In this document: piece by piece, positions 1 to 64,000 of the stretch | Numbering within the stretch: the first letter of the stretch is position 1 | Layout: each line of letters begins with the position of its first letter | Source: Erodium maritimum | Lineage: Eukaryota > Streptophyta > Magnoliopsida > Geraniales > Geraniaceae | Length of the DNA: 64,000 nt | Reading direction: 5' to 3' | Assembly (NCBI GenBank): GCA_963921825.1 | Contig: OY997588.1 | Span: 128,557,203-128,621,202 of the forward strand | The notes under the pieces: generated by a model | What the model was told of the DNA's origin: nothing | Database searches by the model: none | What the model saw: the letters and a program-made list of their open reading frames with translations, nothing else | Position numbers and translations under genes: made by a program

Positions 1-520
1 TGTTGCCTTGTACCTGGTGTGTATTACTTGAGATTTAACCCTCCTATGGGAGTTGATCAAGTTGATTGATTTGACTGGAACCCCACGTGTTGGGAAGATA
101 TCCGACCGAGGTAGACACCGGTCCGGTATGTTGAGGGTGCAATTGTTTAAAGCTATACCTCATGTGGGAGTCGACTAAACTACTGCTTAATTGCACTACT
201 TGCTTGATTGCACTACTTGCGTGATTGAACTACTTGCTTGAGCGCATTGTTGATTGATGTTTTGAGACGCACAAGGTGCAGGATTCTTGTCCTATATAAA
301 TATTATATATGACTATACTACGTATGATCATACTACTAGTGGGATCCATATGAGACGCACAAGAACGTCATGATATGATGAATCGAACCGATTGGGTTAA
401 ACTGAGATATGAACCTATATGTTCTAAATGCAGTGAGTATACGAGATGTCACGTGTTTATATCCTGAGGGGTACCAGGAGCCGCTCAGATGCGGGGCAGA
501 GCCAGACACCAGCTGTTGGT

Positions 521-1130
521 ATGGCAGGACGGCGAGCGCCCAGGGTGCTGCTTCCACAGAGCATCAGAGTTTTGAGGATAGACCGGTGGGGTCACTACCT
601 AGAGCTCCTCCAGTCGTCGAGGTGACTTAGGCGACCCCTTTTGATGAGGTGGTTCGCGCAGTCCTAGCAGCGCTCAGCGCTCAACAGGAGATTGCAACAC
701 CGGCACAAGAGTTTGTGCCTATTGTTGACGCAGTCACTACCAAGATGCCAGACCAGATGGACAGTTACTCAGCCCTGGCACTCAGAGATTTTCGTAGGTT
801 GAGTACACCTACCTTTTTCGGAGGTTCAGACCCCGAGCCAGTTGTAGTATGGTTGGAGAGGATTACCCACAACCTTAATACTTTTTGAGTATTCTGATAG
901 TCGTTCGAGAATATTTTTCACGACCTCCCAACTGAGGGAGAAGAATGATACTGGTGGAACAGTTTTCCCTCGAGCAAACAGTTGGAACATCTGGGCCGAG
1001 ACTGCTCGTTGAGTGATGGATCTACACACCGTTCCACAGGTCGGCCTACGAGAGCCGATAAGAGAACATGCTGTCACAGCAGCAATTATTCCACCCTACA
1101 CCGAGAGGAGGACCTCCGATGCGACGGGGT
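521..1130 (+). pseudogene. gypsy gag remnant
   Basis: The readable core (649-888) contains the phrase FRRLSTPTFFGGSDPEPV followed by a W-L-E motif, which matches the capsid start typical of plant Ty3/gypsy gag proteins (a Pro-x-F-x-G-x-x-D-P pattern followed by a Trp-Leu pair). The frame is interrupted by stops near 630 and 887 and continues in a shifted frame to about 1,000 (tyrosine-serine-aspartate run and a Trp-rich stretch). A likely original start is the ATG at 521. It is broken and cannot make a full capsid protein. Confidence 0.6.
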
Positions 1131-3529
1131 CGAGTGTACGTGATGGACGGGCCCCAAACTGAGGGACTTGATACCGATCTTGAGATCGCTTAGAGTACCT
1201 ATGTACAGTTTATCTTTGGAGTTGTGTCTGCTGACACTTGAGTATTACACGTGGTTGTATCGTCTTGTGGTTACTTTATGTAGGAGACAAAAGTGTGGTA
1301 ACAGACCGTCTCGTTCCTAAAAACTTCCCGTACTAAAAGTTCCTCTCCCTATGTCGAACGTGTTGATCAAACTTTAAGAACCGAGTTGGGAAACGTCAAA
1401 CGTTCATTGAATACTATCAGCATCGAACACCCGAGCGGAGAAAGGCTACGGCCTTGACCAATAAATGGTCCGACCGGTCACCAGAGATGACCGAGTGACG
1501 ATAAGATCAGAGTAGCGCAGCAGAAGCGCAGTGGCCCATAACCCACAAGCATCGAACCCTACTAAAAGTTTGAAATCTTAAGAATCAAACCTTTGAAAAC
1601 GGCATGCGTGCCTTAACACCCCGGTCGATAGACAAATAGTTGGACGAGTGTGAGTTGCACGTGTAAGGATAGTGTAGATAGTAGTCCCTAAGTTCATCCT
1701 AGAAGAGACGATAAAATTACTACCAATTCACGAAGTCAATATCGGAATTCACCCAAGACCAATGACGATGCCGACATCCTGGAACCATGCAGGTTCTCGT
1801 CAGTAGAGCGATCGCACCGAACGTCAGTCAGAAGAGTCAGAAAGACGAAGGACCTGTCCGAGCGCGTCGTCGCGCAACAGCAAGAAGACGCATTACAAGA
1901 ATTACATCCTTCGCGCCACACTGAACAGATAGATAACACCAAGAGTTACAAGGACATCATACGACAATCTCATCGGAGCATAAAGCGGAAAACGAGAACC
2001 GAGTACCAAGGTGTACCTTTGTCAGCAGGAGAAGAACGAACGTCAAACGTCCCGCGAGGACTAAGTATAACCATAAGATTACGCCATAGAAGTGAGAGCA
2101 ACTCACGTTGAAATCCGACAACAGATAGCCGAGGGCGACTACCACAAGCTTCCAGGCCAATAACAAGATGGCACTGAACGAAGCGTTGTGTGGTAGGTCG
2201 AGTTTTGTGCCATGCATAGGCACAGAGAAAGAGAAGAGTTAACCGATTGTTGATTTTGAATTATTGAAGGAACGATTGAAGGAACCGCACTAGTTTCTGA
2301 ACTGTTCAAATTATCAAGGTCTCAGGGTGTGTTGATTACTCCTTGAGCGGTGATTTGGGTGGACTTGACTATAAGTCATGTTGAGCGATAGCTCGTGAAC
2401 GAGTGTCAACGAGATAAGGAATACCACCGGTTAGGATAACCTTTGTCAATCGATCTTGAATTGTGATTCACTATCGTGTGATTATCGTACGTTTAGTTTT
2501 AGTGTCTTGAAGGACGCCTACTTTCGACTAATTGCCAGAGAGAGGGCCATCGATCCTTGTTGTTGAATGTCGTTCGTCCGACTAGATGTCGGTAGGGTTC
2601 ATGGTGGTACTGAACCATGCACCGGTTTTGAGAACCGTAGACTCATTGATATGATGATTTGGGTAACCTTCTTGATTGATCACAGTTAGGTATTAATGGT
2701 TTACCGCGAGTTAGTTTTGTGATGATTGATGTGTAACTAACCCGTATCAGGTTGAGAATCTTGATAAGGTTTACCCGGTGTGACGTGCTGCTACGTTGGA
2801 CAAGTGTGCCATGCTTGGTATGACAGGAGCTTTTGATTAAGTTATGTTTTGAGGCATGCCGCCTTTCAACTAGATCCCGGCACATTGTACCATTTACTTG
2901 ATTGAGGTACGTCTACATTTCCATGAGATGTGATGAAACGAGTGGTTGTTCCACACCCTGCAGTAGTGATGAGAACTTTGGTTTGATGGTAGCATCTGTG
3001 TGTTACTTGCTTGCTTGTGTGCGATAGGTCGAGACATGACCTTATTGACGTTCCGGTGTGAACTATTCTTGTAACGATTACTACAGAGAAACTGAGAAAT
3101 ACATCTGCAGATGGCTCCGTCCTTGCCCGACTTTCGGGGTAAGACGCCCATACCGACGGAAAATTTCCGGTATAGCATGTCTGAACCGAGGTCGTTCTAT
3201 CTGGTGTGATACTGGTACCGTTGAGGATTCTGATGAGAGGTATCTACATCGAGGTTGTTTGTGACGGTCCGTTGTCTACACTAACGTTGGATTTCGTTAT
3301 AGGTTGCCGAGATCGTTATCTGGCATTCCTCGGTGTCTGAGGGACAATCGACTTGTTGTGGTTGGTCTTGTTTCGATAGTGTTTGAGTCATGTTGTGGTT
3401 GATCCCTGTAACAGTTTTTCTTTGAGTTGATGTGGGAAGTTGCACGTTTGAGTTGTGAATTGTTGAAGAGAGACTGTTTTTCACTGCCAAGTATGGCTTT
3501 GAGTAACCAGCGTGATCAAGTGAAAACCC

Positions 3530-3885
3530 GATTAAGTGAAGGTCGCGGAAATTCAGAAACGGTTAAAGACCGTGCAGGGCCGACAGAGGAGTTACACAGA
3601 TGAAAGGCGCATGCCTCTTGAGTTCAATTGGTGATCAGATGCTTTTGGGAGTTAGCCTAAGAAGGACCATAGCGGCTCGACCGCGACGGAGGCAAGTTGG
3701 CCCTGCCGCTTATCGTACATTTTGAGATCTTCAGACAAAGCTAGAGTCGTTGCCTAGCGTCTCCCACGTTTCCGACTACGGAAGTGCACCGTGGATGCCT
3801 CGCTTGTGAATGTCGAGCGGACGTTCCCTGAGATTGGGTGAAGAGGAGCATATTCATTTTAAATTTCGAGGACAAAATTCTTCTA
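3530..3885 (+). pseudogene. gypsy pol C-terminal remnant
   Basis: Translation of this stretch in one frame gives a QVGPAAYR segment, then a serine/histidine-rich segment resembling the FHVS motif, then an acidic Glu-Glu-His segment before the end of the coding region. This is the order seen at the C-terminus of plant gypsy pol (post-integrase SH3-like segment, then the tail just before the polypurine tract). It has in-frame stops and is a remnant. Confidence 0.5.
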
Positions 3886-3897
3886 AGGGGGGTAGAT

Positions 3898-6800
3898 TGT
3901 GAAGACCGCATAGGTAAAAGTTTCAAATTACTTTAATTTTATTCGAGCGGATCGTCGAGGTTGAGTTTTGGGTCGGTTTTTGGTGACGGCGTGGTTGGAA
4001 AACGGGTTAGAATTTTTGGAGCAAACGCTGTCGGAAAAAAAAGTGAACCGGGTCGGGCGGACCAGACCCGACCTGTAACCCGGCCAGAGCCAGGCCAACC
4101 CGCGCACCCAGCCCACCACGCTTCTTGGGACAACTCCTTAGACCCGTTCGAGGCCCACTACCCAAGCCCGGGGCTATATAAGCCCCCTTTTTTAGGGTTT
4201 CGTCGGCAATACCCACCTCGCCTCCATCTCCTTCCCCTCGCTCCCGCCCGCTCCTCACCAACTCTGGCCTTGGTCGCCGGCCACGTTTCTCCGACCACCT
4301 CCTTTCGTCTCTCTCCCTCTATTTCCTTCACGCGCGACACCCATCTCTTCCCTCTTTCGTCTTCTCCGCTCAAACGAACTAACCGGCCATCCTCGCCGGT
4401 CTCCTCTCGATCCCGGCCTCCCTCACCTTTTCCGTCCAATACCAGCCCCGCCGTCCAGCTCAAGCCCGTCGTCGTCCAAGCCGCCACCGTCCACCTTCTC
4501 TCCTCTACGTCCAGATCTAGCCACCGCCCGACCCCCCGTGCTCGATCTGGTTCGCCGGCGAGTTAGGAAACCGTCGAGCCTCCCCGTGCTCGATTCCGAC
4601 CGCCTCAAACCCACCCTCCGTATCCTCGAGCCGTCTTCTCCGGAGCGTCGTCGTGCTCCCCACCATCGTCGTCTTTTCCTCCACGGTGAGCCTCGCGCCG
4701 TGAGACCACGGCGGGTTTAGTCACCGTCGATGGTCGGCCTGATTCAACCCCAGCTCTTCTTCCCCTTTCTGTTTCGTTTTATTTTTGTTCTTTAATCGAT
4801 CTCCCTTTTTTGGATCTGGAACATTCTTGCGAATCTGGACGAGTTCGAGATGGAAAATAGACATAAATCAGTTTTTTTTTAGTTAAAAGAGTTTGAACGG
4901 GTTTTCTGTTAACGGAATTAAAATTGAAAACAGATTAAAAACCTAACCGGATTAAAGAATACATTTGGGTTTCAAATCTGGTGTAGTTTAAATTAAAACG
5001 GTTTTAAATTCTGGACTGTGGAACGAATTAGAACGGATTTGGACTGTGGAACGAAACTGGAACACCGGATCGAATAAACTGGACTGTGAATCGGACCTAG
5101 AACGGGACAAAGCGGAACGCTGAATCGGGTGTCTCGGGAATCGTGTCTTGAAACTCGAGAATCGTGTCTTGAAAACGTACCTCGGGAATCGTGCCACGAG
5201 ACCCGTGCGTCGAAACACGTGCATCAGGAACCGTGCTTCGGGAAACGTGCACCGTGTTCTGTGCTCGGTGCTCGAGTACTCGAACTCGATTCGTCGTAAT
5301 CCCGCTTTTATCCCGTTCGAGTTTAAAGGCAAAGTATTGAACTTATTTTGTGTCGTGCATGTTCTGATTGTAAGTTTAACTGTTAAAAACCCAAACCTGG
5401 ACTTCGTCCGAGAGCTTGGACTTCGCCCGAAAAGACGAAGACCACTCCGGAACCCATGTGAAGAACGAAGGAGAGACTGATCGACTTTACAATAGAGTGT
5501 TATTAGAGGAAGACCACAAAGTAGGGAAAATCTTAACTTCTCGTTTAAATAACGCTTTAGTATGCCTATTAGGTTAATAAAATCGGAAATGTCCTAGAAT
5601 TGCATATAGGATGCGAATAACTAGAATAAATGTCTTTCAGTTACTAATAACCGGATGTGTCTAGTAAGCATGCTTAGGACGTGAATCAATAGTGTAGCTC
5701 GCTTTCAATACTTGGGAATTGATTTGCTGGTAGAGAGGCAGTGATGAGCCCTCGGATTAGTTGTGTGTTAGCTTCACATGCTTGTTTGCTAGTCATTAGG
5801 ATAATCAAGAGTCTAATGAAACTAGATCGAATGTATGCTTGACTGTTTGAATGTTGAACTTGAATGCTTGAATCGTTGGTTGATTGAATGAACGCTTAAA
5901 TGATTGAATGGTTGATCGAGTATGACTGGTTGTGCCAAGGAGGCACGATCATGTGATCGATGGACCGGGGGAGGCAAGTGGTAAGTGATGGTAAGTGTAA
6001 TTATGGGTATGAATCTCGTGTGGTGTGTATTGATGGACGTGTGTATTTCTGTGATTGGTTATTAAGCCTGCGGGCAATGGTTATGGACCCAGCGGGGCAC
6101 TGTTTGATTGATCCTGCGGGATACCGGTTAGGGTACCCACACCGTTGAGGATTCCGGTGTGGGGATGGTTTACGGGAATAATTAATGGTGATTTGGTATG
6201 GTACCCACACGATTAAGGATTCCGGTGTGGGGAATGGTTTACCCTGCGGGGAATGGTACCTACACCGTTGAGGATTCCGGTGTAGGGTGGTATAACGGTT
6301 ATTGTTGATATGGCATGGTACCTACACCGTTGAGGATTCCGGTGTAGGGTGATACAATGGTTATGGACCCTGCGGGGCATTGGTTATTGGATATACACCG
6401 TGGAGGATTCCGGTGCAGAGAATGGTTGGTTATTGGATATACACCGTGGAGGATTCTGGTGCGGATAATGGTTTACCCTGCGGGGCATTGGTTATTGGAT
6501 ATACACCTTGGAGGATTCCGGTGCAGAGTATTGTTGGACCCTGTGGGACATTGGTTGTTTGACCTACACCGTGGATGATGTCGGTGTGGGTATTATTGGT
6601 CCCTGCGGGGAAATTGGACGGTTTTACCCTGCAGGGATTGGTTGCTTGTTGTTTCACCCGAGTGTATGCGTTCTGCGGGAGCATTACCTTGGTTCCCTAT
6701 GACATATGGTACTTTGGAGACGTTTCCGAGAATCCCGACGATAAGCGCCCTCAAGGGTTGTTACCGGTAGCCTCGACGTTAAACGTCTTTGTGATGTTAT

Positions 6801-7379
6801 GCGTCTCCTCTGGACCGAGGGAGAATCCGACATGACACAACGAGTATTGTGGATCGGAGGGTGGCGACTTCATGTCCCACGACATTAATTGAGCGTACTA
6901 TCTTCTTTTGATTATTTGGGAAATGCATTGATTCCCTTATTTTCCTATGATTAATGTTGACTCTTGAAAAGTGTTAAACACTCGTTTTACTCCCGTATTT
7001 CAATGTACTTTCAGTTCTTCATATTTTGAGACTCGAACTAAAACTGTGAAATCCAAATTGTTAAACTAAAAGGATGCCTTAGTTATGCATTTTCCCTACT
7101 GAGCGTAAGCTCACCCCTCCTGTCTTTATGGTGTTTCAGGTGTTGAGCGGGAGCAGTATTAGCCGGACTTTCGGGGCTTGGGAGCTTGAGGGTTTATCTA
7201 GTTTTTGAGACGTGTACTCTTTTATGTTGGATATTGTATTTTACCGTTTGAGATGTGACTCTTTATATTTTGGAGGATTTACATCATTTGGAAACTTTAT
7301 TTTATTTTATTATTCTTGTTTTACTGTAAAACTTTAGTCACGTCTCGAGTCCGGGCAAAACCGGATTTGGGGCGTGACA
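3898..7379 (+). repeat. 3' LTR of Ty3/gypsy element (3.48 kb)
   Basis: Begins TGTGAAGACCGC right after a polypurine tract and ends GGATTTGGGGCGTGACA. The same end sequence closes the LTRs at 9,586 (inverted) and 33,469, and the start matches the solo LTR start TGTAAAGACCGC, so all three belong to one family. The LTR is unusually long and contains a GC-rich block (4,040-4,740), a degenerate array around 5,100-5,280 built on a cgtg-gaa motif, and a second array at 6,066-6,640. The element is inserted in a LINE: the LINE reading frame ends exactly at 7,380. Long ORFs in the GC-rich block are compositional. Confidence 0.85.
6066..6640 (+). repeat. minisatellite-like array inside LTR
   Basis: Imperfect repeats of a core reading tacaccgttgaggattccgg followed by tgtaggg or tgcagag, alternating with a second core around accctgcggggcattgg. 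At least seven copies of the first core are visible. Each first-core unit contains a short self-complementary pair (acacc and ggtgt), so single-stranded copies could form small hairpins. Confidence 0.8.
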
Positions 7380-9585
7380 TAGAGGATATTGTCTCTATCT
7401 GCCCCATCGAACAGTTGGTCCAAAAGATGGACATCCCAACAAAGGGTGTTTGGGATCATGAGACCTGCGACCGGTGCTCCTACAAGATTCGGCCCTGTCC
7501 ATTCTATAGTAGCAGTCAGCCCTACTAGCCAAGGGGTGCCTTGAATCAAAGTGTCTCGCCCGTCCCCAATAGAAAACCGCAAACCACTCCGCAATAACTC
7601 TTGAGTAGACAGAATACTCGTCCAGGTGAAGCTCGGTTGACTTCCCATTTGCGCTTGAAGGAAGTCTTTGGTAGGGTAGTACTGAGCTTTGAGAACCCTA
7701 GCGACAAGGGATTGAGGCCAATGGAGAAGCCCACACGCCTGTTTTCCCAAGAGGGTCGTGTTTACGTCCTAGAGGTGTCGAAATCCCATACCCCCACTGC
7801 CTTTAGGCATGCACAGCCTATCCTAAGCTTTCCAAACATTCGATCTAGACGACTTGCACCCCCCCCCCCACACACACACCAAAATCTGGCCAAAGCGACA
7901 TGTATCATGTTCACAATCTTCTATGGAACCCTAAAAACAGACATGATATAGACCAGTAGCGAGGTAAGGACGAATCGAATCATCACCTCCCGTCCGGCCG
8001 ACGATAATAATTTCCCTTCCCACGATAGAATTCGAGATATCACCCGATCCCCAAGATACGTCATCGCCATATTCCGATTCCGACCCACTATATTAGGGAC
8101 CCCTAGGTACATCGAGGCAGTAGAAGTCTCGGTTGTAGATAGGATCCCACAACACTCCTGTCTCAGTGCAAGGGTCGTATTCGTACAGAAAAAATAGAGA
8201 TTTTCTACAAATTAAGTACCTAACCAGATAGTCGTTCAAAAGTTTTGAGGATGTCCTTTACACGGTCAGCTTCTGCAGTAGTTTCCCTGCAGAAAATATA
8301 GGAGTCGTCAGCAAAGAACATGTGGGATAAGGCAGGGCCACCCGTAGCAACTTTGACCCCATGAATATCTCTTGATATTTGGGTGTCTTGTAGGAGATGG
8401 GATAGACCTTCCATACATAGAAGGAACAAGTAGGGGGACAGTGGGTCGCCTTGACGTAGACCCCTCGATGGTATGAACCGAGGAGTCTCTCTCCCTCCCG
8501 AAGTGATAGCATAAGTAACCGTCCGCATAAAGTAGGTCATCAGTTCGTTCCAGTCCGTAGAAAACCCTAGACGACCCATAATAGCTCAGAGAAAACTCCA
8601 TTCGACTCGATCATACGTTTTGCTCATGTCAATCTTGAGAGCCATATACCCACGCGCCCCTTGTCTCTTAACTTTCATATATTGTATGATCTAGAAAGAA
8701 ACCAGGACATTATCCTGGATACACCGCCCTGGTGTGAAAGCCTTAGGGCTCTCGTAAATGATACTGTATAATAAGGACCGAAGACGATTTGCCAAGACCT
8801 TAGAGAGAATACGGAAGATCACATTACACAGGGCTATAGGTCGGAGATCTGAAACCAGTTTTGGGTCGGGTTTCTTCGGAATCAGGACAATTAATGTCTC
8901 ATTCAGGGTTGGGTTGAATCTTCTCGTGCGAAAGACCTCCTGCACAAACCGAATGACTTCCTCTGCCACCACCAGCCAATAATACTAATAGAACCTCAGA
9001 TTGAGACCATCGGGGCCTGGGGATTTATCCGGCCCCATCTGAAAGACAGAGTGCCGAATTTCTTTTTCTGTTCCTGGTGCTAGAAGTGAGTCATTATCTT
9101 CCTGTCTTAGCTGTACCGGTAGCGTGATAGGGAAGTCTTCCAAATCCGATTTGCTAGAGGTAAATAATTGAGTAAAATACTCTGAAATAAGTTCCTTCAT
9201 CCCCGAATTCCAAGTCACCATTTCCCCCAAGGTATTTATAAGACCTACCACCACATTCACTCGGCGTCTGTAGGAGGTGGCAGCCTGAATTTTTTTGTGT
9301 TCTTATTCCCTTCTGCCAACCAGTGTTGCTTCTTCCGTTGACGCCAGAAGGTTTCCTGGACACAAAGAGCATTCTCATACTAGATTTGAATGGCCTCCCG
9401 TTTGTGTATCTTGGCCCTATCAATTCGAGTATTTAGCTCTGCAATGCGCCTCTGACACCATTTGATATGGTTGACATATTTCTTGAAATGATGTTGTCCC
9501 CAGTTGTCCAAAGAGACACCCACCTCTTTTATAACGTCCTTGATAGCCTTCCCTGGGGATTTGTCCCAATATTCCTGAATTACGT
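7380..9585 (-). pseudogene. LINE A: reverse transcriptase and C-terminal region
   Basis: Minus-strand remnant of a plant L1-type LINE ORF2. From high to low coordinates it contains a pre-RT segment with PDKSPGPDGLN (about 9,010-9,060), an RT start with LIPKKPDP and SDLRPIALCNV (8,691-8,972), the RT core QGDPLSPYLFLLCMEG and the catalytic FADD box (about 8,310-8,470), and the C-terminal segment ending in LVARVLKAQYYP and LGTG-like indel regions (7,380-7,750). Frames are broken near 8,690, 8,985 and 8,140. It continues upstream at 12,343 across an inserted solo LTR, and its 3' end is cut at 7,380 by the gypsy insertion. Not functional. Confidence 0.9.
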
Positions 9586-12342
9586 TGTCACGCCCCAAAT
9601 CCGGTTTTGACCGGACTCGAGACGTGAACTAAAATAATAAATAAATAAAGCTTAAAATAATAAACTGTAAATCATAAATTCAAATAAAAAGAGTCAACAA
9701 CTCTTAAGTGAATCGTAAAAACAGTACTTAGTTCAAAACACAGTACGTCACTAGACACTAGCCAAAACCCTCGCCAGCTCCCAAGCTCCGAGAATCCTGC
9801 TAGTACAGGTTCCGCTCAACACCTGAAATACAACAAGTAAGGGGGTGAGCTTTCACCCAGTAGAAAAAGTAGTTAAGGTAATGAACATCGGCTCACCACC
9901 ACGAGTAACCGTCCAATTAGGGCATACTAGTACAACACAACTAACTGCCAAACCGGGGTTCATGGCCAACCTTACAACACACTCAAACGACCGCTTTCAC
10001 ACAGATAAACATTAACCAAACCGCACACGTATCACACACAAAAGCAACCAGCGCACGTCCCGTACCGCAGTCCCCGAACTCCATCATATCATACCGGAAA
10101 GGCAATGTATCATCTCGGATTGCCCCTCGGTCCAGAGGCGACACATGCGTCGAGGCTACTAGAAACATCCCTAAGGGAACATATATCGTCGGTGCTCTCG
10201 AAAATGTCCCCAAAGGACCATAGATCATCGGGGTAGAAACACGACACCTAGGGCCCAATACGACATGTAGGCCCAACACGACTCGTAGGCCCAATACGAC
10301 CCGTAAGCCCATAATGACATGTAGGCCCAATACGACCCGCAGGCCCAATCACGACCCGTAGGTCCAATACGACCCGTATGCCCAAAACGACCCGTAGGCC
10401 CAACCACAACCGTCGGCCTAGATGCCCTACACCGGCATACCCCCTCGATGTAGGCATCGTACCGGAATAACACACCGGGGGACCGCGTATACGTGGGACC
10501 ACATCGTCGGCCTAGGTACTGCCCCACACCGGCACACCATCTCGGTGCAGGTACCTTACCGGAATACAACTCCTCTTGGAACACACATCAAGATAATATC
10601 ACGCATCGTAATGCCACAGATCAAACACGGCTCACCAAGCCCCCAATCTTACCACAATTAAACGACACGTCGGTCTATCACTACCTCGACCATATCACAG
10701 CCAATGATTCAAATCATAACAGTCACGGCACACTTGCCCACGCATAGCAACAAAATGTTACACTGAATATAATATGCTTTGACTCTTAATCTTATCGACA
10801 CTAACTCACACAACATGCATCTCAAACAGATCAGGCATTTCAATCAGCACACAACATACGACTCGACGTGGCCATTCTACCAGCACGGCAAATTCCCAGA
10901 ATAATGAAAGCGGATAAACTAGTGAATCACATCCTACATGCCTCTAAGACTCGTCCGGTTATTTAGTAATTAAAAACGGTTATTCTAGTGAATCACATCC
11001 TATATGCCAACTAGGACCTTTCCGGTTATTATTATTTACCTAACATGCATACTAGTAACTTTCCGTAATTAAACCGGTATTCGCTACTTTCCCTACCTCA
11101 AGAAGAACAAACAGCTACGTCTCCTAGCTGCTGACGTCCGGGCCTACCTCCGGTCTTCTCGGGCGAAGTCAAAGTCTGAGTTTAACAGGTAAAGTTGATA
11201 ATCAGTCCCGGCACAATCCAAAAGTCCTCTAATTTGTCAAATTAGTCCTTTAAGTTCTCCATTTTAAATTATTCAAATTAATTAAATAATTAAGTTATTC
11301 TGCCCGACCCGGTTCCGACACGGTCCAGACCCTGACCCGACCAGACCCAAGCCTGACCCGGACCCTGCCCCAGACCCGACCCAGACCCGGTCAAGACCCG
11401 AGTTCAGACCCGACCTGTCGGACCTGGGCCTGGCTCGAGTCCGGCCCAAGGCCCGTCCTCAATCCTGGCCCAAGGCCCAAGACCCAAACAGGTTCTGTCT
11501 GGCCCAAGGCCCAAACGGTCTGGTCTGGTCTTGTTGCTCAAGCTCGGGAGAGGGGGCGGCGAGGGTTTGCTCCAGACGGCGGCGGCGGCGTCAGGGAAGC
11601 TCGAAGGGTGGAAAGAGCTGGCCGGTGAAGAGCGCCAGGGCTCCGGCGTGACGGTGGCAGGGACGGTGGTGCCCGGAACGTGACCCAAAAGCTCCCCCGT
11701 CTCCGTTCTGACGAGGGCGAGGGTTCGTCGGCGTCGTTCCGGCTGAACCCGTCTCAAATCAGCTCGTCCCGACGATTTTTCAGGCGAGGCGAGGTCGGGG
11801 AAGAGGAACGTCGAAGAGGGAGCACGAACCGTGCGATTCCTCGTTTCCGGCGTGGCTCGAGTCGTGCTCGGGAGAGACGAACCATAAATTGAGAAGTCCG
11901 GCGTCAGACCTCGTTTCAGTTCACGGAGTGGTCGAATCATACGCGGAGGAGAGCATGGTGGTGGTACGAGGGCGGCGTTGCGAGGGAAAAGCAAGAAGGA
12001 GAAGAGAGCGAGAGAGAGAGAAGGCTGCGAGATCTGAGAGAGAGGGAGGGTTGTGTGCCTCGGGGTGCGTGCGGCTGCGCGAAGAAGGAGAGGGAACAGT
12101 GATCGTTAGGGTTGGGTGATGTCCGAGTAGGCTTGGGCCCAACGTTCATGCGCGCGGGCTTGGGCTGTGTTGACTGGACCTGGTCCGGTTGACCGGCCCA
12201 AGTCTGCTTCTCCTTCTTTCTTTCTTTTTTCTTTTTTTTTTCTTTTGCAGACATTCCAATTTTTCAACCCGATTTTTCAGCCTCGACGTTCCAATCGAAG
12301 AAAATTAAATAAAGAAACTTTTAAACCGGAGCGGTCTTTACA
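9586..12342 (-). mobile_element. Solo LTR of the gypsy family inserted in LINE A
   Basis: In plus orientation it starts TGTCACGCCCCAAATCCGG and ends GCGGTCTTTACA, the reverse complement of the LTR ends seen at 3,898-7,379. The 5-bp target duplication TACGT flanks it at 9,581-9,585 and 12,343-12,347. Removing the LTR and one TACGT rejoins the LINE frame. There is no internal region, so this is the product of LTR-LTR recombination. A GC-rich block (11,280-12,120) produces long accidental ORFs in both strands. Confidence 0.92.
10249..10411. repeat. 18-bp minisatellite in solo LTR
   Basis: About nine head-to-tail copies of an 18-bp unit, consensus taggcccaatacgacccg, with one- and two-base variants and one 19-bp copy. 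It lies in the LTR at a place where the LTR at 3,898 carries a different repeat type. Confidence 0.9.
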
Positions 12343-13104
12343 TACGTTGCCACAATCCGGATCAAGAGTCCACTGAGATTGAAATCTGAACTTCGGTGGA
12401 CCTCTAGTCACCACCTTTTGGACCAAGGAGAGTAAAATAGTCTAGTGGTCTGATGTCGTGACCGCCGTATTACGAAAGTCTAGATCAGGGAGTGTCGAAA
12501 AGAAAGAATCTGTGGTCAGAGCCCTGTCCAATCTGGAATGTACCCTCCGGCCAGGTGCTTGCCCCTGGAACCACGTAAATGAGTGTCCCGTCATTGGGAC
12601 GTCCACCAGGTCCATTTCCTCAACAACCCGACCAAAACCATCAACTAGGGAAGTCGGGTAACTTCTTCCACCCGTAGTCTCATCTGGATTGAGAATACCA
12701 TTGAAATCACCAATGATTATCCAGTTTGGTCTCGAGGCCATATGCAACCTCCGCAACATGTCCCAGGTTCGATCTCGACTAGCCCGGCTGGCTTTCCCAT
12801 AAATACATGTAAGCCGGATATCGGCATAGCCGGGGGCCGAGACTTCCACATCAATATGATGACCATCTTGGCCACGCAGGTCGACCGTAACATCCTCGAC
12901 CCAGAACATGGCCAATCCCCGCGTTTTACCTTTTGGTTCACAGATGTGGCCCGTAAACCCCAACGATCGAGACAACAGTACACATCATTGAGCTGACAGA
13001 ATAGTCTCCGATATGAATAGTATACGCGGTCGATGATCCCGAAGGAGGTGCCTCAATTGTTGCTTGTGGAGTCTTGAGTTCATGCCTTGACAGTTCCATG
13101 CCAT
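12343..13104 (-). pseudogene. LINE A: AP-endonuclease domain
   Basis: N-terminal part of LINE ORF2 on the minus strand. The likely start Met is at 13,104 (MAWNCQGMNS), the usual opening of the plant LINE endonuclease with the catalytic Asn. A stop occurs about 40 codons later. The readable part (12,442-12,975) shows IIIGDFNGILNPDE (catalytic Asp and Asn), GHSFTWFQG, VHSRLDRAL and a C-terminal SDH triad end. The sequence continues into the reverse transcriptase portion at 9,585 once the solo LTR is removed. Confidence 0.88.
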
Positions 13105-13590
13105 GATTCTAAGGTCTGATCTCTCCGTTGTCGGAGAACGAGTTGGATGAGACCCAGAACCTGGATCGACCCTTCTCTAACACCGGGGTCTAGGCGTTGG
13201 GCGAGAGAGTCCTAAATTCCTGGACGAAGCCCCCGATTGTGCCCTAGAACCGCCACCATTTGGCGTAGAGGATGGTACCCGCGACGATGAGGAACCATGG
13301 GGCAATGATGGGCTTGACAGAGGCGGCGATTGTGGATATTGGGCCGGCAAGGAGGAGTTGCAGGAGGATCCAGAGTTAATATCTGGTAGCGCTGGAGCCT
13401 GGGATTGCGACGAAGCCGCATGAGAAACAAAGATTGATCTCCAAGATGCAGAGGACAGATGCCCCGAAGGCGGAGGAGTAGGACCAAACCTAAACCGGGA
13501 GGATCGGAGACGACACGTGAAACGGTCCCCCTTTTCGCTAGCGGCACGGAAACCCTAGCAGACATTTTTGAGTGACAGTTTTTTATCATA
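13105..13590 (-). pseudogene. LINE A: ORF1 C-terminal tail
   Basis: Directly upstream of the endonuclease start, one minus-strand frame is open for roughly 140 codons and is rich in Ser, Pro and Gly. This is the composition of the C-terminal tail of ORF1 in plant LINEs, but no zinc knuckle was found here. The homology stops near 13,590 where AT-rich unique sequence begins, so the element is probably 5'-truncated. Confidence 0.45.
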
Positions 13591-14022
13591 GCTTCAACAA
13601 CTTTCTTAATGAAGTATTTTATGAAGAAAAAAATATATTTTACTTGATTTTCAGTGAAAATAAAAGGAATTAACTTATGTTAGGTGATAACTAATCAACG
13701 AAAATATACAGTCATGGAGTTACTTTTGCAGAAGCACTATGATATAATTAAGAAAATCTATGAGCATGACATATACATACACATCCTTGAAATTCACAGA
13801 CAAAGATTTATCCCAAATACCATTTTTAAGATTCTATTAATTAGTTTGAAATAGATAAGTTAATATATCCTGGTTCATAAATATTATCATATAACATGTT
13901 ATATCTGTGTTACCATAAGAAATATCAGTGCTAATGAAAACAAGCTGAGATTGCAATATTAGTATATCATATATATAACTATGATCCTTCTCTTCATTTT
14001 GATCTCTCTTACTTGATGCTTC
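13591..14022. other. AT-rich spacer and bHLH 3' flank
   Basis: AT-rich, no coding signal on either strand. It contains the 3' untranslated region of the minus-strand bHLH gene; several AATAAA-like strings are present but none could be chosen as the poly(A) signal. Confidence 0.5.
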
Positions 14023-15273
14023 CTATGCATCTGCTCCCTGCGATATATAATACAAACTTATAAATTTAAGTAATGGTAAAAGTGTTATGTAGAAAGAAAA
14101 AGAATATGTACGTACCAGATGCTCAGTGGTGTCCATGGCCATCTCCAACAAGTTCAACTCACTGTACATACTGGCAGCAGAAAGCTTCATGGATAGAAAC
14201 TAATACACAGAAATACAAACAATCAAGACTATAAATATACAGTTTCAAACATAGATTTAATATAATAACTCACTTCGATTTGATTCTGCAAGGACCGGAC
14301 ATAGTTGCTAATCACATCCAGCATCACTGCCATTCCCATTGTCTGCATGCAAATTGTTTCAGAATAATGTTGAATCACACACAATAATCACGAATAAATA
14401 TATATATATATATACCTTATAGCATCCAGGAACTAAATCTTGTAAACACCTCAGCTTTTCATTTATTTTCGCCCTTCTTACCTGCGTATTTCATTAGTTC
14501 AGCCAAAAACAATTTAATTCATAGGCTTTAAATCATTCAAATAATATGGAGAAATAAAAAATCTTTTAGTTTGCATGTTCGAATATCAATATGTGTTGGA
14601 GAAAATTGGATTACCCTTTCAGCTAAACTGTGACTGTCAGTAGCTTGGCCTCTTTTTGCTCTAACATGAACCACTTCTTTCGGTTTTTCCAGAGCATTAT
14701 TGTTTCTCTTTCTCTTCTTCCCACCTCCCAACTCCATCTGTCCAATTATTAAAACAAACATAAATATCTATACATGCTTGGATTATACACATTAAAATGT
14801 AAATGACTTTGTATTGGACAAAAGTGAGTTTGAACGAAGTGAGAACAGTTTTAACTGTTCTTTACTGTTTATGGACTAAACCGTCAAACACTTACCTTAT
14901 TGAGCGCAGTTTCATGAGAAGCAGAAGGAGAAGTGAAGTTGAACAATTGTTCTGATGATGACTTTCCTTTTTTGATGAAATCTCCCCCACCAAACCCTAA
15001 GGAGTGGAGTGTGGGATCAGAATCAGCACTAAGCTCATGATGATGATAAAGATCAGATTGGAAGAGGGTCATCTGATCAGTGAAGTTGAGGGGAGGAGGA
15101 GGAGGAGGAAGATGACAAGTGAAGGCAGAGCTGGTTCCAGCAGCAGAGAAAGGACCCATATTGTAACTATGATCCTTCCTCATCAGCTGGCTGTTTATGA
15201 ACTCCATTTCGGATGCGAAACAAGCCTTGGAACTATGATTCTGCAACATGCCTCCTTGTTCAAACTCTGCCAT
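14023..15273 (-). CDS. bHLH transcription factor, BEE/HBI1-like
   Basis: Six minus-strand exons with GT-AG introns and consistent phases: 15273-14896, 14737-14615, 14481-14416, 14342-14274, 14199-14116 and 14037-14023, giving 244 residues. The N-terminal half is low complexity with a run of six prolines. A Lys/Arg stretch at the start of exon 2 (GKKRKR) may be a nuclear signal. The bHLH domain (about residues 148-212) starts HVRAKRGQATDSHSLAER and has the His162, Glu166, Arg170 triad expected for E-box/G-box binding, then helix 1, the loop (PGCYKTMGMA) and helix 2. The family is known from brassinosteroid and growth regulation; which member this is cannot be told from sequence alone. The Met at 15,273 was chosen because an upstream in-frame Met at 15,339 lies beside the TATA box. 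It ends soon after the domain (EHLGADA), shorter than BEE proteins. It looks intact. Confidence 0.92.
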
Positions 15274-15346
15274 AAACTCAATCACAGTACGTACTCTTCT
15301 TTTCTTGTTCCAAGTTACAATACTTTGGTGGGTCCACATTCAGTAG

Positions 15347-15356
15347 ATATATAAGG
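15347..15356 (-). promoter_or_regulatory. TATA box of bHLH gene
   Basis: Minus-strand ccttatatat lies about 75-85 bp upstream of the ATG at 15,273, a normal plant spacing that leaves a short 5' untranslated region. Confidence 0.6.
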
Positions 15357-15499
15357 AGTGGATGGGCCACCAAACCTCTAACTTCATGTATGGTGGAGAT
15401 TGAACTCAACATACAATAATGGGCCAGCAAGATGAAAAGGAGTCGGTCCATATTCTTGGGAACGCCAAGATCTTCATTCAAATCTTAACCAATTTTTGC

Positions 15500-15900
15500 T
15501 TTGATTTTCAAGAGTGCCTTTAATGGACAAATGGACTTGTACGAGTGCAAGTTCAGTATGTTTGGCACAATCAACTTAAAGCTGTGTTTGGCCTAACTCT
15601 ACTGGCTACCTACTTAGCTTTATGTAACTCATATATATGGATAATCTGAATGTTTTATTTTCTTTTCTTGTTTCTCCCAAAACATTTAACCTCGTATACA
15701 CATGCATATGCCAAACCAAAATACACTTTATGTGTTACGATTAATGATTCATTACCTAGTTTATAATCAAGTCACTCAGTATAATTATAAGGTCATATAT
15801 TTTATATACCTAACCTGTCAATATATTATTGGGTCCAAATCGGTCTAGGGTATTATTTGCCTACCAACGTATGACTTTATTTTATAAACAGTTTTTTTTT
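15500..15900. other. bHLH upstream region, no gene
   Basis: AT-rich sequence upstream of the bHLH promoter. No coding signal or recognisable repeat was seen. Confidence 0.5.
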
Positions 15901-15904
15901 TGTT

Positions 15905-17495
15905 AAAAAAGGGTACTTTTCGAGGAGGCAGTGGGTAGATGGCGCATTGGATCGCTAGTGCGGAATTTGGAGGCAGACGTAGGGCTCCTCCTTTTCGAAT
16001 CCCCGATAGTGACGATAGGAACAAGGGGAATGGGTCGGGCTCTGAACATCCAACAACTCATGTGGGAGCAGTGGGAGTCTGAGGGGCGGGTTGAGTAGAG
16101 GGGTCCTAAGATTAAGCCTGGTCAGGCGGAAATGAGAGGCGGCAAGTACCAGATGCATGGTGAAGGGGGAATCAGATGGGGGCTCATCTCCGTTGCGAGG
16201 ATGCATGCATCGGGCTTTGGGGTCGATGGTGTGATTGGCCCCATCGCGAGGAGGACTAAAGAGAAGGCAAAAGCTTGGGTCTCTAACCATCGATGGTTCA
16301 AACCACAAGAAGTCGGAAGGTAAACAAGGGCACCGGAGATGGGCGAGGGTGATCAAAGGGCTCCGACTTAGTTTTCCCTAACAGAAAGGGTTCCCCCACC
16401 ATGAACGTTCCATTGGTTCTCAGTGGTCAACTGGTTCATGGACCTATGGAACCTACAGGATGTCTCAGCTTGGTCGTTGGGGACGTATCAGTGGTTTTTT
16501 ATACAGGACGGCTCGAAAGCGGGCGCGGATCCTTGTAGTGGAGTCGTGGACATTCTGATTCTTTCTTGTACAACTGGCGGAACTCAAGCCGGACATGCAT
16601 CTCCGACATTTTTCCTTCCCAAGAAATAATTGGTTCCTATGTTTACCTCGTAGATCCAACTTGGGCAATGAGACGACCCTCAACCCATGGGACCAAAAAA
16701 GGAGGGCATGAGATCATAGACTCGTTCCATCAAACCGGCACATATCTGGTTAGCCATTTGGGTGGCCATGCACCACCATCACCATGTACAGGGACGTGTC
16801 ATGTCATAAGAATCCCTCTTGTTTTACAAGGTGGAAGTAGTTGGAGGGGGTGGATCTCCCCTGCCTCTTTTGCACCGCTAGACCCGAGAGAAGGGCCAGT
16901 TATGAATTTTGGGGAAGCGGGACTATCAGCTCCAAGTAAATCTGGAGAAACGGCAGGAGGGCGTGGGACAAACCCTTCTGCCTCACCCAATAAGTATTAT
17001 TGGGGCCAGGGGTTTGCATGTAACACCTCCTCCCTGGTTACTAGATGGAAGTGGTTTGTCCAAATACCAACGACATTTTCCCCTACCAGCTCAAGAGCCA
17101 GCATCCACACGTTTCAATAGCCCTCACTATCCATCTGAGGGAGGACGAGGTCTGCTGGCTCTTTTGGGGGATTTTGTTCTACCTCGCGCCAACATTCCTC
17201 TAAAATTGAGTCGATCCAGCCCATAGTCACAATCTCCAGTAGTTATATCGGTGGTTCATTCTGTTATCCCAGTATATATACCTATGGCGTCCACCCTTGA
17301 GTTGTATGGCATCAACGTTCCATTGGCTCCCAATGAGAGTGCATTTTATTTTTGTTAGTCCTTTCTTTGCTGGAACTAGTGTGTCTATCTTACTGTCTAT
17401 CCTCAGGATTTAGTCTTGTATGGGGTGACTCTTCTATCGCCCTCGTCTTTGTAACACATCAATCATATATTATAGTCTTCGTTTAAAAAAATAAT
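15905..17495 (+). mobile_element. LINE-like remnant without ORF2
   Basis: GC-richer block between AT-rich flanks, ending in a transcription-end-like sequence (tttgtaacacatcaatcatatattatagtcttcgtttaaaaaaa), which resembles the 3' ends of plant LINEs. Open stretches (16,566-17,120) are rich in Gly, Ser, Pro and Trp, as in ORF1 tails, but contain no endonuclease or reverse transcriptase motifs. It starts after an oligo-T tract near 15,890. Interpretation as a LINE derivative rests mostly on the 3' end and on two similar elements nearby; a low-copy unrelated repeat is possible. Confidence 0.4.
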
Positions 17496-17635
17496 TTAAA
17501 ATTTTAATAATATAATTGATCTTCTCAGACAATATAGAAATGTGAGTCGAACTATCAAACCACTTGACCTACCCGGATAAAGTGGATTGATAAAAACAAT
17601 TTTCTTTCCATATCATTTTAAAAATTAGTTTTTTT

Positions 17636-18440
17636 TTACTGAAAGATGTAATTTTATTAATATCAGAGTTCGATTACATAGATGTGCGACAAGAAACATA
17701 TTTCTTGGCACTAAGGAAGAACAGACACTAACAAAATTGATCGCAGTTCTTTTAACACTATAACCATCATATATAGTATTGAGACGTCACTTAGGCAGGA
17801 AGGAAATCTGGGGGGTTGGAAAACGAAACTGGAAAGGAAACCCAGATCAAATGCCCGAACCTTGACTGTATCAGTTGTAGGAGGCAAGGCTTGAACCAGG
17901 GACCCCTCCCGGAGCCAGTCCCTGAAGCCTGAGGAGACTAACATCCCTCTTAGCGAGGTTGCTTACCAGCCCTCGCCTGATCATCCCGGGGTTCACCAGT
18001 AGAACCCCTCTTCAGTCCTCCAGCACCAGCCCCGTCCATATCTATGTGCCCAGGCGTAATGGGCGCTGAAACTTTAGTGTATATGCTACTAGAGAGCTGG
18101 TCGGGCACCAAATTTTTCCAACCTGGGTCCACCTTCCCTGCCTGGGTGCTGACCCGAGGTCTTGTATCCTTAGATACAATGCTTGGGGATATAAGCGGAC
18201 GCCTTCCTCGAGATGGGGCGCCCTTAGATACAGTCCTTAGGGACAACAACCTGAAGCCAAGTGGTTTGACCGGCGAAACCTTCTCCTCCCAATCTGTTAC
18301 ATAGTGTTTCACCTATATGTCCCTCTAGTACTCTTGGATAGAGGTATCATACCTCGGAGTACTCCACAATTTCAGCTTATACTCCCAAATTGTGTGGCTG
18401 ATCCTCTTACAATTGAAACAAAACGTTGAGTGCTTTGCAT
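17636..18440 (-). mobile_element. LINE-like remnant: ORF1 zinc knuckle plus 3' end
   Basis: Read on the minus strand: a CX2CX4H zinc-knuckle-like stretch CFNCKRISHTIWEYK at about 18,382-18,425 (last Cys replaced by Tyr), a Ser/Pro/basic tail (17,960-18,300), then a non-coding 3' region ending in taataaaattacatctttcag followed by an A-run (oligo-T at about 17,628-17,640 on plus). This is the layout of a plant LINE ORF1 end joined straight to a LINE 3' end, with ORF2 missing. Confidence 0.55.
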
Positions 18441-18712
18441 AAGTCAACTAGTTTGAGTCAAATGAGTTGGTATAAAACAAACCCATATACATTCAATTGT
18501 TTTAAGTTTTTAAATGTACAAAATAAATTTATAACTCTATTTTTTGTTAAAACAAATCACTTGAAAATCAAAATATACAATCATATGTCAGTTAAATTAC
18601 TCAACAGAGCAATGCTCTCGTATAATTAAACTACAAATTGGATGTTGTGGGGACTCTTAAGTCAATGTTCAAATTCATGTGGTTGGGATTTTACAAGCTT
18701 TGAGTGGTAACT
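18441..18712. other. Spacer
   Basis: AT-rich, no feature recognised. Confidence 0.4.
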
Positions 18713-18717
18713 CTCCA

Positions 18718-18917
18718 TGTAAAGAAATGGTTTGCAGTAAATTGATGATGTCTATTGATTCTGAGTATTCATATATATACACACATTGGGATGAGTATGA
18801 TGATCTCAATCTAGTTCATCTATACTAGAGTTTAAGTTTATCTCTACAGCTATACTTCTAGATACATTATTGATACACGAAGTTTATCTTTACCAGAACA
18901 CTTATCTTTGCCTAATA
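18718..18917 (-). repeat. 3' LTR of copia element
   Basis: 200 bp, near-identical to 23,254-23,453 (differences seen near the outer end and at three other sites). Contains tatatatac strings that could serve as promoter or end-formation signals. Confidence 0.93.
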
Positions 18918-18931
18918 CTCCCCCGGCAAGC

Positions 18932-21900
18932 TCAAGATCGGGAGCGAACTTGAAGCTTGGACAACAAATCATGAAATGGTAGGCGCGGGAGCGGTTTCGT
19001 AAACACATCTGCAACCTGATCCTTAGCCGAGACATGAGATACTTTGAGCTGACCAGTATCGACTCGTTCCCTTACAAAGTAGTAGTCAAGATGTATATGC
19101 TTGGATCGAGAGCTAATAACTGGGTTAGCTGTCATGAACACAGCCCCAACATTGCCACAGAGGAGTTCTGGAGGAGAAGACAGAGCAATACCGAGTTCGG
19201 AAATGAGTTGTTGAAGCCATACAAGTTCTGCAGTAGTGTAAGCAAGAGCCCGAAATTCAGCTTCAATACTACTGCGAGCCACTACCTTTTGTTTGCGGGA
19301 CGTCCAGCTAATCAAGTTCGAACCAAGGTAGATGGCGAATCCATACTGAGAACGACAATCATCTGAATCAGAGATCCACCCAGCATCCGAAAACGCACGA
19401 AGGGAGTGAAGAGATGACGGTCGGAGAAACAGACCAGAATCAATGCTACCCTTCAGATATCTCAAAATACGTTTAACGGCTGACCAATGCTCATCTGTTG
19501 GGTTGTGCATGTATTGACAGGCCCTATTGACCGCAAATGTGATGTCTGGACGAGAAATAGTTGCATATTGGAGAGCACCAACCGTTTGACGATATAACTG
19601 TGGAGACGGAAACGGGGAGCCAGAACGAACCAGTTTGGAGGATGCATCAGCTAGAGTTGAGCAAGGTTTAGCATCTGTCATGTTTGTACGATCAAGAACA
19701 TCCTTGATGTATCTGGCTTGAGAGAGAAGCATGCCCGATCCCTGTGGTATAACTTCAATACCCAAAAAATAAGTGAGTGAACCAAGATCCTTCAAACAGA
19801 ATTTAGCATTGAGACTCCGAACAATCTGAGCTACGAGATGATCATCATTGCTGGTGATGATGATATCATCCACGTAAACTAGGAGATAGACAGTGGCAGA
19901 GGAGGTTTTCAACATAAATAGAGATGTATCTGCAAGACAAGCTTTAAAACCAAAGGAGACCAAACAAGAGTTGAGCTTCATAAACCAGGCCCGTGGAGCC
20001 TGTTTTAGGCCATAGATCGCCTTGTGAAGTTTACACACATAATTAGAATTCTGATCATGAGAGAAACCTGGTGGTTGTTCCATAAAAACCGATTCAACGA
20101 GCTCCCCATTGAGGAACGCATTATTCACATCTAATTGCCTGAGCTTCCAACCACGAGTTAAAGCAATCGAGAGAACGAGTTGGATAGTGGATGGCTTTAC
20201 TGCCGGACTAAAAGTAGTTGTATAGTCAATGATGGCTTCTTGATGATAACCTTGTGCTACCAGGCGTGCCTTGAGTCTGTCAATATTCCCATTAGGTAAG
20301 CGTTTGACCTTGTAAATCCATTTGCAACCAACCACATTAGCATGAAAAGGACGAGGTACAAATGACCATGTCTTATTTCTCAAAAGTGCATCAAATTCTG
20401 CCCGAATAGCATTTCTCCAACACTCATGTTTAGAAGCTTGTTTATAGCTGGAGGGTTCAGATACGTCCATGGAAGAAGAGACAAGAGGATGACGACTGGC
20501 AGCAAAGGTTTTGGGTTTAAGAGAATTAGTTCGGGCACGGGTAGTCATAGAATGAGTAGTTGTGTCGGAGGCTCTAAAATAGGATGGAACTGAAGACACA
20601 GGCAAGGAATTATTAGGTGAGACTGACTCCGAAGCAGGTACAGCTGGTTGTTGAACAGAAGAAGCTGGAGACTCAGGCGAAAGTGGAGAATCGAACGCAG
20701 GTGATACTGGAGACGCAGGTGGAACTGGAGACGCAGGCGAAAGTGGAGAATCGGACGCAGGTGATACTGGAGACGCGGGTGGAACTGGAGACGTAGGTTG
20801 ATCCGATGCAACAGAATCAGACGTGGGATACACAACAATGGAGGGATCATACGACAACATAGAAGGTAAAGACGGTGATGGAGGCAGAATAGGATCTTTA
20901 GGTGGTGTGGGTGGATTAGACACTGATAGTTGTGCATAAGGGAAAATTTGTTCATTAAAAACAACATGTCTAGCTATATATAGACGAGAAGTAGGGAGAT
21001 GAAGACACAAATAACCCTTATGACGAGAACTAAAACCAACAAAAAGACATGGAAGAGACCTGAACTGTAACTTTCTGTTGTTGTAGGGACGAAGGAGTGG
21101 ATAGCAAAGACAACCGAACACCCTGAGAAAGCTGTAATCAGGAACTTTGTGAAACAAACGTTGATATGGAGACACAAATTTTAAGTGAGGTGTAATCGTG
21201 CGATTGTGAAGAAAGGCTACAGTGTGGAAAGCCTGTTCCCAAAATGTGAGAGGAAGAGACGCTTGAGCCAGAAGAGCAAGGCCTTTCTCCACTATGACGC
21301 GATTATGACGTTCTGCAGCGCCATTCTGTTCCTACGTATGAGGGCACGGGACGCGATGTTCAATGCCGTGGGTACGAAGAAAGGTTGAAACCGAGCGGTA
21401 CTCACTGCCCCAGTCTGATTGAAGAGCCTGAATAGAAGCACCAAATTGAGTAGATACCATTGCTTTGAAGTCAAGAAACACTTGGAATACTTGAGACTGA
21501 TGAGTGAGAAAGTAAATCCAGATAAATTTGGTAGCATCATCAATGAAGAAAACAAAGTAACGATTTCCATTTAATGATAAAACAGGGGCAGGACCCATAC
21601 ATCAGAATAAACCAAACTAAACGGTTTAGTAGAAGAAACATGAGAAACAGGTAAATGTGACCGATGACTCTTCCCTAATTGACACGAACCACAAAGATCT
21701 AGGCTACGAGAACTAACTGGAAGTTGAAATTGAGACACCAACCGGCGAAGCACTTGGTTATGAGGATGAGCCAATCGATTGTGCCACCCATGTCTTGGAG
21801 CTAACAAAGACAGACGACGGGGACGAGACGGACGATGAGGACGAGAGACGATATAACCCATTATCAACGGTGCCCCGAAGGAGGACCTTTCCCTACATAG

Positions 21901-22275
21901 ACTTAAGAAGACAGTAAGAAGGATGAAACTCCATGAACGTATTAGTATCTCTGGTTAACTTAGAAACACTTAACAAGCTTTTGGTCAATTTTGGCACAAC
22001 AAGAATATCTTTGAGTAAAACACGAGAATTGCAATTGGACAGATAAGATGCACCAAAATGAGAAATAGAGAGTTGATTACCATTACCCACTGTGACCTTG
22101 TCATCACTAGTGTAGGGGTCTGCAATTGAGAGTTTGGATAGGTCGGGTGTAACATGATCAGACGCACCAGAGTCAAAAATCCAATTTGGATCAGTGAATG
22201 ACGACGGAGAAGCGAAATGAGCCGACCTCTCCATTGTGCGGGGTGGTGGCTGTCGGCCCGGATAAGCTGAAATAT
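18932..22275 (-). pseudogene. copia pol polyprotein
   Basis: Domains in order on the minus strand: protease with WIFDSGASDH (about 22,170), GAG-pre-integrase with the HHCC finger (WHNRLAHPHN ... CGSCQLGK, about 21,650-21,800), integrase core (21,292-21,598 and following), reverse transcriptase with the YVDDIII catalytic box (about 19,860), and RNase H ending in TKPLPRLPFHDL near 18,980. Breaks: TAG at 21,893, a frame change near 21,850, a one-base loss near 21,600 and TAG at 21,332. From 21,292 to 18,932 the frame is open for 786 codons. Confidence 0.93.
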
Positions 22276-22279
22276 TAGA

Positions 22280-23217
22280 TCGATTGTAACAATCGATTGC
22301 AGGATGACCAAGACGGCCACAAATTTGGCATTAAACCCGGCCCCGAGTTTCAGAGGACCACGACCACGACCCCGACCACCATAACGACCACGAGACGAGC
22401 CACGGAACTCATGGTGAGTGGAGTCCGACGTAGACCGCGCCGGAGGATGGTGCATAACTGCGTTGGCCGAAATTGTGTGGCCAGTTGCCTGCAACTGTGG
22501 TGATGGAGTCGGAAACACTAACTGTTGAGCCTGACGCTGAGTATCAAGGGCCAATCGCTCTTCTTCTTGTAGAAGGAGTCCAATTAATTCATCCACACTA
22601 AGGTCACCACTGCGCATCATGAAAGCAGTGATAAAAGGAGCAAATGAACCATCAAGACCATTAAGGATGTGGCTCACCAGATCTTCATCAGAAACAGGAT
22701 GGAGATTGGCATTCAATTCATCTGCAATACATCGTTTTTGTTCCACATAGTCCTGTACGGACAAGGAGCCCTTCATGAGAGACTGTAGCTGCAGTTTGAG
22801 GGACATGCGTTTCGCTCGGGTCTAAGCTTGGAATGTGCGCTCTAATGTCGTCCACGCATCATAGGCTGAGACGACACGAGCAGCAAGTGCCAGAATACGC
22901 TCCGTGAGAGTGGATCGCAGCCAGAGTAGGACATTACGGTCACGTCGCCGCCAAGTGACATAATCAGGATTGATTTTTGGTGGAGTGGTTTCACCTTCCT
23001 TGAGTGCTAGGAACTCATCCGGATGCGATGGGTCAAGCACACATGAGTCCAAATCAAACGCCTGAAGCGATGCCAGAACTGTGGATAGCCAGAGTGAAAA
23101 ATTGTTGCGATCAAGGCGGATCGGAACCGTAGGAAAATGAAACGAGATTGGGGACACAGAGCTAGCAGCAGCCAGGAGTTGTCCTGTGGAACCGAAGCTG
23201 GAAGGATCGACGGCCAT
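22280..23217 (-). pseudogene. copia gag
   Basis: Capsid-like protein starting MAVDPSSFGS at 23,217. It has the plant copia gag N-terminus with a Trp near the LDRNNFSLW motif and ends in an Arg/Gly-rich stretch and a zinc knuckle CQICGRLGHPAIDC (CX2CX4HX4C, about 22,275-22,320). An in-frame TAG at 22,822 follows the TFQA segment, and the zinc knuckle is reached only by a frame change near 22,320. The knuckle cysteines and histidine are intact. Confidence 0.88.
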
Positions 23218-23241
23218 TCGGAAAAGAAAAAAAAAACCTAA

Positions 23242-23253
23242 GCTCTGATACCA
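23242..23253 (-). other. Primer-binding site (copia)
   Basis: TGGTATCAGAGC on the minus strand, immediately after the 5' LTR; complementary to the 3' end of initiator methionine tRNA, as in most plant copia elements. Confidence 0.9.
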
Positions 23254-23453
23254 TGTAAAGAAATGGTTTCCAGTTAATTGATGATGTCTATTGATTCTGA
23301 GTATTCATATATATACACACATTGGGATGAGTATGATGATCTCAATCTAGTTCATCTATACTAGAGTTTAAGTTTATCTCTACAGCTATACTTCTAGATA
23401 CATTACTGATACACGAAGTTTATCTTTACCAGAACACTTCTCTTTGCCTAATA
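23254..23453 (-). repeat. 5' LTR of copia element
   Basis: 200 bp, the pair of 18,718-18,917. Its inner edge is followed on the minus strand by the TGGTATCAGAGC primer-binding site (23,242-23,253). Confidence 0.93.
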
Positions 23454-23458
23454 CTCCA

Positions 23459-23816
23459 ACTATAGAAACTTTTTTCCTCTTTGGGATGTTGCTCTAGTTA
23501 AGTCCCAACGTTAAAGCTCAACCATGCTGGAATGTTGTCATATATCTCCTCAGTCCCACACCTCAATGAAAATGGAGAGAACAAAGAAGATTGATACTTA
23601 TGTTGGTACCAACCATGCAATAGAATAGCAATAGCAATAGCAAGCTTTGGTTGGCAAAGGTATGAAAAGCTAATTAATTAATAGGGAAATTTTTATATAA
23701 TAACTTTATAAATATTTATTTACAATATAATATTTGAAACAATACAATTTCAAATGGAGAGTGGTCATGGCCCTTAATTTTTTTTCAAAATACCAATAAT
23801 ATCCTTAGAAAACAGC
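23459..23816. other. Spacer
   Basis: AT-rich, with a short aatagc microsatellite near 23,620-23,645. Nothing else seen. Confidence 0.4.
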
Positions 23817-23824
23817 CAACTACC

Positions 23825-24533
23825 CAGTAATTTAAAAATCATGCCTAGGCGGGGATTAATTGGCGTCTAGGTGGAGAATTTTAGAATACCGATCCGATTT
23901 TAATAGGTCGGGCGGTTCTAGGCAGATCTGCAAAAGCCGGGTCAATCCCGACCTAGGCGGGGATTAACCGGTGCCTAGGCGGGATTTTTACAACACTTAT
24001 CCAATTTTTATGGTTTTATCTTAAATATTTTTTATTAATCGCTTATAATTTCCTATTATTATTGTTATAAAAAAATATTAAATATATGTAATTTTTATGT
24101 ATAAAGTTAATTATAAAATTAATGATCATCGATTGTATATACTTACATCTTAAACAATTGTGGATGTTAATATTGTTTACTTGTTTATTAACATTTTTTT
24201 TATCTTTTTAGAAAAATATCATATTATTTTTTTTTATTAATATTTTTTTTTATTTTTTATATAAGGATATTAATATTGTTTATTTGAACTTTTTTGTCAT
24301 TTAAAGATAAGTATGTAACAAATATATATTTTTGTATTTTTTAAATGTTTGTTACTATTTTTTCATGATAAAATTCATGTTTTGTTCATATATATAATAA
24401 CATATTTGTTAACAAATTCAAAAATTAGAAAAATACAAATTCGATTAATCCCCGATTAACCTCCGACTAGTCACTGATTAATCTCCGAAGGCTCTAGTTG
24501 TCCGACTAGCGCCTGGCGTTTTTTAGAACCTTG
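23825..24533 (-). mobile_element. hAT-type MITE (709 bp)
   Basis: Same family as the element at 43,490-43,873: shared ends (aaggttctaaaa and the gcgcctggcg/ctaggcg motifs) around an AT-rich core. The element lies in the opposite orientation. It is flanked by an 8-bp duplication with one mismatch (CAACTACC at 23,817-23,824 and CAAATACC at 24,534-24,541). The 8-bp duplication and CA...TG ends point to the hAT superfamily. No coding capacity. Confidence 0.75.
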
Positions 24534-24541
24534 CAAATACC

Positions 24542-25440
24542 ATTTGATTTTTCCAAAATACCAATAATACCTTACAAAAACTGATTTATAAAAATAAAAT
24601 CTTAATTTTTGAAATAAAATATGATCTTTATAAATTTGAATAAAGAATTTTCTTTTTATATATATATTTTTCTAAAAAGAATGATTTTGATGGCAAATTT
24701 TAAAAATTTAAAGATAAATGAGGGATAATTTTGATACTTTATTTTACTAATTGTATGGTTTGAAGAACCAATTACATGTTTTTGAAAACTTTGACTGTGA
24801 GGAGTATTTTTTTACTTTTTACACTAACAACAAAATAATGATTAGGTAATGAAGTAAAAATAAATGCTTGACAGAATATAATATTATAAAAAAAATAGCC
24901 TTGAATATTATATTACAAATCAATGTTTACGAGTATATGTCAACATCCATTACCATTTATCATAAAAACATGTCAATCACTTTGGCAAATCAATTATGAT
25001 CGATATACCTTACATTCTTCAATTCGTGGCTTCAGCTCATCTATGTAACCTTCCGTTCAATTCCGTCGAACAAAGGTCGCGAAATACAAAGATACATAGG
25101 CTTCGCTGAGTTGATATCGCCGTTTTATTATATATATAGAGAATGAAGAAGATGACATCTCCCATCTTATTTCTTTTAATTAGTTTATGATTTTAAATAT
25201 TTAAATTTGGGAAAATGACACATAACCCTGGCTAACTATCACCGTTTTTCACATCCCCCAAACTATTTTTTGCGACATGTAACTCCTTTAACTTCTATTT
25301 TTTTTCACTTTAGTCTAACGGTGTTAAAATTTGGATAGATACAACCATGTGCAAAGCACGTGATGTTTTATTTTTATTAAATGACATAACTATCCCAACA
25401 AAAAAAAATTATGAATATTTTAATTTAGTTTTTAGTTTTT
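24542..25440. other. AT-rich intergenic sequence
   Basis: Strongly AT-rich with no coding signal. The stretch 25,215-25,400 (opening gacacataaccctggctaactatcacc) has the look of a common dispersed plant repeat, but no ends or target duplication could be placed. Confidence 0.4.
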
Positions 25441-25443
25441 CTA

Positions 25444-26800
25444 GTGAGAAGACAATATTATATATTAAAAAACATAAAGCTCAAAGTGAACACAAATAGA
25501 GTTCAAGCTAAAACAAAGAGGAATAAAAGGTCCCACCAACTTGGGACCCAACAAAAAAATAAAAATGACTGAATATAAATGCTCATGAAACCGAAGTGTT
25601 CCACTGAAGTGTTTGAAAGACAATGTTGCGGTAGCTTCCGAAGAAACTAATACAACAGATCCAAACGGGGAACTAGGACAGAGCCGATCCATTTTCGGAT
25701 AGCGCCTTAGCGGACTGTTAACTCTCCAGGATTGCCAGCGTGTGTCGTCCTTCCTAGAATGATAAAGATAGGCTCCATAAACGCGAGAGTGGTGGCTTCC
25801 GAGGTGGTAGGAGAATATCGTGCCAGAATTTGGTGGGACCACTTCCTCCATACGTCCAGTGAGGCGGTGTTGTACGTCGACCCCTCACTGGACCACGACC
25901 TCCTCATTGTCCAAGGCGGGGGTGCTTGACGCCCCCGCGGCTGTGTGATACGCTCCCTCAGAATATGTAGAGTCCTTTAACTCCAAAGCCTGATCCTCCC
26001 CTGTTGGACTTTTCTGCCCCGTCGGGAGAGAGGAAGTAGCTAGTTCTCGTGGAACACCTGGTTGCTCCACTAGACCCGACCCACAAGAAAATGGGTCTCC
26101 AAGTTTCGACCCCCAATCAGGCTGAGACGCATAAGAAAATGAGCCTCTAGACTCTAGCACACAACTAGCCCGAGGCCCCAGAAGAGGATGTCACCAGCCG
26201 CCGCCTGTCATGCAACCTGTGACCATCCGGCGTTTCTCCCTATCCCGACGTACGATTCACCTCGACGTCTCGGCCTCTTCTCATACTGCCCAGGTTATCG
26301 TCATCCTCCTTAGTTATCGATGCCCATCGCCTCTCTTGAGACGTCGTCTCCCCATTCCTAACCACCGTCCCTTGGGCCGAACGAGGACGAGGTCCTTGCG
26401 CCGGAGTCCGTCGAACAAGGCCTCTCAATTGCCCAGTTGAAACCTCAAACCAAGTTCCCATTCCTCCCGCCGTTGTTCCCTCCAGAGAAATGCATGTCGA
26501 CGCCTACACGGAGAACACTGACGAGCCGGAGCAAGGGGTTCCGGCTTCATCACTAATAGAGAAGGTTGTTGTCCCCACCGTTTTGTGGTTTCCGCCGCCG
26601 TCCATTATGCTCGTTGCTCTTAAGGTTTTAAGAGAGCACTGTATCTTCAACCAAATATTTGTAGTTTTGAAAATACCTACACAAAGTCTGGATTCCGCTA
26701 CAATAGAGAGGAGATGGGCCATGGCCAAGGCCATCTTTTTCACCCTTGAGGGCAGGGACTCTAGGGTTCTTTGCACGACCCAAGCCAATCCTTGATGATC
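25444..26800 (-). mobile_element. Possible LINE-like remnant
   Basis: A block of mixed composition between AT-rich flanks. On the minus strand it finishes with a T-rich untranslated-like end (25,444-25,560) similar in style to LINE 3' regions, and upstream frames (25,465-26,160, 26,240-26,461, 26,504-26,788) are rich in Arg, Gly, Ser and Trp but broken. No diagnostic motif was seen. It may be a third copy of the ORF1-only LINE type found at 15,905 and 17,636; a degraded gene fragment is the alternative. Confidence 0.3.
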
Positions 26801-27440
26801 CCGTTTAGTCTTAATTTATTTTTTGGTATTTCATTTTTTTAAGGGTTTAATACATTATGGTACCCTTATTTTTGGTCCACGGACGTTTTGGTATACTTAT
26901 AATTTTTTATTACATTTTGGTACCCCTAATGTTCGGTCCACGTACGTTTTGAGCTATTGAGGTTAAAAAAACTAACAGGATAATTTTAAATGACTATTTT
27001 ATCCCTTACTCTGCGTTACTTTTGACTTTGGTGTGAAAAGACTACTTTATCCCTCAATTAATTATAAATACGATTTTTATCAATTATAAACTTGTAATAT
27101 TCTCATTTCATTTTTTAAAAAAAATCCTCTCTTTAATTTGTATTACGTAATTAATTTTAAAATTTTAATAATCTTCATTTTTAGTTTTGTTTATTTATTT
27201 TGTAAAGTTTTTACTAATTATATTTTAATAGTAAGAATGATTGAAATTTATATTTTATTACTTCTAATTGATTTTTTATTTTCTAATTAACTTTCGATTT
27301 TCTTTTTAAAATAGTAATTTTTTATTTTCTTTTTAATTAACTTTTTTAATAATAAATTTTGATTTTCTTTTTTATTAACTTTTTTATTTTCTGATTAACT
27401 TTGATTAGTACATTTCTAATTAACTCGATTAACCAACACC
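26801..27440. other. AT-rich spacer with dispersed-repeat-like start
   Basis: Opens with gggtttaatacattatggtaccc and a second, similar phrase at about 26,910 (ttacattttggtacccctaa), a pattern often found at the ends of plant DNA transposons. No matching right end was found. The rest is AT-rich with no coding signal. Confidence 0.35.
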
Positions 27441-28200
27441 ATTTAACACTATCGATAATTCCGAATGAACGATGAACAAAAATCAAACATCGATGATTCC
27501 ATATGAACGAAGAACCGAACAACCCATCAATTCCATATTTAAGATGAGCAAGATGGTTCGCGCCATGTTATTCTCCAAATCAATGAACGCACAAAACCTC
27601 AATTTTTTTGATACATATCAAACAGAGCTACAACTAATTTCATATTCAACATATCTAATTTATCAGATTCAACGAAAATTGAACCAAAAAAATTATACGA
27701 TTCAACAGATACTACACCAGATTCAACCGACGAACTCGGTTCCCCAATCCACGAACTCAGATCCGAGTCAAGCTTCTCTGGCGCTGTGAGCTTGAGCTCG
27801 TCGTGGATTTCGCATCGTGCGGAGGAGATGGTTCTCGTTACTGCTGTGAGCTTGATCTCGAGCTCGCTGTGGATGTCGCGTCGTGGGGAGGAGATGGTTC
27901 TAATCGCCACCGTGAGCTCGAGCTCTGGTCCTCGCCGCCGTCTAAGATGGTCCTCGCCGCGCCAGCACTTCAACGACCCGTTCCCTGACCTCGCCGAATA
28001 GGGACTTCTTTATACGAACAAGCCAAGGTCAATTCTGCAGTAAAGAGAAGATGAGATGAACTGTTGATATTAATGAGTGAGGTAGATGAGCTTAGGATCA
28101 ATGAGCTAACGGCTAGTGAACTTGGGGTTATTGGGTTGAAAGGTTTTCGGTTCAAGTATTCCTTGGTTACCCGACGGTTCCAAATCCGCAATTTCTAGTC
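27441..28200 (-). other. Unassigned minus-strand ORF with tandem repeat
   Basis: A 124-codon minus-strand frame (27,599-27,973) covers a block of 60-66-bp repeats, giving repeated segments around RTISSPRRDIHSELE and RTISSARCEIHDELK. No family was recognised. Repeats of roughly three-base multiples keep all frames open here, so the ORF may be accidental. Confidence 0.3.
27786..27940. repeat. 60-66-bp tandem repeat
   Basis: Units start at 27,786, 27,846 and 27,912 (partial), each opening gtgagct and containing ggaggagatggttct. Periods are 60 and 66 bp. Confidence 0.8.
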
Positions 28201-28612
28201 CAAATTTTATTTTGTGCGGTTAGATCGGTTCGATTCTTTATACATCCTTATAAACCCCTGACCAAATTAAATATATATTTTCGGGTAATATGCTTGTTCA
28301 TTATAAGTCTAGACTTTGAACATATTTTTATTCTATTTTATCGAATTAATAACAAAAACTATAATAAAAGGGGTAGAGTAATTAATTAAGGATAGAAATT
28401 CTCATAACAAAATGACAGCTAATTTTGTCATAATGGTAAAAGACGAGAAAATGTAGCTTCTACTTCTACCAACCATGGTTTAGGTTTGTACGACATATAT
28501 ATGTACTTGAACTCCAACACCACTCCGTACAATTAATTATATTGGTTAAACTAGATTAGGTCATCATAATATTAATACGAGAGATATTATTTAAATGTCG
28601 GTAATAAGAATC
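28201..28612. other. Spacer
   Basis: AT-rich, no coding signal seen. The LINE B 3' end should lie near its right border, but no clear poly(A) run marks it. Confidence 0.35.
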
Positions 28613-30691
28613 CAATGAAATGGATCTGGGATAAACCTTCATTGCCATTCCCAAACAGGGGAGGAACAGGCCGCCCTGGCAAGCCAGTGAGTTGCTTTGT
28701 TCGCTGTCTGTTTTACAAAATCGAGTTGCACGTCGTCGAATCTAGACAACAAGGAAATACAATCGCTAACGACTATCCCAGTGGGAGAAGATTTCCTTCT
28801 TCTTTTTCATTATATCCATTATGACCTTGCAATCACTTCGGATATTGGCTTTCTGATTTGGCCTCTGGGTTACCCATTGTAACGCATCCCTTATAGCTTA
28901 CGCTTCCACCAATCCCGGGTCCTAGGGGCATTAGAATGACGAAGATCTTTCCTTCATGGTCTGACTTGTATCGTCCTTGTAAACCCAGCCCGTACTTAAC
29001 TGTCCTGTTGTTGCGGAGAGGGAACAGTCTGTGTTAATAGCCCAAGACCCCTGAGCAGGGCAAGACCATCTACCTTCTGCTCCCTGGGCTCCTTGATTAA
29101 TATTAGGTTTAGAGAGTCCCAATTTCTGACGGGCTTTCGCTTCCCGCCACCCTACATTCAGACTTAAGGACGTATAATTGGTCGATTCTGCTACCAGAGT
29201 GACGTCATCCCACACCTTCCTGTTCCTTGCTTTCCAGATTTCTCATAGGAGAAATCCTATCTCTCCTCTTTTGTGCAAAAGGTTTATGATGAACATGGCT
29301 CTCATCCATTCAATAAAATCCCCCACTTCATGTGGGAGGGACAGCTCACTTCTTTGCCAGCATGATGCCGCCACCGGACAAGTAACCAACAAGTGCATTT
29401 CTGATTCCTTTCCCGTTGACGGACATGGCAGGTCGCCACCACGTCTACTCTTTTGTTCGGAAGTCTAAATGCCACCTGAAGGCATCTCGCATAAGTTCAC
29501 CACGGGAAGTTCCGGATCTTTGGAAGGACGTCGAGGTCCCAGATAGACGACCAGATGTCTGATCTTGTGGCTGGAAGTGATTGCTCGTGGTTGAGAAATC
29601 TGTACGCCGAATTGACTGGGTATTGTCCTAGTTGTTCTCCTGACCAGTACCATGAGTCTGATCTGGCCGTCTTACTTGTTGGGACTACTGGGATGGCAAT
29701 CATGTCCCTCTCATCGAACAGTTCCTGGATCTTCCATTTGTCCCAACCTCTAGAGTTTGGTACCATGAGTCCTAACACATTTAGATACTCCATCTCTACA
29801 TTTGTCGATCTAATCCATTGTCCAATAGATCCGTGAGCTCCTTTCTTTACCAAGCCTTGTTCTTAGAGTAGGCTTTGCCAAATAAAGCTCTGATTGAGGC
29901 CTTTTTTGCTTCCAGGGTCGAAGAATCTCGGAAATACCTTGCCTTTAGTACCCTTGCTACTAAACTCGATTCCTCCGTAGCTATCTTCCAGAGTTGTTTT
30001 CCCAGTAAAGCGGTGTTGAAGTCTTGTGGATTTCTAAAACCCAGACCTCCCACTTCTTCTGGTTGGGACATCGTCGACCAGGATTGCCAAATAATTGGGT
30101 TATCGCTTCCGCCTGATGACTTCCACCAGAACCTTTCTAAAGCCACATTTATTTTATCTATTGTGCCCAGCGGTAGTCTCATGACACTCATTGCATATGT
30201 CGGAATAGATTGCAATATCGACTTCACTAGGACCTCCTTTTTGGCCCTATTCAACATTTTTCCATCCCATCTCCGAATACGACGCATGATCCTGTCAAGA
30301 ATGTACTGTAGACTTTGCTTCCTGCTACGTCCAATCATATTTGGAACCCCTAAGTATGGGGATGGGGTCTGAAGCTCTGGAATTCCCAAGGATCGTACCC
30401 CTTCTCCTCTAGCGTCAACATGGGTGTTGGTACTCAAAAACAAAGATGATTTCTGAAGATTTACAACTTGTCCCGATGCTTCCTCAAATATTTTGAGCTA
30501 GTTTCTGACTCTCCTCATCTGTATGTGTGATGCCTTGCAGAACACAGCAGTCGTCTGCGAAGAATAGATGGGTTACTGGTGGCGCTAAAGGCATAATGAT
30601 GACCACGTGGATAAGTCTCGGGCTCTCTACGGACTAGAGGAGGCGAACTAATCCTTCCATACAAAACAGGAACATGTATGGTGATATGGGA
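28613..30691 (-). pseudogene. LINE B: RT C-terminal half, zf-RVT and RNase H
   Basis: Minus-strand LINE ORF2 remnant. From high to low: a segment PISPYMFLFCMEGLVR just inside 30,690 (only readable after a frame change), the post-RT region PSPYLGVPNMIGRSRKQ with WDGKMLNRAKKEVLVKS and FWWKSSG (29,847-30,443), the GYPVNSAYRFL/WDLDVLPKIRNF zinc-finger-like reverse-transcriptase-associated domain (29,497-29,853), and an RNase H-like domain with WAINTDCSL and TGWVYKDD (28,931-29,215) running to about 28,620. Multiple stops and frame changes. The upstream RT part lies at 33,470-33,890, beyond an inserted LTR. Confidence 0.88.
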
Positions 30692-33469
30692 ACTCGGTTT
30701 CAACGATACCTAGAACCGAGATCGTTCGGGAAAGATCAGAAAAAGAGGAAGAAGGAAAGCTCGGATTGCAGTTCGACCGGCCACCGGCGAGGACACCGCT
30801 GGCGACCACAGCCTCACGGCTTGCGATTCTCACCGTAGGGTGAAGAAAGGGACAACGGAGGCGGAAGGGTTGAGCACGGCGAAGATTCGCCTCAGATCCG
30901 GACGAAAACGGATTGTTCCGTCCCGGATCTGGGTGCGCGCCGGCGAGTACGTCTCGGCTCGGGCCATGCACGGCGACGGCGGGGCTCGGCGACGCTCGAG
31001 CGGAGGGGAAAAGAAAGCTCGGAGACGGGGTACCGGCTACGGTTCGGTTTCAGCGAGGGGGCGAGAACGTGACTGGCGACTTGGGCGGAGCGGAGCAGAT
31101 GAGAGGAACGGTGGAGAGAGACCGAAGGTAGCGAGCCAGGACGTCAGCAGCTAGGAGACGTAGCTGTCGGTTCATCTTGAGGTAGGGAAAGTAGCGGATA
31201 CCGGTTTAATTGCGGAAAGTTACTAGTATGCATGCTAGGAATAATAAAACCGGAACGATCGTTTATATGAGATAATAACCGGACGAGTCGTAGTAACATG
31301 TAGGATGTGATTCACTAGTGTTAGCCTGCTTTAAATACTTGGGGAATTGCCGTGCTGGTAGATCGGTCATGTCGAGCCGTAGGTTGTGTGTTGATTGAAT
31401 TGTTTGTTATTGTTTGAGATGCTCGTTGTGTGACTTAGTGTCGGTAAGTTTAATAGACAAGAATTAGTATATCCGCTGAGCATGTTGTTGCTATGTGTGG
31501 GCGAGTGTTTCGTGCTTTGTTGATGTGAACCCTTGGATGTGATATGGTCGGGTGAGTGATAGACCGACGTGTCATGTTGTGGTACGATTGTTGGGCTTGG
31601 TAAGCCGTGTTTAATTATGACATTGCGATATGTGATATTATCTTGTTGTTTGTTCCGAGGAGTTGTTCCGGTATAGTAACTATGACCGAGGGGGTACGCC
31701 GGTGTAGGGTAGTACCTAGGCCGACTCCGCAGGGCTGTCCAAATTATCTGCGACCCGACCCATAATCTGACCGACCCGTAATCCGAGTAATTGTCATCCA
31801 TCGGATTATACTCGGATATAGTATTACTATTATCCGATCCGCAACCTTACGGGTGGATTACGGATCCAGTACCACAGATCCGCGGGTCACCCGACCCGCC
31901 CGAGTTCAACTCAACCCAATATTCAACCCATCATCCTGACCGTTCAAATAGAGTTTTAATGTCATCATACGACAGCTCTTACTCTCCTTTCCACTTCCAC
32001 TTCTATTTCCCCAACAGTTGAAACCATAGATCTGAAGACCAAAAGTAAAAGAACCAATCTCCTTCCCAACTCTCTTCTTCAACAAGTAAGTCCTTAACAA
32101 CCATTTTTCTACTCTCTTATCTCTTTTTTTTCCTTTTTTTTGTTACTGGAACTCCCTTTCGGTGTCTTGTACCTTCCCTTCTCTCACGACTTCATCTCCG
32201 ATGGTCCTTACAGACGTCGTCCGCTTCATCCCCATCGTACCTTAACCGAACACCTCTGGTTTTGACTTTTGATGGTAGGTATCCGATATGAGACAAGGCT
32301 TGAGATGGGTATTCTACTAGAGAGAAAGTTTGAGATTTGTATTAGTTGAGATCTCCATTAGAGATGAGATTTGATATTTTGTGAGGATAAGGCATGAGTG
32401 GCTCTGGATCGAGTCTTTGGTTTTGACTTTTGAGGGTGGGTATCGGATTTGCGGGTCCATATCCGGTCTGACCGAAATATGTTTGGACGGATTCAAAACT
32501 AAAATGCAATCTGATGGTCGGGTGTGTGAAGTTACGGATCTGATCCGTATATAAGCGGGTGGATTTAATTAGGTGCGGGTCGGGCCGGATACCCGACCGT
32601 ACACAGCCCTAGCCGACGGTGTGGTCTCAAGTATGCGCGGTCCCCCAGGTAGTGGTTCTGGTACGATACCTACATCGAGGGGGTAGTCCGATGTGGGATA
32701 TCTAGGCCGACGGTTACGTGTTCAGCGCTTTGCCCGAAGGAGTACCGGGAAAGTTGTGTTATCTGTTCTTTGCCTGAAGGAGTACCGGGAAAGATGTCTA
32801 GGCCGATGGAGATTCCGGTATGACGTATTGATATCGTACCCCGCGTGTTTGCCGGGAAGATATATAGGCCGACGCTGTGTGTTCCTGTATGATATGATGG
32901 AGTCGGGCTGTGGACAGCCGGAGTAGGGGACTGCAGTACGGGACGTGTTGTACTTTTACAGTTTACTTTATGTTTAATGACGTGTTACTTGGTGTGCTGG
33001 TTGTTGTTTGTGCTGTTTGGGTGATTGTGTTTGTAAGTGTGATTTGTTCTTGAGTTGAGGATTGTGGTTACGAGTACCGTGTTGGAAATTAGTTGTGTGA
33101 TGTACTAGTATGCCCTAATTGGACGGTTACCCGTGGTGGTGAGCGCTTGCTTATAACCTTAACTACTTTTCCTACTGAGCGAAAGCTCACCCTTTACCTT
33201 GTTGTTTTTCAAGTCCTAAGCGGGTTGTGTACTAGCTGGATGCTCGATGCTTGGGAGCTTACGAGGGTCCTAGACTAGTAGTTTAGAGACGTACTATTCG
33301 TTTTTATTAAACTCTTTTACTGTTGTTTTTACCGAGTTGTCGACTCTCGGCTTTTTTAAAAGTTTTAAAATTTATGAACTGGAGACTTGTTGGCTTTATT
33401 TTCGTTTAAAATTATTACTGTTTTAGTTCACGTCTCGAGTCCGGTCAAAACCGGATTTGGGGCGGTACA
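30692..33469 (+). mobile_element. LTR of the gypsy family inserted in LINE B
   Basis: Ends with GGATTTGGGGCGGTACA, the family 3' end (usual GTGACA mutated to GGTACA). From 31,140 on it aligns by eye with the other two LTRs (ggacgtcagcagctaggagacgtagct; ggatgtgattcactagt; ctaggccgacg; cgtctcgagtccgg). The first 450 bp are GC-rich but the family start TGTAAAGACC is absent, so the 5' end is deleted or replaced. A weak duplication, TGGGA at 30,687-30,691 and TGGGG at 33,470-33,474, may be the target site. Confidence 0.8.
31731..32610. mobile_element. 880-bp inverted-terminal element inside LTR
   Basis: Inserted in the LTR: the left LTR flank reads ctaggccgac and the right flank resumes agccgacggtgtgg. 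Termini are AGGGCTGT and ACAGCCCT, followed inward by related gggtcgg/ccgaccc-rich strings. This fits a non-autonomous hAT-like transposon; the target duplication is imperfect (aggccgac versus agccgac). The centre (31,940-32,400) contains sequence resembling a 5' untranslated region and a promoter, possibly captured, with no coding signal. Confidence 0.6.
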
Positions 33470-33895
33470 TGGGGTCCCCTTGACAAATACCCCTTTCTGT
33501 TTGTAAAAAACCCGCATGTCATCCACCTGTCACTATGTTATAAGTAACGTAGTAAGTATAACGTCGTAGTAGGGAGATCCAGTCCTCCCTAAATTCAAAT
33601 GCCCTCATCATATCCCACAGAAAACTCCATTCTACTATGTCGTAAGCTTTTCTCATATCCAACTTCAAAGCTACCCAACCTACTCGTCCCTTCTTCTTAT
33701 TTTTCATACAGTACAGAGTTGCGAATGACAAAATAATATTATCTTGTATTGATCTCCCAGGGACGAAAGCTCATTGGGTAGATGAAATAATTCCTTCCAA
33801 AGTACCCTTCATCACATACTTTGTCATGATGTTGAAGGATGAAGTGACATAAACCATAATCCCGGTCCAATTTGACATGTGTGAAAAGAAATCAG
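33470..33895 (-). pseudogene. LINE B: reverse transcriptase core, upstream part
   Basis: Minus-strand frame (33,519-33,731) reading [17 protein letters not shown], the RT motif with the first catalytic Asp, followed by an [10 protein letters not shown] segment and VTGG. Continuing toward 33,470 a shifted segment KGYLSRGP reaches the LTR junction. The next part of RT resumes at 30,690. The usual RQGD residues are missing at the junction. Homology fades near 33,895. Confidence 0.85.
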
Positions 33896-34286
33896 CATTG
33901 AAATCGACGTTGTTTTAAAGGTCTAATTCGAAAGCGATCCCAGTGGGAATAGACTCCATCGGTCTATTCCCATTCTAACATCCCTGTAATCAATCGAATC
34001 TAGTGAAAAATAACGTTGTTAAAAAAAACATAAAGAGAGCCGACCGAACGCATATTTAATATTTACTCCTCATGTCATCGAGTTACACCTCCGAAAAAAA
34101 ATTATACTTTGTTGGATATCGGAAACGGTTTGTGGTTTTCTGGTCGTATTGTCCACAAACACAATCAAGTTCCCAGGGATTATACAGAACTGACGCATAT
34201 TACTATTTCTCGAAACATTTAAATGGAAGTACAATATAATACAATCTACGAGCCATCTTCTTAGACATTCAGTAATGGGTCTGGGG
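33896..34286. other. Spacer, probable repeat
   Basis: No coding signal recognised. Leads into an inverted repeat; may be part of the same decayed DNA transposon as 34,287-35,060. Confidence 0.35.
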
Positions 34287-34486
34287 GTGTAATATGACGA
34301 CACGACTTCAAATTTTATTCTCGGTATTCCATAATCAAAGACGACAAGTAACATGGAAGTTGTAGTGTCATTCCTCAAATAACTTTATATATTCTTGGAT
34401 CAATGACACAACAGCTTCCACGTTACTCGTCATCTTTGATTAAGGAATACTAAGGTACAATTTGAAGTCGTGTCCGCACATTACAC
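34287..34486. repeat. Long inverted repeat (86 bp arms)
   Basis: Left arm 34,287-34,372, right arm 34,402-34,486, spacer 29 bp. Both arms contain acacgacttcaaatt and tggaagttgt/tggaagctgt type sequence and are about 85 percent matched by eye. The right arm's gaagtcgtgtccg is repeated directly once more at about 34,658. Confidence 0.8.
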
Positions 34487-34653
34487 TTCCAAAAACAATT
34501 ACAGTTTCTTGCAATCCGTTGTGGATCTTTCGGTTTTGCCAAGATGGTTATTTTTTCCAAACCACGTTTATGTCACTTGTTATCTTTTGATTATGGAAGT
34601 ATCTACGACACCACCAAGAAAGGATGGTCTCACACGAGAGTCCACCAATGTTG

Positions 34654-35060
34654 CTAGATGAAGTCGTGTCCGTATGTCCCGACATACACCTTCTCTATAA
34701 GTTCCATGACCTGAGCATCGAACCAACCGGGTTGGTAAATGTGCTTCAGCTCCGACCAGCACTCATTAAAACACTTCACCTTCCGGTTGACAATGGTCCA
34801 ATGATATTTGTATTTCTGGGTGGACCGCTCAGTCGTCGGATTTGACGGGTCACGTGGGCGAGATCCCCTTGTATGCCATCCCAAAAAGCTTCGCCGAATT
34901 GGTCACCCCCTTGTTCCGCCATTTTCAGCCACGCACACACCAAGGTAACCTTCTCGGACCGACTCCATTTCCGGTACATGTGTAGCATCGTTGGCGGGAT
35001 GACGTTAAGTTGGGCATACAAGACCATCGATGGGATTTGCGTTCTCGGTGCTGACTAGCC
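34654..35060 (-). pseudogene. Myb/SANT-like protein fragment (Harbinger-type)
   Basis: Minus-strand segments: EKVTLVCAWLKMAEQG, GEAFWDGI (34,776-35,027 frame), then YHWTIVNRKVKCFNECW and FDAQVMELIEKVY (34,654-34,884 frame). This follows the plant Myb/SANT-like family found in PIF/Harbinger transposon ORF1 proteins and in their domesticated relatives: Trp-spaced first helix, E-x-F-W motif, then a K-x-x-W-x-x-x-N-x-x-V-x-x-F motif. The two parts are in different frames, joined by a shift near 34,850, so it is broken. No transposase gene is visible nearby. Confidence 0.55.
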
Positions 35061-35139
35061 GTGATACGAGGGGGTTGACCTCGAGCCTGGCTCCATGGAC
35101 GACCCTTCGAAGGGGGTGTTTTCGGTCATTGGTGGAGAA

Positions 35140-35425
35140 TCGGAGATGGGAGACACGGTAAGTGGACAAGCGGCGGTGGAGAAACGGGAGAGATCGGATG
35201 TAATGTTGGTGGAGAAACGATAGTGGCGAGCCGTCGGCGGAGAAACGGTAGGGGTGAGACGGGACTACTTCCGATGGAGATAAGCATGTGGTAGAAACGG
35301 TGGTGGCATAAACGACGGGGGAGAAACGGTTGTGGTCAGAAATTGTGAGGGAGAAACGGTGGTGGAGAGACGCCGGAGGTAGGAACAGTGGTGGAGAAAC
35401 ACTAGTGGTAGACACAGCGGTGTAG
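35140..35425. repeat. Degenerate ggtggagaaacgg repeat
   Basis: About ten imperfect copies of a purine-rich 12-15-bp unit around ggagaaacggt, some inverted in sense by mutation. It keeps the minus frame rich in His-Arg-Phe-Ser. Probably the expanded N-terminal or leader part of the neighbouring Myb/SANT-like ORF. Confidence 0.6.
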
Positions 35426-35605
35426 AACCGACATAGGTCGAAGAAGACGAATAAACGATGAAGATGAATCGTGAAAAAGACGAAACGTCTGGCTTATGCA
35501 TTAAGCCTGAAACGTGCCACGCATCAACACCGGATTCATCGGTTTCAGATTCGGCTGGGCCCGAATCGGTCGATTCGACGGCTCATAGAGTCTACAGAAG
35601 CATAG

Positions 35606-35637
35606 ACATCGAATTAGCACTTCCACTAATTCGATGT
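35606..35637. repeat. 12-bp hairpin
   Basis: acatcgaattag and its complement ctaattcgatgt, separated by 8 bp. Confidence 0.8.
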
Positions 35638-35739
35638 AGACCCGACTCTGCGAGCTCAATTCGACGTCTTTCCCCACCGTCACATCCGATTCGACGGGCA
35701 CAAAACACGCTGTTTCGACGCCACTGTGATTAGCCTAAG

Positions 35740-36126
35740 ATGAACCAAATATGTGAAACCTCACTTACACAAGATGGTTTAAGCAAAAATCAAAAGGTTC
35801 ACCTTGTGCGCAGAGTCCTGCCTCAACATAAACTCCCTCGCATTATCTCGTCTAATGGTTTAGGAACCCTGAACACATGCTGTGATATAATTGACCAAAA
35901 CGGTATCTAATTAACTTTGATAATTTACAAATTTATATGAGAACCATCAGAGTAATTTTGGAATAACTTGGTTGATTTCTCTCATATATGGTGGTATACA
36001 AAAAAAAAACTAAAGTGTACATGCAAACACCAGTAACTGGAAATTTAAATATAAATGTAAAATGGCAAGTAATTAGTAGAATTATTGTATACAATACTCA
36101 AAACATGATTTCTTTTAGGTTGAAAC
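35740..36126. other. Spacer and synthetase 3' flank
   Basis: AT-rich, no coding signal. Contains the 3' untranslated region of the minus-strand synthetase gene; a poly(A) signal could not be placed with certainty. Confidence 0.45.
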
Positions 36127-39100
36127 CTACTTGCCACCTTTCCCATAGCTGTCCCTCAGAGTAACTGTCCGGTTGAATACAAGTTTTTCACAAGTAGAGT
36201 CCTTGTCAACCACAAAATATCCTGCACATATACAAAATGAAAATGTAATCTTTTCCAACAAGTACACATACATGACAATAGTTCAAAGCTAATCCTCCTC
36301 CTAAGAACCTGCACACCCTTATTACTCTTTCTAATAACAATTATTACCTTACACACTACTCAAAAAAGAATTACATCTACTAGCCTGTTCCATATTTTAA
36401 GATTTCAATTAGAATATTAAAAAAATAGTTTCATGGGTTCAGCAAGTTAGGCATATAATGAGAGTTTGACTTCCAGATTTTCATAATCATTTGAATGGTG
36501 TAAATATGACAATAGGTGACATAGAAACAAGTAAATGAAGTGCCACCATCCACAACTTATTGTCAACAGTCAAGCAAACATTAAGAAGATATGCCTATGC
36601 CGTAAAAGCAATTCTTGCAAGACTATCCATACATGACACGCATTTGCATATATGATATGTGAAATGAAAGCAGAAAAGTTAAGTTGTGTAACCTACCTAG
36701 TCTTTCAAACTGAAAACTTTCCCCAACTGCAGCGCTACGGAGTGCAGGTACAGCATATGCACTAGACATTACCACTTTGGACTGTGGATTCAGATCACCA
36801 AGCCAGTCATCAAGTTCAGCAGGATTCTGATACCAAACATAGAAACCTTGTAAGAGCTCAACATATTTTGATGAAAGGGGCAAGCTCAAAAGTGAAGAAA
36901 TGATTGCCAACCTCAGAAAGGAATAACTTGTCAAACAATCTGACTTCCACCTCAAGCGGTTTAACTCCCGGGGAAGGTTCAGAAACCCAGTGAAGAACAC
37001 CCTTAAAAGATAACCAACAAAGAGCACTTTAACTTTCTGACCATCAAAAAGCACTCGCATAACATCTAAGACTACCAAATTCCAGAATGATAGAACAACC
37101 TTTGGTTTTGTCTTCTTTTCATGATCATACTCTGCTTGGACCTCAAGGACAGTCTCATTATCATCAGCCAGGATTACTTCTGTACATTTTATAGGGAATG
37201 CATATCTGTAGAAAGGGATTTCGTTAGTTTGGTTCTTCACATATGAAAAATAAATTCAATTGAGAGATTATTAGACTAGTTCCTGACATATTTAAGTTGT
37301 TTCAACAAATGTTAGTCCATTCTCCATCCCATGTTAATGAGATAAAATATTTTAACAATATTTTTGTTTTTATACTTGCATGTATAATATGTATAATTAC
37401 TTTCAAACTAACATAATGATATTTAGGTTAATTAGATTATTTTGATTATGTAGTTGTAGTAATCGAAATCAAATCTAATTTTTTTAAAATTAATCAAACT
37501 AACCTCATAAAATAAACTGAATTATCAAAATAATAAAACCATATTTTTTAAGAATCCAATTCGGTTATTATTTCGATTATGACGAATACTGCCCACCCCT
37601 AGTCACTTACATATAATTTCAATTCATACATACCTGAGAAGAACAGATTTACCAGGAGCAAGCCCATAGTAATCTTTAGAATCTTTCATCCGGAAATCAG
37701 TATGCTCTATGTATACAACATTCGAGAATGGGACCTAAACTCATGAATAAAAATTAATGATATCTAGAAGAGAGAACATCAAAACCTGAAAACCAAATTG
37801 TACTGAAGTTTAAGAAAGCGCCCATATCAAGTTGAAGATTAAGCACAAAAGTAACTAAAGCAATTTCCTTAAAAGTCAAAAAATGTAGTAGTCATTATTG
37901 CAAATGCATTTGATGCACAATGTTCAAGTTAAACAAAAAGAATGGGACTTCAGTCTCGTAAGAACAGTACCTTGTAGAAGGCAGATGCATCCTCGGTAGC
38001 ATCCGGCCATTTCTTAGCATCAAGAGTCATAACTGTACCAGCTTCGAGATTTGTAATGACAACCTGAACAAAACAAATGGTCAGTTTGAAAATGCTGAAT
38101 CCTATAGCAAAAAATGTAAATAAGATGCATACCTTGAGCGGTTGCGTGACAACCATCATCCGAGGTGCAGTTTTGTTTAGTTCCTCTCTTATATGATACT
38201 CGAGGCGACTCAAATGAATAATACTGCAATCACTGCACCACAAGACAAGAAAAGATTATGATCATAGACAATACTAAATCTTGAAACCATTTTACTGTAT
38301 ACTTGGTATCTATGAAATTCACCTTCGGGTGATTCCAATTCCTCTAACAAATGTATTTATTGCTTTTGAAGTCACACCCCTACGTCGTAGACCAGCTAGT
38401 GTCATTAAACGAGGGTCATCCCAACCATCAACCCACTTCTCAGTCACAAGGCGATTTAACTGTAACCACATACCACAGTTCAGATAATGGGAATGATTGA
38501 TGAATCACAGAAAAGCATGTTTTTTAGTAGTTCAACCAAGAATTCAGTCTATGGCTCACCTTACGCTTTGACATCACAGTATTAGTGACATTCAGGCGTG
38601 AGTATTCCCATACATGAGGCTGGTAAAGGCTCAGTGCATGCAACAACCAATAGTATGAAGCACGGCGTGTCTCAAATTCCAAAGTACACAGCTGCATAAA
38701 GTATGCCCAAAACTCTATAAGAACATGTCACAGTAAAAAAAATAAGGGAGAGATAGAAAACATGAAACAACTGGTTGTCAGTAATATAATTTAAGATGCG
38801 GCAAAACTGACATTGCCTATCAGGCAGCATGGAGGATACATAATAATGGAACTTGAAGTTTAATGGAATAATAGAGAGCACTCTAATGGGCGTAGCTGCA
38901 TAAAGTATGCCCAAATTCTGAAAGGACAGATGGAAGGATTGAGAACATGAAAGCACTGACTGCAAAGATATAATTTAAGATACTGGAAAGCTGACATTGC
39001 CTATATGAAAGTGTGGTGGATGCACAAGAATAGAACTTGAAGTTTAATGGAATGATAGAGAACCCTCTAATGGATGTTTCCCCCTCCCTCACACCATCAT

Positions 39101-42100
39101 ATATGGAGTTTTCATACATTAGTATGTAAAAATATGCAATTGGATAATACTGCTAATTAGGGTGAAAATAAAGGAAAATAGAGCATACCGAATGTGTGAT
39201 GTTCTCGAGAGAATCCACGATGCAGTGAGCATAATCATAACTCGGATAGATGCACCACTTGTCTCCCGCATGTGGGTGAGGAGTAAACTGGAAGAGTACG
39301 TAACATTGTCAGTACAAGATGTATTAGAAAACTCTCATCAAACCAAAATAATAACAGTTTACTAAACTTGCCTTGATACGATATGCAATAAGATCGTACA
39401 TATTAAAATTGTCACTTTGCATATCTTGCTTCATTCTAAGAGTTGCTTTGCCTTCCTCAATCCGTCCTTGCTTCATATCCTCAAAAAGTGCCAACGATTC
39501 TGTAATCGGTCTATCTCTCCAAGGGCTGTTCATCTTCTTTTCCCTATGTTCTTTAATCTCCTCAGGTGTCTATAACAAGCAGACACTTTAGTAACTTTGT
39601 CCAGCATGTGATTTAGTTGAGAAACAACAAAAATGCTCAAAAAGGCAAAGGCAAGTTCTAAATCAGAAATAAATAAATAAAATCACAATCCATAGAAGTA
39701 TGTATAAAAATTTCAAACAATTTTGGACATGTCTAATAATTGAAGAACCTGGTGATCAACATAAGCATGGCCCCTTCGTATTAATTCCACGGCCAACTCA
39801 TACAGATCTTGGAAATAATCACTGGTATAAGTGATCTGCAGAAAATATATCCAACTTAAAACTGATATTGCCAAATCTAAGGCAGAGGAAGCACAACATC
39901 ACAAGGCCTAAAATCTACCTTGAAAGGTTTCCAGCCCATCCACTGGACAATTTCTTGAATATGATCAATGTATTCTTTCTTCTCAGCCTCTGGGTTTGTA
40001 TCATCGAACCTACAAGTGCCACCGGGTGAAATTTGGTATTGAAATCAAAGTTAACAAAAAACTTCTTTTACCCTTCTTATTTGAAAAATCAGCCTGGAAA
40101 TTGCAAGTGACACAAAGATCCAAGGATCATAGTTCAAATAAGCTACACAACAAAGGTGCTTGTCTGGAACTTTGGCCAAATTAGATTAAACACAAAACCG
40201 CCACATGTAACACTTCATCTAAAAAACAAACATTTTTTAATCACAAAATAAAAATATAGAGTGATTCCAAAAATAGTCAGCAGACATTACTCAATATATG
40301 ATATTTGACTAAAAGACCACACTACAAACAAAGCAAAATGCTTACGAGAACAAGGCTTACCTCAAATAGCAGCATCCATCCCTCTCTTTCGCTAAGCCAA
40401 AGCTAACAAACATTGCCTGTATACAAGAAGAGGGTTACTCACAGTAAACATAAACGGTTGCTTTAAAATTCAAATTTGAAATATAGATTACCTTGGCATG
40501 ACCAATATGCAGATACCCATTTGGTTCAGGAGGAAAACGAGTAAAGACTCTACCTCCAGTTACTTTTAAGTGTTTCTCTAGCATTTCTTTTGTGTTGCAA
40601 CATCTAAGCACAGAACCCCCGCTGAAAAATATTTCTGTGTGCACCTGTTAACACGTCTTAATTAAATGCTTGCACTAATAACTATTTCAGAAATATTGAA
40701 CATGAACATACTTCTGTTTACTCATGTCGATGCCAACAAGCTCAAGTTGCATCAAGTATGACAGTGCATTAAAATATATTTTTTTCATGTATGACGTGCT
40801 TAAAAGGAGAATATTTGTTATGGTCAACAACATAAACTGATACAGTGTAAATAAAAACAAGGCGACTGAAAAAACAATAAGTGAACTTGCTTCAGCTCTC
40901 TCCTAATACATTATCTCTTTGATGAAGAAGCCCATTTTAGTAGTGAGAAGTAACTAATAACCTACTTATAATCATACATCCTTCATTTTATCATCCAAAT
41001 ATGGACACAACCATCTTGTGAAGTGCAGTTGCCATTGTTACTGTCCAGTACTACTCTATAGATTCATCAAATTTAGAACAGGAAACTATTATTGGACACC
41101 TAAAAATTCTAAATGTGGCCACTCATAATGAGATCTGGGTAGTTACTTACCTTGGTATTTTCCTCAGGCTTAGGGAATATCAAAAATGGATTAAGTTCTT
41201 CTTCAGTTGGCTGTTCTGGAGTTTCAACCGCAACAGTTTTTGCCTGAACAAGTACAGGTAAGAAACAAGCAGAATTAACTTGGCCTGCACAAAAGTTGAG
41301 ACAATAAGCAAACCACAATAGAGTTTTCTCACTTCCACTTTAACAGGCTTCTCCTTCTTCTTCTTCACGGGTTTTTCATTATCTGCTGCAGTCTTTTCAC
41401 CAAGTAGTTCATATAACTTGGCATCTACGATTTGCTATTAAGGATGCCATCAAAATATAAAATTCAAACAAAAATGTTCAATATCTTGGAAGTATAACAC
41501 ATACAATGCTACTGTTTGTAATAAAATTACTACAAGTATAACCTTGACAATCTTCGCATCAGCCCATGGAAGCTTCTTACGGATATGTGCAAATAAATCA
41601 CCCACTAAAAACAAAACAAAAGGTTGTCAACTTCAATCAGAATGAGAAAATAGGGACTTGGACACAAGGTAGAGTTTAAAAGTTCACGAAAAAAATGAAT
41701 TATAATGGGAGATCTCCATCTTAAAACATTTTATCTTCTAACATAGTAACACTGACCATTCATCTCGCGTAAAACCATATAATTGCATACATGCTTGCAC
41801 TCGAGTGATTTGATATGACATAATTAAAATCGATAACAAAATTTGCTTTTATTCTTTTTGTAAGTAGTTATTACTTGTTAGAAAATAATTCTATCACTGT
41901 TTGGGCTATCGAGAAAAAGAAAAAAAATGTAGACAAATAGTATCATGATAGTTACACACTAACCATTTGTTCTGTATCGTTGCTCCAATATAGAATTCTT
42001 GTTCTCTTCAAAAATTTCATTAGCAGCCTGTTCAATATCTTTAGCAGAAACTTCAACCCCTGTTAGCAAGAACAATAAGATTCTTAATGTGTAGAGGAAA

Positions 42101-43381
42101 CTTTAACAAATCAAATAACAGAAACAGTGACAAAAATAAGTTTCGACTCTAATCAGTAGACAGTTACTGATCCACCCCAGTCAGCATTTCTGTATGGAGA
42201 ATCTCAAAAAAAAACATATTCGAAAAGATTAATGTAGCATCTACCACTCTCAAGGATAATTATGAAGCACAAAAGGAAGGAAGGATAGAGAGAAATGAGA
42301 AGGATTCATCATACCTACTCCGCATGATTCTTCAAAATCACTCAACGTAAAACTCTCTGCACCAGTAGTTGAGAAAAATGAAAAAGCAGCATCCAACTGG
42401 GCAGGAGTTTTAATCTGCAATAATGCAACTAAGTAAGTTGAGTAGTGCTATCAAAACTTTCTTTATGGGGATCATCTAAATTCGACTTCACAGGAAACAA
42501 AGTAAATATGGTTATGAATAAAAACAATTAAAAACAACATTAAGGAGACGAATAATGGGGAGAATCAAGGGAAAAGTACATAGTTAGGCATGACCGAAAC
42601 TAGGAAGTAAAAAGGAAATAGTATATCAAACCTTGGTTGAAACTATGTACTTGAGCAATGTTGGACGATGCACAAGAGCATTGGCTGGGAACTTTGTAGC
42701 AACCTGTGAGATGAAAAATTAGAAACACATTCACCCAAGTAATGTTTTTTTTATGGGATTAGAAACACTCCATCTGATCAGCAATAAACATACTCAGAAA
42801 CTAGCAACAAAGAACATCCTCAACCAAAGAAACAAATAAATGAATGATCTTGACAGCAACTTTCTAGGTGAATAAGCACACTAGGATTACAGTAAAGCAT
42901 GATATGAGGTAATGATTTGTGGAAAGCAACTGGAGCAAGATCCAACATAGCAATAATTATAAAGTGCATCACAGAAACTCTACTGACCTAGAGAAGTTAA
43001 AAACAAATAGATCAAAAGATGTAAATCACCATACCGTGTATAGAAGATTCCCAACAGTTCGGTGGCATCCGTCAGTAACAGCAGCCTGATAACCAAATTT
43101 CATTTTAAACTAACGAAACCAGAATCATACCAGACTGAAAGGAAAGAAGAGAGGCATTTGGAAGGGAAGCAATCAAACTGAGAAATTGAATTGCAGACTT
43201 GATTGATGGAAAAATGAAAAAAGAAGGGTCGAATTGGAACATGCAAGAGGAGTACCTCGTGGATAACGGCGGTGAGATTGGAGGTGACCTTGTTGTTGGC
43301 GACGGTGTTGCGGGCAGTGCGCTCGTCGAGGCCAATCTTGAGGAAGAGCTCCAGCGAGCTCTCGTCCTTGACACCTACCAT
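36127..43381 (-). CDS. OVA9: Glutamine--tRNA ligase, cytosolic (GlnRS)
   Basis: Charges tRNA-Gln with glutamine. 23 minus-strand exons, all phases consistent, 789 residues: 43381-43256, 43085-43035, 42703-42632, 42414-42315, 42059-41964, 41604-41543, 41434-41333, 41243-41151, 40644-40492, 40416-40361, 40009-39919, 39835-39749, 39569-39372, 39287-39189, 38691-38560, 38459-38323, 38232-38133, 38063-37971, 37734-37634, 37205-37100, 37001-36912, 36826-36697, 36221-36127. Introns are GT-AG except a GC donor after the exon at 39,372. Residues 1-200 form the eukaryotic N-terminal GlnRS domain ([17 protein letters not shown]), followed by a Lys-rich linker. The class I HIGH box is in [13 protein letters not shown] (280-283) and the KMSKS-type box is VMSKRK (501-506). 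The anticodon-binding beta-barrels end in [12 protein letters not shown]. Length fits the plant family (about 790). No damage seen. The symbol is that of the Arabidopsis gene, from memory. Confidence 0.97.
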
Positions 43382-43463
43382 TGATGTGATTTGGGATGGG
43401 TGTGAGAGGAACAGAGGTTTGTGGTGGAGGCAAGGTGACAGACGGACAAGGAATACTAGTGTA

Positions 43464-43472
43464 AAACCCTAA
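43464..43472. promoter_or_regulatory. telo-box upstream of GlnRS
   Basis: AAACCCTAA about 83-91 bp upstream of the GlnRS start codon. Telo-boxes are common in promoters and leaders of plant translation-machinery genes. The position could be promoter or 5' untranslated region. Confidence 0.6.
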
Positions 43473-43489
43473 CTGGACTTTGGTACAAG

Positions 43490-43873
43490 CAAGGTTCTAA
43501 AAGTCGCTAGGCGCTAGTCGGGCGGTTAGATCCTTTAGGGATTAATCGGGGACTGGACGGGGATTAATCGGGGACTGGACGGGGATTAATCGGATTTGTA
43601 TTTTTTTATTTTGAATATATATATTATTATATATAAAAATAAAATATGAATTTCATTATATTAAAAATGGTAACTAATATCTAAAATACCTAAAAAATAA
43701 CAATAAACAACTCAGAAGCAAAACTCGTAATATCACCAACACCATAATCATCTAATTATTTTAATTGAATCAGTATACTACGCAAAATTGTTGTAATCGC
43801 CTAGGCGGCTAGACGGGTCGGCTAGGCCTAGGCGGGGCCTAGACGGCGCCCAGTCGGGATTTTTAGAACAGTG
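43490..43873 (+). mobile_element. hAT-type MITE (384 bp) at GlnRS promoter
   Basis: Flanked by a perfect 8-bp duplication GGTACAAG (43,482-43,489 and 43,874-43,881). Terminal inverted repeat CAAGGTTCTAAAA / CACTGTTCTAAAA. The left part has a 23-bp tandem repeat (ggggattaatcggggactggac, 2.5 copies), the right part ctaggcg-rich sequence, and the core is AT-rich. It has no coding capacity. A longer relative lies at 23,825-24,533. Confidence 0.9.
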
Positions 43874-43881
43874 GGTACAAG

Positions 43882-44240
43882 GGTATAGAATCGAAGCCAA
43901 AGGTACGGAACCGGGTGTATTTTGGGAATAAAATTATTCTTTCAAGTTTCAAGTTTAATTCTATGGGAAATATGTTTGTTTTGGTGGATGAACAAGCAAA
44001 TGGAGGACCAATTTCTAAAAAGGCCTTATGTGAACTTGTATTTTGAAAAAAAAAAAACTCTCACCCTATATGTATTTTGAAAAAAAAGGCCTTTAAGATC
44101 CTGAAGTCAACAAAAGTTGGTCAATGCATATACTACCCTTTTGTATTTGGTCAAAATCCCTAAAATGAGGGTGAGCCCCCAATTTCCCCAGCCCCTAATT
44201 TCCCCAGCCCTCGTCCCCACCATTTTCAGACCAAAGCACC
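43882..44240. other. Left edge region of the MULE
   Basis: Includes aaaaaggccttatgtgaacttgtattttg and a second tattttgaaaaaaaaggcc at about 44,070, which may be near the MULE's left end. No target duplication or long terminal inverted repeat can be matched because the right end is outside the window. Confidence 0.35.
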
Positions 44241-44340
44241 ACCTCTAAAAATTGCACCACCGTACCGAGCGCCGTCCACCGACATCCACCGGACCGACCG
44301 TGTTGTCAACCTCTTCGTGTCTGTCATTGAAGCAAGGTCC

Positions 44341-44864
44341 AAGTAAGTTCAATTCATCCTCATCCTCTTCCAATTTCGTACATTTCAGTTATAGGTTTGA
44401 GTTGAACTTCAAATTGAGGATGGGGGAAAACGATTTTGAGTGGTATAAAATAAGTGAATGGATTGGAATGGAATGGGGGAGCACAAACTGTAAATTGGGG
44501 ATGGTCAGACAAGCTGAACCAGTAGGAGTCGCACGGCCAGATTAGGTTGAAGACACACCCCGCACGGTCGTATGTCACCGTGCGGCCAGGTTAGGTAGAA
44601 GACAAAAACCGCACGGTCGGATGTAGCCTTGCGGCACCACGCATATGACATACCCGTGCGGTGGCATATGACATACACGGGTAGTGACCGCACGGCCGTA
44701 TACAGCCGTGCGGCAGCGCTTGTCACTGCCCGTGCGGGTGGTTAGCCACCGTGCGGCCAGTTGCATATCCAACACAATTTGTAATATACTTTGTGAGGTT
44801 AATTGTTGTTATTGTTACAGGAATGTGTGAGGTTTTGTAATTGTTGTTTTTTTTTGTTACAGGA
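44341..44864 (+). other. Probable 5' leader intron of transposase gene
   Basis: A donor-like CAA/GTAAGT at 44,341 and an acceptor TTGTTACAG just before the start codon (AG at 44,861-44,862; a second copy of the acceptor lies near 44,820) suggest an intron in the leader. Array I lies inside it. Confidence 0.5.
44529..44757. repeat. Motif array I (CCGCACGG/CCGTGCGG)
   Basis: About eight exact and three variant copies of the 8-mer in both orientations, 16-35 bp apart, upstream of the transposase start codon, inside what looks like a 5' intron. Each copy has two CpG and two CCG/CGG sites. Confidence 0.9.
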
Positions 44865-47292
44865 ATGGGTAGAGTTGCAATACGTGTTACTTACGGTGGA
44901 GAATATAAGGTAGAGGGTGGCAAGTATAACTGGAAATCAACAAACGAGGAAGTTTTTAGTCTTCCTGTTGATGATAGTACAACATTGAACACATTGAAGC
45001 AGCGCATTTATTCTAGGGTCGGGGTGAAGGAAAGTGAGACAAAATTAAAACTTAGTTACGTAGTTAAGGGCTTTGAAGGAGGATTACCGCCAGAGGAGAT
45101 CATTGACAATGTTAGTCTTCGGTGTTTTGTAATGGAGAACATTATTTTAGAATCTAGGGTCGCCTTACGTGTAGAACTGATCAAGAAAGATACCATTGGC
45201 GCCGTAGCTGAAACGGTGGAAGTTGAACAGGGGGTGCATTATGTTGCAGTTGAGAATGCTGAACATGGAAATGGTGGGCGGGATAATTTTTTTGACGTTG
45301 ATATTTGGAGTGGTGCAGGTGTTAATGAAAACCTAGTTATTCGGCGGCGGCGACCTAGAGAATGTGATTCGGATGCAGAAGCATCATCTCCTACGCCACC
45401 ACCGGTAAGCTTGGATGAAGAGAACGGTCAAATTGTGGAGTATGTTGCTCGGAACCAGCAGTTTCCGTTAGATACAGTCGATCCAGAACAAACCAGGATC
45501 GGATTTAGGGATGGGTCAGATTTAGTAGTTGGCAAAAAGTTTCGTTCGGGACAAGCAAGCAGTGATGATGTATCTGACAGAGCTTCAGCAGAAGAAGAAT
45601 TTTCGGATACGCCGTGATAGATCAAACAAGGAATTATACGTTGCAAAATGTGTTAGTGATAATTGTGGATGGAGAGTGCGTGCAGCAAAAGATCGGGGAT
45701 CGAATACTTTCTCCATCAGAACTTATGAGTCTTTGCATACTTGTCAGACTAGTGATCGGAACTCCCTAAAAGGTTGTATGACAACGGAACAAATTGCTTG
45801 TATGTTGGCTATAGAATATGCTGGAATGAAAAAGATTCTCAGACCTTTGCTTATTCAAGACAATTTGAAGGGACGGAGTTTAGGCTTTTACAAATACTAG
45901 AAATGCTGGAAGGCAAGAACACTGGCGTTGATTAAACTTGTATGGGATCCTGAATTAAGTTATGGATTACTCCCTCTTTATTTGGAACGGGTTTGAAAGC
46001 ATAACGAAGGCGCAGTAACTCATTTGGAGGTGGATGAACACAGTAAATTTAAATATGTTTTCGTAGCATATCGGCCATGCATTACTGGATTTAACACTGC
46101 TTTAAGAAAGGTGCTCGCAGTAGATGGTACGTGGTTGAAAACAAAGTATAAAGGGATTATGATAATTGTTACAGGTCAAGATGCTAATCATCACCAATAT
46201 CCAGTTGCATGGGCTGTAGTTGACTCGGAGAACAACGATTCATGGGGATGGTTCTTCGAAAAGTTGGGGTCGTTGATCGCGGACGAGGAGGACTTGGTTA
46301 TAATTTCGGATAGGCATAAAAGTATCATCCATACAGTGGCGGCCCTCTACCCAACTGCTAAACATGGTCATTGTAGGTGGCATCTGACCCAAAATGTCAG
46401 AGATTATCATGGGGGTCAGCCGAAAGACAAATTGTCGAGTTTGTTTGAAAAAAATGATGATGCTTACACAGTGGAGAGGTTCCTTTCCAAGTTCGAAAAG
46501 TTGAAAGCAGTGTACCCCAAGGCAGCGCAATATCTGGAGACAACGAACATAGAACGTCCTCAGTGGGCGAGACCTTACTTCGAAGCCGCTCGGTACACTC
46601 TCATGACCACGAACGGTGCTGAGTGTATCAACAATGTAATACTAGAAGTGAGACAGTGGCCTATTGTAGAGCTGTTAAACGCCATGCAAAGACTAGTTAG
46701 TCATTGGTTCATGCTTCGTTTAGATGTGTTGGACAAAATACCTCATTCCCAAGCTGTAACTCCAAAGGTAGCGAGTATCTTGTCAAGTAGGAATGATCTA
46801 GTGAAGGAAATCCGAATAATACCAATGAACCTACACGGCCAGTATTGGGTTAATAGTGAAAATAGTGACGTCTATGTTGATTTGGGGATGAAGCGGTGTA
46901 GTTGTCGGGTGTTTGATCTCGATATAATTCCTTGTGAACATGCCTTAGCGTGTTGTGAGCATGCTCGGGTAGAGATATATTCCTTGTGCTCAAAATATTA
47001 CACGGTAGAAGCATGGGCTCTGGCATATACTGGAACCATTTACCTAGTGTTGCGAGAATCAGAGTGGAATCTTGATGAGGTTTCGCCTGAAGGTCGTATA
47101 GAGGTTCTCCCTCCAGATTATGAAGTGAGACACGGTAGACTAACTGAAAGAAGAATCCCTTCAGCAGGTGAGGTGCCAAGAGCGGCTCAAGCGGCTCCGA
47201 AGCGTCCCCGAAAATGTGGAAATTGTTCTAATGTTGGTCACAACAAACGCACATACCCTGCGCTTGCTTCTGCTAGAGCATCTACTGTGTAA
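44865..47292 (+). pseudogene. MURA-type transposase (mudrA)
   Basis: Three segments. Segment 1 (44,865-45,617, start MGRVAIRV) is a PB1-like N-terminal domain with an acidic linker. A frame change near 45,545 leads into segment 2 (to 45,900), the Mutator DNA-binding zinc domain (NFRIRRDRSNKELYVAKC, CGWRVRA, HTC). TAG at 45,898 and TGA at 45,994 break the link to segment 3 (46,024-47,292), the transposase core. Counting from 46,024, the DDE residues are Asp34 (LAVDGTW), Asp96 (IISDRHKS) and Glu200 (NGAECINN). It continues with a SWIM zinc finger (CSCRVF...CEHALA) and a C-terminal knuckle CGNCSNVGHNKRTY whose last Cys is Tyr. Catalytic residues survive but the gene cannot make a full protein. 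Confidence 0.95.
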
Positions 47293-47474
47293 GGATTTTA
47301 ATTTCATTATGCTACTATTTGGTGACTGACGGACAATATATGTATTTGATTATGCTACCATTTGGTGACTGATGATGCTAGATGTATTTCATTATGCTAC
47401 TATTTAGGTTTGATGTGAATCGTTAGGTGTTAGTGGTTGCATTGTTCTACTGTTCAGGGTGTAATGCATTTTTT

Positions 47475-47677
47475 CGTGCGGTCATCATTGGTCACCGTGC
47501 GGTCGAACAGAGAGCAATACTCCTGCACAAGATCTGTCTGCACGGTTGGTTATGGTGTTGTGCGGCTGATCCGTGCGGCACCATACCTACCCGTGCGGCA
47601 ATGAAATATGTGCTGAAATGTTCTCTGATCAACCGTGCGGCACTATAAACACCCGTGCGGCCAGATGACCACACGGT
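47475..47677. repeat. Motif array II
   Basis: Five exact copies of CCGTGCGG and several variants within 200 bp downstream of the transposase gene, mostly in one orientation. Confidence 0.9.
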
Positions 47678-47879
47678 GTTTATACGATACTGTTTTACCA
47701 TAAACATGACGACATTCAATCAATAACTAGCCATGTAAAGATCAGAATAAAACAACTTAAACGTTCAACATGTTCCACGTTAAACACCAACCCTACTTAT
47801 TATAACAAAGACTCACACGTATTGCAAAATGTGTGGTCTTTGTTTCCGAGACAAAGTCTGGCACATATTACCTAAACCC

Positions 47880-48112
47880 TAAACGGATTACCAACGCGCT
47901 GGACCCATGTCCTCACCCGTGAATGACAAGATGTAGAACTCAAGATTGTCAAGCTCTTCCACGACTTTGTTAGCTTTCTGCATGTCTTCCTCTGACCATT
48001 CTGTTGTATCGCCCCCCCCGGACCTCCTCCCGAACCTCCTCCCGAAGTTGGACCGCCTTCGGAAGGATCCGTAGGAGAGTTGTCTTGATTTTCTTGAACC
48101 TCCACATCATCT
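47880..48112 (-). pseudogene. Accessory ORF A (unknown)
   Basis: Minus-strand Gly/Ser/Pro-rich start (SEGGPTSGGGSGGGPGG) and, after a frame change in a run of eight C/G bases at about 48,012, a charged helical-looking segment WSEEDMQKANKVVEELDNLE ending ...GEDMGPARW before a stop near 47,885. No clear ATG in frame. A TATA-like cctataaaag lies upstream at 48,203-48,211. No family recognised. Its shape and position match the other accessory ORFs of this MULE. Confidence 0.4.
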
Positions 48113-48202
48113 CACCATTGTTGTGTGTAGTCATTGCAGAATTTATGATTATCTCATTAATAGAATAGATGAAGTGAGAAAAGTGAGTGAACACTCACAC
48201 TC

Positions 48203-48211
48203 TTTTATAGG
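48203..48211 (-). promoter_or_regulatory. TATA box of ORF A
   Basis: Minus-strand ctataaaaga about 90 bp upstream of the first readable codon. Confidence 0.5.
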
Positions 48212-48348
48212 CGAGGTTGTTAGTGTGGTTAGTGGGTTCCATTAAATGTGGGGTGGTGGTTAGAGGGTTCCATTAAATGTGGGGTGGTTAAGGTTCAGAA
48301 TTTATGGTTTATGGGGAATTGAGTGTAGGTTTAGGGTTTGTCGTATGA

Positions 48349-48622
48349 CCGCACAACTGGATGTCATAACCGCACAGCTGGATGTCAGACCCGCACGGCT
48401 CCCGGTTAAGGTCGCACGGTTGATTAAGATGACCGCTTGGCAGTGTAAGTAATGTGACCGCGCGGTCAGGTGTTGGTCACTTAAATTGATGAAGTGAGAT
48501 ATGTGATGCCGCACGACGTATTCAACGTCGCGCGGTTGTAAAATCATGTAGCCCGTGCGGGTATATTTATAGACTGCATGGGTGAGAATGATAACCGCAT
48601 GGTCATGTTATTGATCGCACGG
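48349..48622. repeat. Motif array III
   Basis: About eleven sites, two exact (CCGCACGG, CCGTGCGG) and the rest one- or two-base variants such as accgcatgg, gtcgcacgg and accgcgcgg. The changes are mainly C to T or G to A, as expected from decay of methylated CpG. Confidence 0.85.
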
Positions 48623-48688
48623 TTGAATAGAAACAGATGCAAAAATTACTTTCAAAGTTGAAATCCATTATTATTGAAGTCGATGACA

Positions 48689-49007
48689 TTACATGGCAGA
48701 CAGTTGGTTAATAATACTCTCATCATTGTCTTTCACCTTAGCCATCCACTGAAGCCAACGCTGGAACCAAGCAGGCTCCTCGACCGAATCGAAGTCATCC
48801 TCAATCCCGTATGTCCAACCAGGCCTTTCAAACGGGGGTCCAGGACATGGTGCGTCTTTCTCACGCATGAGTCGCTCAATGACTTTCAACCGCTCACATG
48901 GGTTAAGGTGGTAGGCCCCAACGCGGTTCGGGTACTCGTACTATGTTTCCGACAGCTTCGTGTCGCCTCCATCGTTGCTCCAGACGAGTATCGTGGTTTG
49001 GGTCCAT
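48689..49007 (-). pseudogene. Accessory ORF B (copy 1, unknown)
   Basis: Minus-strand coding stretch starting MDPNHDTRLEQ at 49,007, directly after an intron acceptor (ttgtgacag). After a one-base frame change near 48,920 it reads IERLMREKDAPCPGPPF, an acidic DDFDSVEEPAWFQRW segment and a C-terminus SIINQLSAM with stop at 48,689. It shares these blocks with copy 2 at 50,552. No known family recognised. The Trp-Phe-Gln motif after an acidic run is the most conserved part. A TATA box lies near 49,186-49,194. Confidence 0.6.
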
Positions 49008-49185
49008 GCTGTCACAAACATAATATGGTTACACCACTTAAACAAACACACACATATATAGAAAACGATAATTCATGAACACAAGTCGAATACCCGTGAA
49101 GAAGAAGAGCTTGATGTCGTGTGGATGGAACGAAGTTAGTGAAGAGGTATGCTTTGAGACGAACATAATGGGTCTCATCAACGTC

Positions 49186-49194
49186 ATTTATAGA
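49186..49194 (-). promoter_or_regulatory. TATA box of ORF B copy 1
   Basis: Minus-strand tctataaatgacg, the counterpart of the box near 51,131 in front of copy 2. Confidence 0.5.
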
Positions 49195-49382
49195 AAATTA
49201 GTAAGGGTTTAGGTTAGGGTTTAGGCATTAATGTCGCATGGGGAGTTGTTGCCAAGACATTGATGGGTAGGGAGTTGGGGTTTAGACATTAATATCGCAT
49301 GGGGAGTTGTTGCTAAGACATTAATGGGTTCGGCCTTCAATGGTTGACTCATTACTGTTCAGTCCATATGGTAGGTAAATGC

Positions 49383-49550
49383 CCGTGCGGCATATACTTA
49401 CACCCGCACGGGTGCCGCATGGGACCGATATTAGGGTTTCTCACCCGTGCGGCTGAAAGTAATCCTTCATCAATGTCTGGCCGCACGGGTGAGAAACCCT
49501 AATATCGATCCCATGCGGCACTCGTGCGGGTGTAAGTATCTACCGCACGG
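49383..49550. repeat. Motif array IV, a 71-bp inverted repeat
   Basis: Left arm 49,383-49,453 and right arm 49,480-49,550 around a 26-bp spacer; only a few mismatches. Each arm holds CCGTGCGG-type motifs at both ends and in the middle, and the string gatattagggtttctca. Confidence 0.93.
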
Positions 49551-49629
49551 TTCAGTCACAGACCCAAAATTTGTTCCCTATGTGCTTGTTTTAAGACATT
49601 AATTTTGTTACTACCTACTACCCACCAAC

Positions 49630-49770
49630 CCAACCAAATGATATGGGTTAGGGTTTATAGGCTATGGGTTAGGGTTAAGGTTTATATCCTATGGGTTTTG
49701 GATTAGGGTTTAGGGTCTAGGGTTTAGGGTTTAGTGAGTATGGTTTAGGGTTCAGTCATTAGGGTGTCGG
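49630..49770. repeat. Telomere-like TTTAGGG repeats
   Basis: Imperfect units of the plant telomere heptamer (tagggtttagggtctagggtttagggttta at 49,704-49,733, with scattered copies from 49,630). Interstitial and short. Confidence 0.85.
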
Positions 49771-49909
49771 GAATATATTCCTTCCATAAAGTTGGTTACA
49801 TCAAATCGATGTGAAAAGGAATATATTCTTTCTCATATTCTATAAGTAACAACAATGGAACTACATAATACTCACACACTCATAATCCACTACATCATCA
49901 CTTCATCTA

Positions 49910-50302
49910 ATGTCGAGGAAAGACTACTCTCCTTCCTTCGACTCCTCATCGTATGGAAGCGATATTTGGTTTAGATACGGATGTGGTCGTAATACTCCAC
50001 CACAAGAACACTATCCATCTCCGGCCCAAGAACACCCAGAAGATGAAGAGCAATGAGAAGAAGAGCCATCGGAAGAAGAAGAGCCTTCCGTAGGCGACTA
50101 TCCAGTCAAAGGAGAAGGAGAAACTGAAGTATATGGTAGCAATACAGTCAAAGGAGAAGGAAAAACTGAAGTATATGGTAGCGATACAGTCAAAGGGCTT
50201 GGAGATACTAAACAATATGGTAGCGGTGAAGTTGAAAGCGGTGATGAGGCAACATCGGCCTTCAATGGCCCACAAAGGGAAGCCCCTAAGAAGAAAAAGT
50301 AA
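49910..50302 (+). pseudogene. Accessory ORF C (repeat protein, unknown)
   Basis: Plus-strand frame of 130 codons starting MSRKDYSPSFDSSSYGSD, acidic, with three tandem units built on TVKGEGKTEVYGSD (about 15 residues each) and a Lys-rich end REAPKKKK. One in-frame TGA at 50,054-50,056 separates a 48-residue N-terminal part from the repeats; the rest is open. No family recognised. Lying between two ORF B copies, it is probably another gene of this MULE. Confidence 0.5.
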
Positions 50303-50364
50303 CATTTGCGAGGGCTTGTACTTGTAAATTCCTTTTAGACCTGTAAAATAGGTAGAAAACCTGA

Positions 50365-50480
50365 CCGTACGGTTGGTTATCAAAACCGCACGGGTATGTA
50401 AGTAGACCGCACGGCTCAATAATAGGCTTTGGGTCCTATGCATTTCTTGTACACGCACTGGTGTGTTTACGACCGTACGG
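50365..50480. repeat. Motif array V
   Basis: Two exact copies (50,386 and 50,407) and two CCGTACGG variants. Confidence 0.85.
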
Positions 50481-50551
50481 GCAGAGAGCATGTGGAAAAC
50501 AACTATCAAGTAAATTAAAAGTTATATTTATTAAGCCGAAAACCAAATACA

Positions 50552-50946
50552 TTAAGTAGCCCGAAGAGTGTTAATAAGACTCAACTCGATTTCTTTGTTC
50601 CGAGCCATCCACTCTACGTAACCCTGGAACCAAGAAGGCTCCTCGAAAGAATCAAGCAGGTCATCCTCCCTTATCGAAGGGTGTGCTTGAAGAGGGTTTG
50701 CACCGTAAGGGGGTGAGGGACATGGTAGGTGCTTCTCTTGCATGAGTCGCTCAATTTGTTCCAAGCGCTCATTTGCTTCTTTGAGTATGCGGTAGTACTC
50801 GATCGACCTGTTGGTTCTGGTGCTTGATACAGCCGTTCGGGAACGCGAACTATCCTGCCATCCCTGATTCCAACTATGGTTCCGGCATTCTGCTGTCGCC
50901 TCGAGAGGATAAAGCCAAGAAGAAGAGGATCGCGGTTCGGTTCCAT
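50552..50946 (-). pseudogene. Accessory ORF B (copy 2, unknown)
   Basis: Minus-strand gene with start MEPNRDPLLLGF at 50,946 right after an intron acceptor (tttgggacag), then IVRVPERLYQAPEP, a frame change near 50,820, and RLEQIERLMQEKHLPCPSPP, DSFEEPSWFQGYVEWMA and SLINTLRAT, stop at 50,552. It matches copy 1 block by block. A leader exon and intron upstream (51,010-51,060) are shared too, with a TATA box near 51,131-51,137. Confidence 0.6.
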
Positions 50947-51128
50947 CCTGTCCCAAACATATACACGCTTACACAACAAAACCAACTAACACAACAACCA
51001 AATGATAATGCAAGAACATAAGTCGAATACCCGAGAAGAAGAAGAGGTTGATGTCGTGTGTATGAGATTAAGTTAGTGTAGAGGGAAGCTTTGACGAGGG
51101 CAGTGAAGATAATGGGTCTGCTTAAGCC

Positions 51129-51138
51129 CATTTATAGG
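51129..51138 (-). promoter_or_regulatory. TATA box of ORF B copy 2
   Basis: Minus-strand cctataaatggg, conserved in place relative to copy 1. Confidence 0.5.
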
Positions 51139-51315
51139 CATAGTGACATTAATAGGCATGCGAAGTTGTTGTTGGGACATTAATAGGCATTCAGAGGTGT
51201 TGTTGGGACATTAACAACATTCAAAGGTGTTGTTGGGACATTCATTGTGCCAACAATACTAATATATTTGAATTCAAAATTCAAATATTGGACTTTCTGT
51301 GGACAAATTGAACGA

Positions 51316-51515
51316 CAACGTCAGGGTTGACAGCAAACCGTGCGGGGGTACACACAAACAACGTCGGGGTTGACAACAACCCGTGCGGTCAACCTACGGC
51401 CCTCACGGGTGCACACAAACAACGTCGGGGTTGACAGCAAATCATGTGGGCAGAGATCGGCCTGCACGGATGCCCACAACCTAGGTCAGGGTTGACAGCA
51501 AACCGTGCGGCCAGA
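51316..51515. repeat. Tandem ~60-bp repeat carrying the motif
   Basis: Four copies opening caacgtcggggttgacagca followed by aaccgtgcgg, starting near 51,316, 51,359, 51,420 and 51,479. Confidence 0.85.
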
Positions 51516-51706
51516 AGCATATCCCCACATGGATGCCCAGCACCCTGTGCGGTCAGATACAGGACCGCACGCTTCATCATAGAGTATTACACTAAACATA
51601 ATTCTGGGCGCCCGGGTGTGCTTATTGCCGCACGGGTGACCAGTTGCATTTCCACACTAATGTAGCTACCACCTTCACCGCACGACAAGTATACTAACCG
51701 CACGAC
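51338..51706. repeat. Motif array VI
   Basis: About eleven sites, four exact, upstream of ORF B copy 2 and downstream of the ULP1-like gene. Variants again show C-to-T type changes (catgtggg, cctgtgcgg). Confidence 0.88.
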
Positions 51707-52034
51707 GAAGTGCATTTCAACATTACATGATATGGAACTCTTGTCATTCAGCACAAGACATAAGTATCAAAATAGAAACACAATTACATTCAAATCCTTC
51801 ATGTCCAAAACCTAAGTACCAAATATTCCAAAACCTAAGAACCACATTGTACCACAATTACATACACATGCTTCATGTCCAAAACCTACAAAAGTAGTTG
51901 CCAGTTCGACATGGCCTCAATGGCGTTCTTTTTCCGATACTGCTTCATAATGGTGTCTCTTAAGTAATCGCCGAACTCCTTTCCCACAAACTTTAGCTGG
52001 ATCATCTTCAGTGTGCATATCCCACTGTCGCCAC

Positions 52035-53710
52035 TGTTAGTCTTAGTGCCCGTAGTTCAATCATAAATGTCCAAATGTATATATCATCATTAGCAATAAG
52101 ATTAAAGCGGCTTTCTATTACTTATGTGTTGGAGTAATATATCGATGTGATTTCTGATCTATGCCCACCATGCGAATAAAACCATAGATCGAGATGGATC
52201 ACACTCGATGGGTCCCTAGTCAATAAAGCTTCACTAGAAGCGACTAGTATGAAAGATGGCTCTTCATGGCTTACGTTCTGTTAGTCATTGGAATGGGATT
52301 CCGGAGTCTGATCATAGATATCATGTGGGACATGATATTGGACGACCCGCCCTGAATATGCGCCATAGATTGAGTCATTAACATATTCAGTGTCGTAGCT
52401 TGTCATGTATCCTTAGACCAAGGAGTCTTTGTGATCACTATGCAGTCAACAACTAAGTTTGACCTGAGCCTAACGTTGTCCGTAACAGGGCTTCCATAAC
52501 GGTCAGGATTGGCTTGGGGACGGGTTGCATGAGTGACACGAAAGACGGCTAAGGGATTTATCCCTCATACTGAGGTATGGGAAAGATATCGGTTCTCGGC
52601 CGCTTGATCGAGAGTGACTGAAAGAATAGCATGGCCATGCACATGATACTAGGTATCATATATTCAGTCATCTCACATATCAAGGAACAGTGATTGAGAA
52701 TAATAAGGATGACGGCTCTATGCCTTATCTCAATCAGGATATCGGAGATAAAAGGATAATGACAGGGACGACGGAAATGTTAGAATCGATTGGTTCGATT
52801 CGCTATGTAGTGTCAGGCAATACTAAAGTCTCGTTAGTTGCCACTTATATAGGATCAAGTAAAATGGGATTTTACGTTGATCTATCGACATGCATAGACC
52901 TAAGGGTCACACCGAAGGATGAAACTCATTGACACATTTATGGAGAATGGCCAAAAGAGAGTTGTCTCGGGACATGACCAAAACTGGGTTTTGGGTCATG
53001 TGCCCGTAAGTGAATAGGACATTACGGATCAAGACAAGGCTTGGAGTCTTGGGATTGATCGCGTTGGATAATGTTGGACATTTCCGGTATGGAAGGCTTG
53101 GAGGCGATGAGCACGTCACGGGACCTCGTTGGGAATGGCCATGGGCCATGTTCCAAGAGGCCCATGAAAGGCCCATGCAACCAAGGCCCATGGAACTAAT
53201 TAATCAAGTCTTGATTAATTAGTACTAAGTAAGCAAGACAAGGATTAAGGTGTTGGTGATTCACCACCTAACCCATCTTGTCTTGCCATACTTAGCACCA
53301 TACTTGTCTTACTTCACACCATGCTTCACACCTTACTTGTCCTTGATGGTTGTTGATGGTTTAAGTCATCTTTTTCCTACAACAAATCACAAGACAAGAA
53401 TAGAAACACAACTTCTCTCCCTCTCACACTACAATTTCGAGTTTGGCACTTTTCTTCCCTCTTGTTGTGTTCTTGAGTCATCTAAAGAAGAACTACGTGG
53501 CTTTGATTCCAATGGGATACGTAGGCGTCTTGGAGACTCAAGCCGATCATCGTTTCTTTGGTGTTCTCTTCCTTTTCTTGAACTAGTTGGTAAGGAAACA
53601 TCCATATTGTTTATTCTCTTGTGTATCTAATATTTGGTAGTGTTCTATGACATGGTCTCGAGTTATTTCCGCTGCAAGTATGTGTTCATACCTTCCATCG
53701 AGACCCAACA
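52035..53710 (+). repeat. 5' LTR of young copia
   Basis: 1,676 bp. The U3-like part has a perfect 14-bp inverted repeat (53,195-53,208 and 53,210-53,223) and a cluster of GGCCCAT/ATGGGCC motifs at 53,135-53,194. Short ORFs here are repeated exactly in the other LTR and are not genes. Confidence 0.97.
53135..53194 (+). promoter_or_regulatory. GGCCCA (site II-like) cluster in LTR
   Basis: Five copies of GGCCCAT or its complement within 60 bp. This is the core of site II elements bound by TCP factors in plant growth-related promoters. Repeated at 60,406-60,465 in the other LTR. Confidence 0.5.
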
Positions 53711-53711
53711 G

Positions 53712-53723
53712 TGGTATCAGAGC
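53712..53723 (+). other. Primer-binding site (young copia)
   Basis: TGGTATCAGAGC, one base after the 5' LTR; initiator-Met tRNA type. Confidence 0.93.
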
Positions 53724-55256
53724 CATGCTACCTTCGGGATTCACAAGAGAACTTTCGGTTTTGCTTGCTAGTTTCGGTTTTGCATGTTAATTTGCTAAAT
53801 TGTTTGATAACATGTTTTAAATTCTTGTTTATGGGTTTAATGCATGAAAAATGAATTTTTGAAAAGTTTATCAAATCTGGATTTTTTGAAAATTTTTGAT
53901 TTTTCGGGTCTCGGGAGCGGGACTCTCGGGGAGCCGAAACCGGGACCGAACGGGGCTCCGTTGGACGGAGCTAGGCCAAGCATGACCATTGGATGGTCAA
54001 TATGCCGAGCTAAACCGTTTTGTTAGTCATGACGAGTTTGGAACCGTCTTGATGAACTCAAAAATCAAATGTTCAAAAGTTTCAATTTTGAACGGTTTCG
54101 ATAAACCGAGTATCAAAATTTTTTGAAACTTGGCAATTAATTAAAACCGAAAAATCACATATGTTTGATAACATGCTTGTTTGATAACACGATGTGTGAT
54201 GTGATGTTGGCATGGTGTACATAATAGCCCCGAGTTTGATTTAATTATTTATCGCTTTTCACGGCCTGCGAGCCGTTAGAGTTAGCGTGTAATTATTTTT
54301 TCGAGGTGTGGTCATCGTACCACTTATTTGTAATATTTATTAATTCCCGACCTGCGATTCGTGTATTAAATTGTAATATTTTACTCAAGACGAAGAAAGG
54401 GCGAAAAGGTCTTTTGGTGGCTTCTCGGGTTTTGACATCGGCTTGGAGTCGGTGGAGCTCAAGAAGCTAGTGGGAGTTAGTTTAGTGGGCTATTATGTAC
54501 ATATTTAACGCTTTATGCTTGGTTTAGTTTTTGCATGATCATTTCTATGTGTTTTAGAATTGCATGCTTAACTTAATTTACCGAGCATATCACCTCACAT
54601 GCAAAGATAAAATTGGTTTTAATCATTGTCTGTGAGCCCTTAGAATCGTCATTACATTGGATGTAGTTGACGGGTTCGAAGGAAGAATTACATTGGATGT
54701 AATTGGAGGCATCATTACATTTGGAATGTAGTTGATGTGCTCATCGCATCTAGGATGTGCCAAAAGTTTAAAACACAACCGGACAAGTAAAAACGGGTCA
54801 TGTCCGATACCTCCCAATTATCAACACCTTACTACCTCCCCGTCCTATGGGTGTCGTGCGCATTAGCGGAGCACCCATGGGAAAGCGGGGTAGCAGGTTT
54901 GGACGACATGTGTAGGTGTCGTGCGCATTAGCGGAGCACCCACATAGTGACGGGCCATAGTTGAAAATTGGTGGACCCGACTACGATTCTCAGCCTGAGG
55001 TTGAGCTAGGGTATTAGATAGGGTAAGCCGTGTACATGAGTACATACCCTAGCCAAGAGTCACATTGGATGTGATTGGATGGAGTCCTACCTACATAGCT
55101 CGATTAAGTGGTGAGCATTAGTTCAGCTTAATCGGGTGAATCAAGGATCTTGGTTTTAGGTTCTAAAGGTTTAGAATCAATTGGTTGGTGTTTGAACTTG
55201 ATCTTCATAAAATTTATTCAGTTTACTGATTATATTTTGTTTGTCGTGTAGATCAA
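53724..55256 (+). other. Long copia leader with paired hairpin repeats
   Basis: 1.5-kb untranslated leader. At 54,650-54,740 an imperfect ttacattggatgta unit repeats three times. At 54,847-54,878 and about 54,908-54,953 a 27-bp string (gtgtcgtgcgcattagcggagcaccca) occurs twice; each time the flanking bases pair (ATGGGTG with CACCCAT; GGTG with CACC), so both can form hairpins with the same loop. They may be packaging or dimerisation signals; this is inference. Confidence 0.6.
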
Positions 55257-56084
55257 ATGACAAGTACTTCAGCGAACAATAGTAGTTTGTCACTAAAAAC
55301 CATTCTTGATAGGATCAAGCTAAGTGGGACAAACTACTTGGATTGGGACAGAAACTTGAGGATAGTCCTCAAATTCGAGCGCAAAGAATATGTCCTAGAC
55401 CAGGCTATCCCTGAGGAGCCAGCTAATAATGCCATTAGGGCCGTTAAGGATGCATACCAAAAGCACCTTAGCGATTCTATAGATGTGGCATGTATTATGC
55501 TGGGCTGCATGGAGTCTGATCTCCAAGACCAGTTCATGGAGTACTCTGATGACCCCTATACTATGATGGGGATCATAAAGGGTATGTTCAAGGAAAGGGC
55601 ACGTATCGTGAGATACAATGTCCTTAATGAACTTCTCTCCTGCAAAATGTCAGCAGGAGTCTCCGTGGGTCCTCATGTCCTAAAGATGAAGGGGCATCTC
55701 GAACATCTTAATCGACTGGGTCTTAAGATAGAGAACGAGATGGTAGCGGATGTGGTTCTGCGTTCCCTTCCTCATTCATATGCTACGTTCGTCATGAACT
55801 ATCATATGCACGATATGGACAAGACCATTTCAGAGTTGCATGGAATGTTGGTAACTGCTGAAAAGAACGTCAAGGATCAGGGATCCAAGGATGTTCTGAT
55901 GGTCAGACAGGGAAACAGTTTCAAGAATAAGGGAACTGTTAGTGGTAAGGGCAAGGCCCCTATGCACTTGGCAGGAAAGATGAGGCATCCGAAGCGTCCT
56001 AACCCTCCTAGGACCGGGGAGTCCTCAAGGAAGGGGAAGGATGTCGAGAATGTCTGCTTCTACTGTCAACAGCCTGGTCACTAG
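55257..56084 (+). pseudogene. copia gag (young element)
   Basis: Capsid protein of 275 codons starting MTSTSANNSSLSLKTIL, the usual plant copia gag start with KLSGTNYLDWDRNLR. It ends in the zinc knuckle CFYCQQPGH, where the following Trp codon is TAG (56,082-56,084) and the fourth knuckle residue, normally Cys, is Tyr. The frame continues into pol. Confidence 0.93.
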
Positions 56085-59000
56085 AAGAAAGATTACAGGA
56101 AGTTTCTGGATGATCTGAAGAAGGGCGGTGGGACTGTGCCTTCATCAGGTATTTTCTTTATAGAGCTAAATCTCACTACTTCCAAAGATTCATGGGTATT
56201 GGATACCGGGGCTGAATCTCACATTTGTACTAATGTGCAGTGGCTGGAAGGTAGGAGAAGCTTGAAGAAGGACGAGGTGGACCTCAGAGTGGGCAACAAG
56301 ACTAGAGTTGTGGCGACTGCTGTAGGATCCATAAGTCTTCTTTTGCCAAGTGGGCTAGTTTTTGTTTTGAACAATGTATATTGTGTACCTACTTTCAGTA
56401 GGAATATTGTATCTATTTCTTTGTTGGACAAGGAAGGATACAATTTTGATGTTGGAAATGGGATTTTCAATATTTTATGCAATGATATATTTTATGCTAG
56501 CGCCAAAATGGTTGGAGGATTGTACATATTGGATATGGATAACAATGCCTCAAGCTCTATATATAATGTAAATACCAAGAGGTCTAAGTCCAATGATTTA
56601 GACCAAACTCTTTTATGGCATTGTCGTTTAGGCCACATAAACGAGAAACGCATATCAACACTTCACAAGTGTGGACTTCTTAGTCCATTCGAATTTCATT
56701 CGATTGATAGATGCGAATCTTGTTTGATGGGAAAACTGACTAAAGCGCCCTTCATCGGTCGCGGTGAAAGGGCGGGTGACTTATTGGGGCTAATACACTC
56801 GGATGTGTGTGGACCAATGAGCACACTTGCCACACTTTCCAGGAGGGGTTTTAGCTACTTTATCACATTTACTGACGACTTCAGTAGATATGGTTATGTC
56901 TATTTGATGAGACATAAGTCTGAAGCTTTTGATAAATTCAAAGAGTTTAAGACTGAAGTAGAAAACCAGCTCGGGAAAAGTATTAAAGCACTTCGATCAG
57001 ATCGAGGTGGAGAATACTTGACCACAAAGTTTTTAGATCATCTAGCAGAAAGTGGGATCCTTTCGGAATGGACTCCTCCCGGAACACCACAATTGAATGG
57101 TGTGTCCGAACGGAGAAATCGGACTTTATTGGATATGGTCCGGTCCATGATTAGTGGGACTGATCTCCCATTCTCTTTTTGGGGTTATGCTCTGGAGACG
57201 GCCGCATTCATTTTGAATCGGGCTCCGACGAAGGCTGTGGAAGGGACACCATTTGAGAAATGGCGCGGGAGAAAGCCCGTTTTGTCCTTCCTGAAGATTT
57301 GGGGTTGCGAGGCTTATGTGAAACGTTTAGTTCCGACTAAGCTCGAACCAAGATCTGATAAATGCACTTTCGTTGGGTATCCCAAAGAAACAATGGGGTA
57401 TTACTTCTACAAACCCAGCGAGAACACGGTGTTCGTCGCTCGGGGTGGGGTCTTTATGGAAAGGGAGTTTATTTCCAAAGACGTCAGTGGGAGGGCTGTA
57501 CATCTAGAAGAAATTCAGGATGGTACAGATCCAACTGATCCACTAGACAACCCTGTAGAAGAGCCTGAGATGGTCGTAGAGCAAGGACCAGTTCCTGCAA
57601 CAATTCCAGAAGGTCCAAGGCGATCTGAAAGGGTTAGTCGTCCACCTCCGAGATATGGTTACTTTGTGTCTGGAGGTGACAGTGAGCTTGTGGTGGATCA
57701 CGATGATCCAGCTACATTTCAGGAAGCTGTGGACGGACCCGACTCTGAGTTATGGCTGGGAGCCATGAGGGAGGAAATGCAATCCATGTCGGACAACCAA
57801 GTCTGGGAACTGGTTGATCCAATCGGTGGTGTAAGAACCATCGGATGCAAATGGATCTTCAAGGTGAAGATGGACATGGAAGGCAACCCTCAGACCTACA
57901 AAGCCCGACTGGTGGCGAAAGGTTATAGGCAGATCCAAGGGATTGACTATGAGGAAACCTTTTCCCCAGTGGCTATGGTCAAATCTATCCGAATTATTCT
58001 TGCCATAGCTGCATATCACGATTACGAGATATGGCAAATGGATGTCAAAACCGCTTTCCTAAACGGAAATTTATCGGAGGACGTTTATATGTCTCAACCC
58101 GAAGGTTTTGTCGATCCGAAGAATAAGGGAAAGATTTGTAAGTTGTTGAAATCCATTTATGGATTGAAACAAGCTTCTCGGAGTTGGAACCTTCGTTTTG
58201 ATGAAGCTATAATTGGATTTGGCTTTATCAAGAATGAAGATGAACCTTGCGTTTACAAGAAGGCAAATGGGGGTATGATTACCTTTCTGGTGTTGTATGT
58301 CGATGACATACTACTCATTGGAAACGGCATCCCAACCTTGCACGAGACTAAAGCTTGGTTAGGGAAGAGTTTCTCAATGAAGGACTTAGGCGATGCTGCT
58401 TATATCTTAGGGATTAAGATATATAGAGATCGCACCAAGAGGGTCTTGGGTTTAAGTCAAAGCACCTATGTGAACAAGGTATTGAGTAGGTTCTCAATGC
58501 TTGATTCCAAGAAAGGACTCTTACCCGCACGTCATGGCGTTCATCTCAGCAAGACTCAGTGTCCTAAGACACCTGATGAGCTGAAAAGGATGATGCGAAT
58601 CCCATACGCTTCGGTGGTAGGATCGATCATGTATTCCATGATATGCACGAGACCGGATGTCTCATATGCCTTGAGTTGTACCAGCAGACATCAGTCTAAC
58701 CCTGGTGAGGAACACTGAATAGCGGTCAAAGCGATTCTCAAATATTTGAGAAGAACTAAGGACGCGTTTCTAGTGTACGGGGGAAAAGATGATTCTGAAC
58801 TAGTTGTTAATGGATATGTAGACGCTAGTTTCCAGACAGATCCAGATGACTTTAGAAGTCAGTCAGGATATGTGTTCACGCTGAATGGCGGAGCTTTCAG
58901 CTGGAAGAGCGTGAAGCAAGACACCGTCGCTGACTCCACGACAGAGGCCGAGTACATAGCGGCTGCAGAGGCGGCCAAGGAGGCTGTGTGGATTAGGAAG

Positions 59001-59291
59001 TTCACGGCAGGGTTGGGTGTAATCAAAAACCCATCCAGCCCGGTGAACCTATTTTGCGACAACACAGGGGCTATTGCGCAAGCTAAAGAGCCCAGATCGC
59101 ATAACAAATCCAAACATGTACTGCGGCGATATCACCTCATCAGAGAGATACTAAACCGAGGCGATGTGAAGATCACCTATATTGCAACTGATGATAACAT
59201 AGCCGACCCGTTGACTAAGGCACTATCGTTGCCTAAACATGAGAGGCATGTAAGGTCAATGGGAATAGATTGGAGTTTAGATTGGAACTAG
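56085..59291 (+). pseudogene. copia pol (young element)
   Basis: Same frame as gag. Protease WVLDTGAESHIC; HHCC finger HCRLGHINEKR with CESCLMGK; integrase core with D, D and E in FSRYGYVYL-type and SDRGGEYL segments; reverse transcriptase with LYVDDILLIG; RNase H with YVDASFQTD, SQSGYVF and DNTGAIAQAK. A TGA at 58,716-58,718 replaces a Trp codon (EHW in relatives). Apart from the two Trp-to-stop changes the frame is open to 59,291. Confidence 0.95.
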
Positions 59292-59305
59292 GGCAAGTGG
59301 GAGAT

Positions 59306-60981
59306 TGTTAGTCTTAGTGCCCGTAGTTCAATCATAAATGTCCAAATGTATATATCATCATTAGCAATAAGATTAAAGCGGTTTTCTATTACTTATGTGT
59401 TGGAGTAATATATCGATGTGATTTCTGATCTATGCCCACCATGCGAATAAAACCATAGATCGAGATGGATCACACTCGATGGGTCCCTAGTCAATAAAGC
59501 TTCACTAGAAGCGACTAGTATGAAAGATGGCTCTTCATGGCTTACGTTCTGTTAGTCATTGGAATGGGATTCCGGAGTCTGATCATAGATATCATGTGGG
59601 ACATGATATTGGACGACCCGCCCTGAATATGCGCCATAGATTGAGTCATTAACATATTCAGTGTCGTAGCTTGTCATGTATCCTTAGACCAAGGAGTCTT
59701 TGTGATCACTATGCAGTCAACAACTAAGTTTGACCTGAGCCTAACGTTGTCCGTAACAGGGCTTCCATAACGGTCAGGATTGGCTTGGGGACGGGTTGCA
59801 TGAGTGACACGAAAGACGGCTAAGGGATTTATCCCTCATACTGAGGTATGGGAAAGATATCGGTTCTCGGCCGCTTGATCGAGAGTGACTGAAAGAATAG
59901 CATGGCCATGCACATGATACTAGGTATCATATATTCAGTCATCTCACATATCAAGGAACAGTGATTGAGAATAATAAGGATGACGGCTCTATGCCTTATC
60001 TCAATCAGGATATCGGAGATAAAAGGATAATGACAGGGACGACGGAAATGTTAGAATCGATTGGTTCGATTCGCTATGTAGTGTCAGGCAATACTAAAGT
60101 CTCGTTAGTTGCCACTTATATAGGATCAAGTAAAATGGGATTTTACGTTGATCTATCGACATGCATAGACCTAAGGGTCACACCGAAGGATGAAACTCAT
60201 TGACACATTTATGGAGAATGGCCAAAAGAGAGTTGTCTCGGGACATGACCAAAACTGGGTTTTGGGTCATGTGCCCGTAAGTGAATAGGACATTACGGAT
60301 CAAGACAAGGCTTGGAGTCTTGGGATTGATCGCGTTGGATAATGTTGGACATTTCCGGTATGGAAGGCTTGGAGGCGATGAGCACGTCACGGGACCTCGT
60401 TGGGAATGGCCATGGGCCATGTTCCAAGAGGCCCATGAAAGGCCCATGCAACCAAGGCCCATGGAACTAATTAATCAAGTCTTGATTAATTAGTACTAAG
60501 TAAGCAAGACAAGGATTAAGGTGTTGGTGATTCACCACCTAACCCATCTTGTCTTGCCATACTTAGCACCATACTTGTCTTACTTCACACCATGCTTCAC
60601 ACCTTACTTGTCCTTGATGGTTGTTGATGGTTTAAGTCATCTTTTTCCTACAACAAATCACAAGACAAGAATAGAAACACAACTTCTCTCCCTCTCACAC
60701 TACAATTTCGAGTTTGGCACTTTTCTTCCCTCTTGTTGTGTTCTTGAGTCATCTAAAGAAGAACTACGTGGCTTTGATTCCAATGGGATACGTAGGCGTC
60801 TTGGAGACTCAAGCCGATCATCGTTTCTTTGGTGTTCTCTTCCTTTTCTTGAACTAGTTGGTAAGGAAACATCCATATTGTTTATTCTCTTGTGTATCTA
60901 ATATTTGGTAGTGTTCTATGACATGGTCTCGAGTTATTTCCGCTGCAAGTATGTGTTCATACCCTCCATCGAGACCCAACA
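59306..60981 (+). repeat. 3' LTR of young copia
   Basis: 1,676 bp, the pair of 52,035-53,710, preceded by the polypurine tract gggcaagtgggagat. Confidence 0.97.
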
Positions 60982-63900
60982 GCCACGACTAGCAAAATAT
61001 ACATCGGTAATGTTAAACATTAAATAAATTGTGTACCTATGCAAATTAAACGGAGGAAATTTCATACTTACTGTTTTGTCTGATGTACATCCAGGACCCT
61101 CAGGTAGGTGAAAGGTTGCTGGTACAAAATCTTGTTCTCCTCGGCCAAGTATCCTGAATGTAACATCATCCTCGGAATCATGCGGGCATACGACCTAATC
61201 AACAACTCTAGCTCAGCATCCGATGTCCACCACTTGTGGCTGTCGTAGACATTAATGTGCCTTCCTGCTAAGTTCACCTCTACCAATATCCATGACCAAC
61301 TGCCTGAGCCCTTCATGTGCTGTAATGGAAAGTATACCTTCTGCAAGTTCTTCCAGTTTTTCCTAAACTCGTGTGGACATGCACCAAAAGCATACTCCAT
61401 CAACGCAGTCGAAGGGTTACCCTGCACACCTGACTCGAACTCCAATCCGCATAGCTCGTGGAACCAACAATCCAGTACAGAAGCGTCATGATCAGTGAAA
61501 ACATTCCGATACATACGTTGTTGTTTCCGTCTGCCATACAATTGATCGTCCATTTGCTGTGTACAATGAAAATCAGTAACCAAGTACAGATTAGTATACA
61601 AATGCATTTTTAATCATAAATTTTAAGAACAGTTAAACAAAATGTTATACAATAAATATAGTATACGAACCTCACGGGATACTGTTGATCCACGTGTCAA
61701 GAGGGTCTTGAAATATTCTTTACCCCTTGTGCCGTACGGAGTCGTGATTTCCTCGAACCCAACGAATTTGTCCAACACTGTGGCATGTTTCTTAGCACCA
61801 CTACGATACTTGTCGTACGGATCCCACATTGTCTGCGTCTCCATTTCTTCGTGGGAGACCTCACATAATCTCTTCCTCTTTCTTGAACTAGGACCCTCTA
61901 TGAATCCCTCTGGCACGCGTACCATGATGTGGACAAGAGAGTTCTCGAGAGCTGCGTCAGGCGGTGTAGGAGTTACTTGTACGTCGTCCATCCAAGATTC
62001 ACTTGACTCTTCCCCAACTACTGCACCTTCAAGATTAGGTTCTGACCAGGAACTCGGTGTGCTCGTCCCCGACTTTGTCGCCTCTGCCGACTCTTCCACT
62101 CATGTAGAGGGCTCCCATGGATGAGCTTGTACCAAAGCTTGAGGCTCAAACACTGCCCCCTCTACCGGTCCTGCTTGTTGTACCAGGTCCTTTAGCACAG
62201 ACTGTACCACCTCGTCTTCCGGTACTCGTGCAAGAGCAAACTCACTTGCTCCTCCAGATGCGACATCACAGTCTACAGGTTCCCCAGTACCACCAGTAGA
62301 CTCCACTTCCACTATTTGTCTTGAACCGCCTACAACTGGACCGGGAGGCCTTGACTGTGTACCATCATCTGCTCGACACGGTCGAGATCCGGTGTCTGAT
62401 TGTTCGGCACGGTCACGGGCAGCGGCGTTGGTGCGAAGTATCCTAAGGACCTCATCGATTTGAGTCCTTAACTCTGTAAATTGTCCTTCAGCCCATGTCC
62501 GCATCTTTCCCATTTCAGCTTTAACAGCTCGGATTTCTTCTACGACAGCTGATTGATCCACCGGTACGGGCTCTCTGACATCTTCCCGTATAGGGTCAAC
62601 CCGTACTTCTTCTCTTTCGGATGTCTCCTCGACCGGCGGTCGAAAGCTCCCAGGAAAATCTACTCCTCTATTTGGCTCTTCAGCAAGCGACTGAGCTGCA
62701 GGTTCCGGCTGCACTCCCTCATCATCCCACTGAATGGATCCTCCACTCTCCAAAAATGCAGACAGACGATCAATGTCGGAATTCGGATGATCTTCTGGTA
62801 ATACTCCGATATTCTGAATCCACGGGAGTTCCATCTCCACTGCCGTCGGGACGAGGACACTGTTGGCCACCTGCACCTGCATGGACATAACAATTACACT
62901 ACATTTTTGTGGCCGAGCTACATCAAACTTAGCTAAATCAGAATACCAAATTAACATTTTTTTACCTCAACTTTTGCAAGTGCTTTGGTGACCTCTTCTG
63001 CAGACGGCGGCTTGGACCACTTCAGAGACCATTTGAATAATTGTGGATGCTCCCCCGTGTACTGTTTATCTATGCAGGCCCACAATTTTTCGACTTCTGG
63101 CATACACTTGAACGCCAATATTTGTGTAACATACATAGTCATTCATAAACCCATCATTCATTTATATATTATTTTGCGGATAATAAAATTATCGTTAATT
63201 ACTATTGTACGTACCGTTAACACATGGAGAAAACCGCAAATGGTCCAGGTTGCACCACCTCTTGAAGTGGCGTACGCATCATACTTTGCCTTCAAATCTC
63301 GCATGCAATCCCTCCTCAGCCAATCGAAGGCTACATACTCCCATGGGTACTTGTTGAACATCTCGAGGTTATCCGCTAACCCCATCCAACTATCACAGAC
63401 CATTTTATCTCTTTTTCCACTTGGTACTAATGCATCTGAGACGAAGAGAAGTTGAGCCAGTTTGCATATGTCTAGATCTGGGGCTGACTTATTCCGTCGC
63501 TCAAGCCGAGTAGTCACCAGTTGGCCCAACTTTGCCTCCAACATCTCAGTCGACACACGATCAATGTCTTTAAAATGTGTGTTCTTCAACGATGTGGACT
63601 TGAATTGTTGTTGGAGCGCTTCATCTCCAAGGTTGGGTTGACTGCAATTCAACCCAGTTATAAGCGCAAAGTCCTTAAGGGTCAACCTGATCGGTCTCCC
63701 TTTGAACACAAACCACATCTCGGATGATCGTGGAATCTTCGTGCTCCTAGCCAAGAGGGCCCACGCAAGGTTGTTGGCGTGCATCCACTTTTTCGGGAAC
63801 TTAGTGAACCTCCCAAATGGACCATCTTGGAGCAGTTCAATTGTCAACTTGTCAGCTTTCAAGTCTTTCACCTTTGTTTCTAGCATTGTATAGTTGCACC

Positions 63901-64000
63901 TCTGATTGAGCCGACAGTGGAAGAACTGATCTTCTGTTAGTTTAGTTTCCAATCGTGGATACACCTGAGGTGGTTCCGAGGGAGTCGCAGTTGGAACAGA

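Follow-up and report, generated by a model that had tools for sequence, protein, structure and literature searches.

Arrays of a short CpG-containing motif in a Mutator-like element of Erodium maritimum: a candidate VANC-like anti-silencing system

Why does one Mutator-like element (MULE) carry clusters of a single 8-mer, in both orientations, between its coding stretches? In the window, by which we mean the whole 64-kb stretch of Erodium maritimum DNA analysed here, CCGCACGG/CCGTGCGG occurs exactly 26 times, every copy lying within 44,560-51,635, whereas 100 dinucleotide shuffles of the window gave a mean of 0.59 and a maximum of 3; this bears out the original prediction, made from the DNA letters, of about 26 exact copies. 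We believe, with a probability of roughly 0.75, that this is a VANDAL-like MULE encoding its own anti-silencing factor, a DUF1985-linker-Ulp1 protein that would bind the CCGCACGG arrays and remove silencing. The copies are probably docking sites for the element's own protein against host silencing, and the whole looks like a further example of a system known from Arabidopsis, with a CpG-containing site and a dead protease as its unusual features.

The arrays and the element that carries them

The six clusters of the window (8, 5, 2, 5, 2 and 4 exact copies, in order; Table 1) have sites in both orientations and lie outside the long ORFs, at the positions first proposed for them. The word is near-palindromic, and each site contains two CpGs and two CHG positions. 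One-mismatch sites number 24 more in 44,400-51,800 versus 23 in the other 56.6 kb, so that the total becomes about 50 instead of 45. Just past the window end, a seventh cluster of 6 exact copies (64,130-64,834 in window numbering) adjoins the DUF1985 ORF.

The span originally assigned to the system (44,529-51,706) proved too short, as the MULE goes on past 51,706 to 65,310, which is 1,310 bp beyond the window; it measures 21.3 kb with its Copia insert and about 12.4 kb without. A Mutator-like transposase gene is present in the same element as the arrays, and its split frames in the window copy contain the Pfam domains PF10532, PF03108, PF10551 (E 1.2e-22), PF00872 and PF04434. The DUF1985 protein, which had been predicted to belong to this element, is recognised by Pfam and lies inside the element bounds. 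A Pfam scan of the gF-type accessory ORF gave nothing above cut-off. The right end of the Copia insert, and the 5-bp GCCAC on both of its sides, were set by inspection. Because its transposase is split and its Ulp1 region is interrupted, the window copy would be a target of such a system, not a source.

Table 1. Features of the MULE and its motif arrays (window numbering)
Feature	Position	Strand	Evidence or remark
9-bp target-site duplication, left copy	43996..44004	.	identical 9-mer at right end, 65,311, just outside window
MULE	44005..64000, on to 65,310	+	homology to 14.0-kb copy, target-site duplication, short imperfect terminal inverted repeats
Motif array 1	44529..44757	.	5' of transposase; such an array in 27/30 loci
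Transposase gene	44841..47292	+	three frames: 44841-45617, 45529-45900, 45997-47292
Motif array 2	47474..47677	.	3' of transposase
Small accessory ORF, homologue of gA of relative L045	47891..48259	-	tblastn
Motif array 3	48349..48622	.	2 exact copies; remaining sites are variants
Small accessory ORF, two pieces (gC/gE)	48692..49064	-	tblastn
Motif array 4	49383..49550	.	makes 71-nt inverted repeat
Small accessory ORF (gD), 42-bp internal repeats	49910..50299	+	tblastn
Motif array 5	50365..50480	.	2 exact copies; remaining sites are variants
Small accessory ORF, gF type	50555..50968	-	tblastn
Motif array 6	51338..51706	.	contains 61-bp tandem repeats
Ulp1 site usually bearing catalytic cysteine, serine codon here	52006..52029	-	motif
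Copia retrotransposon within Ulp1 region	52035..60981	+	LTRs: 1 mismatch/1,658 compared bases
Ulp1 (Peptidase_C48) part of DUF1985-Ulp1 gene	61068..61613	-	PF02902, E 2.9e-4
Linker ORFs of DUF1985-Ulp1 gene	61623..62966	-	no Pfam domain above cut-off
DUF1985 ORF	63158..64000, on to 64,048	-	PF09331, E 7.4e-21

Context, spacing and conservation of the sites

A well-preserved relative, L045/L046, has its own target-site duplication of at least 9 bp and, in L045, an open transposase ORF of 825 aa; its Ulp1 region also has breaks. All of its 45 exact CCGCACGG sites fall in 6,998 bp of non-ORF DNA, and the ORFs, which by our delimitation total 7,048 bp, have none. When grouped by their flanks, the sites form 34 groups with unrelated surroundings at a cut of 18 of 30 bases, which 2 of 20,000 random pairs attained; laxer cuts gave 28 and 22 groups. 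Tandem duplication alone is therefore insufficient to account for the 45 sites, because they stand in 22-34 unrelated sequence contexts. The spacing between neighbours of different groups is phased, with R 0.59 at 10.5 bp over 24 intervals and a best period of 11.0; the best-period value was matched by 4 of 2,000 uniform simulations, and under the laxer cuts by 0 of 2,000. A first run on 27 intervals, a few of them inside one tandem repeat, had the same outcome.

In alignments of three arrays (27, 30 and 23 copies), the pooled motif columns diverge less than the spacers (0.033 versus 0.088; Mann-Whitney p 0.0009). Taken singly, random 8-base blocks were equally conserved in 407, 3 and 519 of 5,000 draws and shifted masks in 14 of 229, 0 of 248 and 5 of 73, so that conservation is strong singly in the second array only. 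With all rows retained, the 5' array differed little (0.080 versus 0.092; 77 of 336 shifts).

These observations bear on the idea that the arrays are neutral minisatellites, in which a word spread by slippage was amplified with the element. Some arrays are indeed true tandem repeats (61-62 bp and 21 bp), and CCGCACGG recurs in unrelated context within a GC-rich 34-bp repeat elsewhere, but the diversity of contexts, the absence of sites from the L045/L046 ORFs, the pooled conservation and the phasing between unrelated neighbours make this explanation highly improbable. The motif-bearing tandem repeats differ between copies, as in VANC targets, being 21 bp and about 62 bp long in L045/L046 and 61 bp in the window copy.

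A further alternative is that the arrays are transposase-binding sites for end recognition, like subterminal repeats. Ac/Ds and En/Spm use subterminal repeats for end recognition, and the TnpA sites lie at the transposon ends. The MuDR-type DNA-binding domain of the transposase would suit such a role, as would the fact that the transposase diverges between families together with the arrays. Sites used in this way would, however, be expected to crowd at the ends, whereas in L045/L046 they are spread through intergenic DNA over 14 kb, with the outermost sites 504 and 632 bp away from the two ends, and we consider this account improbable.

Distribution in family 1, in sister families and in the genome

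We compared the window copy with 29 relatives around the best transposase matches (the best 30 of 98 rows), which together we call family 1. CCGCACGG lies beside the transposase in all 30 loci, on both sides in 27 and on the 3' side only in 3, and within the matched transposase ORF in none; the reversed control word is absent from all 30. Relatives without arrays, which would have spoken against the original prediction, were thus not encountered among these loci.

Across the 763-Mb genome, single copies of the word are not rare (10,378 versus 8,050 for the reversed control), and the distinguishing feature is clustering, not the abundance of the 8-mer. Inverted pairs number 238 versus 2 for the reversed word. 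Of the 50 listed, 46 have a family 1 transposase or DUF1985 locus within 20 kb, as do 0.3% of random points, and 4 lie away from family 1 genes. A genome-wide count thus separates family 1 by inverted pairs but not by the single word, and the inverted-pair clusters concentrate at this MULE family instead of being equally dense in unrelated DNA. Same-strand pairs (1,021 versus 281 for the control) are not family-specific: the first 100 listed comprise 47 by family 1, 45 with the spacing of the 34-bp repeat and 8 others. That repeat is unrelated to the MULE and has the word in a different context. The short motif is accordingly dense in the non-coding DNA of the family and not elsewhere, though same-strand pairs also occur in the 34-bp repeat.

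In two sister families (transposases 56-57% and DUF1985 proteins 44-49% identical), CCGCACGG is absent from the loci compared, which were four of family 2 (40 kb) and one of family 3 (9.5 kb). They have other arrays, ACGGCGCC and CAATCCTC, whose paired forms number 67 (control 0) and 361 (control 1) genome-wide, respectively. By eye, family 2 loci account for many of the ACGGCGCC pairs, and a few pairs resemble unrelated GC-rich DNA; the CAATCCTC array is known from one family 3 locus. Not every array word is family-specific, because CCGATCGG is common to families 2 and 3. The 50 listed CCGATCGG pairs include 20 by family 2 and 0 by family 1, and several of the remaining pairs coincide, by eye, with family 3-kind CAATCCTC pairs. 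For CCGATCGG pairs the reversed word was rejected as a control (1,403 versus 253), since the reversed palindrome is abundant and renders it useless.

The CCG-NN-CGG site has CA at its centre in family 1 and AT in family 2. An alignment of the two families places CCGTGCGG opposite CCGATCGG at several sites of the 5' array, an alignment partly driven by the words themselves, and position-by-position homology of the arrays is offered as a suggestion only. Orientation is mixed in family 1, and 17 of 18 sites point one way at the family 3 locus.

The four family 2 loci and the family 3 locus thus pair a diverged DUF1985 protein with different arrays, the kind of co-variation of motif and protein that had been suggested as a check of the original prediction. 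That prediction named two possible binders, an accessory ORF and the DUF1985/ULP1-like protein. The latter fits these different arrays beside diverged DUF1985 proteins; the former is weakened, because the small accessory ORFs gave no tblastn match at the family 3 locus (9.5 kb, without the 5' end), though it has arrays of its own. The transposase, which also differs between families, is a possible binder as well.

The sister families also inform the proposal that a transcription factor, encoded by the element or by the host, uses the arrays as promoter or enhancer sites, with silencing loss as a by-product of transcription. The arrays do adjoin the element's genes, and transcription activation is weighed as a possible path, then argued against, in the discussion of VANC action in Hosaka 2017 (PMC5735166). 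Arrays also occur, however, where the ends of two genes converge (47.5 and 50.4 kb), and one host factor would not account for the different words of sister families in the same host. We regard this proposal as unlikely.

The DUF1985-Ulp1 protein and known anti-silencing systems

We propose that the DUF1985-linker-Ulp1 protein would bind CCGCACGG, arrayed through the intergenic DNA and often on one helix face; that many sites bound together would mark the element copies, over which DNA methylation would be lost; and that this would permit expression of the transposase and mobilisation of the copies but spare DNA elsewhere that has stray single sites. Both the choice of binding protein and the loss of methylation on binding are drawn by analogy from Arabidopsis VANC. 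A study of eudicot antisilencing systems by Sasaki et al. in EMBO J in 2022 is said to describe gains and losses of DUF1985, DUF287 and Ulp1, and reportedly found specificity to be set by motif sequence, density and helical periodicity.

According to Hosaka 2017 (PMC5735166), VANC proteins contain DUF1985, VANC21 causes hypomethylation and has as its binding site a short motif, dense and often tandemly repeated in non-coding VANDAL21 DNA, and VANC6 acts likewise on another motif; how silencing is removed after binding is presented there as an open question. As VANDAL21/VANC21 and VANDAL6/VANC6 are portrayed in that paper and in Sasaki 2023 (PMC10398659), family 1 resembles them in being a MULE with a transposase and a DUF1985 protein, in having a short motif packed densely into its non-coding DNA, some of it in tandem repeats, and in that the motif differs between related families and DUF1985 is more diverged than the transposase. 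Unlike the VANDAL motifs YAGTATTAY and AGTTGTCC/AGTTGTAC, which are without CpG, CCGCACGG has two. The VANC21 motifs are described as arrayed in one orientation (Hosaka 2017, PMC5735166), whereas family 1 arrays run in both; a near-palindromic site may make a shared orientation dispensable. En/Spm TnpA and MuDR MURA are further proteins linked to lower methylation of the element that encodes them (PMC10398659); the MURA sites given there are the TIRs, in contrast to the arrays throughout the element here.

Differences from VANDAL/VANC further include the small accessory ORFs and the lack of DUF287, for which neither the DUF1985 ORF nor any of the three antisense Ulp1/linker ORFs gave a match with an E of 1 or lower (unspliced ORFs scanned). 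Since DUF287 is, as noted above, reportedly gained and lost, and since a review (PMC13317346) describes Ulp1-carrying VANC genes, we do not hold its absence to be disqualifying. That review assigns such genes to the Kaonashi (KIU) non-TIR MULEs with an Ulp1 domain, which a grapevine paper (PMC2528002) also treats, and DUF1985 and Ulp1 lie here, as in those accounts of Kaonashi, on the strand opposite the transposase.

Set beside Kaonashi, the Ulp1 catalytic cysteine is replaced here in 85 of 85 family 1- and 2-type sites (24 of 24 and 61 of 61, respectively) among the first 100 of 173 matches listed, by Ser, Thr, Asn or Ile, and none of these sites therefore has the cysteine of an active SUMO protease. 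The other sites in that list keep the cysteine in 7 of 15. Site types were assigned by the DNA letters beside each site, and the site itself by the motif xDCGx, which we take to be that of the catalytic cysteine, instead of by structure, because matches to solved structures were weak (best E 0.18). The absent cysteine raises the question of this domain's role.

More tentatively, and with considerable doubt, we suggest that CCGCACGG may itself be a methylation target and its binding methylation-dependent, forming a self-reading epigenetic switch. If the protein bound only unmethylated (or only methylated) CCGCACGG, bound protein would keep the sites unmethylated, and once the protein was lost methylation would lock it out; the cysteine-less Ulp1 would be a docking part, for example for SUMOylated silencing proteins, not a protease, and the centre of CCG-NN-CGG would have changed in the sister families together with the protein. 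Methylation-sensitive binding is directly testable, because the word contains CpGs. Specificity could likewise be compared inside one nucleus, because the VANC-like system and two sister families with other words share one genome.

An AlphaFold2 model of DUF1985 from the single window sequence reached a mean pLDDT of 39.5 and a pTM of 0.30. Comparison of the window copy with L045/L046, one pair for each gene, gave a dN/dS of 0.59 for DUF1985 (a single family 1 pair), which points to only weak constraint, and of 0.61 for the transposase.

The element and its motif arrays

The original prediction placed about 26 exact copies of the near-palindromic word CCGCACGG in clusters between the coding stretches of one MULE, and this was borne out. 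The window (C1:128,557,203-128,621,202; the genome comprises 763 Mb in 40 contigs) contains 26, every one at 44,560-51,635 (shuffle mean 0.59), in clusters flanked by the long ORFs of the MULE. There are 24 additional one-mismatch positions within 44,400-51,800, and a seventh cluster with six exact copies lies beyond the window end. A well-preserved copy of the same family (family 1) extends over 1,059-15,104 of the joined loci L045 and L046, with its own TSD; its transposase and DUF1985 ORFs are open and its Ulp1 region is broken.

Features of the MULE in the window
Feature	Position	Strand	Basis or remark
MULE	44,005-65,310, past window end		Bounds and 9-bp TSD from comparison with L045+L046
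Transposase, frame-split	44,841-47,292	plus	ORFs, domains
Ulp1, linker and DUF1985 ORFs	61,068-64,048	minus	DUF1985 ORF crosses window end
Copia element	52,035-60,981		Inside Ulp1 region; right end set by inspection

The Copia LTRs show 1 difference in 1,658 compared bases, which marks this insertion as recent. Between the arrays (window 47,891-50,968; L045 4,940-9,813) are several small ORFs, partly paralogous and about 110-140 aa long; tblastn found family 2 relatives for most, and those scanned against Pfam matched no family above cut-off. Elsewhere, 24,001-25,000 is a very AT-rich kilobase (20% GC), and at the genome locus L009 ORFs at 4,642-7,511, presumably pieces of a phosphomannose isomerase gene, begin about 0.3 kb outside the element's end.

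Association of the arrays with family 1

Relatives with the same DUF1985 protein but without arrays, named beforehand as contrary evidence, were looked for, and none was seen among the 30 family 1 loci retrieved by their transposases, namely the window copy and 29 relatives. CCGCACGG is present in all 30, on both sides of the transposase in 27 and on the 3' side only in L021, L028 and L040, and never within the matched transposase ORF (0/30). In L045/L046, the 45 sites form 34 groups whose flanks are unrelated (28 or 22 groups when the cut is relaxed), and none lies inside the ORFs as we delimited them. Spacings between neighbours of different groups (24 intervals) cluster near 20 and 42 bp, with R 0.59 at 10.5 bp and a best period of 11.0, the value of which was reached by 4/2,000 simulations.

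Motif columns are less diverged than spacers in three pooled family 1 arrays (0.033 versus 0.088, p 0.0009; singly 0.032/0.053, 0.032/0.117 and 0.036/0.088), with 3, 0 and 7 of 30 loci, respectively, dropped as poorly alignable. Taken singly, the second array alone is strong, and without row dropping the first shows little difference (0.080 motif versus 0.092 spacer). Divergence at motif CpGs is 0.029, 0.037 and 0.015, and at spacer CpGs 0.093, 0.096 and 0.022, the latter from only 12, 8 and 2 columns.

The proposed genome-wide enrichment in this family was seen for inverted pairs; the single word is common (10,378 versus 8,050 for the reversed control). Inverted pairs 8-38 bp apart number 238 versus 2, and 46 of the 50 listed places, which come from contigs C1 and C2, have a family 1 transposase or DUF1985 locus no more than 20 kb away (random points 0.3%). 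None of the 50 neighbours family 2; of the remaining four, one is a GC-rich repeat and three are pairs at a distance of 34 kb from a transposase with 76% identity. Same-strand pairs (1,021 versus 281) are a less clean signal, the first 100 including 47 by family 1, 45 with 34-bp repeat spacing and 8 others. A GC-rich repeat of 34-bp period holds the word in unrelated context, for example at C1:9,904,990 and C1:79,378,581.

Sister families and candidate binding proteins

A transposase search returned at least 98 rows, at least 52 at 76-100% identity (two being pieces of one place) and at least 46 at 62-64%; the DUF1985 groups match these, one mostly at 68-100% and the other mostly at 49-55% (138 rows). 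The proposed co-divergence of motif and DUF1985 protein found support in the sister families 2 and 3, which carry other words and whose identity between families is 44-49% for DUF1985 and 56-57% for the transposase. Four family 2 loci (40 kb) contain no CCGCACGG; they hold CCGATCGG (5, 5, 5 and 9 copies) and ACGGCGCC (5, 6, 5 and 7), and AACGGCGCC...CGGCGCCG pairs number 67 genome-wide (control 0). The third-family locus L051 (9.5 kb, beginning within the transposase) encodes its own transposase and DUF1985-linker-Ulp1 genes and contains 18 copies of CAATCCTC, 17 of them in the same orientation. Genome-wide there are 361 TCAATCCTC...CAATCCTC pairs (control 1), 78 of the first 100 at 20-21 bp spacing (16-26 allowed). 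Foreign words occur 0-2 times each at other counted loci, the exception being CCGATCGG with four copies in L051. The small family 1 ORFs gave no tblastn match at E 1e-3 in these 9.5 kb of L051, so that among the proteins shared by the families the transposase and the DUF1985-Ulp1 protein remain candidate binders.

Relation to Arabidopsis anti-silencing systems

In Arabidopsis, VANC proteins contain DUF1985, are more diverged than the transposase and target dense motifs in non-coding DNA, often tandem repeats; VANC21 binds YAGTATTAY, DNA dense in AGTTGTCC/AGTTGTAC is the VANC6 target, and VANC expression leads to sequence-specific methylation loss (PMC5735166). Non-coding VANC-target regions are also targeted by RdDM (PMC10398659), and a review (PMC13317346) describes KIU as Ulp1-carrying VANC genes and cites Sasaki et al. 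2022 for eudicots. The tested sequence-level features of the window MULE agree with these systems, save for DUF287 and a single motif orientation. From this match we infer that the family 1 DUF1985-Ulp1 protein probably binds the CCGCACGG arrays and lifts silencing. Sasaki et al. 2022 reportedly found that DUF1985, DUF287 and Ulp1 were gained and lost, and that motif sequence, density and helical periodicity set specificity. Given that work and the KIU genes, this kind of system is already known.

Unusual in the window MULE system are the CpG-containing word, the loss of the Ulp1 cysteine and an apparently weak constraint on DUF1985 and transposase. CCGCACGG has two CpGs, unlike both Arabidopsis VANC motif sets compared. 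Among the first 100 of 173 Ulp1 matches, with site types assigned by adjoining letters and not by location, the catalytic cysteine is replaced in 24/24 family 1-type and 61/61 family 2-type sites and kept in 7/15 others. The dN/dS values of 0.59 for DUF1985 and 0.61 for the transposase (one pair each) point to weak constraint in the measured pairs.
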